Shown: piece by piece, positions 1 through 64,000 of the stretch
How the letters are laid out: each line of letters starts with the position of its first letter
How positions within the stretch are numbered: position 1 is the first letter of the stretch
Source of the DNA: Flagellimonas sp. 389
GTDB lineage: Bacteria > Bacteroidota > Bacteroidia > Flavobacteriales > Flavobacteriaceae
Assembly (NCBI RefSeq): GCF_018449435.1
Contig: NZ_JAHCMU010000001.1
Coordinates: 279,299-343,298, forward strand
Direction: 5' to 3'
Length of the DNA: 64,000 nucleotides
Notes under the pieces: generated by a model
What the model saw: only the letters and a program-made list of their open reading frames with translations
Database searches by the model: none
Told to the model about the DNA's origin: nothing
Program-made: the position numbers and the translations under genes

Positions 1-1631
1 TAGTCCTTTTGGGGCAGTTACTTGAAGCTCGTGCTCACAGTAAGACCAATTCCGCGGTAAAAGAGCTATTGAAGCTAGCACCTAATAAAGCCATTAAAAT
101 AGTCGATGGCGAAGAAAAAGAAGTAAGTATCGATGATATTGAATTAGGCGACATTCTAAGAGTTAAGCCAGGCGATAAGATTCCTGTGGATGGTGTTTTG
201 ACCGAAGGGGAAACTTCCGTTGACGAATCGATGATTACAGGCGAACCGATTCCCGTAAACAAAATCGTAGACGATAAGGTCAGTAGCGGAACAATCAATG
301 GAAATCAGTCCTTTTTAATGAAAGCTGAAAAAGTTGGTTCAGACACGCTATTATCCCAAATCATCCATATGGTAAACGATGCTAGTCGCAGCCGTGCGCC
401 CATCCAGAATTTGGCAGATAAGGTTTCGGGATATTTTGTACCAGTTGTGGTCATAATTGCCCTGATAACCTTTGCGGTCTGGGCAATTTGGGGGCCAGAG
501 CCAGCCTATGTTTATGCCTTGGTCAATGCCATCGCTGTATTAATAATCGCTTGTCCTTGTGCTTTGGGTCTTGCCACACCAATGTCCGTAATGGTAGGTG
601 TTGGTAAAGGCGCACAAAATGGGGTGCTAATCAAAAACGCTGAAGCCCTCGAAAAGATGGACAAGGTAGATACACTCATAGTTGACAAAACGGGAACAAT
701 TACGGAAGGTAAACCTACAGTTGAAAAAGTGGGGTCTTTTGATAATGGCTTTACTGAAAATGAAGTACTACAATATATCGTTTCCCTGAACAGCCAAAGT
801 GAGCATCCACTCGCTGAAGCAACAGTTAAATACGGAAGGGAACAACAAACTGAATTTCTAAAGGCAACTGGTTTCAATGCTGTAACTGGTAAGGGTGTTG
901 AAGGAAAGGTCAATGGAAAAGAACTGTCTTTGGGCAATACTAAAATGATGGAAGTAGCAAATGCGAAACTTTCAGAGGCTATGGAAAATGAGGCACAAAC
1001 CTATCAAAAGCAAGGCAAGACGGTTTCTTATCTGGCTATTGATGGCAAGACTGTTGGATATGTTGTTATAGGTGATAAAATCAAGAAAACAAGTGCCAAA
1101 GCTATCAAAGCATTGCAGGACAAAAATATTGATGTCATAATGCTTACAGGCGATAATCACGATACAGCCCAAGCCGTGGCAAAAGAGCTCAATCTTGCTG
1201 ATTTCAAAGCAGGAATGTTACCTGAAAATAAATTACAGGAAGTTGAAAAACTACAAAAAAATGGACACGTAGTCGCAATGGCAGGTGATGGTATTAACGA
1301 TGCGCCTGCATTGGCAAAAAGTGATGTTGGTATAGCAATGGGAACGGGAACAGATGTAGCGATTGAAAGTGCAGCACTTACATTGGTTAAGGGCGACTTA
1401 CACGGTATTGTGAAAGCACGAAATCTAAGCGATGTTGTTATGAGGAACATCAAGCAGAATCTGTTCTTTGCCCTCATCTATAATACGTTGGGTATACCAA
1501 TTGCAGCCGGTTTACTCTACCCATTTTTCGGAATCCTATTATCCCCAATGATTGCGGCTTTGGCAATGAGTTTCAGTTCCGTTTCGGTAATCGCCAATGC
1601 ACTAAGATTAAGAACAAAATCAATTATATAA
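1..1631 (+). CDS. copA: Cu(+)-exporting P1B-1 ATPase, 5' truncated by window
   Basis: This is the C-terminal part of a copper-transporting P-type ATPase, which pumps Cu+ out of the cytoplasm at the cost of ATP. The reading frame is open from base 3, so the visible TTG at 9 is an internal Leu codon, not the start. Seen in order: TGEP actuator loop, [10 protein letters not shown] metal-binding helix, DKTGTIT phosphorylation site, SEHPLAEA nucleotide-binding HP motif, [10 protein letters not shown] hinge, and a last helix with YN and MSFSSVSV, the combination typical of Cu+ (P1B-1) members. The N-terminal HMA domain, if present, is upstream of the window. It starts the copper block and is followed 23 bases later by a DUF305 gene. 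Confidence 0.93.
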
Positions 1632-1654
1632 TTCACACTAAAAACAAAAGGAAT

Positions 1655-2122
1655 ATGGAAGATTCAAACAAAGGAAACTATAAAACTTTTTACATAATGC
1701 TGGCGTGCTCATTTGTTGCAATGTACGTTACAATGTATCTAAATACCTACTCGTTAGACCACGTATTTTTTAGCTTGACCCGTTTTTATATGGTCTGTCT
1801 TGGCATTGCTACAATGGCAGTAATAATGTGGTTTTTTATGCGAAAAATGTATAACGATAAAAAGAAGAATATTGTAATTCTGGTAGGTAGTTTAGTTCTG
1901 TTTGTGGGTGCTCTCGGTTTAGTAAGAGTGCAAGCACCAATAGTAGGTGATATACTATGGATGAAAGCTATGATTCCACATCACTCTATTGCAATTTTAA
2001 CGAGTGAACGTGCTGATATTAAAGACCCTGAAGTGAAGAAACTGGCAGAGGATATCATCAAGGCACAAAAAAAGGAAATTGAAGAAATGAAGCAGATGAT
2101 TGAACGATTGGAAAATAAATAA
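1655..2122 (+). CDS. DUF305 family membrane protein
   Basis: The protein has 155 residues: three or four hydrophobic helices in the first 100 residues, then a soluble helical tail with the DUF305 signature MIPHHSIAILTSERA followed by KLAEDIIKAQKKEIEEM. DUF305 proteins occur widely in copper-resistance loci and the HH-containing motif is thought to bind metal; the exact role is unknown. It sits between the Cu+ ATPase and a metal-binding efflux adaptor with gaps of 23 and 6 bases, so co-transcription is likely. The C-terminal part alone matches DUF305; the N-terminal membrane part is an extension common in Bacteroidota versions. Confidence 0.82.
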   Translation: MEDSNKGNYKTFYIMLACSFVAMYVTMYLNTYSLDHVFFSLTRFYMVCLGIATMAVIMWFFMRKMYNDKKKNIVILVGSLVLFVGALGLVRVQAPIVGDILWMKAMIPHHSIAILTSERADIKDPEVKKLAEDIIKAQKKEIEEMKQMIERLENK

Positions 2123-2128
2123 TTTGAT

Positions 2129-3901
2129 ATGAACAAAAACATTTTATACATCGGTATCGCAGCTGCCATAGGACTGTTTGGTGGGTGGCTCATTTTTGGT
2201 GGTAATTCTACCGAAAAAGACGGGGCGGCGATGACCGAAACACACGACCATTCAGATGAAAGTACTGAACAAATGTGGACGTGCTCGATGCACCCACAAA
2301 TTATGCAACCAGAACCTGGTGACTGTCCTATTTGTGGTATGGATTTAATTCCAGCGGAATCAAGCGCAGATGGTTTAGCAATGAATGAAATAAAGATGAC
2401 AAAAAATGCAATGGCATTGGCAAACATCCAAACGACTATTGTAGGCAATGCATCAGAAGACAGCGAGAATATGATTTCGCTTTCAGGCAAAATCAAAATG
2501 AATGAGGAAGAAAACGCCATTCAAGCTAGTTATTTCGACGGCAGGATTGAACGGCTCAATGTAAATTTTGAAGGTCAGGAAGTAAGAAAAGGGCAATTAT
2601 TGGCCACTATTTATGCGCCAAATTTGGTAGCGGCTCAACAAGAATTGATTACCGCAGCTTCACTCAAAGTATCGCAACCATCTCTATACAAAGCGGTACG
2701 AAACAAACTAAAACTTTGGAAACTTTCGGAAAGCCAAATTAATAGTATCGAAGAATCAGGGAAGGTTAAAGAGAACTTTCCCATATACGCAACGGTTAGC
2801 GGTACGGTATCTGAAAAGATGGCTTCTGAAGGCGATTACGTAAAGCAAGGGCAACCCATCGTAAAGGTGAGCAATCTAAATTTGGTATGGGCAGAATTCG
2901 ATGCTTATGAAAACCAAATTTCAGAATTCAAGAAAGGTCAGAAAATCAAGGTTACAACCAATGCTTATCCCAATGAAATATTTGATGCTACGGTTTCATT
3001 CATAGACCCCGTTCTGAATACTCAAACGAGAACTGTCGTGGTTCGAGCCAATTTGAAAAACAACAAAGGGATTTTTAAGCCAGGGATGTTCGTCACAGGC
3101 AAAATCAAAAGCAAATCAACTAGTTCAGAAGTACAACTTCGCATTCCAGCGAGTGCGGTAATGTGGACAGGCGAACGCTCATTAGTTTACATCAAGACAA
3201 ATCCAAATGAACCCATTTTTGAAATGCAGGAAGTAACGCTTGGCAATCGAGTTGGTGATATTTTTATGGTCGCTTCCGGATTACAAGAAGGCGATGAAAT
3301 AGTAACTAATGGGACTTTCACAGTTGATGCAGCTGCACAATTACAGGGTAAGAAGTCAATGATGAATAAATCAGGTGGAAAAACAATGACAGGACACGAA
3401 GGACACTTAGGTATGCAGAATACAGGTAACGAAACCACTAGTAGTTCAACAATGAAAATGGAACTACCAAAGACAGTTCAAATTGCGTTTCAGTCTGCTT
3501 TAACGCCATATCTTAAAATGAAAGATGTCTTTGTAGCTGGTGATGCTCAAAAAGTTTCGTCTTTCTCACAGGAAACCTTAGAAATATTAGAGCCAGTTTC
3601 TGATTCGGATTTGGGTAAAATGGAACAAGCCCACATTTCCAAAATCAAAAAAATGTTGAAGTCAATAAACGAAAGTGATAACATCGAAAATCAGCGTAGC
3701 CATTTTGTGGTTTTGAACCAAAATTTTATACCGATTGTAAAGACTATAAAAGGGTTGAACCCAAAGGTATATATTCAGAAATGCCCAATGGCAAATAACA
3801 ACAGAGGGGCGTTTTGGATAAGTAAAGATAAAGTCATCAGTAACCCTTATTATGGCGAACAGATGCTTACTTGTGGAAGTGTAGTTGATTCATTGAAATA
3901 A
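2129..3901 (+). CDS. CusB-type efflux adaptor with heavy-metal-binding domain and DUF3347 tail
   Basis: This is a periplasmic adaptor (membrane fusion protein) of an RND metal efflux system, 590 residues. An N-terminal membrane anchor is followed by an acidic/His linker and a heavy-metal-binding domain around residues 48-75 (WTCSMHPQI...CPICGMDLIP, with paired Cys and a His). Next come the barrel-sandwich and beta-barrel adaptor domains (about 105-400). The last 150 residues look like DUF3347, with a conserved CPMANNNRGAFW stretch. The fused metal-binding modules suggest it receives Cu/Ag in the periplasm and hands it to the pump. The matching pump is probably the one at 4379-8722, separated by a new promoter and operator. 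Confidence 0.88.
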   Translation: MNKNILYIGIAAAIGLFGGWLIFGGNSTEKDGAAMTETHDHSDESTEQMWTCSMHPQIMQPEPGDCPICGMDLIPAESSADGLAMNEIKMTKNAMALANIQTTIVGNASEDSENMISLSGKIKMNEEENAIQASYFDGRIERLNVNFEGQEVRKGQLLATIYAPNLVAAQQELITAASLKVSQPSLYKAVRNKLKLWKLSESQINSIEESGKVKENFPIYATVSGTVSEKMASEGDYVKQGQPIVKVSNLNLVWAEFDAYENQISEFKKGQKIKVTTNAYPNEIFDATVSFIDPVLNTQTRTVVVRANLKNNKGIFKPGMFVTGKIKSKSTSSEVQLRIPASAVMWTGERSLVYIKTNPNEPIFEMQEVTLGNRVGDIFMVASGLQEGDEIVTNGTFTVDAAAQLQGKKSMMNKSGGKTMTGHEGHLGMQNTGNETTSSSTMKMELPKTVQIAFQSALTPYLKMKDVFVAGDAQKVSSFSQETLEILEPVSDSDLGKMEQAHISKIKKMLKSINESDNIENQRSHFVVLNQNFIPIVKTIKGLNPKVYIQKCPMANNNRGAFWISKDKVISNPYYGEQMLTCGSVVDSLK

Positions 3902-3906
3902 TACTT

Positions 3907-3941
3907 TGCAACACAGTTGCACGAAAATCTTTTTATCTTTG
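3907..3941 (+). promoter_or_regulatory. Promoter with Fur-family-type palindromic operator (copy 1)
   Basis: Bases 3907-3921 form a perfect palindrome, TGCAAC-ACA-GTTGCA. Its right half provides TTG (3917-3919), and TATCTTTG at 3934-3941 fits the Bacteroidota -7 consensus TAnnTTTG. The layout GTTGCACG-N14-TTTG recurs exactly at 10371-10396 ahead of a second metal-resistance operon. A regulator bound here would cover the -33 region. The likely ligand is the Fur-family protein encoded at 9944-10360, the last gene of the operon this promoter drives. The match to a promoter is by eye and the spacing is shorter than the usual 19 or so bases. Confidence 0.55.
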
Positions 3942-3945
3942 TAGC

Positions 3946-4254
3946 TTGAAATATTTTACACTCATATTAGCAATTTACTTCTTAGCACTTAATGGTGTGC
4001 CCTGTAGCGATACAGGAAACATTAATGAAGATTCCCAAGTAGTTTCCTTAATTGACTATGATAGTGAGCACGACCAAGATTGTGAATTATGTTCGCCCTT
4101 TTGTCATTGTCATTGTTGCCACGTTCACACTATAGATTTTGGCATAACTTCATTCGAACCGTATCAACCTAAGATTTCACAAGAGTACTTCGACCATTTC
4201 GATGGTTTTGAAAACAACTTTTTTCATTCCCTTTTACAGCCCCCACAGGTATAA
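3946..4254 (+). CDS. Small secreted Cys/His-rich protein, DUF6660-like
   Basis: The ORF encodes 102 residues with an N-terminal signal-type helix (KYFTLILAIYFLALNG) and a Cys/His cluster around residues 46-61 (DCELCSPFCHCHCCHVH). This arrangement resembles the DUF6660 family of small exported proteins next to metal efflux pumps in Bacteroidota. It is probably a periplasmic metal-binding protein that buffers Cu/Zn near the pump. No ATG is available; the TTG at 3946 is the only start that yields the signal peptide. The predicted transcription start lies almost on this codon, so the mRNA may be leaderless or start slightly upstream. It is the first gene of the operon with the pump, adaptor and Fur-family regulator. 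Confidence 0.72.
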   Translation: MKYFTLILAIYFLALNGVPCSDTGNINEDSQVVSLIDYDSEHDQDCELCSPFCHCHCCHVHTIDFGITSFEPYQPKISQEYFDHFDGFENNFFHSLLQPPQV

Positions 4255-4266
4255 TTCAGTTTTCAT

Positions 4267-4316
4267 AGGATAGCTATATCCTGTTTTGACGTGTCCTTAT
4301 TTTGGATATGTCAAAA
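4267..4316 (+). promoter_or_regulatory. Tandem hairpins in the leader of the RND pump gene
   Basis: Two adjacent inverted repeats lie between the DUF6660-like gene and the pump: AGGATA-GCTA-TATCCT (4267-4282) and a 13-base arm at 4284-4296 pairing with 4304-4316 (TTTTGAC...GTCAAAA, with two G-U pairs in RNA). No run of T follows either stem, so simple intrinsic termination is unlikely. They may adjust the expression of the pump relative to the upstream small protein, or act as RNA processing signals. Confidence 0.45.
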
Positions 4317-4378
4317 TAGTGCATTGCATTTCTGTAATGTGCCCACAGAGAATTTAAACTGAATTAACACCCATATCT

Positions 4379-7300
4379 ATGATTAATAAAATCATTGATT
4401 TTTCAATCAATAACAAATTTATTATTGGTCTGCTCACACTTGCATTAATTGGTGCAGGTATCTATAGTATGACCCAAGTTCCTATTGATGCCGTGCCAGA
4501 TATTACCAATAATCAGGTACAGGTCATTACACAATCGCCCAATCTGGGGACAGAGGATATTGAGCAATTTGTAACCTATCCTGTCGAGGTGGCAATGAGC
4601 AACCTGCCCAATGTCAGGGAAATTCGTTCGATTTCCCGCTTCGGACTCTCCGTAGTGACCATCGTCTTTGATGACGGTGTCGGAACGTATCTTCCCAGAC
4701 AGCTTGTAGCAGAAAAACTGACAGAAGTACAAGAACAAATCCCTATGGGTTTTGGTGAGCCTTCTATGGGTCCCATTTCTACAGGGCTAGGCGAAATCTA
4801 TCAATACACCCTAGAGGTTGAAGCCGAATACCAAAGTGAATATTCATCTACAGAACTGCGAACAATTCAAGATTGGATAGTACGTAGACAAATGGCAATG
4901 GTTCCTGGCGTCGTGGAAGTAAATGCCTTTGGTGGCAATAAAAAACAATATGAAGTTGCAGTAGACCCAAACGAACTTCGAGCTATTGGTATCACAATTA
5001 CCGAAGTGTTCTCAGCTTTGGAAAACAACAATCAGAATACGGGCGGTGCTTATATCGAGCGTAATCATCAAGCTAATTTTATACGTGGCGAGGGTCTTGC
5101 AAGAACTGTATCGGATATAGAAAATATGGTCGTCAAGACGGTCAATGGTATTCCTATCAAGATTAAAGATGTTGGTAAGGTGAGTATAGGAAGTGCCGTC
5201 CGTTACGGTGCGCTGACAAAAGATGGCAAAGGCGAAGCTGTTGGCGGAATGATTTTGATGCTTAAAGGGGCTAATTCCAACGAAGTTATCGAAAACGTGA
5301 CCCAACGTATGGAACAGATTCAGCAATCACTTCCTAAAGGTGTTAGTATAAAACCATTTCTTGACCGAAGTGAATTGATTGCGGAAACAACGGGAACGGT
5401 AACTGGAAACCTTTTGGAAGGTGGGCTTATCGTAATCTTTGTTTTGGTTTTGCTCTTGGGAAATTGGCGTGGTGGTCTTATAGTAGCATCCACTATTCCG
5501 CTATCGCTTTTGTTTGCATTCATACTAATGAACGTTTTTGACGTATGGGCGAACCTAATGAGTTTGGGGGCGATTGACTTTGGAATCATCGTGGACGGTG
5601 CGGTCATCATCGTAGAAAGTACTGTTTTCCTAATGTATTCTTATGTAGTTAAAAAGAAGGCCGTGAGTTCTGAAACGAGGGACGAAATCGCTGCAAAGGC
5701 TTCTAAAAAGATGATGAACGCCGCCTTCTTCGGCCAGCTTATAATTCTTATTGTCTTCCTACCCATTTTAGCTTTGGAAGGTGTCGAAGGCAAGATGTTT
5801 CAGCCTATGGCGCTGACCTTCATCTTTGCGATGATTGGTGCAATGTTGCTTTGTCTGACCTATGTTCCAATGATTTCAGCGTTATTCTTAAGACCGCCGA
5901 AATCCGAAAAAAAGTCTTACGGCGATAAGTTTGTCCATTGGATTGAAAGAAAATACGAGCCGCTGTTGACCAAATCGCTTACTAAAGGGAAGATGGTTAT
6001 AGGTATCGCTATTGCTCTTTTTGCAGTTGCCATTTTTGCCTTTACCAGAATGGGCGGCGAATTTATCCCACAGTTGGATGAAGGCGATATTGCGTTTCAC
6101 GCCATCCTGAAACCCGGAAGTTCCCTTTCAGAAACCATAGAAACAACCACAAAAATAGAGCAAATAGTTAAGGCGGAATTTCCAGAGGTGGAAACTATCA
6201 TCAGCCGTATCGGTGTGGCCGATGTACCTACTGACCCGATGCCGATGGACATTGCCGATGTCTTCGTCATCCTTAAACCAAGTGATGAATGGACATCCGC
6301 CGAAAGCAAAGATGAACTGGTCGAAAAAATGAAGGATGCCATAAGCATCGTACCCGGGGTCAATTATGAATTTACCCAGCCTATAGAAATGCGTTTTAAC
6401 GAACTACTTACGGGTGTACGTGAAGATGTTGCTATTAAACTGTTTGGGGAAGATTTGGACATACTGGCAAGCAAAGCGGAAGAAATGGGTAAAATCATTG
6501 CAACTGTTCCGGGTGTTGCGGATATGAAAGTAGAGGCTACCGATGGCCTTCCGCAAATTACGGTTAACTATAATCGTAACAAGCTCGCGCAATACGGTCT
6601 TGAAATCAACCAACTAAATAGTGTGTTACAAGCTGCATTTGCAGGTGGAAAAGCAGGCGTAATTTTCGAGGGGGAAAAGCGGTTCGATTTGGTAGTTCGC
6701 CTACAAAAAGAGAATCGGGAAAGCATTGCTGACATTAAAAACCTGTTCATAAACCTTCCAAATGGTTCACAAATTCCGCTACGTGAAATTGCAGAAGTGA
6801 GTTATGAGCCTGGTCCAATGCAAATAAGTAGAGACAATACAAATAGACGAACGTATGTAGGTATCAATATTCGTGACCGTGATGTTAAATCTGTAGTAGA
6901 AGAAATTCAGGATAAATTAGATGCCCAATTTGAATTACCACCTGGATATTACATTCGTTATGGTGGGGCTTTTGAAAACCTCGAACGTGCCAGCAATAGG
7001 TTACAGACTGTTGTGCCAATAGCTTTATTGCTCATATTCATTCTGATTTACTTTGCCCTAAAATCCTTTCCGCAAACCTTGATGATTTATGTAGCAATAC
7101 CTATGGCGACCATAGGTGGCGTGTTCGCTCTATGGCTTCGGGATATGCCTTTTAGTATTTCGGCAGGGGTCGGTTTTATTGTGCTCTTTGGGGTAGCTGT
7201 ACTGAATGGATTGGTAATGATAAGCGGTCTGAATGAACTGAAGGAAGAAGGCGTAACAAACTTAAAAGACAGGATTGTGGAAGGCACAAAACGTAGGATA

Positions 7301-8722
7301 CGCCCGATTATGCTTACTGCCTTTACCGATATTCTTGGTTTTTTGCCTATGGCGATTTCAGCATCCGCAGGGGCTGAAGTGCAAAGACCCTTGGCTACCG
7401 TGGTTATTGGTGGATTGATAACTTCAACCCTTTTAACGCTGTTTATTCTGCCCATTTTTTATCAATGGGTCGAGAAACGTTCTGAACGAAAGGCAAAATT
7501 GAATCCAAAATTTGCTACCGCTATGGCAGTAGTTTGTTTGCTATTTACTTCTGCTTTCGCTAAAGCGCAGCAAGTTCCACAGAATGATTCGCTGCCGGTA
7601 ATATTATTGGAAAAAGCGGTAGAAGTTTCTAAGGAAAATTATCCGCTCTTGAAAACGAAACAGTTGGAAATTCAAAGACAAACTGCATTAAAGGGGACTG
7701 CTTACGACTTTGGCAACACCCAAGTGTTTACGGGTGGCGAGGAAATATCGGATGGTCAGGGTATTTATACATTGGTTGGCTTAGGGCAACAGAATATCAA
7801 CTTATTCGGCATAGGTGCGAAAAAGAGTCTGCAAAAGCAACGTATCACTTTGGCCGAAACAGCTCTTGACCTTTCTGAACTTCAAATAGAACAGGAAGTT
7901 AAAAAAGCTTGGTCGCAAGCCTATCAGCAAAGGCAAAAATTTGAACTGTACCAAGAACTGGATTCTATCTATTCACAATTTGAAAAAGCCATTGCGCTCA
8001 ATTATGAGGTAGAAGCCATTTCACGCTTGGAATATTCATCAGCTACCAATCAAGCCTTGCAAATCCGCAACAAATTGCAACAGGCCGAAAGCGATTACGC
8101 CATTGCCCTTCAAAAACTAAACCTATGGTTGGTTTCAGACACTTTCTATACTGTACCTAAATCGCTTGACGAAAGTGAATTTGCCGTATTGGGCATACCC
8201 ACAACAGTGGAAAATCATCCCAAACTGAAACTTTCGCAAAAGCAAATTGATGAAGCTGAGGCAAATTATGATGCGGCTCGTGCTGACTTGCTTCCCAAGT
8301 TTAATCTTCAGGGCGGACTTCAAACAGTGAACGGCAATAGCGGGTTTTACACTTATCAGGCCGGTATTTCCATTCCTTTATTTTCTGGTACGGAACGTAG
8401 CCAAGCCAAGGCCGCTAAAATTGACGGCGAAATTGCAAGAACTAATGCTGATTATACACAACGCCAATTGCAATCCGAATATCAGCAGGCCGTAAAGTCC
8501 TATCAAAAGTGGGAAACATCTTGGCAATTTTATAATAATAAAGCCTTACCCCTTGCCGAAGAGCAACGCAGAGGCGCACTACTTGCCTACAAGGAAGGTG
8601 CAGTGGACTATGCAGCATTTACACAAATAATAAGGGATGCCATAAATACCGAAATGGATGCACTGGATGCGCTCGACAATTATCTAAAATCAGTTTTCGA
8701 ACTACAATATTTTAAACAATAA
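4379..8722 (+). CDS. CusA/CzcA-type RND metal efflux pump fused to TolC-like outer-membrane channel
   Basis: This inner-membrane proton/metal antiporter of the heavy-metal RND family expels metal ions through a tripartite complex. Residues 1-1035 are a complete CzcA/CusA pump: TM1 after INNKFIIGLL, large periplasmic loops, and the TM4 segment AIDFGIIVDGAVIIVE with the charged residues of the proton relay. From about residue 1040 a second hydrophobic signal-like segment (MAVVCLLFTSAFAKAQQ) leads into a TolC/CusC-type channel of about 400 residues with coiled-coil repeats. Such fusions are frequent in Bacteroidota; whether the chain is cleaved at the internal signal is unknown. The stop codon overlaps the next ATG (TAATG), indicating translational coupling with the adaptor. 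The metal could be Cu/Ag or Zn/Co/Cd; the context supports both. Confidence 0.92.
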   Translation: MINKIIDFSINNKFIIGLLTLALIGAGIYSMTQVPIDAVPDITNNQVQVITQSPNLGTEDIEQFVTYPVEVAMSNLPNVREIRSISRFGLSVVTIVFDDGVGTYLPRQLVAEKLTEVQEQIPMGFGEPSMGPISTGLGEIYQYTLEVEAEYQSEYSSTELRTIQDWIVRRQMAMVPGVVEVNAFGGNKKQYEVAVDPNELRAIGITITEVFSALENNNQNTGGAYIERNHQANFIRGEGLARTVSDIENMVVKTVNGIPIKIKDVGKVSIGSAVRYGALTKDGKGEAVGGMILMLKGANSNEVIENVTQRMEQIQQSLPKGVSIKPFLDRSELIAETTGTVTGNLLEGGLIVIFVLVLLLGNWRGGLIVASTIPLSLLFAFILMNVFDVWANLMSLGAIDFGIIVDGAVIIVESTVFLMYSYVVKKKAVSSETRDEIAAKASKKMMNAAFFGQLIILIVFLPILALEGVEGKMFQPMALTFIFAMIGAMLLCLTYVPMISALFLRPPKSEKKSYGDKFVHWIERKYEPLLTKSLTKGKMVIGIAIALFAVAIFAFTRMGGEFIPQLDEGDIAFHAILKPGSSLSETIETTTKIEQIVKAEFPEVETIISRIGVADVPTDPMPMDIADVFVILKPSDEWTSAESKDELVEKMKDAISIVPGVNYEFTQPIEMRFNELLTGVREDVAIKLFGEDLDILASKAEEMGKIIATVPGVADMKVEATDGLPQITVNYNRNKLAQYGLEINQLNSVLQAAFAGGKAGVIFEGEKRFDLVVRLQKENRESIADIKNLFINLPNGSQIPLREIAEVSYEPGPMQISRDNTNRRTYVGINIRDRDVKSVVEEIQDKLDAQFELPPGYYIRYGGAFENLERASNRLQTVVPIALLLIFILIYFALKSFPQTLMIYVAIPMATIGGVFALWLRDMPFSISAGVGFIVLFGVAVLNGLVMISGLNELKEEGVTNLKDRIVEGTKRRIRPIMLTAFTDILGFLPMAISASAGAEVQRPLATVVIGGLITSTLLTLFILPIFYQWVEKRSERKAKLNPKFATAMAVVCLLFTSAFAKAQQVPQNDSLPVILLEKAVEVSKENYPLLKTKQLEIQRQTALKGTAYDFGNTQVFTGGEEISDGQGIYTLVGLGQQNINLFGIGAKKSLQKQRITLAETALDLSELQIEQEVKKAWSQAYQQRQKFELYQELDSIYSQFEKAIALNYEVEAISRLEYSSATNQALQIRNKLQQAESDYAIALQKLNLWLVSDTFYTVPKSLDESEFAVLGIPTTVENHPKLKLSQKQIDEAEANYDAARADLLPKFNLQGGLQTVNGNSGFYTYQAGISIPLFSGTERSQAKAAKIDGEIARTNADYTQRQLQSEYQQAVKSYQKWETSWQFYNNKALPLAEEQRRGALLAYKEGAVDYAAFTQIIRDAINTEMDALDALDNYLKSVFELQYFKQ

Positions 8723-9921
8723 TGAAAAATCTATCTAAATATACAGTCATCGGTTTATTGGTTATGCTCTTAGGGTTAACCTCTTGTGGTGATTCTAAAT
8801 CAGAGTCAGCTGAAAACAATAAAGGAAATTCTGAAACGGAAGAAGCCCACACAGAAGGCGAAGCTGAGGAAGTGATGCTTACGGCCAAACAGTTCGATGC
8901 ATTAGAAATGAAAATCGACACCTTACAAATGCGAAATATGAGCGGGTATGTGGAAGCGAACGGTCAACTGGAAGTCCCGCCCCAGAACGAGGCCACCATA
9001 ACAACAGTTGTAGGTGCAAACGTGGTTTCCATCGAGGTTATCGAGGGTGATAAGGTCAATAAAGGGCAAACAGTCGCTTACCTCTCGCATCCCAACATCA
9101 TTCAGAAACAGACAGACTACTTAAATGCTTTTAGTAATAGTCAGTTTTTGAAAAAGGAATTTGAACGACAAAAAACCCTCTACGATGCAGGTGTAGGAAG
9201 TGGTGCCAATTTCCAAAAGGCAGAAGCTGAATACCAAGCATCCCGAAGTATGGCAAAAGGTCTTGAAGCCCAACTGCAACAACTTAACGTTAGTGCGTCG
9301 GGTGTAAGAAACGGAACGATTTACCAGCGTGTGGCGCTCAGAAGTCCCATCGAAGGATTTGTACAAAAGGTAGAAGTCAAAACAGGGCAGTATGTAGAAC
9401 CCCAGACCGACCTAATGGAAATCGTGGACACCCACCATGTGCACGCCGATTTGATGGTCTTTGAAAAAGATGTCTATAGGGTAAAGGAAGGTCAAAAAGT
9501 AACGTTTAATGTCCAATCCAATCAAGGGCAGGAACTGACCGCGGAAATCTATTCCGTGGGCAAAACTTTTGAGCAGAACCCGAAAGCGATACACGTTCAC
9601 GCAGAAATTGAGAACAAGGAAGGCAACCTGATACCCGGAATGTACATTCAGGGACGCATACAAACGGATAACAATAAGACGTTGGCTATACCCGAAAGTG
9701 CCATAGCCGCTGATGGTAACCGATTTTTTGTGTTTTTAGCTGAAAAGGAAGGTAACGATTGGGCTTTTACACCTAATGAAATAACAAAGGGGGCTAAAGA
9801 CGGGGAATGGATTCCTATTGATTTTCTAACGGAACAAAAATCGAATGCCAAATATGCCTTAAACAACGGTTACTATTTAATGGCAGAAATGAAAAAAGGC
9901 GAAGCAGAACACTCACATTAA
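8722..9921 (+). CDS. RND efflux periplasmic adaptor lipoprotein (CusB/CzcB type)
   Basis: This is a 399-residue membrane fusion protein that links the pump encoded just upstream to the outer-membrane channel. A lipoprotein signal ends at LLGLTSCGD (lipobox Cys about residue 22), followed by an acidic Ser/Glu/His linker and then the barrel-sandwich half-motifs (VVSIEVIEGDKVNKGQ and GFVQKVEVKTGQYV) flanking a short coiled-coil hairpin. The C-terminus is His-rich (EAEHSH). Unlike the adaptor at 2129-3901 it lacks the CPxCGM metal-binding domain and DUF3347, so the element carries two distinct adaptors for possibly one pump. Confidence 0.9.
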   Translation: MKNLSKYTVIGLLVMLLGLTSCGDSKSESAENNKGNSETEEAHTEGEAEEVMLTAKQFDALEMKIDTLQMRNMSGYVEANGQLEVPPQNEATITTVVGANVVSIEVIEGDKVNKGQTVAYLSHPNIIQKQTDYLNAFSNSQFLKKEFERQKTLYDAGVGSGANFQKAEAEYQASRSMAKGLEAQLQQLNVSASGVRNGTIYQRVALRSPIEGFVQKVEVKTGQYVEPQTDLMEIVDTHHVHADLMVFEKDVYRVKEGQKVTFNVQSNQGQELTAEIYSVGKTFEQNPKAIHVHAEIENKEGNLIPGMYIQGRIQTDNNKTLAIPESAIAADGNRFFVFLAEKEGNDWAFTPNEITKGAKDGEWIPIDFLTEQKSNAKYALNNGYYLMAEMKKGEAEHSH

Positions 9922-9943
9922 AATTGATTAATAACATCATTAG

Positions 9944-10360
9944 ATGAAAGAAATAGAAAAAACATTGGAAAACAAAAGTGTGCGACCTACGGCAATGCGC
10001 ATTTTGATTTATAAGTATATGGCCGAGAAAGAAATTGCTATTGCATTAACGGACATTGAGAATGCTTTCGCGAAAGCGGACAGAACTACGCTTTACCGAA
10101 CCTTAAAAACTTTTGAAGAAAAGGGAATCGTGCATCAAATCGACGATGGCACCAATATTTCAAAATATGCGCTTTGTGAACCTGGGTGCAATTGTGAAAT
10201 CGAACAAGATTTACACCTGCATTTTCATTGCAACAACTGCGATGAAACCGTATGTCTTACAGAACATAAGATACCGCAGGTTAATCTACCAGATGGATAT
10301 GTGGCTGAGGATGCTAACTTGGTTATAAAAGGTATTTGCGAAAAGTGTAGCGGGCAATAA
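9944..10360 (+). CDS. Fur-family metal-responsive transcriptional regulator
   Basis: This 138-residue protein has the Fur fold: a winged helix (RPTAMRILIYKYM...RTTLYRTLKTFEEKGIVHQI) and a dimerisation half with the structural-zinc Cys pairs HCNNC and CEKC plus HLHFHC. It has an additional Cys cluster, CEPGCNCE, before the dimerisation domain. It sits 22 bases after the RND adaptor and is probably the last gene of the operon starting at 3946, hence autoregulated through the 3907-3921 palindrome. A second similar site follows it at 10362-10376. Fur proteins usually repress uptake; linkage to efflux genes is less common. The metal sensed (Zn, Cu or other) cannot be told from sequence. Confidence 0.9.
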   Translation: MKEIEKTLENKSVRPTAMRILIYKYMAEKEIAIALTDIENAFAKADRTTLYRTLKTFEEKGIVHQIDDGTNISKYALCEPGCNCEIEQDLHLHFHCNNCDETVCLTEHKIPQVNLPDGYVAEDANLVIKGICEKCSGQ

Positions 10361-10361
10361 A

Positions 10362-10396
10362 TGCACTTCCGTTGCACGGTTTAAACCTGTACTTTG
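10362..10396 (+). promoter_or_regulatory. Promoter with Fur-family-type operator (copy 2)
   Basis: TGCACT-TCC-GTTGCA at 10362-10376 keeps the 6-3-6 layout of the perfect site at 3907-3921 with the right half identical. From GTTGCACG (10371-10378) there are exactly 14 bases to TTTG (10393-10396), as in copy 1. It precedes the STAS / DUF3703 / Zn-ATPase operon. Two identical promoter frames with a shared half-site argue for common control by the adjacent Fur-family protein. Confidence 0.5.
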
Positions 10397-10417
10397 AACT
10401 CTGAAAAATAAGAACTT

Positions 10418-10774
10418 ATGATACAGTTTATAGATACGAAAAAAGAGAGCCTGATTGCCGCAAAGCTTTCGGGTAAATTGAACGAAGAAAATTTAAAAAC
10501 CATTCACAAACAAATCCATCGAATCATCGACAAGGGTCACAAAGTGGACTTCTATTTTGAAATGGAAGATTTTGAAGGCTATACTATTAAAGGATTTTGG
10601 GAAGACATCAAGACTGATGTAGCCCATATCAAGGATTACGGGAAAATAGCATTTGTTGGAAATGAAAAATGGCAGGAATGGGCAGCAAAGGCAACCGATT
10701 TCTTTACCGGAAGCGAGGCCAAATATTTTGAAGCCAAAAATAAGGAACAGGCTATGACTTGGATTAATTTATAA
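10418..10774 (+). CDS. SpoIIAA-like STAS domain protein
   Basis: This 118-residue single-domain cytosolic protein has the alternating strand/helix pattern of the SpoIIAA-like STAS group (LIAAKLSGKLNEENLKTIHKQI, VDFYFEMEDFEGYT, KIAFVGNEKWQEWAAK, AKYFEAKNKEQAMTWI). Members of this group occur in many environmental bacteria with no clear function; they are often found beside metal and stress genes. It is the first gene behind the second Fur-type promoter, 9-12 bases ahead of the DUF3703 gene, so a part in metal tolerance is inferred from position only. Confidence 0.8.
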   Translation: MIQFIDTKKESLIAAKLSGKLNEENLKTIHKQIHRIIDKGHKVDFYFEMEDFEGYTIKGFWEDIKTDVAHIKDYGKIAFVGNEKWQEWAAKATDFFTGSEAKYFEAKNKEQAMTWINL

Positions 10775-10785
10775 AAACTTGTTTG

Positions 10786-11157
10786 ATGAAATATAATACC
10801 AACATCCCTAAAGGTTTAAAAGAACACTATGATAAGGAATTGAATCTATATCGTAATACATTGAATCGGAAAGATTATGGAATTGCTTGGAAGCATCTTG
10901 AACGCTCGCACATACTTGGGCAGTCCTATCCTTACGAACATACCTATTCTCATTGGCTAATGCTCAAATTTGGCTTTAGACAAAAAAATACAAAAGAAAT
11001 TTTAGGTCAAGTTGTTCGATTGGTCGTTGGCGGGTGGAAATCATTTATTGACCACGTGCCCGTAGGAAATACGGGTGGTGCTAAAGTTCCACCTCTTAAG
11101 AGAATGGAACTTCCTCACGACTTGGAAATTATCTTAAACCAATACAGACCAACCTAA
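10786..11157 (+). CDS. DUF3703 family protein
   Basis: A 123-residue soluble protein with the DUF3703 pattern (AWKHLERSHILGQSYPYEHTYSH, then GWKSFIDHVPVGNTGGA). The family is recurrent next to Zn/Cd/Co resistance genes; conserved His residues could bind metal, but no activity is known to me. ATG at 10786 is preferred over the TTG one codon earlier. The stop overlaps the start of the following ATPase (TAATG), so the two are translationally coupled. Confidence 0.85.
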   Translation: MKYNTNIPKGLKEHYDKELNLYRNTLNRKDYGIAWKHLERSHILGQSYPYEHTYSHWLMLKFGFRQKNTKEILGQVVRLVVGGWKSFIDHVPVGNTGGAKVPPLKRMELPHDLEIILNQYRPT

Positions 11158-13130
11158 TGAAAAAGAAAAAAGTAAACTTACGTGATTTAGACCCTAAAGA
11201 ACATAAGGGCGAGCACAGCCACGATGACGGACACAATCACAGCAGTCCGGAAGAATTGTCAAACTTCAGAATTTATTTGCCTGCCATTTTCAGCTTTGTG
11301 ATGCTGATTGCTGGAATTGCCATTGATTATTTTGATGCCTTTCCTTTTTTTGAAGGTTGGATTCGCGTTGTCTGGTATACGGTAGCTTATATCCCGGTTG
11401 GATTTCCTGTCATACGGGAAGGTTGGAATAGTATCTTAAAAGGCGACTTCTTCACAGAATTTTTCTTGATGTCCATCGCCACTTTGGGGGCATTTGCCAT
11501 AGGTGAATATCCCGAAGGTGTGGCGGTGATGCTTTTCTACGCCGTAGGCGAACTGTTTCAAAACGCAGCGGTCAATCGCGCCAAAAGAAATATTAAAGCA
11601 TTACTCGACGTGCCCCCTAATGAAGCATTGGTCTATCGAGATAATGATTTTGTCTCTGTCAATCCTGAAACCGTCGAGATTGGCGAGAAAATTCAGGTTC
11701 GGGTGGGTGAAAAAGTACCACTCGATGGTATTTTACTTTCAGATAAAGGGTCGTTTAATACAGCAGCTTTGACAGGTGAAAGCAAGCCCGATACCATTGC
11801 GAAAGGCGAAAAGGTTTTTGCGGGAAGCATCAATCTCGATGGTGTCATCGAAGTTGAAACCACTAAAGAGTTTAAGGACAGTTCCATTGCCCGTATTCTG
11901 GATATGGTGCAGAATGCCACCGCCCGTAAATCAAAGACTGAACTGTTCATCAGAAAGTTTGCACGGATTTACACACCTATCGTTGTATTTCTGGCTATTG
12001 GTCTGACTTTTCTTCCTTATTTCTTTATTGATGATTACGTGTTTCGTGATTGGTTGTACAGAGCATTAATTTTCTTAGTTATTTCCTGTCCCTGTGCATT
12101 GGTTATTTCCATTCCTTTGGGCTATTTCGGTGGTCTGGGTGCAGCATCACGTAACGGTATTTTATTCAAGGGCGCATCCTTTTTGGATGCGATGACCAAA
12201 GTAAATACCGTGGTAATGGACAAAACGGGAACTGTAACCAAGGGTGTTTTTAAGATTAAGGAAGTTGTAAATAGTTCTGGTTTCTCGGAAGCGGAATTTA
12301 TGAAATACTTGATGGCAATGGAAGAACAATCCACCCATCCCATTGCCAAGGCTATATTGGAATATAAAGCCGAGGGCGCAGATTTAGAGGCCTCAAATGT
12401 CTATGAGGTTGCAGGAAAAGGCCTAAAAGGAACGGTCAATGAAAAAACTGTTTTGATAGGTAATAAAGCGTTGATGACATCAAATGGCATCGAAGTTCCG
12501 TCTGCAACCAATGATATTGTGGAATCAATCGTAATGGTAGCCATCGACAGAAAATTTGCGGGCTACGTTACCATTGCCGATGAACTGAAGGAAGATGCCC
12601 ACCAAGCGATAAAACAAATCAGGGATTCTGGGATTTCTAAAGTAATAATGCTTTCTGGTGATAAGGATTCCATAACCCAACAGATAGCTAAAGAATTAAA
12701 AATCGATTGGGCAAAAGGTGACCTATTACCCGAAGATAAACTGAATGAAGTCGAAGAACTCAAAAGACAACCTGATTCGAAAGTAGCATTCATAGGCGAT
12801 GGCATTAACGATGCGCCAGTATTAGCTGTAAGTGATGTAGGTATAGCAATGGGCGGTTTGGGCAGCGATGTTGCTATCGAGACTGCAGATGTCATTATAC
12901 AGACCGACCAACCGAGCAAGATTGCACGAGCAATAAAAATTGGTCGTTCTACCCGAAGAATTGTTTGGCAAAATATTGCCTTGGCATTCGGTGTAAAATT
13001 TATAGTTCTCATTTTGGGTGCAGGTGGACTTGCCACAATGTGGGAAGCTGTTTTTGCTGATGTTGGTGTGGCGTTGCTTGCAATCCTCAATGCAGTACGG
13101 TTGCAGAAAATGAAATGGCAAGATTCTTAG
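11157..13130 (+). CDS. Zn/Cd/Pb-exporting P1B-2 ATPase
   Basis: This 657-residue P-type ATPase exports divalent soft metals. The N-terminus is a His/Asp-rich tail (HSHDDGHNHS) instead of a CxxC HMA domain. Motifs in order: TGES actuator loop, CPCALVISIPLGYFGG in the metal-binding helix (CPC followed by the pattern of Zn/Cd pumps, unlike [10 protein letters not shown] in the copper pump at the window start), [27 protein letters not shown], and a last helix DVGVALLAILNAVRL with the Asp typical of P1B-2. It is the third gene of the second metal operon. Substrate by motif: Zn, Cd or Pb; Co less likely. Confidence 0.93.
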   Translation: MKKKKVNLRDLDPKEHKGEHSHDDGHNHSSPEELSNFRIYLPAIFSFVMLIAGIAIDYFDAFPFFEGWIRVVWYTVAYIPVGFPVIREGWNSILKGDFFTEFFLMSIATLGAFAIGEYPEGVAVMLFYAVGELFQNAAVNRAKRNIKALLDVPPNEALVYRDNDFVSVNPETVEIGEKIQVRVGEKVPLDGILLSDKGSFNTAALTGESKPDTIAKGEKVFAGSINLDGVIEVETTKEFKDSSIARILDMVQNATARKSKTELFIRKFARIYTPIVVFLAIGLTFLPYFFIDDYVFRDWLYRALIFLVISCPCALVISIPLGYFGGLGAASRNGILFKGASFLDAMTKVNTVVMDKTGTVTKGVFKIKEVVNSSGFSEAEFMKYLMAMEEQSTHPIAKAILEYKAEGADLEASNVYEVAGKGLKGTVNEKTVLIGNKALMTSNGIEVPSATNDIVESIVMVAIDRKFAGYVTIADELKEDAHQAIKQIRDSGISKVIMLSGDKDSITQQIAKELKIDWAKGDLLPEDKLNEVEELKRQPDSKVAFIGDGINDAPVLAVSDVGIAMGGLGSDVAIETADVIIQTDQPSKIARAIKIGRSTRRIVWQNIALAFGVKFIVLILGAGGLATMWEAVFADVGVALLAILNAVRLQKMKWQDS

Positions 13131-13215
13131 AATACCTGTAAATCGTGATGTGCTGAATGAAAGTACATTGCAAATAATAACCATTATATTTATAGGTCAC
13201 AACAAGTCCTATTTT

Positions 13216-13701
13216 ATGATACATATAATTACAACAGGTGGTACAATTGAGGGGCTGGACTATGATTCAGAAAAGAATCAGACTCAAGAAAATAAAATCT
13301 CGATTGAGGATTTTTTTAGGTCGGCAAATGTTTCATTTTCCTATTCAATAGAGAATGTCCTCAATAAAGATAGTCGCTTTATTACAGACGATGACCGTAG
13401 GCTTTTGGTTGATAAAATCAAAGCTACGAGCGCGAAAAAAATAATAGTTACCCACGGTACTTTCACTATGGAAGATACCGCAAAATATATCGGAAAACTT
13501 AACCTAAATAAAACGATAGTCTTGGTTGGCTCATTCGTTCTAGGTTCATCTTATGGCACGGATGCCCCTTTTAATTTAGGTTATGCAATATGCTCAGTAC
13601 AATTTCTAAAACCAGATGTATATGTGGCTATGAATGGCACTATATTTCATTGGAAGAATGTCACAAAAAATTTAGAAACCAACAAATTTGAGCAGAGATG
13701 A
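13216..13701 (+). CDS. Asparaginase-like domain protein (short)
   Basis: The protein has 161 residues from the ATG at 13216; the reading frame is open further upstream, but those residues do not look like part of the fold. It has both catalytic Thr motifs of the L-asparaginase N-terminal domain: TTGGTIEG near the start and THGTFTMEDTAKYI near residue 75, with a following VGSF strand. The C-terminal domain of full-size asparaginases (330 or so residues) is absent, so it is either a compact amidohydrolase or has another substrate. It lies between the Zn ATPase and a LuxR-type membrane regulator, 9 bases from the latter; no link to metals is obvious. Confidence 0.78.
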   Translation: MIHIITTGGTIEGLDYDSEKNQTQENKISIEDFFRSANVSFSYSIENVLNKDSRFITDDDRRLLVDKIKATSAKKIIVTHGTFTMEDTAKYIGKLNLNKTIVLVGSFVLGSSYGTDAPFNLGYAICSVQFLKPDVYVAMNGTIFHWKNVTKNLETNKFEQR

Positions 13702-13710
13702 AAAAGATAA

Positions 13711-14628
13711 ATGTTTGGAACATCAATACATTGGACTACTTTTTTCTATCTTTTATTAGATACGGTCATTGTATTGTTTACACTTTACTACTCAACTCGA
13801 AAAGATTCAAGTGGTTATAAACGATTTTTATCTTTGGGTATTTTATTTATTACCTATAATCTAACAGGTGGATTTTTGCCAATTAAGAACTTTCCTGGTC
13901 CTCTCATTATTCAGTACATTATAACTTATGGCGTTGCCATAGCTCTATGTGTTTATATAGTTTACTACCTCTATAAAGAATATGATATCATTGTATTAAA
14001 GTACAATTCTTCTATTAGAAATTTAGCGATTTTGTCTTCTGGAAGTTTTATTATACTATTTTTAATTCCATACTTTTTTACCTATTCCTTAGACGCTTCA
14101 AGGTTACTTTTTACCATACCTATTTCTGTTCTTGCCTTTGTGTTTTTAGGTATGTTTTATGAAAGAATTTCCCATCCAAACAATCCAAATGAATACATCC
14201 TACGTCGTAATAGGTTATCAATGATTAGTGTGACAAGTATTGCATTGTTACCTATATTAACCTTAATCGGGGATTTTCAATGGTTGACTTTTACTGTTAT
14301 GAATGCTGCTTTTTATGCTATAACCATTATTGAAATAGACCGACATTTGTATTTTTTGGAAAACAAGACCAAAATGTATGAAGTATTTGCAATGAGCAAG
14401 GAACAGGCAATTAACTCGGCAGAAACGAAAATAATCTACGAAAACTTGACACGAAGGGAAATAGAAATTACCTTATCTATTCTGAGTAATCTTAGTTACA
14501 AACAAATAGCCAAAGATTTATTCATTGCTGAAAGTACTGTCTCTAAACACGCTTCTAATATCTATAAAAAAACTGGTGTAAAAAATAGAAGACAATTCAT
14601 TAGTCGATATCGAAAAAAGGCGAAGTAG
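13711..14628 (+). CDS. Membrane protein with C-terminal LuxR-type DNA-binding domain
   Basis: A 305-residue protein with about seven hydrophobic helices in the first 215 residues and a LuxR/GerE helix-turn-helix at the end (LTRREIEITLSILSNLSYKQIAKDLFIAESTVSKHASNIYKKTGV). This membrane-sensor-plus-LuxR layout suggests one-component signalling from the membrane to DNA. The target is unknown; the neighbouring asparaginase-like gene is probably in the same operon. An inverted repeat pair (14654-14697) lies just downstream. The start at 13711 is the TTT-GGA context ATG after a TAA-free gap of nine bases; no strong ribosome site is visible, as usual for this phylum. Confidence 0.85.
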   Translation: MFGTSIHWTTFFYLLLDTVIVLFTLYYSTRKDSSGYKRFLSLGILFITYNLTGGFLPIKNFPGPLIIQYIITYGVAIALCVYIVYYLYKEYDIIVLKYNSSIRNLAILSSGSFIILFLIPYFFTYSLDASRLLFTIPISVLAFVFLGMFYERISHPNNPNEYILRRNRLSMISVTSIALLPILTLIGDFQWLTFTVMNAAFYAITIIEIDRHLYFLENKTKMYEVFAMSKEQAINSAETKIIYENLTRREIEITLSILSNLSYKQIAKDLFIAESTVSKHASNIYKKTGVKNRRQFISRYRKKAK

Positions 14629-14653
14629 CGTTGTTCTTGATACTATAACAATT

Positions 14654-14697
14654 ACCGTAGGAAAATACGGTTTATTCCGTACATATCTACGGAATAA
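14654..14697. repeat. Two adjacent perfect inverted repeats upstream of rteC
   Basis: ACCGTA-N6-TACGGT (14654-14671) is followed immediately by TTATTCCGTA-N6-TACGGAATAA (14672-14697), a perfect 10-base stem. Both contain the CCGTA/TACGG core found again in the two palindromes at 15771-15783 and 15908-15922. They could be a transcription terminator for the LuxR gene, but the repeated core and fixed six-base loops suggest protein-binding sites near rteC. Confidence 0.6.
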
Positions 14698-14887
14698 AAT
14701 ACCCTTCTTTCAAAATTATGTTATTACATTTCAGTTGTTCTTTGGCCGCCCTTTGTCGTAAAAACTTCTACTTTCAAGTACCTGTCCCACACATTCGCAA
14801 CTAAAGAATTCTAACAACCACTAACAACCCATCCAAACTAAGACCGCCCACAATAATGTTGGTGCTTAACTGTATTTATGGCTATAA

Positions 14888-15724
14888 ATGGATTTAGAAT
14901 CACTAGGCGAAAATCTTCTCGTAGAATTAGACGGGATAAGGCTCGAAAATCTTCCGATTTTGGAACTATCCTATCGTTCCATCGAGTTAAGTAGAAATTT
15001 GCTTACCGTTTTTAAAAGAAATATTTTGGCTAATGATTTTAAAAGTATTGATGATGAAATTGATTTCTTTAAAAAAATAAAACAAGTACCATTAATTAAA
15101 CTTATATACTTCTCAGAGATTCATTCTTTTGAAATTCAATTTCCTAAAGCTGATAGAGCTGCCCAACTAAAATTTATAAAAAAGAAGATTGGTAAACTAA
15201 ATCGCTTTTTTCTTTATAACCTTGACTTTGGCCAATACGTAAAATCTGGGGCAACCCATTTTGATAAGACATATTACACAAGAGACCATCTCGATAAGTA
15301 TCATATCACTACTTCTAAATTCTATTTTCAAGACCCTGATTTTTGTACGCCAAGAGATATGCTTTTAGGAAAGTTCAAGGCCTATACTTCCCTTATTAAT
15401 TATATGGCCCAAAAGAAACATTCTATTAAAAATAGATTGAATGGTTTTAGTGTGAATATAAAACCTACTGAAAAAATTATTTGGCCATTCACAAATACAG
15501 ATTGGGTTGAGCTGCTCTACGCACTATGCGCAAAAGGTCTCGGGAAGCAGGACAATAAAAGTATTATGCAACTTTCTAGAAAGTTGCAACAGATATTTGA
15601 TTTTGAACCCAAAGACATCTACAAAACCTTTCAAGACATCAAGAATCGTAAAAACAGCCGAACATTGTTCCTTGACCAGCTGATTGCTTCCCTTCTTTCA
15701 GAAATGGATAAAAGCGAGGAATAG
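14888..15724 (+). CDS. rteC: RteC-like regulator of element excision
   Basis: This 278-residue protein resembles RteC, the protein that in CTnDOT activates the excision operon. The N-terminal two thirds is helical (with FFKKIKQVPLIKLIYFSEIHSFE and the ARSK-type FYFQDPDFCTPRDMLLGKFKAY segment); the last 80 residues carry the winged-helix part recognisable by IIWPFTNTDWVELLYALCAKG. RteA and RteB, which control RteC in CTnDOT, are not present in the window. The next gene but one element, the Xis-like protein at 16045, lies behind palindromes with a common core, consistent with RteC-driven excision. Assignment rests on the C-terminal segment and gene context. Confidence 0.85.
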   Translation: MDLESLGENLLVELDGIRLENLPILELSYRSIELSRNLLTVFKRNILANDFKSIDDEIDFFKKIKQVPLIKLIYFSEIHSFEIQFPKADRAAQLKFIKKKIGKLNRFFLYNLDFGQYVKSGATHFDKTYYTRDHLDKYHITTSKFYFQDPDFCTPRDMLLGKFKAYTSLINYMAQKKHSIKNRLNGFSVNIKPTEKIIWPFTNTDWVELLYALCAKGLGKQDNKSIMQLSRKLQQIFDFEPKDIYKTFQDIKNRKNSRTLFLDQLIASLLSEMDKSEE

Positions 15725-15770
15725 TCGCTAACCATTCTCATTTACCTATCCTTTTATCTGCTAAAATAAG

Positions 15771-15922
15771 ACCGTACTACGGTTGACCTACGGTAATTAT
15801 ATTCTCATCCTCTTTTCCATAAATTTTGGTACAATTTAAAGTTCAATTAATAGTGCAAACACCTCAAAACACCCTAAAACTAATCAAATTTCAAAATGTT
15901 AAATTTTGACCGTAGTACGGTC
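15771..15922. promoter_or_regulatory. Candidate RteC-binding palindromes upstream of xis-like gene
   Basis: In the 320-base gap between rteC and the Xis-like gene lie ACCGTA-C-TACGGT (15771-15783), a loose half site TACGGT at 15789-15794, and GACCGTA-G-TACGGTC (15908-15922), a perfect 7-1-7 palindrome. Known: CTnDOT RteC binds an inverted repeat upstream of its excision operon. Inferred: these are the operator sites of this element's RteC and perhaps of its own autoregulation. The rest of the gap is AT-rich with no gene. Confidence 0.55.
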
Positions 15923-16044
15923 GTACTGGGGAATAAAATCCATTAAAGCTATTCAAATTTGTAGAACGAAAGTCAAATCAGGTCAGAGGCTATCAAATTA
16001 GTTGACAACGATGAGATAGTCTCTTTCTTTAAAACCGTTCTATT

Positions 16045-16329
16045 ATGCCGACAAGTATTATAACAACAGACGACCTTCGGGAATTCAAAATGGAATTGCT
16101 CGATGATATTAAAAAACTACTATCCAAACAAGCTACTGGAAAGCTAAAAAAGTACCTCAAATCTTCTGAGGTAATGGACTTGCTACAAGTCAGCCCAGGC
16201 ACTTTACAAAATCTTCGCATCAACGGTACATTACCCTATACCAAAGTTGGTGGTATTATCTATTATGATGCCGAAGAAATTCAAAATATAATGATTGCCA
16301 ACCGTGTACATCACAGTTCAAATTCTTAA
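16045..16329 (+). CDS. Excisionase-like helix-turn-helix protein
   Basis: This 94-residue protein has a short N-terminal coiled coil (DLREFKMELLDDIKKLLSK) and a MerR/excisionase-type HTH_17 domain (KYLKSSEVMDLLQVSPGTLQNLRINGTLPYTKVGG.IYY). It matches the Xis/orf3-type proteins that sit directly behind RteC-controlled promoters in CTnDOT-like elements, where they assist excision and regulate transfer genes. The ATG at 16045 is the only sensible start. The stop codon abuts the next gene's ATG (16330), indicating one operon. Confidence 0.85.
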   Translation: MPTSIITTDDLREFKMELLDDIKKLLSKQATGKLKKYLKSSEVMDLLQVSPGTLQNLRINGTLPYTKVGGIIYYDAEEIQNIMIANRVHHSSNS

Positions 16330-17085
16330 ATGATGAACTATATAAAGCTACTTAATGCGGCTTTTGAAAAGTTCTATTTTGATGACCGCCTGAATCCTAC
16401 CCATATCAGTTTGTATATGGCATTGTTCCAAGAATGGAACAGCAGCCGCTTTGCAGATGAATTTTATGTTAACCGTAGAGATTTAATGCGCTGTGCAAAA
16501 ATAGGCTCAAAATCCACATACCATCGATGCGTTACAGATTTAGACTCGTGGCTTTACCTGTGTTATTTCCCTTCAAACAATCCATACAAGGGCAGCAAAA
16601 TAAAGATGTCCATTATCGTTACAAGTGATGAACCAGATATGGGACGGTACAATCCCACATTAGAACAGCTTGCGGAACAGTACTATCCCATACGTGAACC
16701 AGTTGTGGGACAGCACCATCCCATAAATGGACAGGTTGTAGACCCACACCGTCCCGTAGGTGGACAAGCATTGGTATCTACTACAAACAATATCAAACAG
16801 GAAAACTATATAAAACAGCCAAAGGGCTGGCAGGCCGTAATTGATTTTTTTGTTGAAAAAGGTTTTAATGCTGATGAAGGAAAAAAGTTTTTTGAGCATT
16901 ATGAAACTCGTAATTGGCAAACTAGCGATGGAAAAGAGATTCGAGATTGGCGCGCCCTGGCCACAAATTGGCTGGATAGAACCGAATTGTTCGACGAGGA
17001 AAACAAGTCAAACAAAAAACAAGCATCCCAAATTAAGGACAACTTGCGAACCACTAAAAACAAAGACTATGGACAACCCCTCTAA
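16330..17085 (+). CDS. Putative replication/regulatory protein with central tandem repeats
   Basis: A 251-residue protein with three parts: an N-terminal helix-turn-helix-like region (residues 15-90, LNPTHISLYMALFQEWNSSRF... NRRDLMRCAKIGSKSTYHRC), a central repeat of four 11-residue units with pattern xQxxPIxxQVV (105-148), and a C-terminal region WQAVIDFFVEKGF...EIRDWRALATNWLDR common in phage and element replication proteins. Similar proteins are paired with a DnaC-like ATPase in Bacteroidota ICEs, as here: the next ATG is 17 bases inside this gene. I infer a role in initiation of element replication or its regulation. ATG-ATG at the start leaves a one-codon uncertainty. Confidence 0.65.
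   Translation: MMNYIKLLNAAFEKFYFDDRLNPTHISLYMALFQEWNSSRFADEFYVNRRDLMRCAKIGSKSTYHRCVTDLDSWLYLCYFPSNNPYKGSKIKMSIIVTSDEPDMGRYNPTLEQLAEQYYPIREPVVGQHHPINGQVVDPHRPVGGQALVSTTNNIKQENYIKQPKGWQAVIDFFVEKGFNADEGKKFFEHYETRNWQTSDGKEIRDWRALATNWLDRTELFDEENKSNKKQASQIKDNLRTTKNKDYGQPL
16642..16773 (+). repeat. Four tandem 33-base degenerate repeats
   Basis: Four consecutive 33-base units start at 16642, 16675, 16708 and 16741. The core is GGACrGyACmATCCCAtA; units 1 and 3 are preceded so as to create TGGGA-N8-TCCCA inverted repeats. The length is eleven codons, so the repeat is kept in frame. It may only be a protein repeat, or it may double as iteron-like binding sites within a replication gene. Confidence 0.75.
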
Positions 17086-17731
17086 AATTACCGAAGGTGG
17101 CGTGGAATACTCATTGGGGAAATTTGATGGAAAAAGTGTTATTTATGACTTTCCAAAAATTTTGATTTATTTGAATGCCAAGGGAAAGTTGCTCTTTGGT
17201 AAAAATTTCAAAATTTATGATGAAGACAAGGATATTCTACTGAAGCTCTGTTCTTATTTTATTAGGGATAAAGATAACTGTGCCGCCTACGGAATTGACA
17301 TTGAAAAAGGAATTTTACTTTCCGGACCAGTAGGTTGTGGAAAGACTAGTTTGATGAAGCTTTTGCGCCACATAGTTCCGATGCAACGCCCTTACGAAAT
17401 GATTCCTTGCCGGAATGTGACTTTTGGTTTTAACCATCTTGGTTTTAAAACTGTTGAGGAATATGGGAACACCAAATTCTATTGTTTTGATGACCTTGGT
17501 GTAGAACCTGCAGGACGGTTTTATGGCAAAGACTTGAACGTAATGGGCGAAGTTCTCTTGTCTAGATATGAACTCTATCTCGATACCAAACACAAAATCA
17601 AAACTCACGCTACTACGAACCTTAATGCTGAAGAACTTGAAGAACGTTATGGAAATCGTGTTCGTAGCAGAATGCGTGAATTGTTTAATTTGATTGCTTT
17701 TGATAAGGGGGCTGGGGATAAGAGGAAATGA
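17069..17731 (+). CDS. DnaC-like P-loop ATPase
   Basis: A 220-residue AAA-type ATPase, related by eye to DnaC/IstB helicase-loader ATPases. Walker A is GPVGCGKTSLMK (about residue 88-99), Walker B FYCFDDLGVEP (about 147-157), followed by a sensor-like THATTNLNAEEL and arginine-finger-like NRVRSRMRELF. The start chosen is ATG 17069, which overlaps the upstream gene by 17 bases and gives the full fold; the open frame goes further upstream but runs through the other gene. With the preceding protein it probably forms the element's replication-initiation pair. It ends 33 bases before the convergent response-regulator gene. Confidence 0.8.
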   Translation: MDNPSKITEGGVEYSLGKFDGKSVIYDFPKILIYLNAKGKLLFGKNFKIYDEDKDILLKLCSYFIRDKDNCAAYGIDIEKGILLSGPVGCGKTSLMKLLRHIVPMQRPYEMIPCRNVTFGFNHLGFKTVEEYGNTKFYCFDDLGVEPAGRFYGKDLNVMGEVLLSRYELYLDTKHKIKTHATTNLNAEELEERYGNRVRSRMRELFNLIAFDKGAGDKRK

Positions 17732-17764
17732 ATGAAAAATATTTACTCGATTTTTCACTCCATA

Positions 17765-18862
17765 TTAGGCCTTAAATAGTGAATCCATTACTTCATCTGA
17801 ATCAAAGTCAGGCGAACCTTGCCTAGCGTAATAACTAGAATATCTTTCAATTAAATCCTTTAAAAATGGTAGAGATATAGTTGCAAATCTATCAATTTCT
17901 GTACTACTTATTCTTTCCTCGATTTCTTCAATTTCGATTGAGAGTTTATCCTGAAAATCGATTACGCCTGCATTGATTGAATTATGTTTTGGAACAAAGA
18001 GGTAAGAGTCCTTATTATTTTTTACTATTCGTTCAAGTTTTTGCTTTTTTGTTTTGCTTAAGTCGTCAATTGATTTTATTTCATCAATACCGTTTATTTC
18101 TTCAGAAATTTCTTTGATTCGCAACAAAAAAGCTTTTGTTACTTTCTTTTGAGCAAAATCACAAGCTGGTGTCAGAATAACATATCTAATACCATTCCAA
18201 GAAATCAAGTCTCCTGTCGAAAGCTTTTCTTTGACTGGTCGGGTGATATAGAATTCACTCGGATGCACATTATTCTCATTCAAATACTCCAACATATGAA
18301 GAATTGTATATCGAAGTAACGAATCTTCTTTTTCCTCTGGATTTCTTTTTTCGTCTAAAACCCAACTGTCTAGAGAGGTTGAAATATGATTCCAAAATAT
18401 ATTTTGAATTAACTCTTCGATTTTGCCGTTTCGATTTAAGAGATTTAGAATTCCTGTTGACTTAATTAGCTTAAACCTATTGAAAGTGTCAAATACGTCT
18501 ACGTTATCTCTCTCGTAAACATCAAATATAGCATTTGGCACATTGAGCTCTTCAGAAATATTATGAGGCGTACCAGTAATTACAAAAGTTGGAAAACGTA
18601 AATTATCCTTAATTTCCTTGACAACTTCATTTCCTGAAGTATCTGTTCCACCTTTGCCCATTAAATCCAAGTCAACGATAGCACCGTCAAAAATATTTTC
18701 AGGATTTTTTAAGGCAGATATTGCTTCATCCTTTCCTTGTATCCAAGTGTCATTTATTTGAACCTCTTTGTTTTCCTTATTGAATAAATGGATATTTCTT
18801 CTATAAATGTCTTTGTAAATTGCTCCATCATCTTCAACTATTAAAATCTTAAGTTCTTGCAT
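17765..18862 (-). CDS. Response regulator with unrecognised C-terminal output domain
   Basis: This 365-residue protein has an N-terminal receiver domain: acidic pocket VEDD (residues 9-12), phospho-acceptor Asp64 in GAIVDLDLMG, and the switch Thr/Ser strand FVITGTP. The usual beta-5 Lys seems replaced in YERDN. Residues 150-365 are not an HTH and match no output domain I know; they contain GDLISWNGIRYVILTPACDFAQ with a TPxCD motif, a helical charged stretch, and LPFLKDLIERYSSYYARQG near the end. It is the last gene of the four-gene minus-strand operon, two bases after the kinase gene, so the kinase is the evident partner. The output may be an effector enzyme or a binding module; unknown. Confidence 0.8.
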   Translation of the reverse strand: MQELKILIVEDDGAIYKDIYRRNIHLFNKENKEVQINDTWIQGKDEAISALKNPENIFDGAIVDLDLMGKGGTDTSGNEVVKEIKDNLRFPTFVITGTPHNISEELNVPNAIFDVYERDNVDVFDTFNRFKLIKSTGILNLLNRNGKIEELIQNIFWNHISTSLDSWVLDEKRNPEEKEDSLLRYTILHMLEYLNENNVHPSEFYITRPVKEKLSTGDLISWNGIRYVILTPACDFAQKKVTKAFLLRIKEISEEINGIDEIKSIDDLSKTKKQKLERIVKNNKDSYLFVPKHNSINAGVIDFQDKLSIEIEEIEERISSTEIDRFATISLPFLKDLIERYSSYYARQGSPDFDSDEVMDSLFKA

Positions 18863-18864
18863 AA

Positions 18865-21090
18865 TTATTTATTGAATTCTATTTGGAAACACACTCCGTC
18901 ATTACTTTTTCTAGCCGATAGCTCTCCATTTAATCTATCAGATGCCTCACCAGCGATTGCTAAGCCAAGACCTGTACCATCAATCTTTTTAGAATAACCA
19001 GGTTCAAAAATTGCTCCTGATTCAATTTCTAAATCTGTTAGACCTGGTCCTGTATCTTTATAGTCAATAATTACTGTATTAGAACTTTCACTAACGGCAA
19101 TAGTTATTTCTTTTGTGTCTGATTTAGAAACACCTAGCCAGTAAACACTATTTTCAATGAGGTTGGTCAAAGCAATATATAAGTCTTCAGACCATCCAAA
19201 TATTTGTATTTTTTCATTTCCAAGAACGTTAACTTTAATGTTCGCATCGTCAAAACTCGATTTAAAGACATCTAGACTTTCATTGATTACTTTGACTACA
19301 GAAAAGTCAGCTTTTTTATCTCTTTTTTGCTTAGCTAATGGTGATATTCTTTTAAATAGAGTAGAAATGAACTTACTATTTATTTGAAATCCATTGATAC
19401 TTTTAGTTAATTCATCAAGGTGTTCTTCATCTTTGGTTGCACGGTAAAACTTTAAATAGCGTTCCATAACTCTAGTTTCGGAATTAAAAAACTGTAATGG
19501 CTTACGACCTTCGTGAAGAATAAAATTGACAATTTTACCCAAAGTAGCCTGTCCTTGATATATCGCAATTGTCTTTTCAATTTCTTCTTTTAATTCTGCT
19601 TTTTTTGCTTCTTCTTCCGTTAATATGTTGTCTATTTCATCAATTGCTTTTTTATCGATTTTAAATTCTGAAAGCTTTTTACCAATAGAGGTTTTAACTT
19701 CTGCTAAACTGAATAAAGAATTTATGGTGTCTTGTACTTTAGTTTGTTTTCCTCTGCTTTTTTCGCTTTTAATTCTATAAGCTAACCTTCTAGTTTCTAG
19801 TTCGAATAAAGCTTTCTGTGCAAGTTCCTTTAAACCAAAGTAATATTCATTTTCTTTTAATCCATCTCTTGCACTTTTTTCCTCAAGTCCAGATTTTTCT
19901 TCGGATTGAATTGTGACAAAACCAACGATTTGATTATTACTAATTTTTAATGTGAAGTTTTGTATTCTATCCTTGTCCAAATCCAACCAATCAATTCCAC
20001 CATTTCCGTAAGGTCTAATTCGAAAGAAGTTTTTATAAACATTAACACCATAAACTTCGTCAAGTAATCTTTTAGCTTGCCTTTTACCCATTAAGTTTTT
20101 AGATACTGGGTTGATTAGGCCTTTATTTATCAAGTTATCGATTGCTTCTGGTTCTCTATCAAAAACCCTGAAATCTACTTTCATAGAACCACAATACTTG
20201 TTGTTCCCAGAAACTTCGAAATTTGCTGAAATTTTCTCTTTTTGAACAGCTTCAGGATTTACATTGTTTTCAAATAAAAGATTAGCGTTCCCTTTATCTG
20301 AAATAGTTCCCGAAATACGGTAATCGTAAAATTGAATTATTGGATAAGTATCAATTTTTATATTCTCATCTATTTCTGGAAATGGTGAGTTTTCAAAGGA
20401 TAAGTTAATTTTGAATTCATCATCAATTGATTCTTCAAAGGGTGAAATGAGTTTTCGTAATTCATTTATTAATTGTTCTAGAGTATCTCTATTCCAATAA
20501 GATAATTTAGAATCAATTTTTTCAACTGTCTCTTCTAGTCCTTCTTCATTTAAAACTACCTCTTCATACTTCTCATCTTTGGCAATGATTAATATTTCTG
20601 TACAAGATGGTTCGTTTGTATTATTCTTATCAACAAGAATTTCTATATTTTCTAAATAATCATCTGTTTTGAAAATTCTCCAATCAATAACAGTTTCTGA
20701 TTTTTCACCATTTTCATCTACTGTTGAAAGTGTCATTTCTTGCCCTAAAATTGAAGCAGCAAATCGACCTATACCTTTTCTTCCTTGAAGAGTTCTTGTT
20801 CCATTTTTACTAATTTTTCTTTTTAGCTTATCGTTAGTTGCTGGAACAAGCCATTTATTTATAACTGTGTCAAAATTCATTCCGTGGCCATTGTCTCTTA
20901 TGGAAATAATCAAGGCGCTTTCTTTCTCTATTTTTGTGTATTTAAATACTATGTCAACGTTAGTTGCATCTGCATCATAAGAGTTTTTAACAAGCTCAAC
21001 TAATGCTGCATAGGAATCTCCAATTAAATCACTTCCTATGGTGTGAATCAACCTAGCAGCTGGTCTTATTTTGTATCCTGTATCATTCAT
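18865..21090 (-). CDS. Dual-GHKL protein: MORC/Hsp90-like ATPase joined to histidine-kinase core
   Basis: This 741-residue soluble protein carries two ATP-binding folds of the GHKL type. The first, at the N-terminus, has motifs ELVKNSYDADA (residues 31-41), RDNGHGMN (about 65-72) and GRKGIGRFAAS (about 102-112), as in MORC/MutL/Hsp90 ATPases. The second is a histidine-kinase core: phospho-acceptor-type ILHEGRKPL with His near 525, N-box NLIENSVYW (about 645), DTGPGL (about 683) and GTGLGLAIA (about 703). Between them is a coiled-coil-rich linker. There is no membrane segment, so the signal is intracellular. ATGA overlap with the methyltransferase and a two-base gap to the response regulator show one operon. 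Such MORC-like ATPases beside methylases are known from predicted restriction systems. Confidence 0.85.
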   Translation of the reverse strand: MNDTGYKIRPAARLIHTIGSDLIGDSYAALVELVKNSYDADATNVDIVFKYTKIEKESALIISIRDNGHGMNFDTVINKWLVPATNDKLKRKISKNGTRTLQGRKGIGRFAASILGQEMTLSTVDENGEKSETVIDWRIFKTDDYLENIEILVDKNNTNEPSCTEILIIAKDEKYEEVVLNEEGLEETVEKIDSKLSYWNRDTLEQLINELRKLISPFEESIDDEFKINLSFENSPFPEIDENIKIDTYPIIQFYDYRISGTISDKGNANLLFENNVNPEAVQKEKISANFEVSGNNKYCGSMKVDFRVFDREPEAIDNLINKGLINPVSKNLMGKRQAKRLLDEVYGVNVYKNFFRIRPYGNGGIDWLDLDKDRIQNFTLKISNNQIVGFVTIQSEEKSGLEEKSARDGLKENEYYFGLKELAQKALFELETRRLAYRIKSEKSRGKQTKVQDTINSLFSLAEVKTSIGKKLSEFKIDKKAIDEIDNILTEEEAKKAELKEEIEKTIAIYQGQATLGKIVNFILHEGRKPLQFFNSETRVMERYLKFYRATKDEEHLDELTKSINGFQINSKFISTLFKRISPLAKQKRDKKADFSVVKVINESLDVFKSSFDDANIKVNVLGNEKIQIFGWSEDLYIALTNLIENSVYWLGVSKSDTKEITIAVSESSNTVIIDYKDTGPGLTDLEIESGAIFEPGYSKKIDGTGLGLAIAGEASDRLNGELSARKSNDGVCFQIEFNK

Positions 21091-22319
21091 TTTAGCTGTG
21101 CTTTAATCTGTTTTGCTATCTCTTTTGCCATCAAAGGTGGTACAGCATTTCCTATTTGTCTAAAAGCAGCACTTCTGCCTCCTTCAAAAAAGAAGTCGTC
21201 TGGGAATGATTGAATCCTAGCAGCTTCTCTGACAGAAATAGACCTTATTTGCTTGTTGTCAGGGTAAATGTAATGATGACCATCTTTCGCTATATGCGCA
21301 ACCATTGTATGAGAAAGACCGTTGATATCAACAACTTTGTATCTATCAACGAATGATGTTTCGTTCTTATGAGTTTTGAGTTCAGTCGGTAAATCTGGAT
21401 ACTTTAATCTTTCTGATTTTTTCAGCCATTTGTTTATAGCGATTTTGTAGATATTTAAATCTCTTTCATTGTGCGGTCTCGCTATATGTTGAGTAACAAA
21501 ATCAACTCCATTTCTTAATTCAAACTTTTCAAGATATGTAGTTGTAGGTTTAGCATATTTTGTTACATTTTTTTGGTCGCCAGCTTTTATTTTTTTTAAA
21601 TCAGATAGAATTTGACTTATAGTAAATTCTTCATTGAGGATATCAAATTTTGGGTACTTAAAATCTGTGCCTTTTTGCCAACCGATTAAAATAATTCTTC
21701 TTCTTTTTTGTAATACTCCGAAATGCTCAGACTTTTGAATTGTATAATCTAATTCATAACCAATACGCTTAAAATATGCTTGCATATTTTTAAAATAACT
21801 TCCTTTTTCAGCAGTTATTAATCCCATAACATTCTCAAAAACGAATACTTTTGGCTCGTATTTTTTAAGGAATTTTGCGTACTCTTTATAGAGGAAATTC
21901 CGAGGGTCATTTTTCATACCATCTTTATCTCTTGACCTTCCGACAAGAGAGTAGGCTTGACAAGGTGGGCCACCGACAATTAAGTCAATTCGTTTCCCAT
22001 TGACGAGTTTGTCTATTTTTTCAAAAATGATTTTGTTGTTATCTCCTCCAATTGAAATATTTATGACGGAATCGGAAAGTTCAGAATTACCAAAGCATTT
22101 TATGAACTCTTCTCTGGTCATTTTTTCTGAAATGTAATCGTAATATTTTTCTGTTCTATTTTCAGAATTTAACTTATGATATATCAGTCGTGTTTCTAAA
22201 GTATCACAGGCTTTTTTGTCTATTTCTACGTGGGCAATTGGCTTGAAACCTGCCTTGATAAAACCTTCAGATAAACCACCTGCACCTGAAAATAAATCTA
22301 TGAAATTAAGGTTTTCCAT
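21087..22319 (-). CDS. DNA (cytosine-5)-methyltransferase
   Basis: A 410-residue C5 DNA methyltransferase. The motifs are complete: I (DLFSGAGGLSEGF, residues 8-20, SAM binding), IV (GGPPCQAYS, catalytic Cys120), VI (ENVMGL), VIII (QKRRRIILIG), IX-X (REAARIQSFPDDF ... RQIGNAVPPLMAKEIA). Between VIII and IX lies a target-recognition region of about 120 residues; the recognised sequence cannot be read from it. No restriction endonuclease gene adjoins; instead the kinase and response regulator follow in one operon. It could mark self DNA for a system whose effector is among the partner genes, or be an anti-restriction methylase of the ICE. Confidence 0.93.
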   Translation of the reverse strand: MENLNFIDLFSGAGGLSEGFIKAGFKPIAHVEIDKKACDTLETRLIYHKLNSENRTEKYYDYISEKMTREEFIKCFGNSELSDSVINISIGGDNNKIIFEKIDKLVNGKRIDLIVGGPPCQAYSLVGRSRDKDGMKNDPRNFLYKEYAKFLKKYEPKVFVFENVMGLITAEKGSYFKNMQAYFKRIGYELDYTIQKSEHFGVLQKRRRIILIGWQKGTDFKYPKFDILNEEFTISQILSDLKKIKAGDQKNVTKYAKPTTTYLEKFELRNGVDFVTQHIARPHNERDLNIYKIAINKWLKKSERLKYPDLPTELKTHKNETSFVDRYKVVDINGLSHTMVAHIAKDGHHYIYPDNKQIRSISVREAARIQSFPDDFFFEGGRSAAFRQIGNAVPPLMAKEIAKQIKAQLK

Positions 22320-22321
22320 AA

Positions 22322-22570
22322 TTATTTATTCAGTTTTAAATGCCCATAAAGTTCTTCGAGAAAATCAGCAGGACTAATATCAATAGCAAGTGCTATTAAA
22401 AATGCTTCACGGGCCGTTAACTTCGTAGATTCCTCCCTACTCAAAAGACTTAATCGGGATGAACTAATACCAGTTTTTCTTGATATATCAGCTTTTTTAA
22501 CCGATTTTTTAAGGAAAAGGCTTCCAATCTTTGTCATTTTTAATTTTTTAAAAGCTTTCCAAAAGTACAT
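22322..22570 (-). CDS. Small XRE-type regulator heading the methyltransferase operon
   Basis: An 82-residue helix-turn-helix protein (KKADISRKTGISSSRLSLLSR recognition region, then AREAFLIALAIDISPADFLEELY). A shorter version of 71 residues starting at 22537 is equally possible and looks more like the family start (MTKIGSLFLKK). It is separated from the methyltransferase by two bases. Its size and place resemble controller proteins of restriction-modification systems, which time methylase before effector expression. The 11-base inverted repeat at 22598-22651, 27 bases upstream of the longer start, is a plausible operator. Confidence 0.78.
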   Translation of the reverse strand: MYFWKAFKKLKMTKIGSLFLKKSVKKADISRKTGISSSRLSLLSREESTKLTAREAFLIALAIDISPADFLEELYGHLKLNK

Positions 22571-22597
22571 AAATATTTCGATTTTCTAAATAATTAG

Positions 22598-22651
22598 TTA
22601 GAAATAGACAATAAACGAGTCATAAATAACATCAATTAGTTCTATTTCTAA
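22598..22651. repeat. 11-base perfect inverted repeat upstream of XRE/methyltransferase operon
   Basis: TTAGAAATAGA (22598-22608) and TCTATTTCTAA (22641-22651) are exact reverse complements separated by 32 bases. Both arms are preceded by AATTAGT in the same orientation, so the block is both a direct and an inverted repeat. It lies in the only gap upstream of the minus-strand operon and probably binds the XRE regulator as a dimer. Confidence 0.6.
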
Positions 22652-22726
22652 TGATATAAGATATTTCAGTAAATAGAATTAAGATGAGTCCCTTTAAGGT
22701 TTTAACCACCTCTTTAAATAATTTTT

Positions 22727-23362
22727 TCATAACGTTAATTGAAATTTTCTTATTAATACTAGAGCAATACTTTTACTTCTTTTTGTCAAATATTTACTTT
22801 CATCCCAATTACTCAAAAACCCTAATTCCAAAAGGACAGAGGCGCAATAGCTTATTGTTTCACGTAAGACCTGAAAATTTGCAAACTTTACACCCCTACT
22901 CTCAAAACCCAGCTCAAAGTTCAGAGCATCTTGTAATTGAAAAGCAAACCAAGTAGATGTTCTAGAATATATCGATTGCTTTTTTGAAACATAAACTTCG
23001 ACACCTCTTGCATTTGCATTATCCGAATGATTACAATGCAAGGACACAAATAAATCAGCTTTTAGGGCTTTGGCCAGCTTCGACCTATCGGATAAAGAAA
23101 CAAGTGTATCGGTATACCTTGTAAAGTAAATATCCAAAGGGGTATCAGATTCGTTATTTAGCTTCAAAATGGCATTTGCAATATTGAGTACAACATCCTT
23201 TTCTTGGATTCCATTTATGCCTATTGCACCAGCATCTTTTCCACCGTGTCCAACATCAATAACAATTCGTTTTTGAGTACTCGATTCTTGTCCAAAAATG
23301 ATGCACATTTTGAAGAGCAAAATCAAAAAACTAACGTTTTTAAGCACTTTTTTCATTTTCAA
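22727..23362 (-). CDS. N-acetylmuramoyl-L-alanine amidase (Amidase_3), exported
   Basis: A 211-residue zinc amidase that cuts the bond between muramic acid and the stem peptide of peptidoglycan. A signal peptide ends near FGQE (residue 24); Zn ligands and catalytic residues are seen in DVGHGGKDAGAIG, IQEKDVVLN, FVSLHCNHSD and the final catalytic Glu in VLLELGFLSN. It lies between the cargo operon and the plus-strand tra genes. In conjugative elements a wall hydrolase is usually needed to open peptidoglycan for the mating channel, so I infer that role. It is divergent from traE. Confidence 0.9.
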   Translation of the reverse strand: MKMKKVLKNVSFLILLFKMCIIFGQESSTQKRIVIDVGHGGKDAGAIGINGIQEKDVVLNIANAILKLNNESDTPLDIYFTRYTDTLVSLSDRSKLAKALKADLFVSLHCNHSDNANARGVEVYVSKKQSIYSRTSTWFAFQLQDALNFELGFESRGVKFANFQVLRETISYCASVLLELGFLSNWDESKYLTKRSKSIALVLIRKFQLTL

Positions 23363-23545
23363 TTTTCAGGTTATCAACAACTTCCCTTTAAAAATTCATA
23401 GCATTTGATGCCAATTAATAGCAAACAAATTCAATTGATTTCAAATAATATTTTATTCACAAATATTTGATTTTCAGTTATTTATGTACAAATATATGTA
23501 AATTTCAGAAAGGGAAAATGAATAAAAAATCTAAACAATTTTATT

Positions 23546-23833
23546 ATGAAAAAATCAATCTACTTAGCAACTTTTTTATCGTTGCTCTCAACATCACTTT
23601 TTGCTCAAATTGGGGGAATTGAAGATTCCGTTAATGATGTGGGCGATACCATACGTACCATATTTCCAATTTTACTTGGTGTCATCTTTCTAGTTGGATT
23701 CCTATTTAACGCAGGACATTTCTTTGGGGAAAACGCAGACCTTAAAAAAGGTATTACTAGAGTACTTGTATTTGTTTTGATTGCGGGTGCGGTTGTGGGC
23801 ATCTTCACATATTTAATAGGCATCGTAGTATAA
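23546..23833 (+). CDS. traE: Conjugative transfer protein TraE (DUF4134, VirB2-like)
   Basis: A 95-residue membrane protein with a cleavable signal (SLLSTSLFAQ) and two helices, matching DUF4134, the TraE of CTnDOT-type elements. Size, signal and two-helix form are those of a pilin-like VirB2 subunit. It is the first gene of the plus-strand transfer operon, preceded by a 183-base gap rich in A/T in which I cannot fix a promoter with confidence. A hairpin (23837-23853) follows the stop codon. Confidence 0.88.
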   Translation: MKKSIYLATFLSLLSTSLFAQIGGIEDSVNDVGDTIRTIFPILLGVIFLVGFLFNAGHFFGENADLKKGITRVLVFVLIAGAVVGIFTYLIGIVV

Positions 23834-23836
23834 TTG

Positions 23837-23853
23837 AACCCTCATCGAGGGTT
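23837..23853 (+). other. Intercistronic hairpin traE/traF
   Basis: AACCCTC-ATC-GAGGGTT is a perfect 7-base stem starting three bases after the traE stop, followed by TT-ATT-AAAAAA. It may act as a weak terminator, or protect the highly expressed pilin-like message from 3' decay so that traE is made in excess. Confidence 0.6.
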
Positions 23854-23869
23854 TTATTAAAAAAGTTGT

Positions 23870-24154
23870 ATGAAGAAATTCGAGGTCTATAAAAACATTA
23901 GAAAAAGGGCAGTCATTTTTGGGCTGCCTATTTCCCTGTTCGCCCTAATGATGGTGTCTATTTTGGCTTCGCTGCTCATTATCATTTTCTCTTTCAGTTT
24001 CGGGATAATAATTGGCGTTCTCGTTTTTAATGCTGCCTTATATGTAGCCCTCACGAGAATAACACTTAACCCACAACTATTTCAAATGGCTAAAGCCTTC
24101 CCAAGAATAATAAGTAACAAAAGAAATTCGGGCTTCGATTATGAACAAGATTAA
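23870..24154 (+). CDS. traF: Conjugative transfer protein TraF (DUF4133, VirB3-like)
   Basis: A 94-residue membrane protein with two hydrophobic helices in residues 16-60 and a basic tail, matching DUF4133 (TraF of CTnDOT). VirB3-like proteins anchor the VirB4 ATPase at the inner membrane; accordingly the next gene is the VirB4-like TraG, whose ATG lies 14 bases inside this gene. Confidence 0.88.
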   Translation: MKKFEVYKNIRKRAVIFGLPISLFALMMVSILASLLIIIFSFSFGIIIGVLVFNAALYVALTRITLNPQLFQMAKAFPRIISNKRNSGFDYEQD

Positions 24155-26543
24155 TCTTTCGGCATATAACCCTATTGCAGATGTTCAGGACAATATCATA
24201 TTTGCCAATAATGGCAATGTCGTTCTGTGCTATAAAGGAACGCTACCAGAAATTTATTCCCTATCAGAAAAAGACTTTGAGGATATACACGGCGCTTGGT
24301 TTCAGGCTTTAAAATCTTTACCTATTGGCACGGTGGTACAAAAACAGGATATCTACCTTAAAAAGAGTTACACTTCAGAAGAACTGCCGAAAACAACTTT
24401 TTTAGAAAAAGCTACACACGAGCATTTCAAAGGACGTGATTATATGGAACATCGTTGCTTTTTGTTCTTTACACTCACTAAGAACAAGGCTCTAAATAAT
24501 TCAAAATATGTCAACCCTTTTCGTAAAGTTTCTAAAGGGATTGTTCAACAATTAGATGACAACGTTAAGAGCTTCATTGGCTCGGTTAGTGATTCGGTTT
24601 CCTTTATAAACAATAGCCGAAAAATGACCTTTGTCCAGCTTAAAGCGAAAGACATTCAGCACCTCACAAATGGTTATTTCAATGGATTCAATGAAGGTTT
24701 TGATACGGACATCATATTAGAAAAGAAAAGCGTCAATATTGGCGAAAACCATTTTGATGCCCTGGCTATCAATAGCGAACTGTGCTTTGGCGAAAGTGTA
24801 CAGAGTAGCAAGACCAATGAGAAATTCACTTCTGACGATTTCGTGTTTCATCAAGGGTTTATTGATGGCTTAGGGCTTACGCTTAATGAGAATCATATTG
24901 TTAATCAAATCCTGTATTTGGATGATAAACAAAAGTGGCGCAAGCTTCTAGATAAGAAAGTTGAAGAACTCAACAAAAGTTCCAACTTCGGTTCACAGAA
25001 CAAAGTGGTACTTGGTAAAATTCAACATATTCTCGACCAAATCAATGCAGATGACAATGCACGGATTATTCGTGGTCATCTCAACATCGTCTATTGGGAT
25101 AAAAACCCTGAAAATTTAAGTCGAATCGGTTCTAAAATCAAAACTGAATTTAAGGAACTGGATATTATCCCATATTATCCAAGAGGTGAGGAACGGAAGA
25201 ACTATATACTAAATAGTTACTGCTGTTTTTCTTCCAACTTTTCAAATAACGATTTATATGTAACGGATTTAAAACACGCACTATGCTTGTTTATTAATAA
25301 TACAAACTACAACTCGGATGCTACTGGAATTATCTTTAATGATAGAGAACATAACGTTCCAGTTCTAAAGGACGTTTGGGACGAACGCAAGAAGCGTATC
25401 AAAGCACGAAACTTTGCCATTTTTGCACCTACTGGCGAAGGGAAGTCCTTTTTGGCAAATAACATTCTACGCCAATATTTTGAGAGTGGTGTCCGCCTAG
25501 TCATTATTGACCTTGGTGGATCCTACACCAAATTTGTCAAACTCTATCCTGAGAAATATACGGTGCTTCGTTATGAAAGTGGCAAAAATCTGGGTATTAA
25601 TCCTTTTTATATAAGCGATGTGAATGACCTGACCCCTGAACGTTTGGAAGACTTGTCCGTCTTCCTGTTTGAACTGTTCGCTTCAGATTTAAAGGTTACT
25701 AAAGCGCAGTCGGTTTCAGTCAAAAAGATTCTTCGTCACTATTATGATAGCACTTCAGAAAATCATTCCTTGGATGGTTTTTACAACTTTATAGAAAGGC
25801 ATCAGAAAGAGCTTCTGAACACCCTAAAAATCCATCCCGACTACTTCAATGTTACGAGCTTTTTGCACGTAATGTCAGAATATGTCGGCGATGGTCTATA
25901 TAGCTTCTTATTTGAAGTCAGCGAAGACCAGACCTATAAAATTGAGGACAAAAGATTGATAGTTTTTGAACTAGATGAAGTCAAGGACAATAAGGAAATT
26001 CTATCTGTAATGTTGAAGCTGATTAAGTCGGCTATCCAAAGAACTATTTGGAAGAATCGTGCTGAAAAAGGCATCATCCTTTTCGATGAGTTTGCAAAGC
26101 AACTGAAATTCGACAACGTACTGGAAAGTGTAGAATTCTACTATCAAGCGATACGTAAACAAAATGGTGCGATTGGGATTATTCTTCAATCCATAAACCA
26201 GCTTCCCAATAACTCAACGTCAGCTAGCATATTAGAGAATACGCAGGTCATTTACAGCCTTAACAACGAAAAAGGCTATGACGAATTGGTCAAAAGGCTC
26301 AACCTCTCAAGTCACGACTTGAACCAATTAAAGTCCATCAAAAATAATCTTTCCGGACCACGGAAGTACACCGAAATTTTTATCAAGATTGGGAAGGAAA
26401 GCAACATCTTTCGGCTTGAAGTTCCTAAAGAAGTCTATGCAGCTTATCTGACCGATGGCCAGGAAAATGAGGAAATAATGAAGCTCTACAATGAGCATCA
26501 CGATATGGAAAAAGCAATAATTCAATTCACATCTAAAACATAA
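24141..26543 (+). CDS. traG: TraG conjugation ATPase (VirB4-like)
   Basis: An 800-residue ATPase that powers assembly and function of the type IV secretion channel. Walker A is APTGEGKSFLANN near residue 432, Walker B GIILFDEFAKQL near 645, followed by the conserved glutamine region IGIILQSINQLPNN and the IYSLNNEKGYDELVKRL segment of TraG/VirB4 proteins. The length is close to the usual 830 of CTnDOT TraG. It is followed after four bases by traI. No unusual features. Confidence 0.93.
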   Translation: MNKINLSAYNPIADVQDNIIFANNGNVVLCYKGTLPEIYSLSEKDFEDIHGAWFQALKSLPIGTVVQKQDIYLKKSYTSEELPKTTFLEKATHEHFKGRDYMEHRCFLFFTLTKNKALNNSKYVNPFRKVSKGIVQQLDDNVKSFIGSVSDSVSFINNSRKMTFVQLKAKDIQHLTNGYFNGFNEGFDTDIILEKKSVNIGENHFDALAINSELCFGESVQSSKTNEKFTSDDFVFHQGFIDGLGLTLNENHIVNQILYLDDKQKWRKLLDKKVEELNKSSNFGSQNKVVLGKIQHILDQINADDNARIIRGHLNIVYWDKNPENLSRIGSKIKTEFKELDIIPYYPRGEERKNYILNSYCCFSSNFSNNDLYVTDLKHALCLFINNTNYNSDATGIIFNDREHNVPVLKDVWDERKKRIKARNFAIFAPTGEGKSFLANNILRQYFESGVRLVIIDLGGSYTKFVKLYPEKYTVLRYESGKNLGINPFYISDVNDLTPERLEDLSVFLFELFASDLKVTKAQSVSVKKILRHYYDSTSENHSLDGFYNFIERHQKELLNTLKIHPDYFNVTSFLHVMSEYVGDGLYSFLFEVSEDQTYKIEDKRLIVFELDEVKDNKEILSVMLKLIKSAIQRTIWKNRAEKGIILFDEFAKQLKFDNVLESVEFYYQAIRKQNGAIGIILQSINQLPNNSTSASILENTQVIYSLNNEKGYDELVKRLNLSSHDLNQLKSIKNNLSGPRKYTEIFIKIGKESNIFRLEVPKEVYAAYLTDGQENEEIMKLYNEHHDMEKAIIQFTSKT

Positions 26544-26547
26544 TATT

Positions 26548-27135
26548 ATGAAGACAAAAATCAAAACAATCTTGTTCGGGCTATTCTTAATGGTTGCCCT
26601 TTTATTGCCTAACGGTGCTAACGCTCAGGGGATGCCAGTTTATGACAATACCAACTTTATCAGTTTGGTAAAATCGCTTGTGGAATCGGCAAAACAGACC
26701 TCTCAACTTATCAAGTCCGTAAAGTTCTTGAAAGATGCGAAAGAGGCAATTGAGAAAGTGTCAAGTGTTGTCCAACAACTTAGGGCAGTTGAAGAAATAG
26801 CAGCTAACAATCAACGCCTTATCAATGTAATGCAAAACGATTTGCAGGATATTTTAAACTCGCCTTATATCAAACCAGAGGAAGTTACACGAGTTGCGGA
26901 ATCATTTGATGCGATAGTTCAAAACTCTTTGGACACGGTTGAATTTATGGGCGAAATTTTATCTAGTGATAATCTAAAAATGTCCGATGCTGAACGTGCT
27001 GAAGTTTTGAAGGAAAAAGAACTAGAATCAAAGCAAATGGTTTCAAATATTCAAACAAGAACGAAACGCTACAAGGATATTATATCCTTCAGAAAAATGC
27101 AGGACAAAATTAATAATAGAGAAACAGATTACTAA
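26548..27135 (+). CDS. traI: Conjugative transfer protein TraI (DUF4141, VirB5-like)
   Basis: A 195-residue exported protein: signal peptide ending PNGANAQG near residue 27, then helical coiled-coil-like segments (SVKFLKDAKEAIEKVSSVVQQLRAVEEI and ERAEVLKEKELESKQMVSNIQTRTK). It fits DUF4141, the TraI of CTnDOT elements, which is comparable with the minor pilus subunit VirB5. It is tightly spaced between traG (4 bases) and traJ (2 bases). Confidence 0.87.
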   Translation: MKTKIKTILFGLFLMVALLLPNGANAQGMPVYDNTNFISLVKSLVESAKQTSQLIKSVKFLKDAKEAIEKVSSVVQQLRAVEEIAANNQRLINVMQNDLQDILNSPYIKPEEVTRVAESFDAIVQNSLDTVEFMGEILSSDNLKMSDAERAEVLKEKELESKQMVSNIQTRTKRYKDIISFRKMQDKINNRETDY

Positions 27136-27137
27136 TA

Positions 27138-27980
27138 ATGACCGCAACTATATTTTTAGGAATTGGACTGGAATACGTCGATGCTGTATTTCAAACCATA
27201 CAGAACAGTAGTTTCTCGCAATACACTATTGCCGGAATGAAAACACTTGCCGTATTGTTCTTTCTGGTCAATATCCTAAAAAAATATAATGAAGGTATTG
27301 CGGATAAGGACGGTTATACTTGGGGATTAAGTCCGGGGGAATTGACCAAGAATTTTGCCATTGTACTTCTGGTTATATTTTCAACGCAGGTTTTAGGCTT
27401 TTTTGATGGCATCTTGGTTTCCATAGAAGCGCAATATCGTGGTACAGCACCAGCTTTATTGCCATTACAGATGCAGGATATTCCTATAGAAGAAGAAATA
27501 AATTTTTTAGAGGCTGCTCAAGCGGCAATGGCCTTATTATATGAAGCTCTTGTCACACCACTTTACGGATTCAAAATATTTGCATTTATCATTAGCCTTA
27601 TCCTTTGGATTTTGGATTTGTTTATTTACCCGCTATTCCTTGCTGAACGCTACTTTTTATTGGGTATAATGCAAGCCTTTTTCCCGCTGGTTATAAGTCT
27701 AGCAGTTTTTGAAAAATTCCGTTCGCTTGCTTACACATTTTTCAAGTTATATGCCGCGGTTTATATGTTGGTGCCTGCATTCTTTCTGGTTAATGTATTT
27801 GTAAACGCCCTCTATACTGAAATCAATACAAACTTCTGGACAAACCTTTTTGGGACAGATGTCGGCCAGGGCTTTTTTGCACCTGTGGTTCAGCTAGGGT
27901 CAGTTTGTTTCATTGTTTTTCTAAAGTTCAAATTATATAAACGCGCCACATCGTTTACCCTCAGATTATTTACTGCCTAG
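27138..27980 (+). CDS. traJ: Conjugative transfer protein TraJ (VirB6/TrbL-like)
   Basis: A 280-residue polytopic membrane protein with at least six hydrophobic helices and the Pro-rich loop EAQYRGTAPALLPLQMQD after the second one. Position after TraI and before TraK, and the membrane profile, identify it as TraJ, the VirB6-like core of the inner-membrane channel. It is slightly shorter than CTnDOT TraJ. Its stop codon TAG forms the loop of a hairpin at 27973-27985. Confidence 0.87.
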   Translation: MTATIFLGIGLEYVDAVFQTIQNSSFSQYTIAGMKTLAVLFFLVNILKKYNEGIADKDGYTWGLSPGELTKNFAIVLLVIFSTQVLGFFDGILVSIEAQYRGTAPALLPLQMQDIPIEEEINFLEAAQAAMALLYEALVTPLYGFKIFAFIISLILWILDLFIYPLFLAERYFLLGIMQAFFPLVISLAVFEKFRSLAYTFFKLYAAVYMLVPAFFLVNVFVNALYTEINTNFWTNLFGTDVGQGFFAPVVQLGSVCFIVFLKFKLYKRATSFTLRLFTA

Positions 27981-27985
27981 GGCAG
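27973..27985 (+). other. Hairpin over the traJ stop codon
   Basis: CTGCC-TAG-GGCAG: the stop codon of traJ is the three-base loop of a perfect 5-base stem, followed by ATTAAAC. One of four junction hairpins in this operon. Confidence 0.55.
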
Positions 27986-28000
27986 ATTAAACATATAAAT

Positions 28001-28615
28001 ATGAAAACACCATATAAGAACATATACAACGTCTTAAAGTTGAACAGATTTATCGTGTTGGCAGTTGTCATTTTTGCGATGCTAACGAGCACCTTTTCAC
28101 TTTGGATGGCTTTTAAGACGAATAAAGAAGCACTTAATAGTGCCTTTGCCATTAATACCGATGGCAGTATTATTCCGCTGAAGCTTGTTACCCAAAAAGA
28201 GAATTTCAAAGTAGAGGCATTGGCGCATTTAGACCTGTTCCATAACTACTTCTATAATATCGACGCCAGTAATTATGAGCGGAATTTGGAAAAAGCGCTT
28301 TGGCTAGGTAACAGTTCCATAGACAACTTATATCGCCAGAAAAAAGCTGATGGTGTCTATAATCGATTGCTGCAATACTCACTTGTTCAAAAAGTACTAA
28401 GTATAGATTCACAAATCGAAGAACAAAACGGAACATACGTCTTTAAGACGGTAACCGTCTTTGAAATCAACAGAGGTTCAATTATAGATACCTACGAACT
28501 GGTTTCTAGCGGAAACCTAATTCCTGTGGATAGAAATTTCCCAAACAATCCGCACGGTTTGTTGATTACGAACTATTTCGAGAACACTTTAAAAAAGATA
28601 AACGATGAAAGTTGA
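28001..28615 (+). CDS. traK: Conjugative transfer protein TraK (VirB8-like)
   Basis: A 204-residue inner-membrane protein with one N-terminal anchor (FIVLAVVIFAMLTSTFSLWM) and a periplasmic domain of the VirB8/TraK fold (NEALNSAF...DLFHNYFYNID...IEEQNGTYVFKTVTVFEINRGS). It forms the inner-membrane ring together with TraM and TraN. The C-terminus ends in ITNYFENTLKKIN as in CTnDOT TraK. A palindromic hairpin follows directly after the stop. Confidence 0.9.
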   Translation: MKTPYKNIYNVLKLNRFIVLAVVIFAMLTSTFSLWMAFKTNKEALNSAFAINTDGSIIPLKLVTQKENFKVEALAHLDLFHNYFYNIDASNYERNLEKALWLGNSSIDNLYRQKKADGVYNRLLQYSLVQKVLSIDSQIEEQNGTYVFKTVTVFEINRGSIIDTYELVSSGNLIPVDRNFPNNPHGLLITNYFENTLKKINDES

Positions 28616-28628
28616 GCCGATAATCGGC
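28616..28628 (+). other. Intercistronic hairpin traK/traM
   Basis: GCCGAT-A-ATCGGC lies directly after the traK stop codon and is followed by ATTTAAAA. The same form, GCCnAT-A-ATnGGC-ATTTAAAA, is found after traM. The one-base spacer implies a wider loop in RNA (four bases after opening of the innermost pairs). Confidence 0.6.
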
Positions 28629-28645
28629 ATTTAAAAACCACAATT

Positions 28646-29575
28646 ATGAAAGTAGAAAAAAACAAAATAGTATTTGCTTCGGTATTGGCTGTGATTTTCA
28701 TATTCCTTATTTCCTATTCAATGATGGTTATGGGTGATGATGAAAACGAGAACGAAAACCTTGAACAGACCTTAGTACCGGACTTGGACGAAAACCAAAA
28801 AGAATATGATTCCAAGCTTGATGCTATCAATGACCTAAAGGAAGTGCGCGAGAATAACGCACCCAGCATCTACGATGAAAAACTTTTAGATTCCACAGGT
28901 CTTTACAATCCTGATTTGCCAGAACTTGAAAAAAAACGCATTGTGGATAGTATATACAATGCAGGTAAAATTCAATACTCTGACAAGAAATACAGAAACT
29001 TAGGGCAAAAGAAAGTTGCGCAAAAGAGCGCACAACAAATCGATTCAGCCGAAATAAAAAGAGAACAAAAAATTGAAGCCAAAGAATTAGGGCTAGAACA
29101 TCAGTTATTTTTTGCTGCTTCGCCAAAACCCAATGAAGTTTCAATTATTGGTAATACAGATGAAACGATATATGTGGTTGTCGATGGCGACCAGATTGTC
29201 AAAGCGAACACTAGATTACGGATGCGCCTAACCAAATCGGCTACTATTAATGGTAAGCCGATGCCAAAGAATACGCCAGTTTTTGGTTTTATCAGCTTTC
29301 AGCCAAATCGTGCCTTAATCGAAATTGAGAACATAAAGCATCATCCTACCAAACTAATGGCATTCGATTTGCTCGATGGTAGCGAAGGCATCTATGTACA
29401 GAACAATTTTAGAGCAGAGGCTACTACTGAAGTTTTGGATGATGTTATTGGTGATATCAATATCCCAACTGTTCCGCAAGTAGGCGGAATTACACAGGTA
29501 TTTAGACGACGCAATCGAAGTGTGAAGGTAACTGTGCTCAACAACTACAAATTAATTCTAAAACCAAAATTATGA
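28646..29575 (+). CDS. traM: Conjugative transfer protein TraM (VirB10-like)
   Basis: A 309-residue protein with an N-terminal membrane anchor (FASVLAVIFIFLISYSMMVMG), an extended acidic periplasmic linker (residues 30-150, rich in Glu/Asp/Lys), and a C-terminal beta domain (VVVDGDQIVKANTRLRMRL, NTPVFGFISFQPNRALIEI) as in TraM/VirB10, which links the inner- and outer-membrane parts of the channel. Order between TraK and TraN is that of CTnDOT except that no TraL gene is present. Confidence 0.9.
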   Translation: MKVEKNKIVFASVLAVIFIFLISYSMMVMGDDENENENLEQTLVPDLDENQKEYDSKLDAINDLKEVRENNAPSIYDEKLLDSTGLYNPDLPELEKKRIVDSIYNAGKIQYSDKKYRNLGQKKVAQKSAQQIDSAEIKREQKIEAKELGLEHQLFFAASPKPNEVSIIGNTDETIYVVVDGDQIVKANTRLRMRLTKSATINGKPMPKNTPVFGFISFQPNRALIEIENIKHHPTKLMAFDLLDGSEGIYVQNNFRAEATTEVLDDVIGDINIPTVPQVGGITQVFRRRNRSVKVTVLNNYKLILKPKL

Positions 29576-29576
29576 G

Positions 29577-29589
29577 GCCCATAATGGGC
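29577..29589 (+). other. Intercistronic hairpin traM/traN
   Basis: GCCCAT-A-ATGGGC starts one base after the traM stop and is followed by ATTTAAAA, matching the traK/traM hairpin in form but not in stem sequence; the paired changes preserve the stem. Confidence 0.6.
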
Positions 29590-29606
29590 ATTTAAAACGC
29601 ACTCTT

Positions 29607-30437
29607 ATGAAAAAGTATATTATAATTTCAGCCCTCATTATTTCCGCTTTCGCGAAAGCACAAATAAACGTAGCATTAGATACCATTTATGCAAACGATA
29701 CTAAAAACGTTGCGCTATTTTTTCCAGAACCCATAAGACAAGGCATAACCGGTTCGGATAATTTTGTCTTTAGTTATAATCGTGAAAAAGAACAGTATTT
29801 TGGATTACTTCAGGCAAAGCCCGGGAAGGAAAGTAATCTACTGGTAGTCAATAGAAATGGTGCAATTTTTTCGTATATTGTAAGATATAAAAAGCAGCTG
29901 TCAAAGCTCAATTATTTTATCCCATTATCAAATAGTATTGGTAATGAGAAGCCAATCGTAGCCGATTCGATTCAGGTTGTAACTTCTGAAAAAAATATAG
30001 ATAACAGAACCTACTATTATCAAAAATTCTGCACCTATCTTCTTAACAGAAACCAACGCATCGGTCGGATTAAGAAGCGCACACAGGGCATCGTCTTGAC
30101 CGTTGAAAATATAGTTTTTGATAAAGAAGAACTCTATTTTGTCATTCAGATTGAGAATAATTCTACGTTGGATTACGATTTGAATTTCTTGAACCTTTTC
30201 ATCGAGACTCGACAAAAAGGGAAAAGGAAATCCTTACAGAGTTTATATCAAGAACCTATTTACAAGCACCATTTGCTGTCAAAAATTGCAGAAGGTAAAA
30301 TGGTAAGATTGGTTTATGTAATGCCTAAATTCTCGTTGTCCAATGACCGTAGGGCAATTTTAGAATTGAACGAGAAAGATGGTGAACGCAATATAAAACT
30401 GAACATATCACACAGATGTATCAATAACCCAAATTAA
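29607..30437 (+). CDS. traN: Conjugative transfer protein TraN (DUF4138, VirB9-like)
   Basis: A 276-residue exported beta-rich protein; the signal peptide ends at SAFAKAQ (residue 20). The core (NVALFFPEPIRQGITGSDNFVFSYN, LLVVNRNGAIFSYIVRY) fits DUF4138, the TraN of CTnDOT elements, which corresponds to VirB9 in the outer-membrane core complex. The codons for SAFAKA form the palindrome GCTTTCGCGAAAGC found five times in the element. It is the last recognisable tra gene of the operon. Confidence 0.9.
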   Translation: MKKYIIISALIISAFAKAQINVALDTIYANDTKNVALFFPEPIRQGITGSDNFVFSYNREKEQYFGLLQAKPGKESNLLVVNRNGAIFSYIVRYKKQLSKLNYFIPLSNSIGNEKPIVADSIQVVTSEKNIDNRTYYYQKFCTYLLNRNQRIGRIKKRTQGIVLTVENIVFDKEELYFVIQIENNSTLDYDLNFLNLFIETRQKGKRKSLQSLYQEPIYKHHLLSKIAEGKMVRLVYVMPKFSLSNDRRAILELNEKDGERNIKLNISHRCINNPN

Positions 30438-30444
30438 TAATATT

Positions 30445-30807
30445 ATGAAAAGATTAGTCATTTGCTCACTCGTACTTTTATTCATTTCTTGTTCTGAAAC
30501 CAAGAACATGTCGCCATCTGAAACGGCAACAATTGTGGTAGAAAGTTTTTATGCTAAGGATAATAATACCTCAAAAAAACATACAACTTCTGATGGTTAT
30601 GATAGTTTAATGATAATTCAAGGTTTAGTGTCAGATGCAGACAATGATGCAAAGGTTACCATATCGGATGAAGTTATAGAGACTGATACTGCGTGGGTCA
30701 AATACAGTTCTAACTATGATAATAAGCCTGGTATCTTCAAACTTATCAAAGAAAATGGTCAATGGAAAGTGACGAGTAAAGGACCAAGAGAGAAAGGGCC
30801 TTTTTAA
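30445..30807 (+). CDS. Small lipoprotein, DUF4878/NTF2-like
   Basis: A 120-residue lipoprotein (lipobox LLFISCSE, Cys16). The rest resembles the cystatin/NTF2-like fold of DUF4878 proteins: a helix (SPSETATIVVESFYA) and a final strand pattern AWVKYSSNYD...GIFKLIKENGQWKVTSKG. It follows traN by seven bases and probably belongs to the transfer operon. A role in surface or entry exclusion would fit a lipoprotein at this place but there is no sequence evidence for it. Fold assignment is tentative. Confidence 0.7.
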   Translation: MKRLVICSLVLLFISCSETKNMSPSETATIVVESFYAKDNNTSKKHTTSDGYDSLMIIQGLVSDADNDAKVTISDEVIETDTAWVKYSSNYDNKPGIFKLIKENGQWKVTSKGPREKGPF

Positions 30808-30820
30808 TTTCTATACTTTA

Positions 30821-32479
30821 TTATTTTACGAAACGATGATATAAATATGGTAATGGAAGCTGTTTATGATGAAATGATGCAATGTGATGTAAAACCTCCA
30901 TACCCAAGTTGTAGGGCTTGAATTCTCTAGCCTCTACAAACTTTTCTCGTAGTTCAATTATGTTGTTTTTATACTCCTTGAATGACGGTATATTCTTAAA
31001 TGAAAAAACGTTACCGGACTTAGCACAATACCCCTCAGCTAAACAGATATCTACGGTATCTTCTGTTGGATACCAAGTCTGAATACTTATTTTTTCTTCA
31101 AAAAGCTTAATAAGCTCTATAACCTTGTCGTATGTTTCCTCTGAATCTAAAATAATACACCAATCAAGTATACTCGCTAACAACATTGAAGATTCTAATT
31201 TTTGTTTTGATTTACCAAAATATATGTCAACTAACTTTTCATAGTCTGGTCTAAAGAGCGGAAATAATTGTTTTATGCGATATTGATTATGAAGTGATAT
31301 CAGGATTTTCTCAATCCAATTTAAACAAAAATCATCTTTTTGGTACATCCGTAGAAACTGCATTGCTAAGTTAAATTCTATCAAATGGTTGTCATATAAA
31401 GGATAATTTAAAGATGAATTTTTTGAAATAAAGGATGTCAAGGATTTGTTCACATCTGTAAGTGAGCGCAAGAATATTTCTTGCCCCGCTTTATTTTTAG
31501 TTTGAAGATATACCCAATATTGTTGCAACTCAAAATGACCAAGAATAGAAATTAGCCCCAATTCTTCCCAAGTTCTTAAGCCATACTCCAAATGGTTTTT
31601 TGAGTAGCGCTGTACGCTCTGTTCCACAAAATAATGGTCATTGACTTTATTATAATAATCTACAGCAATTAGGCGACTCAAGCTGTAAATTTTGAAATAT
31701 TCTTCTTGAATGTATTTAAGCTTTAGTTTGTTACTCTTTGTTAAAAAGTTATACGTTTTCAACAGCGTTATATGGCTAAGTGTAACTGCAGATTTTAGGT
31801 TACCAACTTCATCGCTCCACTTAAACATTAAATCCAATAATAATTTTATTAAACGTATTAATTTTTGAAGTTCACGTTTTCTCAGGATTGCCTTATCAAA
31901 AAGAGCATCTAATAGCTGAATATAATGATGATATTGATAATCAGTTAAGTCCATAAATGCCAAAGTCTTTCGAAATAATGCCTGATTCTCTTTATCAAGT
32001 AATGTATCAAATAGAAAATCATCTTTTACTTGATTTGTAATATCATCAATACCTAAAAAGTCAATAACAATATTATCCTTACTATGTTTTTCCTTAAATG
32101 AAGTCCAATCTAAATCTAAGTTTTGTGAAATGACACCATTCGTTGCTAGTGTGATTCTTATAGGAAGTTTTTGTTCTTGTTGTGTAAGATGTTTATTTAA
32201 ATAAACTTCAAGAATTTCTTCAAGAGATTGTTTGGCTGCGTTAACACTACCGTTCCAAGCACTTCTCGTGATATTATCTCGTTTTACGGTTAAAATTCTA
32301 ATTTCAACAACTTTTTGCTTTTCTTTTTTAAATGCTAATATGTCAACACCGTATTGCCTACCCTTTTCTGGTTTGTATTTAATAGTATATCCTTGCTCAA
32401 AAAGTAGGTCTGCCAACAAAGAATCTAACTCTCCGTCTTCCTTAAGAATTGATATGTATTCACGAATTATAAAGTTCAT
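30821..32479 (-). CDS. PD-(D/E)xK-like nuclease with long helical domain
   Basis: The protein has 552 residues from the ATG at 32479. The open frame reaches 32533, but that start would overlap the upstream gene by 74 bases instead of 20. The N-terminal 100 residues look like an Mrr-type restriction-endonuclease fold: a helix with Glu (LLADLLFEQGYTIKY), then RQYGVDILAF and VEIRILTVKRDNITRSAW, giving the Asp and Lys of a D-x(n)-xxK site. The remaining 450 residues are alpha-helical without a motif I recognise. It overlaps the preceding gene, so both products likely act together. Low GC and position between tra and mob genes mark it as cargo, probably defence. Nuclease assignment is moderate. 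Confidence 0.65.
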   Translation of the reverse strand: MNFIIREYISILKEDGELDSLLADLLFEQGYTIKYKPEKGRQYGVDILAFKKEKQKVVEIRILTVKRDNITRSAWNGSVNAAKQSLEEILEVYLNKHLTQQEQKLPIRITLATNGVISQNLDLDWTSFKEKHSKDNIVIDFLGIDDITNQVKDDFLFDTLLDKENQALFRKTLAFMDLTDYQYHHYIQLLDALFDKAILRKRELQKLIRLIKLLLDLMFKWSDEVGNLKSAVTLSHITLLKTYNFLTKSNKLKLKYIQEEYFKIYSLSRLIAVDYYNKVNDHYFVEQSVQRYSKNHLEYGLRTWEELGLISILGHFELQQYWVYLQTKNKAGQEIFLRSLTDVNKSLTSFISKNSSLNYPLYDNHLIEFNLAMQFLRMYQKDDFCLNWIEKILISLHNQYRIKQLFPLFRPDYEKLVDIYFGKSKQKLESSMLLASILDWCIILDSEETYDKVIELIKLFEEKISIQTWYPTEDTVDICLAEGYCAKSGNVFSFKNIPSFKEYKNNIIELREKFVEAREFKPYNLGMEVLHHIASFHHKQLPLPYLYHRFVK

Positions 32480-34058
32480 CTTTTGAAATGTATCTGAAAT
32501 GTAGTCTTTTTGCCTGTTGCCCAATTGGGTCAATAAATTCTAATCTTGGCATTTCCATTGAATGAGAAATACTTTTTGGTTCCATTACCTCTGTGAAACC
32601 TTGTTCAGTTTTTGAAAAGAAACCTTTACCCACTCTTAATCGTGTTTTGTCTGCGAAATCTAAAAATGATGGTTTCCTATTTTCAATTGCTTCATTACCT
32701 AGACCACTAAATTGGACTTTATTATAGTAAGACAATCTCTTTTCAGATGGATTAAATTCATCGTGAATTGGAAGATTGCTTAGTCGGTTAAAAAAATCGT
32801 CCGCTTTACCCGTAATTTGTTTAATTATAGCTTTGTGTTTTTTATCAGAGACTTTTTCCTTACTAAGTTTTTCTATCAATGACGGGTAATTTAAAAGCAA
32901 TTCAGAATAAATTAAACTTGCGGTATGATTTATTATTTCCTGTGATTCAAGATTCTCTGCCAATATTTGAAAGAGCATTCTATAGGCAACATCTTTATCC
33001 CAAGCAAAACCGATTACTCTCAAAGCCAATAGAATAGTTTCCTCTTCATTCAATTCTTTTATCCAAGCACTATCTAATTGCAAGGAATCTCTTGTGCTTC
33101 TAATTTCACTAATCACATATTGAACTGCAAGACCATAATTATGTGATTTTAATAGCCAGGTTGATATTAGCTTATGAAAATACTTTGAATTTTTATCGTT
33201 GAAATTGTTCAAAAGATGCTCTAAAACTTGCATACCATTTGCACTTGGCAAATGAAAATCAATCCAATTTTCAAGAAATATTTTGATAATCTCAGGATTG
33301 GAGTCGAAAAATTTATCTAGCGAAAAATTTAAAGAATTGTAAATGCCAGAATATTGAAGCGGAACTTTTGCAAGATGCTTAATTGACAGATGAAATAGCT
33401 CCTCATTTTTCTGTAATTCAATAAAAGAATTTAAAGCTCTAACTAGTGCAGAATAGATATACGATGATTCAATTTTAAAGAGCTCTTGTATTCTACTATT
33501 AAATTTTGGAAAATCCTCTAGATGACGAGTATAAAAATTCATCAAGTAGGCCCAATCAATGTCTTCAAGAATTTCTTTAAACTTATTGATGTCTATTAGC
33601 TTGTTGATTCTATCGCAAAAGGAGTGTTTTTCTTCAAGGTTAATTATTGTTGCTGCGCGAAACCCGGCAGAGATTCTGAAACTGACATCGGATTCTATAT
33701 TGTTGATTATTTCGTCTACAAAGTCTTCACCGACCTTATTCAATCCGTAAACAATACTTGCCCAAAACTCATAAGTATCCCTTGAAAGGTTCTTCTCAAT
33801 TTCTTCTTTTATTTGTTTAGCAATTTCTGGGTTGGTCTCAGAGTACTTCTCAAGCCAAGTGTAAAATTGACCACTTGAAAAATCAGATTTAAAAAACTCG
33901 TTTATACTAGCAAAACAGCTTACGAAAAGCTCAACATCTTCTATATTATTATGTTGGTAAAATTGCTGAATATCCCTCCAGAATTGGAACTTTTCAATAC
34001 TACGCGTATTGACTTTTTTTAAAAATATTAAAGAAGAAAAATCACCTTTGGTGTTCAT
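32460..34058 (-). CDS. Unrecognised helical-repeat protein, partner of nuclease-like gene
   Basis: A 532-residue protein made of repeated amphipathic helix pairs (for example FKEILEDIDWAYLMNFY, ALVRALNSFIELQKN, LALRVIGFAWDKDVAYRM), resembling HEAT/TPR-like scaffolds, with a final 90-residue segment of different character (SFLDFADKTRLRVGKGFFSK...MEMPRLEFIDP). No enzymatic motif is visible and I cannot name a family. It starts the two-gene minus-strand operon (stop overlaps the nuclease-like gene by 20 bases). Its upstream gap of 48 bases separates it from hipA on the same strand, so read-through from the HipBA promoter is possible. Confidence 0.7.
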   Translation of the reverse strand: MNTKGDFSSLIFLKKVNTRSIEKFQFWRDIQQFYQHNNIEDVELFVSCFASINEFFKSDFSSGQFYTWLEKYSETNPEIAKQIKEEIEKNLSRDTYEFWASIVYGLNKVGEDFVDEIINNIESDVSFRISAGFRAATIINLEEKHSFCDRINKLIDINKFKEILEDIDWAYLMNFYTRHLEDFPKFNSRIQELFKIESSYIYSALVRALNSFIELQKNEELFHLSIKHLAKVPLQYSGIYNSLNFSLDKFFDSNPEIIKIFLENWIDFHLPSANGMQVLEHLLNNFNDKNSKYFHKLISTWLLKSHNYGLAVQYVISEIRSTRDSLQLDSAWIKELNEEETILLALRVIGFAWDKDVAYRMLFQILAENLESQEIINHTASLIYSELLLNYPSLIEKLSKEKVSDKKHKAIIKQITGKADDFFNRLSNLPIHDEFNPSEKRLSYYNKVQFSGLGNEAIENRKPSFLDFADKTRLRVGKGFFSKTEQGFTEVMEPKSISHSMEMPRLEFIDPIGQQAKRLHFRYISKDELYNS

Positions 34059-34105
34059 TGTACCATTTTAATTAATTATAATTTTTAACAATATTCATCC
34101 TGCTG

Positions 34106-35356
34106 TTACCATCTAAAAGCCCCTTCCATCAATTCTATTTCGGCATTTTTTATTCCTATACCTTTTGCCACATCTTTCCAGTTCTTAACAACGGAAAGCA
34201 CTTCATCCAAAATAGTTTCCATTTCGCTTTCGCTTAAACGAAAATACTCGCCAACACTTTTAGCCAAATCAAAGTTTAAAGTATTATCATCCATATCTAT
34301 ATTTAGTGAAAGTCCATCTTTTTCTATGGATGGATTCAAATCATAGGCTGGCGATAAAATCCAACCTTTATCGGTTAGTATAAATCCGTGATTTCGCAAA
34401 TGGTCATCGGTGTTTGAAATAGCAATATTGAAAACGATGCGTCGCCAAAGCTGATGCAAATTGGCTTCTACATCTGCACCATAATTTTCTATAAACTCTA
34501 CAATTTCAAGATAACTTGGTGCAGATTCCTTTATGATATCTTCCGTATTTCCTGTCATCGTCATAGCGGATGCAAAGTGAATGCGCTTTCCATTGTCTCT
34601 ATCAAACCGTCTTGTTAGGAATGTGTGATACTGACCGCTAATCTTCTCTATTTTAGAATCTACCATTTCTATACCCGCAGCAGTAGCTAATTGATAGGCT
34701 AAAAACTCCCAAGCAGCTTTGTCAACCGTATCTGTTTTTGACGGAAATTTGGCAATCCATAGATTTCCTTGGGTATCAAAAATGTTAGCTTTTGGTCGGG
34801 CACCACCTAATGAAGAACCTGGCGCAATCAGTACTGCAATCCATTTTCGTATATCATCATTTTGTTCGTCACTTTCTAACTGTTTGACGGCTTCTTGCAA
34901 ATCGCCCAATGATGACCAAGGTGGTGTTGGCGTTCTATCATCATTATCTAAAAAAGGACCTTCTAAATCTGTTTTGAAGCGCAACGCACCCATTCTACTT
35001 TCATCAAAAACCCCAAGTAAATAATCTATTTCATAGAGTGTACGGGCCTTTTCATTATTTGCTCTAGCATCTTGGGCAGCCCTACGTTTCATTAAAGTCT
35101 TTCCCCAAGTGTCTGGCATACTATCTAAAAAGATTCCGAAATTCTCTTTGTTGGTTGGATATTGCGGACCAGAATAAAAATCAATGTCCGGGTCTAACAA
35201 TCGTTGTGCATCGGTTTTTAACCAATCTTTATCATACTCAAAACTGAATGCTTTTTTTCCCTTGGCAAAATGTGCCGATAAAGTTCCTATTAGTGTTGGT
35301 TCTTTAAGACCTACCCAATCAGCAAAAACATATATGTCAAATTTTCCTGTTGCCAT
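34106..35356 (-). CDS. hipA: HipA-type serine/threonine kinase toxin
   Basis: A 416-residue HipA-family kinase. In Enterobacteria HipA phosphorylates glutamyl-tRNA synthetase and halts translation; the substrate here is unknown. Seen: HipA N-terminal couple domain (FADWVGLKEPTLIGTLSA), the P-loop/autophosphorylation segment PGSSLGGARPKANI (about residues 193-206), TRRFDRDNGKRIHFASAM, catalytic loop NIAISNTDDHLRNHGF (Asp about residue 318) and the metal-binding Asp in LSPAYDLNPS. All key residues are present, so it is probably active. It follows the antitoxin gene by five bases on the minus strand. Confidence 0.93.
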   Translation of the reverse strand: MATGKFDIYVFADWVGLKEPTLIGTLSAHFAKGKKAFSFEYDKDWLKTDAQRLLDPDIDFYSGPQYPTNKENFGIFLDSMPDTWGKTLMKRRAAQDARANNEKARTLYEIDYLLGVFDESRMGALRFKTDLEGPFLDNDDRTPTPPWSSLGDLQEAVKQLESDEQNDDIRKWIAVLIAPGSSLGGARPKANIFDTQGNLWIAKFPSKTDTVDKAAWEFLAYQLATAAGIEMVDSKIEKISGQYHTFLTRRFDRDNGKRIHFASAMTMTGNTEDIIKESAPSYLEIVEFIENYGADVEANLHQLWRRIVFNIAISNTDDHLRNHGFILTDKGWILSPAYDLNPSIEKDGLSLNIDMDDNTLNFDLAKSVGEYFRLSESEMETILDEVLSVVKNWKDVAKGIGIKNAEIELMEGAFRW

Positions 35357-35361
35357 CTTTC

Positions 35362-35649
35362 TTATAATAAATCAAGGTCTTGAAGTTTTCTGCCAAATTC
35401 ATCATCAACTGCTAGCTTTTTAAAATCATCTTCCAAGTTGAGAACTCTGAAAACATTAAAATAAGAACCTATGGCAACCGCTGGGTCGCCTTTTTCTATT
35501 CTATACAATGTAGTCCGATTAATACCCGCACGTTCGGAAACCTGCTCAGCCGTGAGCTTTCTTCGCTTTCGTGCTAGCTTTATATTCTCGCCCAATTGCT
35601 CAAATACTTTCTGATATTTTGGTAACAGAACTGTTTTCTTAGAATTCAT
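35362..35649 (-). CDS. hipB: HipB-type XRE antitoxin
   Basis: A 95-residue helix-turn-helix protein: NIKLARKRRKLTAEQVSERAGINRTTLYRIEKGDPAVAIGSYF is a typical XRE domain (residues 19-61), with a short C-terminal tail ending FGRKLQDLDLL. It should neutralise the adjacent HipA and repress the operon by binding upstream repeats; a 10-base inverted repeat occupies the divergent promoter region at 35653-35699. Confidence 0.9.
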   Translation of the reverse strand: MNSKKTVLLPKYQKVFEQLGENIKLARKRRKLTAEQVSERAGINRTTLYRIEKGDPAVAIGSYFNVFRVLNLEDDFKKLAVDDEFGRKLQDLDLL

Positions 35650-35650
35650 T

Positions 35651-35699
35651 TTGTTGCATATTTACCACAAATTTACTATTTTTGTTGATAATATGCAAC
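35651..35699. promoter_or_regulatory. Divergent promoter with inverted repeat (candidate HipB operator)
   Basis: On the plus strand TTG (35654-35656) lies 20 bases before TATTTTTG (35677-35684), a good Bacteroidota promoter for the gene at 35707. The whole promoter is bracketed by a perfect inverted repeat, GTTGCATATT (35653-35662) and AATATGCAAC (35690-35699). The left arm is four bases from the hipB start codon. HipB binding here could repress both directions. Confidence 0.6.
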
Positions 35700-35706
35700 A
35701 TTAATA

Positions 35707-36699
35707 ATGATATCCAGAAAAGAACTAAACGAATTGTATAGAAATCCGGCTAAGCCAAAGGATTACGACCAAATTGTACAGGCTCTCTGCAACAAGGTTT
35801 TCAACAATGAGGAAATTTCTCTAGCCGAAGAACAATTTGTCGGGGGAATCATTGAGCAATTAAGAGATAAGAATAATCAACGTACTTTTAAAATTGAAGA
35901 TTATGAGAATTGCGTAAACTATCATTTTAGAAGTAGATACATAAGGTATGTTAATGACCTCAATGGACATAAAGAGGTAATGGACTATGATGGTCCCATA
36001 TCTACTGTACGGAAAAAAAAGGATGTGGCATTTCTTCAGAAAACCTATGAAGAATGGAAAGTATATCTTAAAGATAAAACAAATGGTTTTCGGCTTATAA
36101 ATTATGTTGCGCAAGAAACCAATTATCAACTAAAACAACTCGATAAGTTTGCAGACAAACTAAAAATTGGTGCCAACTACAAAGAGTATTTGCAAAAGAC
36201 CTTAGTACTTCACGGTAAATACATTTATCTTTTAGTAGCCGAATTCTACCAAGAACTGGGAAAGGATGAGGAAATCATTGACCTTAACGGCAATAGGGTT
36301 TTGATAGATGGATTTACCTATGTCCATACAATGTTCAGACACTTCTCTTCTCACATTAAACAGCATCAAATGCAAAAATCTTATCATTTTGACAGCAACA
36401 TCGGTTTTAAAGAGATACCCTATTTTTTGACAGATGCAATCCGTTCATATACGATATTACCTGAGAGTAGTTCATTCGACCAAAGAAGAATTTATTTTAG
36501 CTACAACTCGAACCCCTACGCAATTTGGTTCAGACCTTTCAAAAAGGATTTAAAAGGTGGAAAAAGAGAGGAATACTTGAGAGCGCAAACCTTTTATCCC
36601 ATAGAGAATCACCAAGAGCTCTCTAAATTATCTGATATGGTACTCTTAAAGGGCAATAGCACCTTTTCTTTTTATCACAAAACAGATTCTAAAAAATGA
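35707..36699 (+). CDS. Unrecognised protein co-encoded with PD-(D/E)xK nuclease
   Basis: A 330-residue soluble protein which I do not recognise. Visible parts: a helical, charged N-terminal half (residues 1-180), including a predicted helical bundle LINYVAQETNYQLKQLDKFAD, a central stretch TYVHTMFRHFSSHIKQHQMQ with several His, and a beta-rich end (RRIYFSYNSNPYAIWFRPF...LRAQTFYPI). The end segment vaguely recalls small RelE/Barnase-like phage-associated nuclease folds, but this is only an impression. It is followed after one base by a nuclease-type gene, and shares its control region with HipBA. ATG at 35707 lies 22 bases after the predicted promoter. Confidence 0.65.
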   Translation: MISRKELNELYRNPAKPKDYDQIVQALCNKVFNNEEISLAEEQFVGGIIEQLRDKNNQRTFKIEDYENCVNYHFRSRYIRYVNDLNGHKEVMDYDGPISTVRKKKDVAFLQKTYEEWKVYLKDKTNGFRLINYVAQETNYQLKQLDKFADKLKIGANYKEYLQKTLVLHGKYIYLLVAEFYQELGKDEEIIDLNGNRVLIDGFTYVHTMFRHFSSHIKQHQMQKSYHFDSNIGFKEIPYFLTDAIRSYTILPESSSFDQRRIYFSYNSNPYAIWFRPFKKDLKGGKREEYLRAQTFYPIENHQELSKLSDMVLLKGNSTFSFYHKTDSKK

Positions 36700-36700
36700 T

Positions 36701-37180
36701 ATGACAAAACCATTTATACGTTCTATAATCCGGAAATCATTGATGGAACTTTATTCAAAAGATGCATTGTTAATGGATTCCGCCTATGATATCAACGAAA
36801 GAACGGTGACTCATCGGCTCGCAATTTATTTAGAATCTTACTTTCAGAAATATGGATATATAGTGGATGTAGAATATAACAGGATGAGAGGCGATACTGT
36901 CGGAGATGCTGTTGGAAATTTGATGGGTAAACGGCTTAATTGGGAAGAAAATGAACAGGGCTCAAGTTATGTTTATCCTGATATTATCGTACACATAAGA
37001 GATACTGACGACAACTTGTTGCTCATTGAGGTTAAAATGTCCTGGAAAAATGTGAAAAAAAGTGATGACCTTCTCAAAATAACCGAATACATAAAAGAAA
37101 TCGGCTATCAATATGGTGTTTATATTGAACTATCTCCAGATATTGAAAATAGTCAAATCCTATTCGGACCATTTAATTAA
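36701..37180 (+). CDS. Small PD-(D/E)xK nuclease-like protein
   Basis: A 159-residue protein with the pattern of a widespread single-domain nuclease family: ERTVTHRLAIYLESYF (helix with conserved Arg/His), VDVEYNR, YPDIIVHIR and LLLIEVKMSWKN. Asp in YPDI and Glu/Lys in IEVK are the expected active-site residues. Its function is unknown; it often appears as cargo of mobile elements. It is coupled to the preceding unknown gene (one-base gap) and its end overlaps the convergent mobC gene by eight bases. Confidence 0.72.
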   Translation: MTKPFIRSIIRKSLMELYSKDALLMDSAYDINERTVTHRLAIYLESYFQKYGYIVDVEYNRMRGDTVGDAVGNLMGKRLNWEENEQGSSYVYPDIIVHIRDTDDNLLLIEVKMSWKNVKKSDDLLKITEYIKEIGYQYGVYIELSPDIENSQILFGPFN

Positions 37181-38753
37181 ATATCGACCGCACATCATCA
37201 TAAACCCTTTCAAAATTGGTTGTCAATTCAGCTTGTGAAAACTGCTTTGTTTCTTCTGGCAACTGTCTTTTAATATTAGCTAATTTAAACTGCACTTTCT
37301 TATCCCGCCCGTCAGCATAGGTAATAAATTCGCCTTGTTTCAACCTGAAGAAAACATCGGCTCTTATCTTTGGGATTTCCTTTTCTCCCGTAGTAATGCG
37401 CGTATCAAAATCTAGATTATGACCACGACTTATACTCTTGGTCGGGTCTTTTATTATTTCAAAAAAACGTTCGTAGTATTTAGCAGTATCTGGGTCATTT
37501 ACCTTACCAAAAAACTGATAGGATAGATTGCTCAATATGGCTTTACTTGCCTTATCTCCATACATCATATCGTTCTGAATTTTGTCCTGCATCACGTAAA
37601 TAGTAGCGATGTCGTAACTACGCAACGTTGCAGGAATTCGATGCATATTCAATAATCGGATGGTAGGCGCTTCTTCCATCAACAAAAATGAAGGTTTTGA
37701 ATTTCGCACACTCATTTGCTTGGTAATCGTGTGAATAATAGTTGCGATTACAGGCGAGTAAGAGGTCTCAAATTTTGGGTTGTTCACTACGGAAATGATT
37801 GCAGGATTATTTTCGCTATTAATATTCAGTGGTACTTCGTCTCCGGACAATGCCATAAAAATGCGTTGTGTGCTAATTCGCTTTAGCGCATTGGCCAGAG
37901 TACTTTTTACACCAGCGGTCTGCCTATCTGAATCCTTGCCACTAATAAAAGCATCAGCCATTGCTCTCGATGTTGTATTTGTTTCTAAAAATTGGATAAG
38001 ACTATCCGTGTCCAATAATTGATAAATAGCTATTAAATGAGGTAGGGTGCAATATTTAGGATAGTCAGTTTTTAGTTTCCAAATCAAACCACCAATCAAA
38101 CCTTCAGCAGCATCGTTGAAGAATTTTGTCGTGCCAGTTGTTCCGCTTTCTCTTTGCTCTAAAAGGTTTTCAATTAACACCCGTGACACCTCATTTACGC
38201 TTTCCTCGTTCTCTAAATAGCGTGGTGCAATAGGATTTACCCGATGGATAATTTTATCAAAGGAAATAACCTTAAACGGAATATCGCTATCCTTGAAAAG
38301 TGGATATGCCATTTCAGTAAGCTCGAAATCTTTGTAATCGTGGATGATACCACAAAAACCTTCCTTTCGAAAGTGTTTCAAGAATCCATATGCAACGCTT
38401 TCGGTTTTACCACTTCCCGCAGAACCTATGATAGATGCGCCACGTTTAATATTGTCTAATTTAAAATTGCCTTTGGTGGTAGCGAAGTTGACCTGATATT
38501 TACCTTCGCCATTTATCGGCTCGTCCGTTTTATGAAGAAACACATACATTCCTATGTTAATTAATATGAGAGGGCAAACCAAATACAGGGCAATAATAGT
38601 CAATGCGTTTTCCTCTTTTAAATAAAAGACCATTGCACCAAGCACGAGAATATTGATGATAAAGGCATACCGACTTACCTGAAAAACCGCATAGAAAACG
38701 ATACTGGTCAGTCCAATAATTGAAAGTGTCGTTATGAGATTATCTACCTGCAT
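37173..38753 (-). CDS. mobC: MobC coupling protein (VirD4/TraG-type T4CP)
   Basis: A 526-residue inner-membrane ATPase that recruits the relaxase-DNA complex to the secretion channel. The first 75 residues hold two to three membrane helices; Walker A GSAGSGKTESVAYGF is near residues 108-122 and Walker B SFLLMEEAPTI near 354-364. The segment YVMQDKIQNDM with its Gln is typical of VirD4 proteins. It sits six bases behind the relaxase gene in the order mobA-mobB-mobC, the usual one in Bacteroidota conjugative elements. Confidence 0.9.
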   Translation of the reverse strand: MQVDNLITTLSIIGLTSIVFYAVFQVSRYAFIINILVLGAMVFYLKEENALTIIALYLVCPLILINIGMYVFLHKTDEPINGEGKYQVNFATTKGNFKLDNIKRGASIIGSAGSGKTESVAYGFLKHFRKEGFCGIIHDYKDFELTEMAYPLFKDSDIPFKVISFDKIIHRVNPIAPRYLENEESVNEVSRVLIENLLEQRESGTTGTTKFFNDAAEGLIGGLIWKLKTDYPKYCTLPHLIAIYQLLDTDSLIQFLETNTTSRAMADAFISGKDSDRQTAGVKSTLANALKRISTQRIFMALSGDEVPLNINSENNPAIISVVNNPKFETSYSPVIATIIHTITKQMSVRNSKPSFLLMEEAPTIRLLNMHRIPATLRSYDIATIYVMQDKIQNDMMYGDKASKAILSNLSYQFFGKVNDPDTAKYYERFFEIIKDPTKSISRGHNLDFDTRITTGEKEIPKIRADVFFRLKQGEFITYADGRDKKVQFKLANIKRQLPEETKQFSQAELTTNFERVYDDVRSIFN

Positions 38754-38758
38754 ACACG

Positions 38759-39790
38759 TTAAATTCCAATGGAACTTGATTTAATTGCTATTTCAGCGCC
38801 ACGTCTTAATCTTTTGAAAACACGTAGCGCAATTTGCGCCTGACTTACTGGAATACCTGGCACAACAGGCAATCCTGATTTGCTTATGATTTTGAATGCC
38901 AATGCCTTCTCGTTGGCTGGCAGTTTCATCAAGGCAGAAAAGTAAAGATTTGGGTTCTTGACAAATGTTTTTTTCGCCTTGTAGGTCTCTGCATAGTTTC
39001 GCTTATATCCAAAAGTTTTATCAAAGGTTTGTTCCGCTTTCGCGAAAAACGCATCACGGTCAAAACCTCGTTTTACAGTTTTACCGTGCATTTCAACTTC
39101 TGAAGCTTTGTGTTTGCTACCAGGTGAAAGACTTACAGAATTAGAAGCATCCTTTCGGCTCACGATGATATGGATGTGGCTTTGCTCACCGTCCTTTTTC
39201 ATTCCTTGGACTATCCGTTTTCCATTTTGTTGGTGCGGTGCTTGTTTTTCGAGTTTAGCAATTTCCTTTTTCATCCTCTTAATATTTCCCTCAGCTCGTC
39301 CTTCTTGGATATTTCGAATTTCCGTTTTGAGCTGAAGTATTTTCGTTGCATACGGTTGGTTTTCTTTAATCTGAAAATCTGTTCCTTTAAAAGTTCTCAG
39401 ATGTTCGATTTTCGCAAAGTATTTTACATCATCAACCGTAATGGGTCGTCCGTTAATTTCCCGATTAAAGGATGCCACATAATCCTTCATCAACTCACGA
39501 GTGTACGCCTTTAAATCTTGGCTGTTATTTTGCAATTTTCTTAATTCATATTTTGAAGGACTGACTGTAATCGAATAAAACTTGGGTTCTTTCTTTTTCA
39601 GTTTTGCGGTGTTACCGCCAATTTCCTTGACCACTTCTTCAGCGGAAATCTCGTCGCTATATTGATTAAAAAAATGTTCCATATCCTGTTGTTCCAAACC
39701 TTCATTTTCTTTCTCTAAATAGCCTACAAAATCCGCTGAACTTTGTGAGTAATTGTTGCCCAATTTTTGAGGTGTGATTGTGATATACAT
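38759..39790 (-). CDS. mobB: Relaxase/mobilisation protein (DUF5712, MobB type)
   Basis: A 343-residue protein that probably nicks DNA at oriT. It has the His-rich relaxase motif SHIHIIVSRKD (about residues 205-215) that binds the metal, and an N-terminal NNYSQSSADFVGYLE with Tyr residues that may provide the nucleophile; it matches the DUF5712 group of Bacteroidota relaxases. The middle is a coiled coil (residues 150-190). It follows the BtgA-like gene by 11 bases and precedes mobC. The candidate oriT lies upstream of that gene. Confidence 0.85.
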   Translation of the reverse strand: MYITITPQKLGNNYSQSSADFVGYLEKENEGLEQQDMEHFFNQYSDEISAEEVVKEIGGNTAKLKKKEPKFYSITVSPSKYELRKLQNNSQDLKAYTRELMKDYVASFNREINGRPITVDDVKYFAKIEHLRTFKGTDFQIKENQPYATKILQLKTEIRNIQEGRAEGNIKRMKKEIAKLEKQAPHQQNGKRIVQGMKKDGEQSHIHIIVSRKDASNSVSLSPGSKHKASEVEMHGKTVKRGFDRDAFFAKAEQTFDKTFGYKRNYAETYKAKKTFVKNPNLYFSALMKLPANEKALAFKIISKSGLPVVPGIPVSQAQIALRVFKRLRRGAEIAIKSSSIGI

Positions 39791-39801
39791 AGCTCAAATA
39801 T

Positions 39802-40182
39802 TTAGAGCTGATTGCTTGGGTTTTGCTTTTCGCGAAAGCGTACTTCCTTTTTTTCTTCGGCATATTTCTTTTCTACAATCAGCGGTTTCTTGGTTGGTTC
39901 TTCTGTTTTAAAAAGGGATTGAATCATCGCTACCGTAGGTTTTGTTTGTGTCTTTTCTACGTCTCTCATTATGGCAATAACTGCATTTATTCTTTTTAAG
40001 AGTTTTGCTTCAATGGTTCGCCCTGTCGGACCTAATTTTTCTTTTGGCGATATTTCGTTGTAGAAGAAGAAATCGAGCATTGTAGTCATCGCTTCGGTGT
40101 GCGATTTGAAGTAAGTGCGTGAGAATGTTTGGAAACGTTTTGCAGTTTCCTTTTTAAATCTAATTCCAATAAATGAGTCCAT
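39802..40182 (-). CDS. mobA: MobA/BtgA-like mobilisation accessory protein
   Basis: A 126-residue basic protein. The first half (SFIGIRFKKETAKRFQTFSRTYFKSHTEAMTTMLDFF) is a ribbon-helix-helix-like segment as in BtgA/BfmA/MobA accessory proteins, which bind oriT and help the relaxase nick. The C-terminal tail is Lys/Glu-rich. It is the first gene of the minus-strand mob operon; the inverted-repeat cluster at 40190-40374 lies directly upstream. Confidence 0.82.
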   Translation of the reverse strand: MDSFIGIRFKKETAKRFQTFSRTYFKSHTEAMTTMLDFFFYNEISPKEKLGPTGRTIEAKLLKRINAVIAIMRDVEKTQTKPTVAMIQSLFKTEEPTKKPLIVEKKYAEEKKEVRFREKQNPSNQL

Positions 40183-40189
40183 ATTTCGC

Positions 40190-40374
40190 CTATTTGTCGC
40201 AAAATCTTCCCTAAAAATGGGCGTTTACAGCCCGTTTGTCGCAAATAGCTGATAGTTAGGAAATTAAAATATATTCAAATCACTGGAAATCAGCTATTTG
40301 AAAACGAAAAGGAATCCGAAACATCGCGCAGCGTGTTACCCTCTTGCTATTCCTTTTCGTCCCGCTCGCGGGAC
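40190..40374. other. Candidate origin of transfer (oriT), inverted-repeat cluster
   Basis: Directly upstream of mobA lie: TTTGTCGCAAA twice (starting 40193 and 40235), GGGC...GCCC (40219-40233), CAAATAGCTGA / TCAGCTATTTG (40242-40252 and 40290-40300), CGAAAAGGAAT / ATTCCTTTTCG (40305-40315 and 40349-40359), and the hairpin GTCCCG-CTCG-CGGGAC (40359-40374). This density of stems with no gene, next to the relaxase operon, is what oriT regions look like in CTnDOT-type elements. The nick site cannot be read. Confidence 0.65.
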
Positions 40375-40566
40375 AAAAATCCATACAATCCGACTAAAAA
40401 GTCGATTGCCATTTTTAGGAAAAATGATTCTCCGATATGTGATTTATTTGATGTGTAAGGGTATCGGCGAAAGTCAAAAATTGGATAACCCTACTTTAAT
40501 TTGTATGCTGAATTTCAGCATTGTAAATATACATTTTTTTTCTTGAATAGGATTTGAATTGTATGC

Positions 40567-40593
40567 AAAAACACCTCTAAAAATATAGAGGTG
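40567..40593 (-). terminator. Rho-independent terminator after small gene 40615-40812
   Basis: On the minus strand the stem CACCTCTA / TAGAGGTG (40586-40593 with 40572-40579, six-base loop) is followed by TTTTTG. It ends the radC-type / small-protein transcript before the oriT region. Confidence 0.75.
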
Positions 40594-40614
40594 CGTCAAT
40601 CAAGGTTTCAAATT

Positions 40615-40812
40615 TTAAGGATTGAAAACATAGGTATACGAATATAAGTTTCGCATCGCTTCTTCTTCAATCATAGTTTCAAAACAGGTGTGATTTTTAT
40701 TTACGTATTTGCGAATACTATCGCCAAATTTTCGTTTCACATCTTCTTTGGAATTTTCCAATAATCGGTTTTGAGTCTCTTCGCTCAGGTCTGTAAAATT
40801 GAGATATACCAT
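40615..40812 (-). CDS. Small conserved-looking protein of unknown function
   Basis: A 65-residue protein, hydrophilic and helical (LSEETQNRLLENSKEDVKRKFGDSIRKYVNKNH), without signal or membrane segment. I do not recognise a family. It is accepted as a gene because it is 11 bases from the RadC-like gene, has a clear ATG and is closed by a good terminator at 40567-40593. Its place between Ssb/RadC and oriT suggests a part in element DNA processing. Confidence 0.65.
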   Translation of the reverse strand: MVYLNFTDLSEETQNRLLENSKEDVKRKFGDSIRKYVNKNHTCFETMIEEEAMRNLYSYTYVFNP

Positions 40813-40823
40813 AGCTGTTCGTT

Positions 40824-41273
40824 TTACAAAATTCCATTATCAGAAAAACTATAGTAATCTCCATCGGGTGCAAATATTAAATGGTCTAACAGTCTGATGT
40901 CAAAAACAGATGCAGCTTTCTTAATTCTATTTGTCAATTTTATGTCTGCCTCACTTGGCTCTAACTTGCCACTCGGGTGATTATGTGCTAATATCAATCC
41001 TACGGAAAGTGATTTTAAAACAGTGGCAAAAAGGATGCGCATATCAACCAATGTTCCCACAATTCCACCTTGCGAAATTTGGCAAATACCTTTTACTTTA
41101 TTGCTGTTATTCAAGAGTACAATTTTAAATGTCTCTTGTAATTGCATTGTGCTTTTATCCCAATGTTCAAATAGGACTTCTGCAGCTTGAGACGAGGTAG
41201 ATACTTTTACCCAATTTTTAGATTTGATACCACCGTGGTAACTTATTTTTATTTCATTAACTTGTGTTTTCAT
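40824..41273 (-). CDS. RadC-like JAB-domain protein
   Basis: A 149-residue protein (start ATG 41273; an ATG 14 codons earlier adds residues unlike the family). It is the JAB/RadC domain: KIVLLNNSNKVKGICQISQGGIVGT and the metalloprotease-like motif LILAHNHPSGKLEPSEADIKLT with the His-x-His and Asp. Such short RadC proteins, lacking the HhH domain of chromosomal RadC, are standard in ICEs and plasmids of this phylum; their function is unsettled despite the DNA-repair name. Confidence 0.88.
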   Translation of the reverse strand: MKTQVNEIKISYHGGIKSKNWVKVSTSSQAAEVLFEHWDKSTMQLQETFKIVLLNNSNKVKGICQISQGGIVGTLVDMRILFATVLKSLSVGLILAHNHPSGKLEPSEADIKLTNRIKKAASVFDIRLLDHLIFAPDGDYYSFSDNGIL

Positions 41274-41298
41274 TGTGTATATAATTAAGTGTGAATAA

Positions 41299-41338
41299 TG
41301 AAAAAGAGGGCGCATCTTTCGACGGTTACGCCCTCTTT
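41299..41338 (-). terminator. Rho-independent terminator after ssb
   Basis: Read on the minus strand, a perfect 10-base stem (41329-41338 with 41303-41312) with 16-base loop is followed by TTTTTC. It separates ssb from the radC-type gene, which therefore needs its own promoter in the short gap 41274-41302 or relies on read-through. Confidence 0.8.
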
Positions 41339-41348
41339 CGTTTTAGGT

Positions 41349-41693
41349 TTAGTTATCGCCTTTACTTCCGAGTAAAAGGATTTCATCTGCTACAACTTCC
41401 GTTACATAGCGTTGGTTACCATCATCAGTTGTGTAGGTTCTTGTTTTAAGTTTCCCAGTTACACCAACTTCCTTACCCTTAACAACATACTTTTCTACGA
41501 TTTCAGCAGTCTTGCCCCAGGCTACAACTGTATGCCAATTCGTATCTGTTTGTTTTTCGCCTTTGCTATCTTTGTAATACTCATTTGTAGCGATTGAAAA
41601 ACGGGCTACTTTCTTTCCGCTTTCAAGGTTCGTAATTGTTGGTTCTTGTCCAATGTTTCCAATTAACTGTACGTGATTTTTAATAGTACTCAT
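41349..41693 (-). CDS. ssb: Single-stranded DNA-binding protein
   Basis: A 114-residue OB-fold protein: HVQLIGNIGQEPTITNLESGKKVARFSIATNEYYKD, then TNWHTVVAWGKTAEIVEKYV and KLKTRTYTTDDGNQRYVTEVVADEILLL are the standard SSB strands. It ends at GSKGDN without the long acidic tail of chromosomal SSB, as is usual for element-encoded versions. It would coat the single strand that enters a recipient during conjugation. It is terminated at 41299-41338. Confidence 0.95.
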   Translation of the reverse strand: MSTIKNHVQLIGNIGQEPTITNLESGKKVARFSIATNEYYKDSKGEKQTDTNWHTVVAWGKTAEIVEKYVVKGKEVGVTGKLKTRTYTTDDGNQRYVTEVVADEILLLGSKGDN

Positions 41694-41929
41694 AATAAAA
41701 TATTTAAGTGATTTATAATTTCCCCTATTGATTTAAAACAGATTAAATTTTAAGGGGTGTTTGTTCTTTTCTTTCGTGCACCGCACAATGGATAGAGTGG
41801 GTTTTGTCAAGACTTTTAGGGTAAAATCAGGTGTGTTTGCGACGTAGTAAAATGCTCGCATTTTCAAGGAAGTAGAAACCTTATTTTTTACTAAAACTTG
41901 TATAGTCTTGACAAGTTCCATAAGGGCAT

Positions 41930-42440
41930 TAGCAATTCTTTTAAACGCAGTTGCGTTTGAGCGTACCGATAGTTAAGCGAAATAAGTAGCTGTGGTTAAA
42001 TTAGAATTGGTTATGTCGTTCCTGTTTTTCGACGACCCGAAAAACAATAAAGGCTTTATACATTATAAACCCCTTAAAATGTGTAAGACAGCGGTTTGGT
42101 TTTTAAGGATTTTCGAGGAAGCACTCAAGAAGGGCTTACCGCAAATTCTGTTAAGAAAACCGAAGTGATGGCTTTCCGATGAAAGGCGGACTTAATTCAC
42201 AATTTTTGCTAGGGAATGTAGTGTTCCTTCCCAGAGCATCGGGAAGGGTTAACGGAATGGAAAGCTGAAATTGGGGATTGTGTCCAAGAATTATGTAGTG
42301 AAGCTCCTTTCTCGGAATGAAGCTTTTCGCGAAATGTAGGGGAATGTGCTGAGTGGGATAACAAAGACAGAACGCCTTCTGTTAAAAAGGTTGATATGAT
42401 AATTGTACCAATCAGTTTATTTTTATCAATATTAAATACT
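41930..42440. other. Gene-free, hairpin-rich right end of the ICE
   Basis: About 500 bases without a credible gene on either strand, yet not simple AT filler. Perfect stems: AAACGCA-GT-TGCGTTT (41943-41958), GTTTTTCG-N6-CGAAAAAC (42024-42045), CCTTCCC-N8-GGGAAGG (42226-42247), and one TTTCGCGAAA (42326-42335). GC content and stem density are higher than in other gaps of the element. It may be a structured RNA gene, integrase arm sites or a single-strand origin. A 62-codon minus-strand ORF at 41733-41921 just outside it is not convincing. Confidence 0.5.
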
Positions 42441-42577
42441 ATTAATTGAAAAGAATTACTACTTTTGCATCAGACGAAAACAAGTTGAGCTATCAATCAT
42501 TGAAAATAGGTCACAAATCGTCAACATTAATGAAGATATTTGGCAGAAGTGCCACGTCGATTGGGCTCGCTGAGCAA

Positions 42578-42602
42578 GGTTCGAGTCCCGTCCAGACCGC
42601 CA
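42578..42602 (+). other. Element end: tRNA 3' fragment (att site)
   Basis: The 25 bases are the T-arm from GGTTCGAGTCC on and the acceptor 3' strand CCAGACC, discriminator G, and CCA. The matching bases of the T-stem (expected ACGGG) are replaced by CAAGG, and no 5' tRNA half occurs 70-80 bases upstream, so no functional tRNA is here. It is the displaced 3' end left when an element integrates in a tRNA gene; the intact gene should be at the left end, outside the window. Discriminator G and CCAGACC suggest tRNA-Asp (or Glu), by inference. Confidence 0.82.
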
Positions 42603-42613
42603 GTAAAATCAAG

Positions 42614-42638
42614 GCCTCCGAGAGTTCGGGGGCTTTTT
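42614..42638 (+). terminator. Rho-independent terminator (former tRNA terminator)
   Basis: GCCTCCGA-N4-TCGGGGGC (42614-42633, one G-U pair) is followed by TTTTT. It stands 11 bases after the CCA of the tRNA fragment, so it most likely belongs to the original tRNA gene on the chromosome. Confidence 0.85.
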
Positions 42639-42948
42639 CAATTTGTTAACTTCCCTTAATATTTCCACTTTAAACTAGAATTCAATTGTTATTGAATCAA
42701 TCTTGGGACAAGTTTTACGAAATTTATGATTCGCTTTTGAAAGAAACTTGGCTAGCGAATCCATATTTAGAAGCAGTTATCCTTATGATCAATGCCTATA
42801 TGAATTTCGCAGGAGGTATTACATATAATGAAATTATGGGACGGTACTTCAAAATCATTAGTCCCCTAATGCTACATTTCTTGTAACTTTTACATCATTA
42901 CTATTATTTACTGAAAACAGCTTTGGCTAAATTTGATAGTAAAAATTG
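42639..42948. other. Intergenic region between att site and PUL
   Basis: About 310 AT-rich bases. A 66-codon plus-strand frame (42686-42886, non-ATG start) is present but its sequence looks random. I see no promoter that can be fixed and no repeat. Confidence 0.5.
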
Positions 42949-44133
42949 ATGATTAAGATGAAAAATTTCACGTTAGCATTTGTTGTTTTATTTCATATCA
43001 TTTCTTGCGGTTCAGAATCTGGGAGCATAACTATTGTACCAAGAGAAGAGGGTGTCCAGGAGCAACCAGTAAACGAAAACCCTAGTGAAGAAAGTGGTGC
43101 TGCCAGTGAATTTGATGATGGAGTAATGCGAAACCTTTCATCTGTTGAAATTGTTGCCGAAATGAAGACAGGATGGAATTTAGGAAATAGCCTAGACGCC
43201 GAAGGCCCAGATGAAACCTTTTGGGGTAATCCCGCAACAACACAAGCTATGATAGATGAAGTGTCCAACCGAGGGTTCAATACATTGAGAGTACCTGTTA
43301 CCTGGCGTTTTCATCAGGGAGATGCCCCCAGTTATACCATAGAGGAAAGTTGGTTTGATAGGGTTGAAGAAGTGGTTAATTATGGAAGAGCCAATAACAT
43401 GTATGTCATCATCAACGTACATCATGACGATCCTTGGATTATACCTACTTATGAAAAAGGTGATGAAGTAAAGGACAGGCTTTCCAAACTATGGACACAA
43501 ATTGCGAATAGATTCAAAAACTATAGCGACTACTTAATTTTTGAAACGCTAAACGAACCCCGCTTTGAAAACTCCCCAGAAGAATGGACGGGCGGAACTC
43601 TCGAAGGAAGGGATATGGTCAACCAATATCACCAAGTGAGTTTAGATGCTATTCGGGCCACTGGAGGAAACAACAGTTTAAGGCAAATCATGATTTCTAC
43701 CTATGCCGCCAGTACATTATCTCTTGCCATGGACGCCCTGATCGTTCCAAATGATGACCAAAGAACAATAATCTCCCTACATTCCTATTTTCCGTTCCCT
43801 TTCACATTAGAGGGAACCGACAGCACTTGGGGCACGGATGAGGACAAAGCACAGCTCGGGGCTGAAATGGATCGGATAAAGGCTAAATTTACTGACAATG
43901 GAAAAGCTGTGGTATTAGGGGAATGGGCCTCTGGCAACCAAAGTAACTTGGATGACCGTATTGCCCATGCAACATTTTATGCCCAAGCCGCTGCGGAAAG
44001 AGGCTTTTCAAGTGTTTGGTGGGATAACGGAAATAGCAATGTTTCCAATGATGGGCTCGCTATTTTCAATAGACAGAACCTGACTTGGCCCTTTGGTGAA
44101 ATTGCCGATATTATTGTGGAAGCCAATAAATAA
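42949..44133 (+). CDS. GH5 family endo-glucanase/hemicellulase lipoprotein
   Basis: A 394-residue surface or periplasmic lipoprotein enzyme. The lipobox is FHIISCG, followed by a Ser/Glu/Pro linker to about residue 55, then a GH5 barrel: MKTGWNLGNSLDA, NTLRVPVTW, YVIINVHHDD, FETLNEPR with the acid/base Glu203, and VLGEWAS with the nucleophile Glu325. The WNLGNSLD and HHDDPW features resemble subfamily GH5_4, whose members cut beta-1,4-glucan, xyloglucan, mixed-linkage glucan or xylan. Start ATG 42949 is used; ATG 42958 (MKNFTLAF) is as likely. It is convergent with the VCBS protein gene and physically belongs to the PUL. Confidence 0.9.
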   Translation: MIKMKNFTLAFVVLFHIISCGSESGSITIVPREEGVQEQPVNENPSEESGAASEFDDGVMRNLSSVEIVAEMKTGWNLGNSLDAEGPDETFWGNPATTQAMIDEVSNRGFNTLRVPVTWRFHQGDAPSYTIEESWFDRVEEVVNYGRANNMYVIINVHHDDPWIIPTYEKGDEVKDRLSKLWTQIANRFKNYSDYLIFETLNEPRFENSPEEWTGGTLEGRDMVNQYHQVSLDAIRATGGNNSLRQIMISTYAASTLSLAMDALIVPNDDQRTIISLHSYFPFPFTLEGTDSTWGTDEDKAQLGAEMDRIKAKFTDNGKAVVLGEWASGNQSNLDDRIAHATFYAQAAAERGFSSVWWDNGNSNVSNDGLAIFNRQNLTWPFGEIADIIVEANK

Positions 44134-44177
44134 GATACAGTTAGTCTAATTTCAACATTACTTTACAATAATGTGTC

Positions 44178-47100
44178 TCAAAATTTCATTTGAATTTTAA
44201 CAGTAATGAATTTTAAAAAATCATTGTTTTGGGCCACCAATATGTAGGGCTTCCCCTGTATAGTAATCGTAGCTAAATCTTTTACGTCGCCATCCATAAA
44301 AAGTCCGGTTTCTTGTGGAGTTTTTGTTTCAAATGTTTTGTTGTTCAATCCTTTTAAGAACATTCCGTGGCCAGCATCAGCTCTAGGGGTTTCTACTTCG
44401 GATGCAAATAAATTGCCCCCCATAACAATATCCTTTACACCATCTAAATCAAAATCCGCAATTAATATTTGGTTTGTTGGAGCTATTTGAGCTCTTAGCG
44501 GTAAATTATTTCTCTTAAACTTTCCATCTTCATTAATAAAAATGGCACTTTTAAAGGACGATACTTGGTAATGAATGCTGCTTTCCAGCTTTTTTTCCCC
44601 ATATACATCTACCAAAGTAGCTTTGGAAAAGGCATCATAATTTTCAAACTTCTTTTTCATCGATGGCATCTGTTGTGAAGTACATTCCCTCCCCCTTACC
44701 GGGTATTGCTCCCCATCATTATAATAACTCAAAACAATATCATTGGTTCTGTTTCCATCAAAATCATTTAAGAAAACATCGAAAGTTGCATTTTCAGAAG
44801 CTTTATATTTATAATTTTCACCAAGATTTCCGGCAACAAGATCTATATCACCATCATTGTCAATGTCACTTGCCTTTAGACCGAACCACCAGCCCATAGT
44901 ATCGTCCAGACCTAACGCTTTGGTCATTTCTTTAAAACCTTGTCCCTCTTCGTTCCTAAAAATTCGCAACTTCATCCATTCTCCCGTAATCGCCAAGTCT
45001 TTCCATCCATCATTATCATAATCCAGCCATTGCGCAGCTGTTACCAACCCCATCTGATTGAAATCCGGTGCAATTTTACGGGTTGCATTGATAAATGTAG
45101 GAGTACCTGGTTTGCTTATATTTTCTAAGATATAACTCGTAGCAGGATAAGGATAGTTTCCGGGAATCAATCTTCCGCCCACAAATAGATCTTGGTCACC
45201 GTCTTTATCAAAATCACAGGCATAGACTCTACTGCCACTCTCAAATAGCTGTGGTAGTGCATTTGTATCTTTTACAAAATTTCCTTTCCCTTGATTGATG
45301 TAAAGTCTATCCTGAAGCATCGGAGAGCCTGGCTTGAACTCATTACCCCCGCTAACAATGTAAAGATCATTGTCCCCATCGCCGTCAGCATCGAAAATTA
45401 GTGCACCAATATCTTCGTACATCCTATCTTGTAGAAGAATCTCCAATTTTTGTTGTTCAAAAGAACCGTTCACTTTTTGGAAAAACAAGCCTCCCGGATA
45501 TTTTGTAGCAGCACCAATATAAAAGTCATCCAAGCCATCACCATTTAAATCGCCAACAGCTAAACCAGGTCCAAATCTCGACGTCTTGTGTGGTAAGAGA
45601 ATTTCATTCTTAAAATCATCATAGTTATTTTCTTTATGCTTGTAAAGCGCTAAGGTGTCCGAATAGCTATCAAATAGTTTGGCAGCAACATTGTTTTTTT
45701 TAATTTCATTTTTAGCCAGTTCCAAATCCAATACCAAATTGGCATTAACCTCAACATTGGTCAGTTTCTGTATTTTTTGATTGGGCCATATCACAATAAG
45801 GCTATCTATTAGCTCATCTTTACCCAAGCCAAAATGAAGTTTTGGTGCTATGGAGGACTGAAAACCCCTGCTCAATGTAACTTCCTGAACTTGATGAATT
45901 TTGTTATGAAATACATGCACTTTGGCACCTATACCGTATCTATTTTTTGAATTCCCCTTAAAAGCTAAAGTAATATGGTTGTTGATGTCCGAGCTATGGT
46001 TTTCGAATACAGATACTGCTTTATCTATATTATTGGTAACCAGTTCTAGATCTCCATCATTATCCAAATCCACATAAACGGCACCATTTGAAAAGCCTTT
46101 ATCCTCTATGCCCCATGTTTTATTGCTTCTTGAAAAAGTAAGGTCTCCATTATTTTTAAAAATATAATTATCAATAGGTTCAGATGGAATACGAAGACTT
46201 TTGACCAACAAACTGTCTTTATGCTTCTTTTCTCCTTTAAGGCTTTCAAAATAGTCCTTATTGTTTATTTCCCTTCGAGTTCCATTGGAAACGAAAAGAT
46301 CTTTAAAGCCATCATTATCAAAATCTGCCAATAAAGGAGCCCAACTCCAGTCTGTTGATGAAACACCCGCCAAGCGGGAGATATCCTTGAGTTTTGGAAT
46401 GCCGTTATGACTGAATCCCGTATTCATCTGTAACGCATTCTGCATAAATTGATACTGGAATCCCACGCGTTCAATATTCTCAAAGAGTTCGGGGTTCATA
46501 CTGGCCATATTGGCCTTGGACCTGCGGTTTGAAGCAGCATCCATATCCATTTGGATGATATCAAAATACCCATCATTGTTGAAGTCGGCGATATCTACGC
46601 CCATTCCGTAAAATGCTGTATGCACGGTTGCATTCTTGATCTCATTTTTGAATGTACCGTCTTTTTGGTTGATGTACATGCAATCCGGAGTACCAAAATC
46701 ATTGGATACATAAAGATCTGTCCAACCATCGTCGTTTAAATCGGATGCCGTAACGCTCAAAGAAAGACTGTATAGTTTTACTCCAGAAGATTCCGTGATT
46801 TTTGTAAAATGTCCGCTATCGTTCCTGTACAGGTTATCTGTTTCTAAATCGGTTACCCTATCCATTCGCATCTTGTAGTGATGACTATTGTATTCAAATG
46901 GTGTTATAGGATAATTGGCAACGAATACATCCAAGTCACCATCATTGTCAAAATCAAAAAAAGTGGCATCTACACTATTTCCTCCATCATCTAGACCAAA
47001 CTCAGCAGCCTTTTCTACAAAAGTATTGTCGCCTTGATTGATGAAGAGCTGGTTCTTTTTAGTACCGGATTGACCAGCTACCAAACAATAGATATCCAAG

Positions 47101-47501
47101 AGCCCATCTCCATTTACATCGGCCATGGTAGTTCCGGTATACCATCTATTATCGCCCTCTAAACCAGATTCTGAAGTAATATCCGTAAACGTTAAATCTC
47201 CGTTGTTTAGGTAGAGTTTGTTCTCGACCATGTTTCCTGAAAAAAAGAGGTCCATAAAGCCATCGTTATTGATATCTCCGGCAGACACCCCTCCTCCCAT
47301 ATATAAATAGGGATAGGTAAAGTAGTTTAATGTATCTGTCTCTACTAGTGTATTTTCAAAAGCTATTCCCGTAGTTTTAGCCGAAAGCTTGGTAAAAATG
47401 ATATTATCCTCGTTTATATTTTCGTCTTTTTCGATATCATTGGTCTTATCCGCACAGCTGAAGCATACCAATACACCCACTACTATTAAAGCCCGTAACA
47501 T
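44178..47501 (-). CDS. VCBS/FG-GAP repeat lipoprotein with ASPIC/UnbV domain
   Basis: An 1107-residue lipoprotein (lipobox VLVCFSCAD, Cys about 16). It consists of many FG-GAP/VCBS repeats of the form GDINNDGFMDLFFSGN, each with Ca-binding-like DxNxDG loops, forming beta-propellers, and an ASPIC/UnbV segment in the middle (SRGFQSSIAPKLHFGLGKDELIDSLIVIWPN, about residues 545-580). Such proteins are common in PULs of marine Bacteroidota; their task is unknown, perhaps surface binding of glycans or complexes. It is the last gene after susC-susD on the minus strand, 118 bases from susD. Confidence 0.88.
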   Translation of the reverse strand: MLRALIVVGVLVCFSCADKTNDIEKDENINEDNIIFTKLSAKTTGIAFENTLVETDTLNYFTYPYLYMGGGVSAGDINNDGFMDLFFSGNMVENKLYLNNGDLTFTDITSESGLEGDNRWYTGTTMADVNGDGLLDIYCLVAGQSGTKKNQLFINQGDNTFVEKAAEFGLDDGGNSVDATFFDFDNDGDLDVFVANYPITPFEYNSHHYKMRMDRVTDLETDNLYRNDSGHFTKITESSGVKLYSLSLSVTASDLNDDGWTDLYVSNDFGTPDCMYINQKDGTFKNEIKNATVHTAFYGMGVDIADFNNDGYFDIIQMDMDAASNRRSKANMASMNPELFENIERVGFQYQFMQNALQMNTGFSHNGIPKLKDISRLAGVSSTDWSWAPLLADFDNDGFKDLFVSNGTRREINNKDYFESLKGEKKHKDSLLVKSLRIPSEPIDNYIFKNNGDLTFSRSNKTWGIEDKGFSNGAVYVDLDNDGDLELVTNNIDKAVSVFENHSSDINNHITLAFKGNSKNRYGIGAKVHVFHNKIHQVQEVTLSRGFQSSIAPKLHFGLGKDELIDSLIVIWPNQKIQKLTNVEVNANLVLDLELAKNEIKKNNVAAKLFDSYSDTLALYKHKENNYDDFKNEILLPHKTSRFGPGLAVGDLNGDGLDDFYIGAATKYPGGLFFQKVNGSFEQQKLEILLQDRMYEDIGALIFDADGDGDNDLYIVSGGNEFKPGSPMLQDRLYINQGKGNFVKDTNALPQLFESGSRVYACDFDKDGDQDLFVGGRLIPGNYPYPATSYILENISKPGTPTFINATRKIAPDFNQMGLVTAAQWLDYDNDGWKDLAITGEWMKLRIFRNEEGQGFKEMTKALGLDDTMGWWFGLKASDIDNDGDIDLVAGNLGENYKYKASENATFDVFLNDFDGNRTNDIVLSYYNDGEQYPVRGRECTSQQMPSMKKKFENYDAFSKATLVDVYGEKKLESSIHYQVSSFKSAIFINEDGKFKRNNLPLRAQIAPTNQILIADFDLDGVKDIVMGGNLFASEVETPRADAGHGMFLKGLNNKTFETKTPQETGLFMDGDVKDLATITIQGKPYILVAQNNDFLKFITVKIQMKF

Positions 47502-47619
47502 ACTTCCTTTTGTTTTAAACGTCTTACAATTAAACTATTTCCTAAAAGTACCGATAAAGTAAATGAGCGAAAATTAAATCTCCGCTCATTCGAATTAACT
47601 AAACTAACTCAATACAATC

Positions 47620-49164
47620 TTAATACCCGGGATTTTGATCACCTGGTCCAATGGCAGTGTTGCTATCAATTTCGTTCTGCGGTATTGGCATGACCCTGTG
47701 TACATTGGGATCATAATTCCGAACAACTCGTAACGAGGGGTCTGGATTATTAAAGTTGGCATCGGGGAAAATGGAAAGTTCTTGGTCATCCAAATTCCAT
47801 CGTACCAAATCATCAAAACGTTGTTGTTCCCCACAAAGTTCCACAAATCGTTCATGGACAATGGCGTTAAAGACCTGTTCCGAGGTATTCACCGGAAATC
47901 CCCGTGCATCCATTACGGCAGTTCCATACTCTGGCATCCCTGCACGATTTCTTATCTGATTTAGAAAATCTACTGCTGCTTCATTATTACCCAAGTTCAA
48001 TTCAACTTCGGCCTGCATCAAGATAACATCTGCATAACGAAGTATTCTAACATTTATACCACTATTTTCGGATACGGCCACTTCATCATATAATTGTGAA
48101 AATTTATACCAGACCGGTGCCCCAACAGAACCTGACTGACCAGGAAAAGCAAGGTTGTTAGCTGGACCATAAAGGCTATCCGTGAATAAAATGGCAACAC
48201 TTTGCCTAGGATCATCCTCCTCAAATTCGGCAATGACTTTTTCGGAAGGTCGCGCATTCCCCCATCCTGTGTAATCTTGCGAACGGAAAGTTACTTCGGA
48301 AGTACCTATACCAGTTTGTGCCCAACGTTCCTGTTCCGTTCCCACTTCGCCATTATATCCTATTTCAAACATGGACTCATCATTATGCTCTCCAGATTCG
48401 CTGAAGTTATCACGATAATCTTCCAAGGGCAGTAAGGTGTGATTTGCAACATTGCTAAAAGCTTCTTTCGCCTCAGAAAACATTTCCCGATGCAGGTAAA
48501 CTTTACCCAACAGCGCATAAGCCGCTTCCCTGGTAACCCTTCCTACCTCTGTCGATCCCTTGGGAAGTGTCAATTGCGCTGAAAGTTTTAAATCTGCTAT
48601 CATTTGACCATAAATTTCATCAGCAGTGGCTCTTGGTGTATCTTCCAATTGAGTTTCCAAATCAATTTTAAGAGGAACGCCCCCAAAACGTTTTACCAGA
48701 TGATAGTAATAGAGTCCTCTCAGAAAGTAGGCTTGACCCAAGGCATTATCAACGTCAGCATCCGTAAAATCACTCGTAACAGCATTCGTTCGCATCCGTT
48801 CCTCATTTCCAATTACAAAATTACAGGCCCCTACACCATTAAAACATGCCGTCCAAAACAATGCAATATTAGGGATGGTTGGGTTTAACTCAAATCTATT
48901 AAAGGGAGCAAAATTTGCATCTCCACTGGAAACCACCTCATCTGATATTGCATCTGGCAAAACATATCCATCACGTTGATATAAAATCTGAAATTGATTA
49001 TAACTTGAGTTTACCGCAGCTTCGATTTGACTTAATGATTCAAAGAAAATCTCAGGATTCAATGCATTTGTGTTTTCCACAGGTACATTATCATCACAGG
49101 ACAAGAAGAACAGCGTAAAGAGTAGCACAGTGCTCTTTATATAATAATTACCGATTCTTTTCAT
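47620..49164 (-). CDS. SusD/RagB-type glycan-binding outer-membrane lipoprotein
   Basis: A 514-residue SusD-like protein, which sits as a lid on its SusC partner and binds oligosaccharides at the cell surface. The lipobox is LFFLSCDD; the fold is TPR-like helical (ALGQAYFLRGLYYYHLVKRFGGVPL, EAAYALLGKVYLHREMFSEAKEAF) with the C-terminal RYADVILMQAEVELNLGNNEAAVDFLNQIRNRAG and VHERFVELCGEQQRFDDLVRW typical of the family. It starts 19 bases after susC on the same strand. Ligand by context: xylan- or glucan-type oligosaccharides. Confidence 0.95.
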   Translation of the reverse strand: MKRIGNYYIKSTVLLFTLFFLSCDDNVPVENTNALNPEIFFESLSQIEAAVNSSYNQFQILYQRDGYVLPDAISDEVVSSGDANFAPFNRFELNPTIPNIALFWTACFNGVGACNFVIGNEERMRTNAVTSDFTDADVDNALGQAYFLRGLYYYHLVKRFGGVPLKIDLETQLEDTPRATADEIYGQMIADLKLSAQLTLPKGSTEVGRVTREAAYALLGKVYLHREMFSEAKEAFSNVANHTLLPLEDYRDNFSESGEHNDESMFEIGYNGEVGTEQERWAQTGIGTSEVTFRSQDYTGWGNARPSEKVIAEFEEDDPRQSVAILFTDSLYGPANNLAFPGQSGSVGAPVWYKFSQLYDEVAVSENSGINVRILRYADVILMQAEVELNLGNNEAAVDFLNQIRNRAGMPEYGTAVMDARGFPVNTSEQVFNAIVHERFVELCGEQQRFDDLVRWNLDDQELSIFPDANFNNPDPSLRVVRNYDPNVHRVMPIPQNEIDSNTAIGPGDQNPGY

Positions 49165-49183
49165 GTTAACAATTTTTATTTAT

Positions 49184-52100
49184 TTAAAATTCTATTTGAA
49201 CTCCGCTCAAGACCGTAACGGGTCGGGGTTGGGCACTTCTATCAATGCCCAGGCCATCAACCAAACCTTGCGCATTGTAAAAAGGAGCTATTTCGGGATC
49301 TAATCCTGTGTAGTTTGTAAATGTCAGAAGGTTCTGTCCTTGTACATAAAACCGTAATTTTTTAATAATACCGTTGCCTGACTTATTTATCAAAGTATTG
49401 GGAAATGTATATCCGACAGTAACATTTCTTAGCCTAAGGTATGAAGCGTCCTCTATATATCTTGAAGAAATTTCATTATTGATATTCGTTCCAAATCTAA
49501 ATCGAGGTATATCTGTAATATCACCGGGGTTTTGCCATCTGCGCAATACCCTGGCTCCATAGTTTAGTCCTGTTTCTAGCCCTTCCAAGTAAAATATATT
49601 ACTGTTAAAGGCATCCACACCTTGTACTCCATTGAACAAGATATCAAAATCCCAACCATTATATTCTGCCCTAAGATTGATAGCGTAGGTAAAATCTGGA
49701 TTAGGGTTCCCAATAACGTCCCTGTCCTCCAAATTTATTAGGCCATCTCCGTTGAGATCAAGAAATCTTACATCTCCTGCTTGAACCGGTACCGCAGCAT
49801 CGTCATTGTTCGGTAGTTCGGCATCCACCTGTTCCTGAGTAGAATAAACTCCATCTGCCACCAGACCAAAAAAGTGAAACGGCGCTTCGTTCACTGCCAA
49901 CCTGTTCAATGCAGAAGCGAAGGGAGGGTTCAACCTTGCCCTTTCTATTGGTTCTCCAGATACGCCAAGATTTTCTACAATACTTCGATTGGTAGTTAAA
50001 TTTGCCCAAAAATTCCATTTAAATTTACCCTCATAGTCATTATAGCCCAAAGTAAATTCAAAACCATCTACTTCCACGACACCTACATTTCTAATTACGG
50101 TAGAACCCGTTTGGGCGTTCCCTGGAATCCCTGCCGAGGAAGGCAATTCAACCGGAATCAAAAGGTCTTCACTGCGGTTCTTATAATAGTCGGCACCGAA
50201 CTGAATTTGATCGTTTAAAAAGCCTGCATTTAGACCATAGTTTTGCTTTATCTGTGTTTCCCACCGTAAGTCGGCATTAGCAGCATTATTAGGACTTATA
50301 CCTGGAGATGTTTCATCTCCTAAAGAAGCCGGGAGATTTAGACCCAGTGTAGGCAAGAATGCGTTTACGGCATTTCCAGTTCTATTATTTCCTGTTTCCC
50401 CATAACTTGCTCTAAGTTTTAAACTGTTAATGGCTTTCACATTAAACCATTCTTCATTTGATACGTTCCATCCTAACGCCCCAGAAAAAAACCATTGTGA
50501 TGCATTTTCCGGTGAAAATCTTGATGACGTATCACGCCTTCCAGAACCACTAACAGAATATCGATTATCAAATTCATATCCTCCAAGAAAAAGAATAGAG
50601 TTTAGGTTTTCGGGTACCGAGAACGAAGTAGCCCTTGCATTGGGTGAAAAAGCTTCTGGAATCGCTGAAGACACCTCATTATTGTCAGATATCGAAGTTG
50701 ACTCCAACTGTATCTGTGTTTGCTCCAAAACAGCTGAAATATTAACGGAATGTTTATCAAAATCCCTATCAAAAACTAACGTATTGGTGAAGATTGTCTG
50801 TGATAAAGTTTGTCTTGTTTTATTGATAAAATTAATTGGGTTTGCGAACCTTCCGCCATCTTCTTCAAAAGCTCTTATCTCGGAATCCTGCAATAATAAA
50901 TTAGCGTTGAGACCAAATTGAGACCTGAATGAAAGTCCTTTAGCTAGTTTGAAGTTTGCAAAAAGACTCCCTATAGCAGAAGAAAATCTTGTCAAGTTGT
51001 CCTGGTTATCTTGTATTCTTATTTGATTTCGGGAATCGTTAAGGTCATCTGCGTTAGTCCCTCCAAAAAGACCGCTATCCCCTACCACCGGAACATAGGG
51101 AGCTTGCCCTATAATATTTTGCAGGGGATCACGCCCCCCATCCCTCTCAGGAAATACTGTTTCATTATGGGCCAATGAAAGTGTTTGACCAATATCCAAC
51201 CAATTAGAAATACTGGCATCTGTATTTACGTTGAGTGTAGTACGTGTAAAGCCGGTTTCTACAAATACTCCCTGTTGGTCCAATCGGGAAAAACTTAAAT
51301 TATATTTTGCTTTTTCACTACCGCCATTTACGTTACCACTTATGTTGTACATAGGTGCTTGGCGAAAATAGGCTTCTTGCCAATCGGTATCCACACCATT
51401 ACCATCAAATTGAGGGTTATCATTGATTCTCCCGACTGGAAAGTCCGGCCCTCCATTTTGTCCTGCCAAAGCATTGACCTCTCTTAGATATTGAATGTAC
51501 TGTTCCGTATTAAGAAGGTCGTAGCGTCTATTAAACTCTTGAACACCTGTAGAAGCTTCCAATTTAAACGATGCTTTTCCCACTCGACCTTTCTTGGTCG
51601 TTATCAGAATTACACCATTGGTACCCCTTGAACCATAAACCGAAAGGGACGCCGCATCTTTCAAAACATCAATTTTTTCAACACTTGCCAAATCAAGACT
51701 GTTGATACTATTGGTAAAAACTCCATCTACTACGAAAAGCGGAGTGCCATCACCAAAAGTATTGACTCCACGTATCTGTATCAAAGTTTGTGATCCTGGC
51801 GAGCCTCCATTCGTAATATTTACACCAGCTGCCCTACCTTGCAAGGCTTGACCAATGTCCGTGGTAGGAAACTCACTCAACTCCTCAGCATCAATGACCG
51901 ATACAGGTGTGTTTCTTTGTGTCCCATAAGTAACGATTACAACCTCATCCAAATTGAACAGGTCCTCAACAAGAGTAACATCCAGCTCTTTTTGGCCTGT
52001 ATAAGAAATCTCCCTTGTCTTAAATCCAACATATGAAAAGACCAAAACAGCTCCATTATTTACTTTGTCCAGCATGTACTTTCCATCAAAGTCTGTAACC

Positions 52101-52243
52101 ATGCCTACTTGTGTGCCCTTAATAAAAACAGATGCCCCCGGCAAGGGTCCATCACTTGATGTGACTGTTCCGGTAATTAGTTGTCCAATTGCTTGACTGG
52201 TAATCATCAAGAAAAGAACGTAACTTAAATTCTTTAGCCTCAT
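49184..52243 (-). CDS. SusC/RagA-type TonB-dependent transporter
   Basis: A 1019-residue outer-membrane transporter importing oligosaccharides with TonB energy. After the signal peptide (MITSQAIGQ) comes a carboxypeptidase-regulatory-like domain (GTVTSSDGPLPGASVFIKGTQVG), a TonB box-like DEVVIVTYGTQ, the plug (LQGRAAGVNITNGGSPGSQTLIQIRGVNTFGDGTPLFVVDG) and a barrel up to the final RPVTVLSGVQIEF with terminal Phe. It has no anti-sigma-interacting STN domain, so induction must be by the hybrid sensor, not an ECF sigma factor. It is the first gene of the susC-susD operon. Confidence 0.95.
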   Translation of the reverse strand: MRLKNLSYVLFLMITSQAIGQLITGTVTSSDGPLPGASVFIKGTQVGMVTDFDGKYMLDKVNNGAVLVFSYVGFKTREISYTGQKELDVTLVEDLFNLDEVVIVTYGTQRNTPVSVIDAEELSEFPTTDIGQALQGRAAGVNITNGGSPGSQTLIQIRGVNTFGDGTPLFVVDGVFTNSINSLDLASVEKIDVLKDAASLSVYGSRGTNGVILITTKKGRVGKASFKLEASTGVQEFNRRYDLLNTEQYIQYLREVNALAGQNGGPDFPVGRINDNPQFDGNGVDTDWQEAYFRQAPMYNISGNVNGGSEKAKYNLSFSRLDQQGVFVETGFTRTTLNVNTDASISNWLDIGQTLSLAHNETVFPERDGGRDPLQNIIGQAPYVPVVGDSGLFGGTNADDLNDSRNQIRIQDNQDNLTRFSSAIGSLFANFKLAKGLSFRSQFGLNANLLLQDSEIRAFEEDGGRFANPINFINKTRQTLSQTIFTNTLVFDRDFDKHSVNISAVLEQTQIQLESTSISDNNEVSSAIPEAFSPNARATSFSVPENLNSILFLGGYEFDNRYSVSGSGRRDTSSRFSPENASQWFFSGALGWNVSNEEWFNVKAINSLKLRASYGETGNNRTGNAVNAFLPTLGLNLPASLGDETSPGISPNNAANADLRWETQIKQNYGLNAGFLNDQIQFGADYYKNRSEDLLIPVELPSSAGIPGNAQTGSTVIRNVGVVEVDGFEFTLGYNDYEGKFKWNFWANLTTNRSIVENLGVSGEPIERARLNPPFASALNRLAVNEAPFHFFGLVADGVYSTQEQVDAELPNNDDAAVPVQAGDVRFLDLNGDGLINLEDRDVIGNPNPDFTYAINLRAEYNGWDFDILFNGVQGVDAFNSNIFYLEGLETGLNYGARVLRRWQNPGDITDIPRFRFGTNINNEISSRYIEDASYLRLRNVTVGYTFPNTLINKSGNGIIKKLRFYVQGQNLLTFTNYTGLDPEIAPFYNAQGLVDGLGIDRSAQPRPVTVLSGVQIEF

Positions 52244-52486
52244 TTTTAGAATTAGTTTAGTTTGTTTTTCAGATTAAATTTTAGCATTTCCAAAACGATC
52301 TTGGATATCGTTAAAATTTGGTTAAGGCAAGTTATATTTACATCTTGGTCAAGCGAATTCTATTTGATGCAATAAATAGTTCATATGTTGCATTTAAAGA
52401 AAACCCGCTATCGGCAACTCCTCTCAGGAAACTAACCGAAGAATTTATAGGCGTTTTTTTTATAAGAAGGAAAAAGGTGTATCAGC

Positions 52487-55400
52487 TTATTTTCCACTTT
52501 TGGGAAGCTTACCATACTGTTTTTTGTAACAAACAGTAAAATAAGAAGCGGATAAAAAACCTACTTTATGGGCGACTTCACTCACATTGAGATTCTTATC
52601 GTTTTGAAAAAGTGTTCTAGATCTTTCTAACCGCACTCTTCTAATAAATTCGATAGGAGACAAACCGGTTAGAGCTTTTATTTTTCTGTATACCTGGCTT
52701 CGGCTCAAACAAAGATGTGAAGACAGTTTTTCAACATTTAAGGAAGGGTTTTCAATATTTTCCTGAACAAAGCCCACCACACGCTGTATAAAATCATTGT
52801 CCAAATCAGCTTCTTTTCTTTCTATGTTGGCAAGAGGCACATTCGCATATTGTTCCAATAGGCGCTCTTTTTTCAAAAGCAGTTGCTCCATTACCACTTT
52901 GAGTTCTTTTGTATCAAACGGTTTAACGAGATATGCTTCTGCTCCTGCTTCCATTCCCTTAATTCTGTCCTTGGTAAGCTCTTTAGCTGTAAGCATTACA
53001 ATTGGAATTTGGTTTAAGCCTGGGTCGTTCTTTACTTTTCTGCTAAATTCTATCCCGTCCATAAGAGGCATGATAACATCGGTAATTATAATGTCTGGAC
53101 GATGCTCCATAGTTTTAAGCCAACCTTCCTGACCGTCGGACGCCAGAATCAATTCATAATCTTGTTCCATGATTGAGATGAGATAATCTTGGAGGTCTAC
53201 ATTGTCCTCCACTATAAGCAATTTCTTTTTTAATTCTTTTTTGGATAGGATATCTTCAATCTTATAGGTTTCCGGTTTTGACTTCAATTGTAAATCAGTC
53301 AAGGCAACTTGTTTATCCTCTTTTATTGAAGCATAGCTGTCACTACTGAAAAATTCTTTGCCAAATGGGAGAAATACTCTAAAAACAGATCCTTTCCCCA
53401 ATTCACTATTGACTTCCACAACCCCCTTGTGAAGCTCAACAAAACTTTTCACCATTTCCAGACCTACACCGGTACTGCCATAGTATGATTTGTTCAATTC
53501 ACTTATTTGATAAAATCTTTTGAATATTTTCTTATAATCTTTTTGATCAATTCCTGGACCGTTGTCCTTAATACTTATTTCCACGACCGGTATGGGTGCC
53601 TCGCCGACCAAGGGCAACTCTTTTTTCTTCCCAGCAGTTATATTTACTTGTATTCGACCTTCATTGGGAGTGACCTTAAAAGCATTTGATAGTAGATTGA
53701 ACAAAATTTTATCCAACATTCCGCTATCGGCCCATACCTCCAAATTTATATTCTCGTATTTTAGGTCTAGCCGCATTGCCCGTCTTTTGGACTCTTCATT
53801 GAAAAAGCTAAGTATATTTTTTGTTTGTTTTATAAGATTGAAATGGCTGACTTTTAATTGAAGCTTGTTGGATTGCAACTTTCTAAAGTCCATTAGTTCA
53901 TTGATCAGCCTTGATAGACGCTCTGCATTTTTATGGATGATATTGTGTTTTTGACGTACTGATTTTGAAAAATCAGCTTCGTTCAATTGTATCAACTCTT
54001 GGATAGGATTGATTATTAATGTTAGCGGGGTTCGGAACTCGTGCGAAATGTTTGTGAAAAACTGGAGTTTTTGTTGTTGAAGCTCTACCTTTTGTTTTCT
54101 GCGTTCGCGTTCAAGCCTAAAGGTATTTCTTTCATTTACTCTTTTTCTGTATAGATACATTATTGAAAATACCAAAAGAGCTAAAAACAAAAGATATAGC
54201 AAATACGCCCAAATCGTTTTCCACCATGGTGGTAGTACATCAATTTTCAAAATCACGGATGCATCGTTCCAAATACTATCATTATTGGATGCTTTTAGCT
54301 TAAAAGTATAAGTCCCAGGTTCTAGGTTAGTGTAAGTTGCACTTGTTTTTGCACCTACATAATTCCATGTTTCGTCAAAACCTTCCAAAAAATATGCATA
54401 TTCATTTTTTTCAGGCCTAGTGTAACTTATTGTCCCATAATCAATGGTCAAGACAGTTTGATTGTGCTTCAAAGAAATGGCATTCGTATCACCACTAATG
54501 GTTAAAGGACTGTTCTTATCTCTAGGATCAATCATTTTATTAAATAGCTTTACGTCCTTTAAATAAGGCTTCACCAAATAAGGGTTATATACTATGTTCT
54601 CTGGATCTATACTATTAATACCTTTTTTGGTCCCTAAATACAGTTGGTTATTATCATCCATGATAATGGCTCGATCAATCAGGAAATTTTCCAGCAATCC
54701 ATCATAGGTAGTAAATCTTATAACATCATTTGTTTCACGATTTACTTTCAGAACTCCTTGTTTACTACTTAGCCAAAGTTCATTTTTAAACGGTTCGAAT
54801 ATGGCATTTACATAAGTCAAATCACGTCCTTCCAACTCCAACCGCTCAAAATCACGTGCTCCCCGATCGTAAGAAAATAATCCACCACCATTGGTTCCAA
54901 ACCACACTGTTCCATCTTGGGTTTCAAAGATATCAAGGATACGGTTGGAACTGGGATGTCCGCCAAACTTAGAGGAAATAGCGGTACTGTGCGCAACGGC
55001 AACATAGTCATTTTTGTCTTGTTTTTCAATATGGTAAAGCCCAGAAGAGGTACCTATCCAAATGTATCCGTAACTGTCATGAAACAATACTTTAACGTCT
55101 TTTTGCACTACTTCTGAATTGGTATAAGAATCTCCATTTGGGGTTTTGACCAGTTCATTTTTTGAATCATAATAATAAACGCCTTCCAAGAAAGAACCGA
55201 TCCAAACCCTGCCAATATCGTCTTCTGTAAAACATCTGACTTTGTTGGTCCGTAGTACACCAGATGTATTTTCAGCAGTAAGGTTCAGAAAAGTTTTTGT
55301 TCCTTTTTTCAACAAAAAAATACCTTCTCCCCAAGTTGCTATCCATACATTTCCATTACTATCAACAAAAACATCCTCAATATAGATTCCTTTTTTCAAG

Positions 55401-56599
55401 CCCTTGTATTCCGATTCCAATTGTCCGTGAACATTGGTAATATGACCTGTAGTTGTATCTAAAATATCAAGACCGTTAATCTGTGCTATCCAGATTTTAC
55501 CATCCTCTGTTTTAGCAAATGCCTTTATATCATTGGTTTGAATACTGTTCCCAACATCCTCTTTTTTAATGGATTTAAATTTATTGTAATGTTTATCAAA
55601 AAAACCGATACCATTTTCATAATATCCCAACCATAATCTATTTTCGTTGTCCAATAGAATCGACCAAACAGAATCGGAACGAATGCTTTCACCATCTTGG
55701 GCATTATACCTGTAGTGTTTTACAACATTTCCGTTCATATCAAGAATAACCAGTCCTTCATTTTCCACGGCCATAAACACATGATCCATTCCACTGGCAA
55801 CAGCCATAATCGTTCGCTCTACAACATTTAATTTATGGAAAGACGTCCGAGCCTTTTTCAAATCTCCTTTAAATACGCCACTCTTTAAAGTCCCCGCCCA
55901 TAGGTTTTCTCGCTCATCCAAATGCAATTTTGTCACGTGCAGAGATGAACCATCTTTGATAAGGGCCATATCTTCAATTTGTCCCTTTTGATGATATTTT
56001 TCCTGTTTTAATCCTTTATTCGTAGCGATATACAAATTTCCCTTTGTGGAAAACTGTAAATCAAGGATTGCGATTCCAGTGGGCCCATAATTTTTCATGG
56101 AACTGTTCGCTACATTCAATTCCTTTATTCCATCATAGGTGCCTATTAAAAACCTATCCTCATATTGGGCAAAGCATAAAACATTGGAGTAATTATTAAT
56201 TATTTTGCCGTTTTGTTTGTTTTCAAATCTATCGAAGGAATTCTGTTCCTCGTTGTACGTGCATAGTCCTGCATCGGTTCCTATCCATAATTGTCCAGAA
56301 TTATCAAGGAATAGCGAGTTTATAGAATTGCTGTTGACACTATTTGAATCTACTAAGTCATATCCATAGTAGTCATAGGAAAATCCATTGAACTTGTAAA
56401 GTCCGGCTCCATCGGTTCCTATCCAAATAAAACCGTATTGATCCATTGTCATAGCAGTAATAGGGCGTTGAAATATATTTTCTTTGACTGAATCAAACTC
56501 CAAGGATTTAAAATCTATTTGGGCATCAATGCTAAACGTGCTTAAAAAAAGGATAAGTAGAATCGTAAGTTTGGATAAATCTATTTTGACGTTTGCCAT
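52487..56599 (-). CDS. Hybrid two-component system sensor/regulator (HTCS)
   Basis: A 1370-residue one-protein signalling system that activates PULs. From the N-terminus: signal peptide, about 14 periplasmic two-component-regulator propeller repeats (FIWIGTDGAGLYKFN, LWIGTDAGLCTYN and so on, residues 30-690), Y_Y_Y domain (EYAYFLEGFDETW...TYTFKLKASNND, about 720-780), one membrane helix (about 790-813), HisKA with SHEFRTPLTL (His about 851), HATPase (DNGPGIDQKDY, GSTGVGLEMVKSF), receiver with Asp in IITDVIMPLMDG (about 1175), and an AraC DNA-binding domain (1265-1365). It probably senses a xylan- or glucan-derived oligosaccharide and turns on susC and the plus-strand enzymes. Confidence 0.95.
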   Translation of the reverse strand: MANVKIDLSKLTILLILFLSTFSIDAQIDFKSLEFDSVKENIFQRPITAMTMDQYGFIWIGTDGAGLYKFNGFSYDYYGYDLVDSNSVNSNSINSLFLDNSGQLWIGTDAGLCTYNEEQNSFDRFENKQNGKIINNYSNVLCFAQYEDRFLIGTYDGIKELNVANSSMKNYGPTGIAILDLQFSTKGNLYIATNKGLKQEKYHQKGQIEDMALIKDGSSLHVTKLHLDERENLWAGTLKSGVFKGDLKKARTSFHKLNVVERTIMAVASGMDHVFMAVENEGLVILDMNGNVVKHYRYNAQDGESIRSDSVWSILLDNENRLWLGYYENGIGFFDKHYNKFKSIKKEDVGNSIQTNDIKAFAKTEDGKIWIAQINGLDILDTTTGHITNVHGQLESEYKGLKKGIYIEDVFVDSNGNVWIATWGEGIFLLKKGTKTFLNLTAENTSGVLRTNKVRCFTEDDIGRVWIGSFLEGVYYYDSKNELVKTPNGDSYTNSEVVQKDVKVLFHDSYGYIWIGTSSGLYHIEKQDKNDYVAVAHSTAISSKFGGHPSSNRILDIFETQDGTVWFGTNGGGLFSYDRGARDFERLELEGRDLTYVNAIFEPFKNELWLSSKQGVLKVNRETNDVIRFTTYDGLLENFLIDRAIIMDDNNQLYLGTKKGINSIDPENIVYNPYLVKPYLKDVKLFNKMIDPRDKNSPLTISGDTNAISLKHNQTVLTIDYGTISYTRPEKNEYAYFLEGFDETWNYVGAKTSATYTNLEPGTYTFKLKASNNDSIWNDASVILKIDVLPPWWKTIWAYLLYLLFLALLVFSIMYLYRKRVNERNTFRLERERRKQKVELQQQKLQFFTNISHEFRTPLTLIINPIQELIQLNEADFSKSVRQKHNIIHKNAERLSRLINELMDFRKLQSNKLQLKVSHFNLIKQTKNILSFFNEESKRRAMRLDLKYENINLEVWADSGMLDKILFNLLSNAFKVTPNEGRIQVNITAGKKKELPLVGEAPIPVVEISIKDNGPGIDQKDYKKIFKRFYQISELNKSYYGSTGVGLEMVKSFVELHKGVVEVNSELGKGSVFRVFLPFGKEFFSSDSYASIKEDKQVALTDLQLKSKPETYKIEDILSKKELKKKLLIVEDNVDLQDYLISIMEQDYELILASDGQEGWLKTMEHRPDIIITDVIMPLMDGIEFSRKVKNDPGLNQIPIVMLTAKELTKDRIKGMEAGAEAYLVKPFDTKELKVVMEQLLLKKERLLEQYANVPLANIERKEADLDNDFIQRVVGFVQENIENPSLNVEKLSSHLCLSRSQVYRKIKALTGLSPIEFIRRVRLERSRTLFQNDKNLNVSEVAHKVGFLSASYFTVCYKKQYGKLPKSGK

Positions 56600-56767
56600 C
56601 TATAGTTGAATTGAGTTCCCAAGAAAAAATATTTAAACCTTAGCAAAGATTAAATTTGTCGCATTTTAAGTTTCAAATGTTGCAAACAGCCTTTAAAAAA
56701 CGCCTGTAGCTTAGTTGAAAGAAGTAAAAAGCTATATTGTCTTGTCTAAATTTAAAGAAAACTAATC

Positions 56768-57664
56768 ATGCGACTGTTAATTCTAGGAATCCTTCTTATT
56801 TCTATTGTCTCTTGTAATCGAGAAGTTGAATTTGATGCCGTGCTGATGGAAGGTTCAGCTCCCACCCTAGTACAGGCCAATATTCAATTCAACAATGAGG
56901 AACCACCTTTTTTGGTCACCTTGACACCTACCGCAATTGGGGCAACGGCATTCGAAGTGCTATCGGGACTCCCAGGTGACACGTCAGTGCTCGTCGGCAT
57001 TCAGCAGGAAGTCAATTTTTCCTACCCAGAATCCGATGAGAATTTCTTTGTGACCATAAGGGCAATAGCTCCCAATGACTTGGTAACGGAAGAGCAATTT
57101 GAGGTAATTCCTCCAGAAGACCCATGCGAACCAATTTTTGGTGCACCAGTTACTTGGGACAGTGGTGGTGACCCTTCATTCTCATTTAGTTTTGGTAATA
57201 TTGTGAATCCACCTGTGGTCGAAAACCCGGACCCATCAGGAGCTAATCCTGAAGTTTCAAACGTTCTTGAAATTGTTGATACTGGTGGCAATCCTTTTGA
57301 TGGCTTTGGAGTTCAGATGACAGCTCCTGCTAATTTTAGCGCTGAAGATAAAATTGTAAGATTGTTATTTTGGTCGGAAGTAGAAGTCCCCGTTAGGTTA
57401 AATATGCAACAAGACCCAAATAACGAGACAGAACGTGAGGTTGAGGTAACCGTAGTCCATTCCGGTAATGGATGGGAAGAACTGCGCTTTGATTTTGTTA
57501 CTGCCCTGGCCGGATTTACACCAGAAGGAGAAGCTCTTGGAATTCCTGATGGTGAAGGTGTAATACCCACTGGAGAATATATCCGTTTTCAAATGACGAT
57601 AGGTGCCGGAGATGCAGAACTTGCAGGCACCTTCTATTTGGATAATGTTGGCGTCTGTCAATAA
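56768..57664 (+). CDS. Putative surface glycan-binding lipoprotein
   Basis: A 298-residue lipoprotein (lipobox ISIVSCN, Cys about 17). Residues 25-120 look like a PKD/Ig-type beta-sandwich (GSAPTLVQANIQFNNEEPPF...FFVTIRAIAPND); residues 125-298 resemble a carbohydrate-binding jelly roll ending with the typical GTFYLDNVGVC. The place, right upstream of the xylanase genes and divergent to the HTCS gene, fits a SGBP-like helper of the SusCD pair. No catalytic motif is visible. A strong terminator follows (57688-57735). Confidence 0.75.
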   Translation: MRLLILGILLISIVSCNREVEFDAVLMEGSAPTLVQANIQFNNEEPPFLVTLTPTAIGATAFEVLSGLPGDTSVLVGIQQEVNFSYPESDENFFVTIRAIAPNDLVTEEQFEVIPPEDPCEPIFGAPVTWDSGGDPSFSFSFGNIVNPPVVENPDPSGANPEVSNVLEIVDTGGNPFDGFGVQMTAPANFSAEDKIVRLLFWSEVEVPVRLNMQQDPNNETEREVEVTVVHSGNGWEELRFDFVTALAGFTPEGEALGIPDGEGVIPTGEYIRFQMTIGAGDAELAGTFYLDNVGVCQ

Positions 57665-57687
57665 AACGATCCAAATCAAACTTTTTA

Positions 57688-57735
57688 AACAAAAACCTCA
57701 TCACATAAAATCATTTGGATGAGGTTTTTTGTTGT
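57688..57735 (+). terminator. Rho-independent terminator
   Basis: ACAAAAACCTCAT and ATGAGGTTTTTTGT form a 13-base stem around an 18-base loop, with the T run built into the right arm. It ends the 56768-57664 transcript. The rest of the gap up to 57972 shows nothing I can name. Confidence 0.8.
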
Positions 57736-57972
57736 ACTCATAAACTGAAATTAAAGTAAGTATGTACCAAAAAAATTAAAGACATCTTGTAGCTCGTTTT
57801 TCAAAAAAGGGAGTCCCAGTGCAATAATGATCGGACAATCCCTAAAAGAAAATCAGGATTTAAAATGACAAACTTACATTATACATCAAATTTTATAATT
57901 ATCGCTACAAATAACCTTTGTTCATAAACCATCTAAAAATACTTTTGACACTCACTGATCAAAACACAGCTA

Positions 57973-58590
57973 ATGCACTTAAAAAACACAACTACGACAC
58001 TATTTCTTTTGACGCTATTCTCTGCCTGGTTTACTTATGCGCAAACAGAAAAAGTGTATCCCATAACCAACTTTGATGGAGATGGCATATTACCCAACGC
58101 TTGGCAATCCTATGGAGATGTTGGTTCCCATGGTGTAAAAAAAGGAACTTCTGAAAGTGATGGTAAGTATTTTGAACTGGTATGGAGCGGCGACACTTCT
58201 GAAGGTTATATTGTGAGCCAATCCGATATAACCTCCCACATAATACCTAAAAAGAAGCTAAAGGGCAAAACCGTAAATGATGTCTTTCTTAGAATGGACG
58301 TAAATTGTGGGGATGCCCCAGGTACAATTATGAACCTAATTTTAGTGGATGGCCCAAATGATTGTTGCGAAGATGAAGTCAATTGGCTGTACTCCTTCAA
58401 AAAAAATACCTGCGATTGGGAAACGATAGAAATCAATTTGGGTGATTTTGGATATGCTTATAATCCGTCGAATCAGGACAAGGATATTGATATCACAAAA
58501 ATTGCCAGAGTGAAAGTGAGTACTGATATCTCTGGAGGTGCTTCCAAACAAACATTCCAGTTCGATAATGTGGCACTAGTGGTCAAATAA
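57973..58590 (+). CDS. Secreted CBM-like (galactose-binding-fold) protein
   Basis: A 205-residue exported protein: signal peptide ending SAWFTYAQT, then a single beta-sandwich with patterns of galactose-binding-like/CIA30-type domains (ITNFDGDGILPNAWQSYGD, KYFELVWSGDTSEGY, FLRMDVNCGDAPGT, QTFQFDNVALVVK). It has two Cys pairs (CGD, CC) that may form disulphides. No catalytic residues are visible. It is 31 bases upstream of the GH10 xylanase gene and is probably co-expressed, perhaps binding substrate on the cell surface. Confidence 0.72.
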   Translation: MHLKNTTTTLFLLTLFSAWFTYAQTEKVYPITNFDGDGILPNAWQSYGDVGSHGVKKGTSESDGKYFELVWSGDTSEGYIVSQSDITSHIIPKKKLKGKTVNDVFLRMDVNCGDAPGTIMNLILVDGPNDCCEDEVNWLYSFKKNTCDWETIEINLGDFGYAYNPSNQDKDIDITKIARVKVSTDISGGASKQTFQFDNVALVVK

Positions 58591-58621
58591 GGGTTTCTTA
58601 AATCAAAAATGTGCACCACTA

Positions 58622-59740
58622 ATGACAACAAAACATATATTGAACGTATTAACTGGCCTATTACTTCTTACCTCACTGTTTAGTACCAGAAGTAGAGGTG
58701 TCGATAAAGGATTGTCCCAAACCTTGAATATTGTTACCGTAGCTGAAACTAAATCCCTACAAGAAGTAACTTTAAAATCAGCAGCTCAGGATTTTTTAGT
58801 GGGTGTCGCCGTCAACCCATTGCGGGTAAAAGACAGTATGTACAAGAAATTCTATAGGCAAGAGTTTAATAGCATTACTGCAGAAAATGCAATGAAAATG
58901 AAAAGTATTTTAAAAGGAATTGATTCCAATGGAAACCTTATTTATGATTGGACTCGTTCTGATATCATCGTGGATTTTGCAGAATCAAATAATATAAATG
59001 TCCATGGGCATGCCTTGATTTGGCATGAAAGCATACCAGATTTTTTACAAGGCTTTAGCGGTACAAATAAAGAGTTTGAGTTACTGATTAAAACGTATGT
59101 AACCGATGTTGTAACCAGATATAAAGGAAAAGTGGGTTCATGGGATGTGGTTAACGAAGCAATTGGAGATAACACCTCCACTTTGCGTAATTCACTGTTT
59201 CTAGAACGAATGGGTGAAGATTATGTAAAAAAATGTTTTCAATATGCTCGAAACGCCGATGCTTCCGTCAAATTACTTTATAATGACTACAACCTAGTTT
59301 CCGACCAAAAAAAACAAGAAGGCACCTTTGCCTTAATAGATCATTTAAAAAAGAACAACTTGATAGATGGTGTTGGGTATCAAATGCACATCAATTTTGA
59401 TGCTCCCAGCAAATCAGAAATCCAATCTGCAACCAATCAAATCGTAAAAAGAAAGCTGTTGGTACATTTTTCCGAACTGGATGTAAAGGTCAACCCAAAT
59501 GGCAATATAAATCAGTTTTCAAAACAAAGAGCTTTGGCCCAACGAAACAAAGTACAGGATGTAGTAAGTGTATATAATGATATTCCAAAAGCGTATAAAT
59601 ATGCTTTGACTATTTGGGGCCTCAAGGACAATGACTCATGGATCATAACTCGATATGGAAACAAGGACTGGCCCCTTCTATTTGATGATTCTTTTACAAA
59701 AAAAGAAGCCTATCAAGGTTTTATTGATGCATTGGATTAA
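58622..59740 (+). CDS. GH10 endo-beta-1,4-xylanase
   Basis: A 372-residue family 10 glycoside hydrolase that cuts the xylan backbone. A hydrophobic N-terminal segment (LNVLTGLLLLTSLFS) is a likely signal. Barrel motifs are in order: NSITAENAMKMK, HGHALIWHESIPDFL, WDVVNEAIGD with acid/base Glu179, GYQMHINFDAP, and LLVHFSELDVKVN with nucleophile Glu285, then TIWGLKDNDSWI. All catalytic residues are intact, so the enzyme should be active. It is the clearest evidence for xylan as substrate of this PUL. Confidence 0.95.
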   Translation: MTTKHILNVLTGLLLLTSLFSTRSRGVDKGLSQTLNIVTVAETKSLQEVTLKSAAQDFLVGVAVNPLRVKDSMYKKFYRQEFNSITAENAMKMKSILKGIDSNGNLIYDWTRSDIIVDFAESNNINVHGHALIWHESIPDFLQGFSGTNKEFELLIKTYVTDVVTRYKGKVGSWDVVNEAIGDNTSTLRNSLFLERMGEDYVKKCFQYARNADASVKLLYNDYNLVSDQKKQEGTFALIDHLKKNNLIDGVGYQMHINFDAPSKSEIQSATNQIVKRKLLVHFSELDVKVNPNGNINQFSKQRALAQRNKVQDVVSVYNDIPKAYKYALTIWGLKDNDSWIITRYGNKDWPLLFDDSFTKKEAYQGFIDALD

Positions 59741-59820
59741 CGCTCAAGTGACCATAGCTGTTTAAAAACTAAAGTAATGTACAAACAATTGAATTCTCAA
59801 AATCCTTATAAAAAATAGCA

Positions 59821-62478
59821 ATGAACTTTATTAGAATCATATGTCAGCTTGTATTTATTTTATGTGTTGTTTCTAGCTGTTCGGACACCAAATCAAAAAG
59901 TAGAGCAAGCGGTCAGGAAAAAAGTAACCCTCCTAACTTTAAGAAAAAGGCAAAGGAGCTCATAGCAGCAATGACCCTAGAGGAAAAGGTATCTCAAATG
60001 AATTATGAATCTCCTGCCATAGCAAGATTGGGCATTCCTCAATACAATTGGTGGAATGAATGCTTACATGGCGTAGCTAGGGCAGGAAGGGCTACAGTTT
60101 TCCCACAAGCTATTGGATTGGCAGCCACTTTTGACAAAAATCAAATGACCAAAATTTCCGAAGCAATTTCTGATGAGGCTCGGGCCAAGCACCATGAATT
60201 TGCTGCAAGAGGCAAACGGGGAATTTACCAGGGACTCACTTTTTGGACGCCCAACATTAATATTTTTAGAGATCCTCGTTGGGGACGTGGTATGGAAACT
60301 TATGGTGAGGACCCATATTTAGCAGGTGAATTGGCAGTTCGTTTCATTAAGGGGTTACAAGGAGATGACCCCCATTATCTAAAACTTGTGGCCACGGCCA
60401 AACATTTTGCGGTACACAGCGGCCCTGAAATAGATCGTCATCGGTTTGATGCCACACCCAGCCCACAAGATTTTTTAAACACGTACAGCCCCCATTTTGA
60501 AAAAGTAGTAAAAGAAGCTGATGTTTACTCCATCATGTGTGCCTACAACAGTTACCATGGAATGCCCTGTTGTGGAAACCAAGAATTAAGCAGTTTGTTA
60601 CGAGACGATTGGGGATTTAATGGATACATTGTATCCGATTGTTGGGCCATAAAAGATTTTTATGATAAAGGTACCCATGAAATAAGTGCCGATGCCAAAG
60701 AGGCGTCTGCCGTGGCAGTAAAGGCGGGAACAGATTTAAACTGCGGTGATTCCTACCCTGCTTTGGTCGAAGCGGTAAAAAGTGGACTCATTAAACAAGA
60801 AGAACTCGATGTTTCCTTGGAGCGGTTACTGATTGCACGTCTTAAATTAGGCTTATTTGCACCAGAAGGGGCCGTTAAATATGAAAGCATATCTTATGAT
60901 GTAGTAGATTCCGAAAACCACAAGCTTTTGGCTTTGCAGACTGCCCGTAAATCTATGGTCCTGTTAAAAAACGAAAATAATACACTTCCGTTGAACAAGG
61001 ACAAGGTTAAAAGAATTGCGGTCATCGGTTCAAATGCGGATGATCTGGAAGTGCTGTTAGGCAATTACAATGGATATCCTACGGAACCGGTTACACCTTT
61101 GAAAGGTATCAAACAGAAACTACCCAATGCCAAAGTATCCTATGCAGTAGGCTGTAAATTGGCTGAAGGCCTTCCAATATTTGAAGCCATACCACAGTCT
61201 GTTTTGTTTACGGACAATTCAGGAGAAGTTACAGGATTAAAGGGCGAATACTTTGATAACATTTCCTTTGAAGGGCACCCAAAGCACACGAGAATTGACA
61301 AAACAGTCAATTTTACATGGAGGACCACCCCTCCCTTTGAAGACATGGACTATGATACCTATTCAGTGCGATGGACGGGCGTGCTTTCTGTTGACAAGAC
61401 TGGAAACTATGCCTTAGGAGGAGAAGCTTTTTCCTCTATGAAGCTCTTTCTTGATGACCAATTGCTAATCCAAAGACAAGATGTACATCATCCAAAAAAA
61501 ATATATGAATATGTGAAATTGGAAGCAGGTAAAAAGTATAAACTTCGTTTTGAATGTGTACAAGATAATACAGATCATTCCATCATGCGTTTGTTATGGG
61601 AGTCTCCAAAAGACAACATAGAAGAAGAGGCCGTTGCTATAGCAAAAGAATCAGACGTAGTGATTCTATGTATGGGTATCAGTCCTTTGTTGGAAGGTGA
61701 AGAAATGAAAGTAAAAGTAGACGGTTTCTCTGGAGGTGATCGTGTGCATACTAAATTACCCAAAACCCAGACCGAATTGATAAAAAAAATAAAGGCTTTG
61801 GGGAAACCCACCATTTTGGTATTGCTAAATGGCAGTGCACTATCCATTAATTGGGAAAATGACAATATTCCGGCTATTCTTGAAGCATGGTATCCCGGAC
61901 AAGCAGGTGGTACAGCAATAGCCGATGTAATCTTTGGAGATTATAACCCTGCCGGGAGGTTACCTGTGACATTTTATAAAGATATTGGCGATATACCACC
62001 ATTTAGTAATTATGAGATGAAGGGAAAGACCTACCGTTACTTCAAAGGAGACCCTTTGTATGAATTTGGATACGGGTTAAGTTATTCTACCTTTAAGTAT
62101 AGTAATTTTCAAGTACCCGAAAATCTTGAAGCAGGCAATGACATCACTGTAAGAGTGGATGTTGAAAATACCGGGACATTGGATGGAGAAGAAGTAGTTC
62201 AAATTTATGTTCAAAATCCCAATGCGGATACATATAATCCGCACAAAACTTTAGCAGCATTCGAAAGAATTGCATTTAAAGCCGGAGAAAAGAAAACTTT
62301 GACCTTCAAAATAAACAGTGAACAGTTAAGTAATGTAAACAAAGAAGGAGATAAAGTCGTAACTCCAGGGCAATATCTTATTTCAGTGGGTGGGGCACAA
62401 CCTTCAAAACATAGAATAGAAAAAAAATCCGTTGTTGTTAAAAGAATCAATATCTCTGGTAATACAGTAAAAGTATAA
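59821..62478 (+). CDS. GH3 beta-xylosidase-type exo-glycosidase with PA14 domain
   Basis: An 885-residue lipoprotein (VVSSCSD lipobox, Cys about 20) of family GH3, releasing single sugars from the non-reducing ends. The N-terminal barrel has YNWWNECLHGVARAG and KHFAVHSGPE, and the nucleophile Asp273 in GYIVSDCWAIKD; the alpha/beta sandwich starts near residue 370; a PA14 domain (GLKGEYFDNISFEG...VRWTGVLSVDKTGNYAL, about 465-595) is inserted as in Xyl3A-like enzymes, followed by LNGSALSINWEND, EFGYGLSYSTFKYS and a fibronectin-III-like end. YNWWNECLHGVAR favours xylosidase/arabinosidase over beta-glucosidase. It follows the GH10 gene by 80 bases. Confidence 0.93.
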   Translation: MNFIRIICQLVFILCVVSSCSDTKSKSRASGQEKSNPPNFKKKAKELIAAMTLEEKVSQMNYESPAIARLGIPQYNWWNECLHGVARAGRATVFPQAIGLAATFDKNQMTKISEAISDEARAKHHEFAARGKRGIYQGLTFWTPNINIFRDPRWGRGMETYGEDPYLAGELAVRFIKGLQGDDPHYLKLVATAKHFAVHSGPEIDRHRFDATPSPQDFLNTYSPHFEKVVKEADVYSIMCAYNSYHGMPCCGNQELSSLLRDDWGFNGYIVSDCWAIKDFYDKGTHEISADAKEASAVAVKAGTDLNCGDSYPALVEAVKSGLIKQEELDVSLERLLIARLKLGLFAPEGAVKYESISYDVVDSENHKLLALQTARKSMVLLKNENNTLPLNKDKVKRIAVIGSNADDLEVLLGNYNGYPTEPVTPLKGIKQKLPNAKVSYAVGCKLAEGLPIFEAIPQSVLFTDNSGEVTGLKGEYFDNISFEGHPKHTRIDKTVNFTWRTTPPFEDMDYDTYSVRWTGVLSVDKTGNYALGGEAFSSMKLFLDDQLLIQRQDVHHPKKIYEYVKLEAGKKYKLRFECVQDNTDHSIMRLLWESPKDNIEEEAVAIAKESDVVILCMGISPLLEGEEMKVKVDGFSGGDRVHTKLPKTQTELIKKIKALGKPTILVLLNGSALSINWENDNIPAILEAWYPGQAGGTAIADVIFGDYNPAGRLPVTFYKDIGDIPPFSNYEMKGKTYRYFKGDPLYEFGYGLSYSTFKYSNFQVPENLEAGNDITVRVDVENTGTLDGEEVVQIYVQNPNADTYNPHKTLAAFERIAFKAGEKKTLTFKINSEQLSNVNKEGDKVVTPGQYLISVGGAQPSKHRIEKKSVVVKRINISGNTVKV

Positions 62479-63012
62479 CCAATTTTCTTATGTTCAATCC
62501 GACTTTTTAAAGTGTTTAAAAATAGTGAAGTTTAACAATTCTTGATGCCAGCAAGAAAAAGTTATGATATTATAGATGTTATTCTATCGGCTTTACGTAT
62601 TGTAATTGTTATAGGAACCCTAGCATATTTTACCTAAAAAAGACAATAACGAGTCCGCCATAGTGATGGTTATTAGATTAGCCAATTCCAACAGAATAGA
62701 ATCGGAAATATGCGACTATGATACAAGGCTGATAGTATTAAGCAAGCATAATGAACTGTCAAATGTAATGGCGGCTTACAATCGGGTAAACTTTTTGGTG
62801 CAGGTACTGCTACATCATAAGAACTATATACTAATTTATTGACCCAACCTTTTCTTATTTTTCAGAAAACAGGCTTTCTATTTCTTATGTCATGTTAAGC
62901 TGGGTATATAAAATCGTTTGAAATCAGGATACAAACACTTTAATTAAGAAATGTTTATTGTTTCAAAACATTTAAAATTGAAGTTTATACAAGATCTTTG
63001 TAAAAAACAACC
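62479..63012. other. Gap between GH3 and galactokinase genes
   Basis: A 534-base stretch without a gene of normal size. Two tiny plus-strand frames are open: 62545-62637 (30 codons, single hydrophobic helix, ATG start) and 62666-62842 (58 codons, ATG start, no recognisable motif). Both may be chance. AT-rich otherwise; no transposon ends or terminator hairpins seen. Confidence 0.5.
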
Positions 63013-64000
63013 ATGGACCATTCCTCAAAGACTTCTGTTACCGTTAAGTCTCCCGGAAGAATCAACCTGATCGGGGAACACATTGATTATAACGATGGTT
63101 TTGTATTGCCAGCGGCAATTGACAAGAGCATGCATATGACCATTACGACCAATGGCAATAAAAACCGTTGCACCATTAAAAGCAAGGGATTTGATAGCAT
63201 TTTAGTGGTCAATCTGGAAAATCTTGGTAAAGGCACGGAAGGATGGCACGATTATATTTTGGGCGTAATCGCCGAAATCCAAAAACTGACCAATAAGCTG
63301 AAGGGCTTTGATTGCGAAATGCACAGCGATATTCCCGTGGGTTCTGGAGTAAGCTCTTCTGCTGCCCTTGAATGCGGCCTTGCTTATGGGCTCAATGAGC
63401 TTTTTAAACTAGGACTTAATAAATGGCAACTCATTAAAATAGGACAAAATGCAGAGCATAATTTTGTAGGGACCCAATGTGGTATTATGGACCAGTTCGC
63501 TTCGGTTATGGGGAAAAATGGACATGTAATGCTTTTGGATTGCCGTTCCCTCGATTTTGAATACATATCCATGGGCATTGAACCATATCGACTGTTACTT
63601 CTGAACACCAATGTTTCGCATAACCTGTCCACTGGAGAGTACAATATACGTAGGCAGCAATGCGAAAAAGGACTGGGTATGCTGGTCAAGCGATTTGGTA
63701 TCGATGCATCCTTTAGAAGCGTAACCTTTAAAATGATCGATGAAGCAAAAAATGAGCTAGGTGTACTACTTCATAAGCGATGTTCCTATGTTGTTGAAGA
63801 AATCGCAAGGGTTTTGGAAGCGGTAGAGTCACTAAAAAGAAATGATCTTAAAGCAATGGGGAAACTCATGTACCTAACCCATGAAGGTTTAAGTAAAAAA
63901 TATGAAGTAAGTTGCCCAGAATTGGATTTTTTGGTCGAACTTACAAAGAACGAGCCCCAGATTCTGGGAGCACGAATGATGGGCGGAGGTTTTGGTGGTT
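63013..64000 (+). CDS. galK: Galactokinase, 3' truncated by window
   Basis: The first 329 codons of a GHMP-family kinase that phosphorylates galactose at C1, the first step of the Leloir pathway. Signature GRINLIGEHIDYNDG is at residues 15-29, the ATP-binding PVGSGVSSSAALE about 112-124, the catalytic Asp in CGIMDQFASVMG, and the third motif MMGGGFGG lies at the window end. Start ATG 63013 gives the usual N-terminus. It would metabolise galactose from substituted hemicellulose side chains; whether it belongs to the PUL or to a neighbouring galactose operon cannot be judged. Confidence 0.93.
   Translation, partial: MDHSSKTSVTVKSPGRINLIGEHIDYNDGFVLPAAIDKSMHMTITTNGNKNRCTIKSKGFDSILVVNLENLGKGTEGWHDYILGVIAEIQKLTNKLKGFDCEMHSDIPVGSGVSSSAALECGLAYGLNELFKLGLNKWQLIKIGQNAEHNFVGTQCGIMDQFASVMGKNGHVMLLDCRSLDFEYISMGIEPYRLLLLNTNVSHNLSTGEYNIRRQQCEKGLGMLVKRFGIDASFRSVTFKMIDEAKNELGVLLHKRCSYVVEEIARVLEAVESLKRNDLKAMGKLMYLTHEGLSKKYEVSCPELDFLVELTKNEPQILGARMMGGGFGG

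What the first reader, a model, noticed from the sequence alone, without database searches (positions are those of the whole stretch)
30821..34058. Overlapping pair: Mrr-like nuclease and helical-repeat protein of unknown family
Two AT-rich minus-strand genes overlap by 20 bases between tra and mob modules. The second has an N-terminal D...xxK fold (GVDILAF, EIRILTVKRD) followed by 450 helical residues; the first is a helical scaffold with no motif. Large nuclease plus scaffold pairs in ICE cargo are often antiphage systems (inference), and I cannot match this one to any named system.
Basis: partly seen in the sequence, partly recalled or inferred. Interest (0 to 1): 0.7.

Follow-up and report, generated by a model that had tools for sequence, protein, structure and literature searches.

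The report
Olokun antiphage gene pair
Two overlapping genes riding on a transferable DNA element of a bacterium are a copy of Olokun, an already named but poorly understood bacterial defence system against viruses, in which one protein looks like a DNA-cutting enzyme and the other like a coil-shaped scaffold.

Summary
In detail: two intact minus-strand genes, 532 aa (32460-34058) and 552 aa (30821-32479), overlap by 20 bp between conjugation genes. The claim that no named system fits does not hold: PADLOC identifies them as OloA (3.1e-69) and OloB (2.8e-118), the two proteins of Olokun. OloB residues 1-150 are predicted as a PD-(D/E)xK nuclease fold resembling AF1548, MspJI, NucS and EcoT38I. 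The rest of OloB and most of OloA are helical solenoids; OloA ends in a conserved tail that is unstructured in the single-chain model. An OloA-like neighbour was found at 37 of 37 OloB loci examined, one unscanned. Near-identical oloAB (98-99%) sit in diverged element backbones (69-90%), so the module moves on its own. Most likely mechanism: OloA senses infection and licenses OloB to cut DNA. The nuclease step is strongly implied; sensing, complex and target are inference. New member of a known kind. Side finding: the PADLOC Olokun profiles also recruit a second two-gene family without detectable homology to this OloB.

The parts
30821..32479 (-). oloB: 552-aa nuclease-fold protein, ATG start; stop included
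   Evidence: PADLOC OloB 2.8e-118, profile 1-549 of 556; translation; start supported by homologues
32460..34058 (-). oloA: 532-aa helical-solenoid protein; stop included
   Evidence: PADLOC OloA 3.1e-69, profile 77-595 of 596; its closest homologues are 526-558 aa, so it is probably full length
32460..32479 (-). 20-bp oloA/oloB overlap, probable translational coupling (inference)
   Evidence: sequence; overlaps of 1-20 bp in most homologous pairs
32030..32479 (-). OloB residues 1-150: predicted PD-(D/E)xK nuclease domain
   Evidence: AlphaFold2 model; AF1548 Z 9.8, MspJI Z 8.9, NucS Z 7.8, EcoT38I Z 7.7
32438..32440 (-). codon of OloB E14, possible helix-1 acidic ligand (with E17 and D19)
   Evidence: E14 34 of 34, E17 33 of 34, D19 34 of 34; ligand role inferred
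32342..32344 (-). codon of OloB D46, predicted metal ligand (GxQxGVD)
   Evidence: 34 of 34; role inferred from the fold
32282..32284 (-). codon of OloB K66, predicted catalytic lysine ([STA][VI]K in most rows; ExK in three)
   Evidence: 34 of 34; role inferred from the fold
30911..32017 (-). OloB residues 155-523: helical-repeat region
   Evidence: AlphaFold2; matches to helical-repeat proteins
32775..33941 (-). OloA residues 40-428: HEAT/ARM-like solenoid
   Evidence: AlphaFold2; PP2A-A and importin scaffolds Z 8-11 with large rmsd; Pfam HEAT_2 1.2e-06 in one of 16 homologues
32484..32771 (-). OloA residues 430-525: conserved C-terminal tail (ExxPS...GK...SxSxExPRxxxIDPxG), low confidence when folded alone
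   Evidence: conservation; pLDDT under 50 for 449-532; kept in the 300-aa OloA of Klebsiella plasmids
34106..35649 (-). hipB (35362-35649) and hipA (34106-35356), same strand directly upstream; neighbours that travel with oloAB in three elements, not counted as part of Olokun
   Evidence: HipA_C 1.8e-51 and HTH families; also beside oloAB in L010 and L012

Best explanation
The pair is an Olokun antiphage system carried as cargo by a conjugative element. OloB is a metal-dependent PD-(D/E)xK nuclease (acidic residues from helix 1, D46 and K66) on a helical-solenoid body. OloA is a HEAT-like solenoid, co-translated with OloB through the gene overlap, that binds OloB through its conserved C-terminal tail and senses an infection signal with its less conserved N-terminal solenoid. 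On sensing, OloB is licensed to cut DNA, so phage replication stops, either by cutting phage DNA directly or by killing the infected cell. Shown here: gene identity, pairing, predicted fold, conserved catalytic-type residues, mobility. Inferred: the OloA-OloB complex, the sensor role, the trigger, and DNA rather than RNA as target.
For: PADLOC OloA/OloB. Nuclease fold with D46 and K66 in 34 of 34 and helix-1 acids in 33-34 of 34. OloA-like neighbour at 37 of 37 OloB loci: 34 by iterative search, two by PADLOC (L036, L048), one (L050) only by position and resemblance to L048. OloB is better conserved than OloA in 14 of 14 rows present in both alignments, and dN is lower (0.16 v 0.23 for window-L011; 0.14 v 0.27 for L044-L047). 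The short OloA of two Klebsiella plasmid loci keeps only the C-terminal half and tail. Defence- or toxin-antitoxin-type genes beside several copies. One printed table lists Olokun under nuclease activity (PMC10855318, passage).
Against: No assay of this copy. The acidic residue of ExK is missing in most members (S/T/A at position 64 in 25 of 34, E in 3), so activity could be weak, unusual or lost. The models rest on 9 and 10 sequences, near-duplicates included, with moderate confidence (mean pLDDT 73 and 66). Foldseek alone gave no OloB match at E 0.001 and no nuclease among the 50 rows shown; the nuclease rows come from the VIA second look, with Z 7.7-9.8, where values under 8 may mean only a common arrangement. 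Nothing tests the OloA-OloB contact. The OloA profile also rings in 2 of 14 control genomes, so it is not very specific. Several copies (for example L035, L040-L043, L046) have no recognised defence gene next to them, though their neighbours were not scanned. In the same order of 14 of 14, OloA's lower identity could also be looser constraint rather than sensor evolution.
Confidence: 0.6

Rival explanations
1. OloB is a type IV-like restriction enzyme that recognises modified or foreign DNA itself, and OloA is a DNA-recognition or assembly subunit rather than an infection sensor.
For: The nuclease-fold matches include MspJI, a restriction endonuclease (its dependence on modified DNA is recalled); helical solenoids can bind nucleic acids (recalled); OloA accompanies OloB throughout.
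Against: No SRA, winged-helix or other DNA-recognition domain was found by Pfam in window OloA and OloB or at E 0.05 in 17 OloB and 16 OloA homologues; the non-nuclease part is predicted helical.
Confidence: 0.2
2. OloAB mainly protects its element against competing plasmids or conjugative elements rather than phage.
For: Eight copies, the window's included, lie in cargo positions of one family of conjugative element; 34 plasmid records carry an OloB homologue.
Against: Seven hits lie in viral contigs, and two of three E. coli copies looked at lie beside prophage tail genes (the third, beside insertion sequences), where an anti-phage role is at least as natural.
Confidence: 0.1
3. hipB-hipA-oloA-oloB works as one four-gene system in which HipBA regulates or backs up Olokun.
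For: Same strand, with gaps of 5 bp (hipB-hipA) and 47 bp (hipA-oloA); hipBA and oloAB sit together in window, L010 and L012.
Against: 17 of the 19 fetched OloB loci compared with the window have no homologue of this HipA in the stretch fetched; hipA has diverged more than oloAB (95.0 and 88.8% v 97.8-99.3%).
Confidence: 0.07
4. The pair is an inactive passenger.
For: ExK is degenerate in most members.
Against: Intact frames; purifying selection on both genes; D46 and K66 in 34 of 34.
Confidence: 0.03

Closest known systems
Olokun (OloA + OloB); original description Millman et al. 2022 (recalled; the paper is not held)
   Same: Both proteins match the PADLOC profiles over most of their length; gene order oloA-oloB; E. 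coli pairs found in 14 of 5426 genomes by DNA similarity to a viral-contig pair are of the same kind.
   Different: 20-23% identity to OloB of the proteobacterial plasmids and 22-27% to those of the viral contigs; OloA about 40-50 aa shorter than on those plasmids; hipBA directly upstream.
MspJI and AF1548 nuclease domains (PD-(D/E)xK, Mrr-like fold; class names recalled)
   Same: Predicted fold of OloB 1-150: MspJI Z 8.9, 3.5 A over 127 residues; AF1548 Z 9.8, 2.6 A over 110.
   Different: 8-16% identity; OloB carries a helical-repeat body and works beside a separate OloA.
Lamassu (LmuA nuclease effector)
   Same: A defence nuclease working with partner proteins (recalled).
   Different: Window OloB matched no LmuA profile at E 1; only the second two-gene family does.

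Membership tests
Olokun | OloB homologue over full length | tested here: met
   2.8e-118, profile 1-549 of 556
Olokun | Adjacent OloA homologue | tested here: met
   3.1e-69, profile 77-595 of 596, 20-bp overlap
Olokun | Same protein family as Olokun-type pairs of E. coli | tested here: met
   E. coli OloB (L073) aligns with the window's and shares E14, D46 and K66; which E. coli pair was tested experimentally was not checked
Olokun | Phage protection that needs both genes | not testable with these tools
   needs an experiment
PD-(D/E)xK nuclease superfamily | alpha-beta core of the fold with D and K at the ends of neighbouring strands | tested here: met
   predicted order of elements and structural matches; D46 and K66 in 34 of 34; a model, not a solved structure
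PD-(D/E)xK nuclease superfamily | Acidic residue two before the lysine (D/E-x-K) | tested here: not met
   T64 in the window; E in 3 of 34 rows; such substitutions are known within the superfamily (recalled)
Mrr restriction enzymes (PF04471) | Mrr_cat above gathering score | tested here: not met
   13.5 bits against 21; 1 of 17 homologues, best E 0.038
HEAT-repeat proteins (OloA) | HEAT profile match | tested here: inconclusive
   no Pfam match in window OloA; HEAT_2 1.2e-06 in 1 of 16 homologues; solenoid by model

The most novel reading that the evidence does not exclude
Olokun is a solenoid-gated nuclease: the less conserved N-terminal solenoid of OloA is an interchangeable sensor, and its conserved, partner-dependent C-terminal tail is the clamp that holds or licenses the OloB active site. 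A second, unrelated two-gene family (large partner plus a 490-498-aa protein with a C-terminal nuclease-like motif), which the PADLOC Olokun profiles pool with it, reaches the same plan by convergence.
Probability: 0.25. Interest if true: 0.5.

Novelty: new member of a known kind. Interest (0 to 1): 0.3.

Why it matters
The locus goes from unknown to named, with a residue-level hypothesis for a system that one held paper calls not thoroughly characterised (PMC12592470, passage) and another's table puts under unknown mechanism (PMC12926258, passage). It names mutants to make (D46, K66, E14/E17, the OloA tail), natural short-OloA variants to test, and shows Olokun moving as a module between cargo positions of one family of conjugative element. 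It also warns that the PADLOC Olokun profiles may count a second family.

Tried and rejected
Rejected: E59 as a catalytic residue (not conserved). Rejected: OloA as a truncated remnant, suggested by the profile match 77-595 and by a read-through match with three stops: the related OloA of L011, L034, L039-L047 and L049 are 526-558 aa. Rejected: homology of OloB to solved proteins by sequence (no match; the profile matches look like coiled-coil chance) and of OloA (looks like chance; the best match is a designed helical-repeat protein).

Led nowhere: OloB in 50,697 phage records (no match); viral-contig scans with P0001, P0002 and the alignment A3 (no relative); an OloA-based viral scan returned two contigs already held; literature on an Olokun mechanism (six papers hold 'Olokun' and 'phage'; five were seen in passages, and none of those passages gives a mechanism; PMC12390725 was seen in the listing only; of the 78 papers only 40 were listed). 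Foldseek without VIA listed no nuclease among its 50 rows for OloB.

Rows left out of the 34-row counts: L037 (second family, removed), L010, L070, L074 and L075 (near or exact duplicates, not added), L012 (cut by contig end), L063 (broken). Only 10 of the 34 plasmid records and 3 of the 14 E. coli genomes were fetched.

Full report
Observation. Both genes exist as described. The downstream gene most likely starts at ATG 32479, not at the mechanical TTG 32533, giving the stated 20-bp overlap; most homologues start at the same point. Flanking genes form a Bacteroidota-type conjugation set (type recalled): TraG P-loop ATPase 24141-26543, TraM 28646-29575, DUF4138 29607-30437 and DUF5712 38759-39790, coupling protein 37173-38753. 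Integrase and element ends were not determined, so 'ICE' is used loosely.

Identity. PADLOC gives OloB 2.8e-118 (residues 1-547 to profile 1-549 of 556) and OloA 3.1e-69 (20-527 to 77-595 of 596). Pfam and NCBIfam give no significant family for either. So this is Olokun. The original paper is not held; PMC10121019 (passages) lists Olokun as a defence system described in its reference 7, which I take to be Millman et al. 2022 (recalled). E. coli homologues (14 of 5426 genomes, found by DNA similarity to the L069 pair, each covering at least 80% of it) are of the same family; one pair (L073) is in the alignments.

Distribution. OloB profile: 8 of 395 sampled genomes of the phylum and 0 of 14 control genomes; 14 of 397 of the family. 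Of the 8, three (G366, G159, G316) turned out to be another protein family (below), leaving 5 of 395. The OloA profile found 8 of 395, two of them weak and without an OloB match (G182, G365), and 2 of 14 controls. The window's genome has one copy. Elsewhere: 34 of 72,556 plasmid records, 0 of 50,697 phage records, seven viral contigs, two of which give the same frames.

Pairing. Of 42 loci put through iterative search, 37 hold an OloB of the window's kind; 34 of those 37 have an OloA found by the same search, and none of the other five has. In two of the remaining three (L036, L048) PADLOC calls the neighbour OloA at 3.8e-60 and 1.5e-74; the last (L050) has a neighbour that aligns like L048's but was not scanned. 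Overlaps are 4, 17 or 20 bp in most loci and 1 bp in L036; E. coli has a 1-bp gap; in L054 transposase genes lie between the two; L063 is fragmented beside an IS3 transposase; in L061 and L062 OloA is only 300 aa. The 42 include duplicates (L067 and L070).

OloB. The AlphaFold2 model (9 sequences, mean pLDDT 73) has an N-terminal domain with main elements H-H-E-E-E-H-E-H-E. In the VIA second look, five of the 50 rows shown lie within residues 1-161, and all five are proteins of this nuclease fold: AF1548 (Z 9.8, rmsd 2.6, 110 aligned), MspJI twice (8.9, 3.5, 127; 8.6, 3.3, 133), the P. abyssi repair endonuclease 2vld (7.8, 3.3, 104) and EcoT38I (7.7, 3.8, 127) (the fold of AF1548 and the name NucS for 2vld are recalled). 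Foldseek alone showed helical proteins. In 34 OloB rows E14, L18, D19, G40, G44, D46 and K66 are invariant and E17 is 33 of 34; position 64, where ExK nucleases have the acid, is S/T/A in 25 and E in 3; E59 is E in 3. The missing acid may be supplied by helix 1 (inference). Residues 155-523 are helical repeats.

OloA. The model (10 sequences, mean pLDDT 66) is a solenoid over about 40-428, with PP2A-A and importin scaffolds as neighbours (Z 8-11, large rmsd in many rows, so only the general class is meant). Residues 449-532 have pLDDT under 50, yet the block 481-520 is the best conserved (mean top-residue share 0.43, against 0.26-0.34 for the blocks between 1 and 360; short N-termini in some rows lower the latter). 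A conserved tail unstructured on its own suggests a partner-bound segment (inference). OloA is less conserved than OloB in 14 of 14 rows shared by the two alignments (for example 29 v 40, 25 v 36, 17 v 23%), and its dN is higher (0.23 v 0.16, 0.27 v 0.14; dS saturated). This is what a sensor-effector pair would show, but looser constraint would show it too.

Mobility. Eight loci, the window included, share the window's element backbone. oloAB lies between the tra module and the coupling protein in window and L010 (and in L012 as far as its contig goes), but between the homologues of 16841-17731 and of 22727-23362 or 23546-23833 in L011, L044, L045, L047 and L049; in the window that second position holds a restriction-modification-like module (17765-22319). 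Against L010 (Tamlana sedimentorum) oloB and oloA are 98.7 and 99.3% identical in DNA and hipB 98.6, hipA 95.0, while the twelve other shared genes compared are 69-90%; against L012 (Aquimarina) oloA is 97.8, and so is the oloB end present, while five of the neighbouring backbone genes are 75-85%. The cargo has been exchanged between related elements more recently than the backbones diverged (inference).

Mechanism. I commit to a sensor-scaffold (OloA) gating a metal-dependent nuclease (OloB), 0.6 overall. Phage protection by this copy, the complex, the trigger and the substrate are untested.

Side finding. Three PADLOC OloB hits (L037 at 2.3e-50 and L053 at 1.2e-11; L007 at 4.3e-12) are 490-498-aa proteins with a C-terminal motif of the kind GGGxTDLxYKGIxIELKVEK that also match the C-terminal end of an LmuA profile. 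They have no detectable similarity to window OloB by BLASTP (L037's only), profile-profile comparison (probability 0.4%) or iterative search, but two of them are related to each other at 1e-29 and all three align. Each overlaps an upstream ORF of 834-891 aa; two of those three match the PADLOC OloA profile (L037's at 1.8e-62; L053's at 7.3e-10), and the third was not scanned alone. The simplest reading is that the PADLOC profiles pool two families (inference; the seeds were not seen).

Noticed in passing
L037:7669-11662, L053:4072-8240, L076:5957-9923: A second two-gene family recruited by the PADLOC Olokun profiles but without detectable homology to the window's OloB; possible C-terminal nuclease shared with LmuA. 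In L076 a neighbour looks, by eye only, like a type I methylase.
   Followed up: partly
35707-37180: Gene 36701-37180 matches PADLOC PD-Lambda-3_A (8.2e-24); its neighbour 35707-36699 has no significant match. The pair recurs in L012 (86.3 and 99.4% DNA identity).
   Followed up: partly
L010:4811-6829: At the place of that pair, Tamlana has a different pair (176 and 484 aa) with no Pfam match at 0.01 or PADLOC match at 0.001: a candidate unknown cargo system.
   Followed up: no
17765-22319: Three-gene minus-strand module: cytosine methyltransferase (DrmMII/Dcm type), a 741-aa protein with a BbrUII-like start and a histidine-kinase-like end, and a 365-aa protein without a significant match.
   Followed up: no
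34106-35649: HipBA pair travels with oloAB in three elements, two of them in named records of different genera (Tamlana, Aquimarina).
   Followed up: partly
L011:11725-15309: 1194-aa protein with HNH-effector-like start and nSTAND3 domain directly after oloB in a Maribacter contig.
   Followed up: no
L061:4096-4998, L062:4006-4908: Klebsiella plasmids carry a 300-aa OloA that keeps only the C-terminal half; a natural test of which part of OloA is needed.
   Followed up: partly
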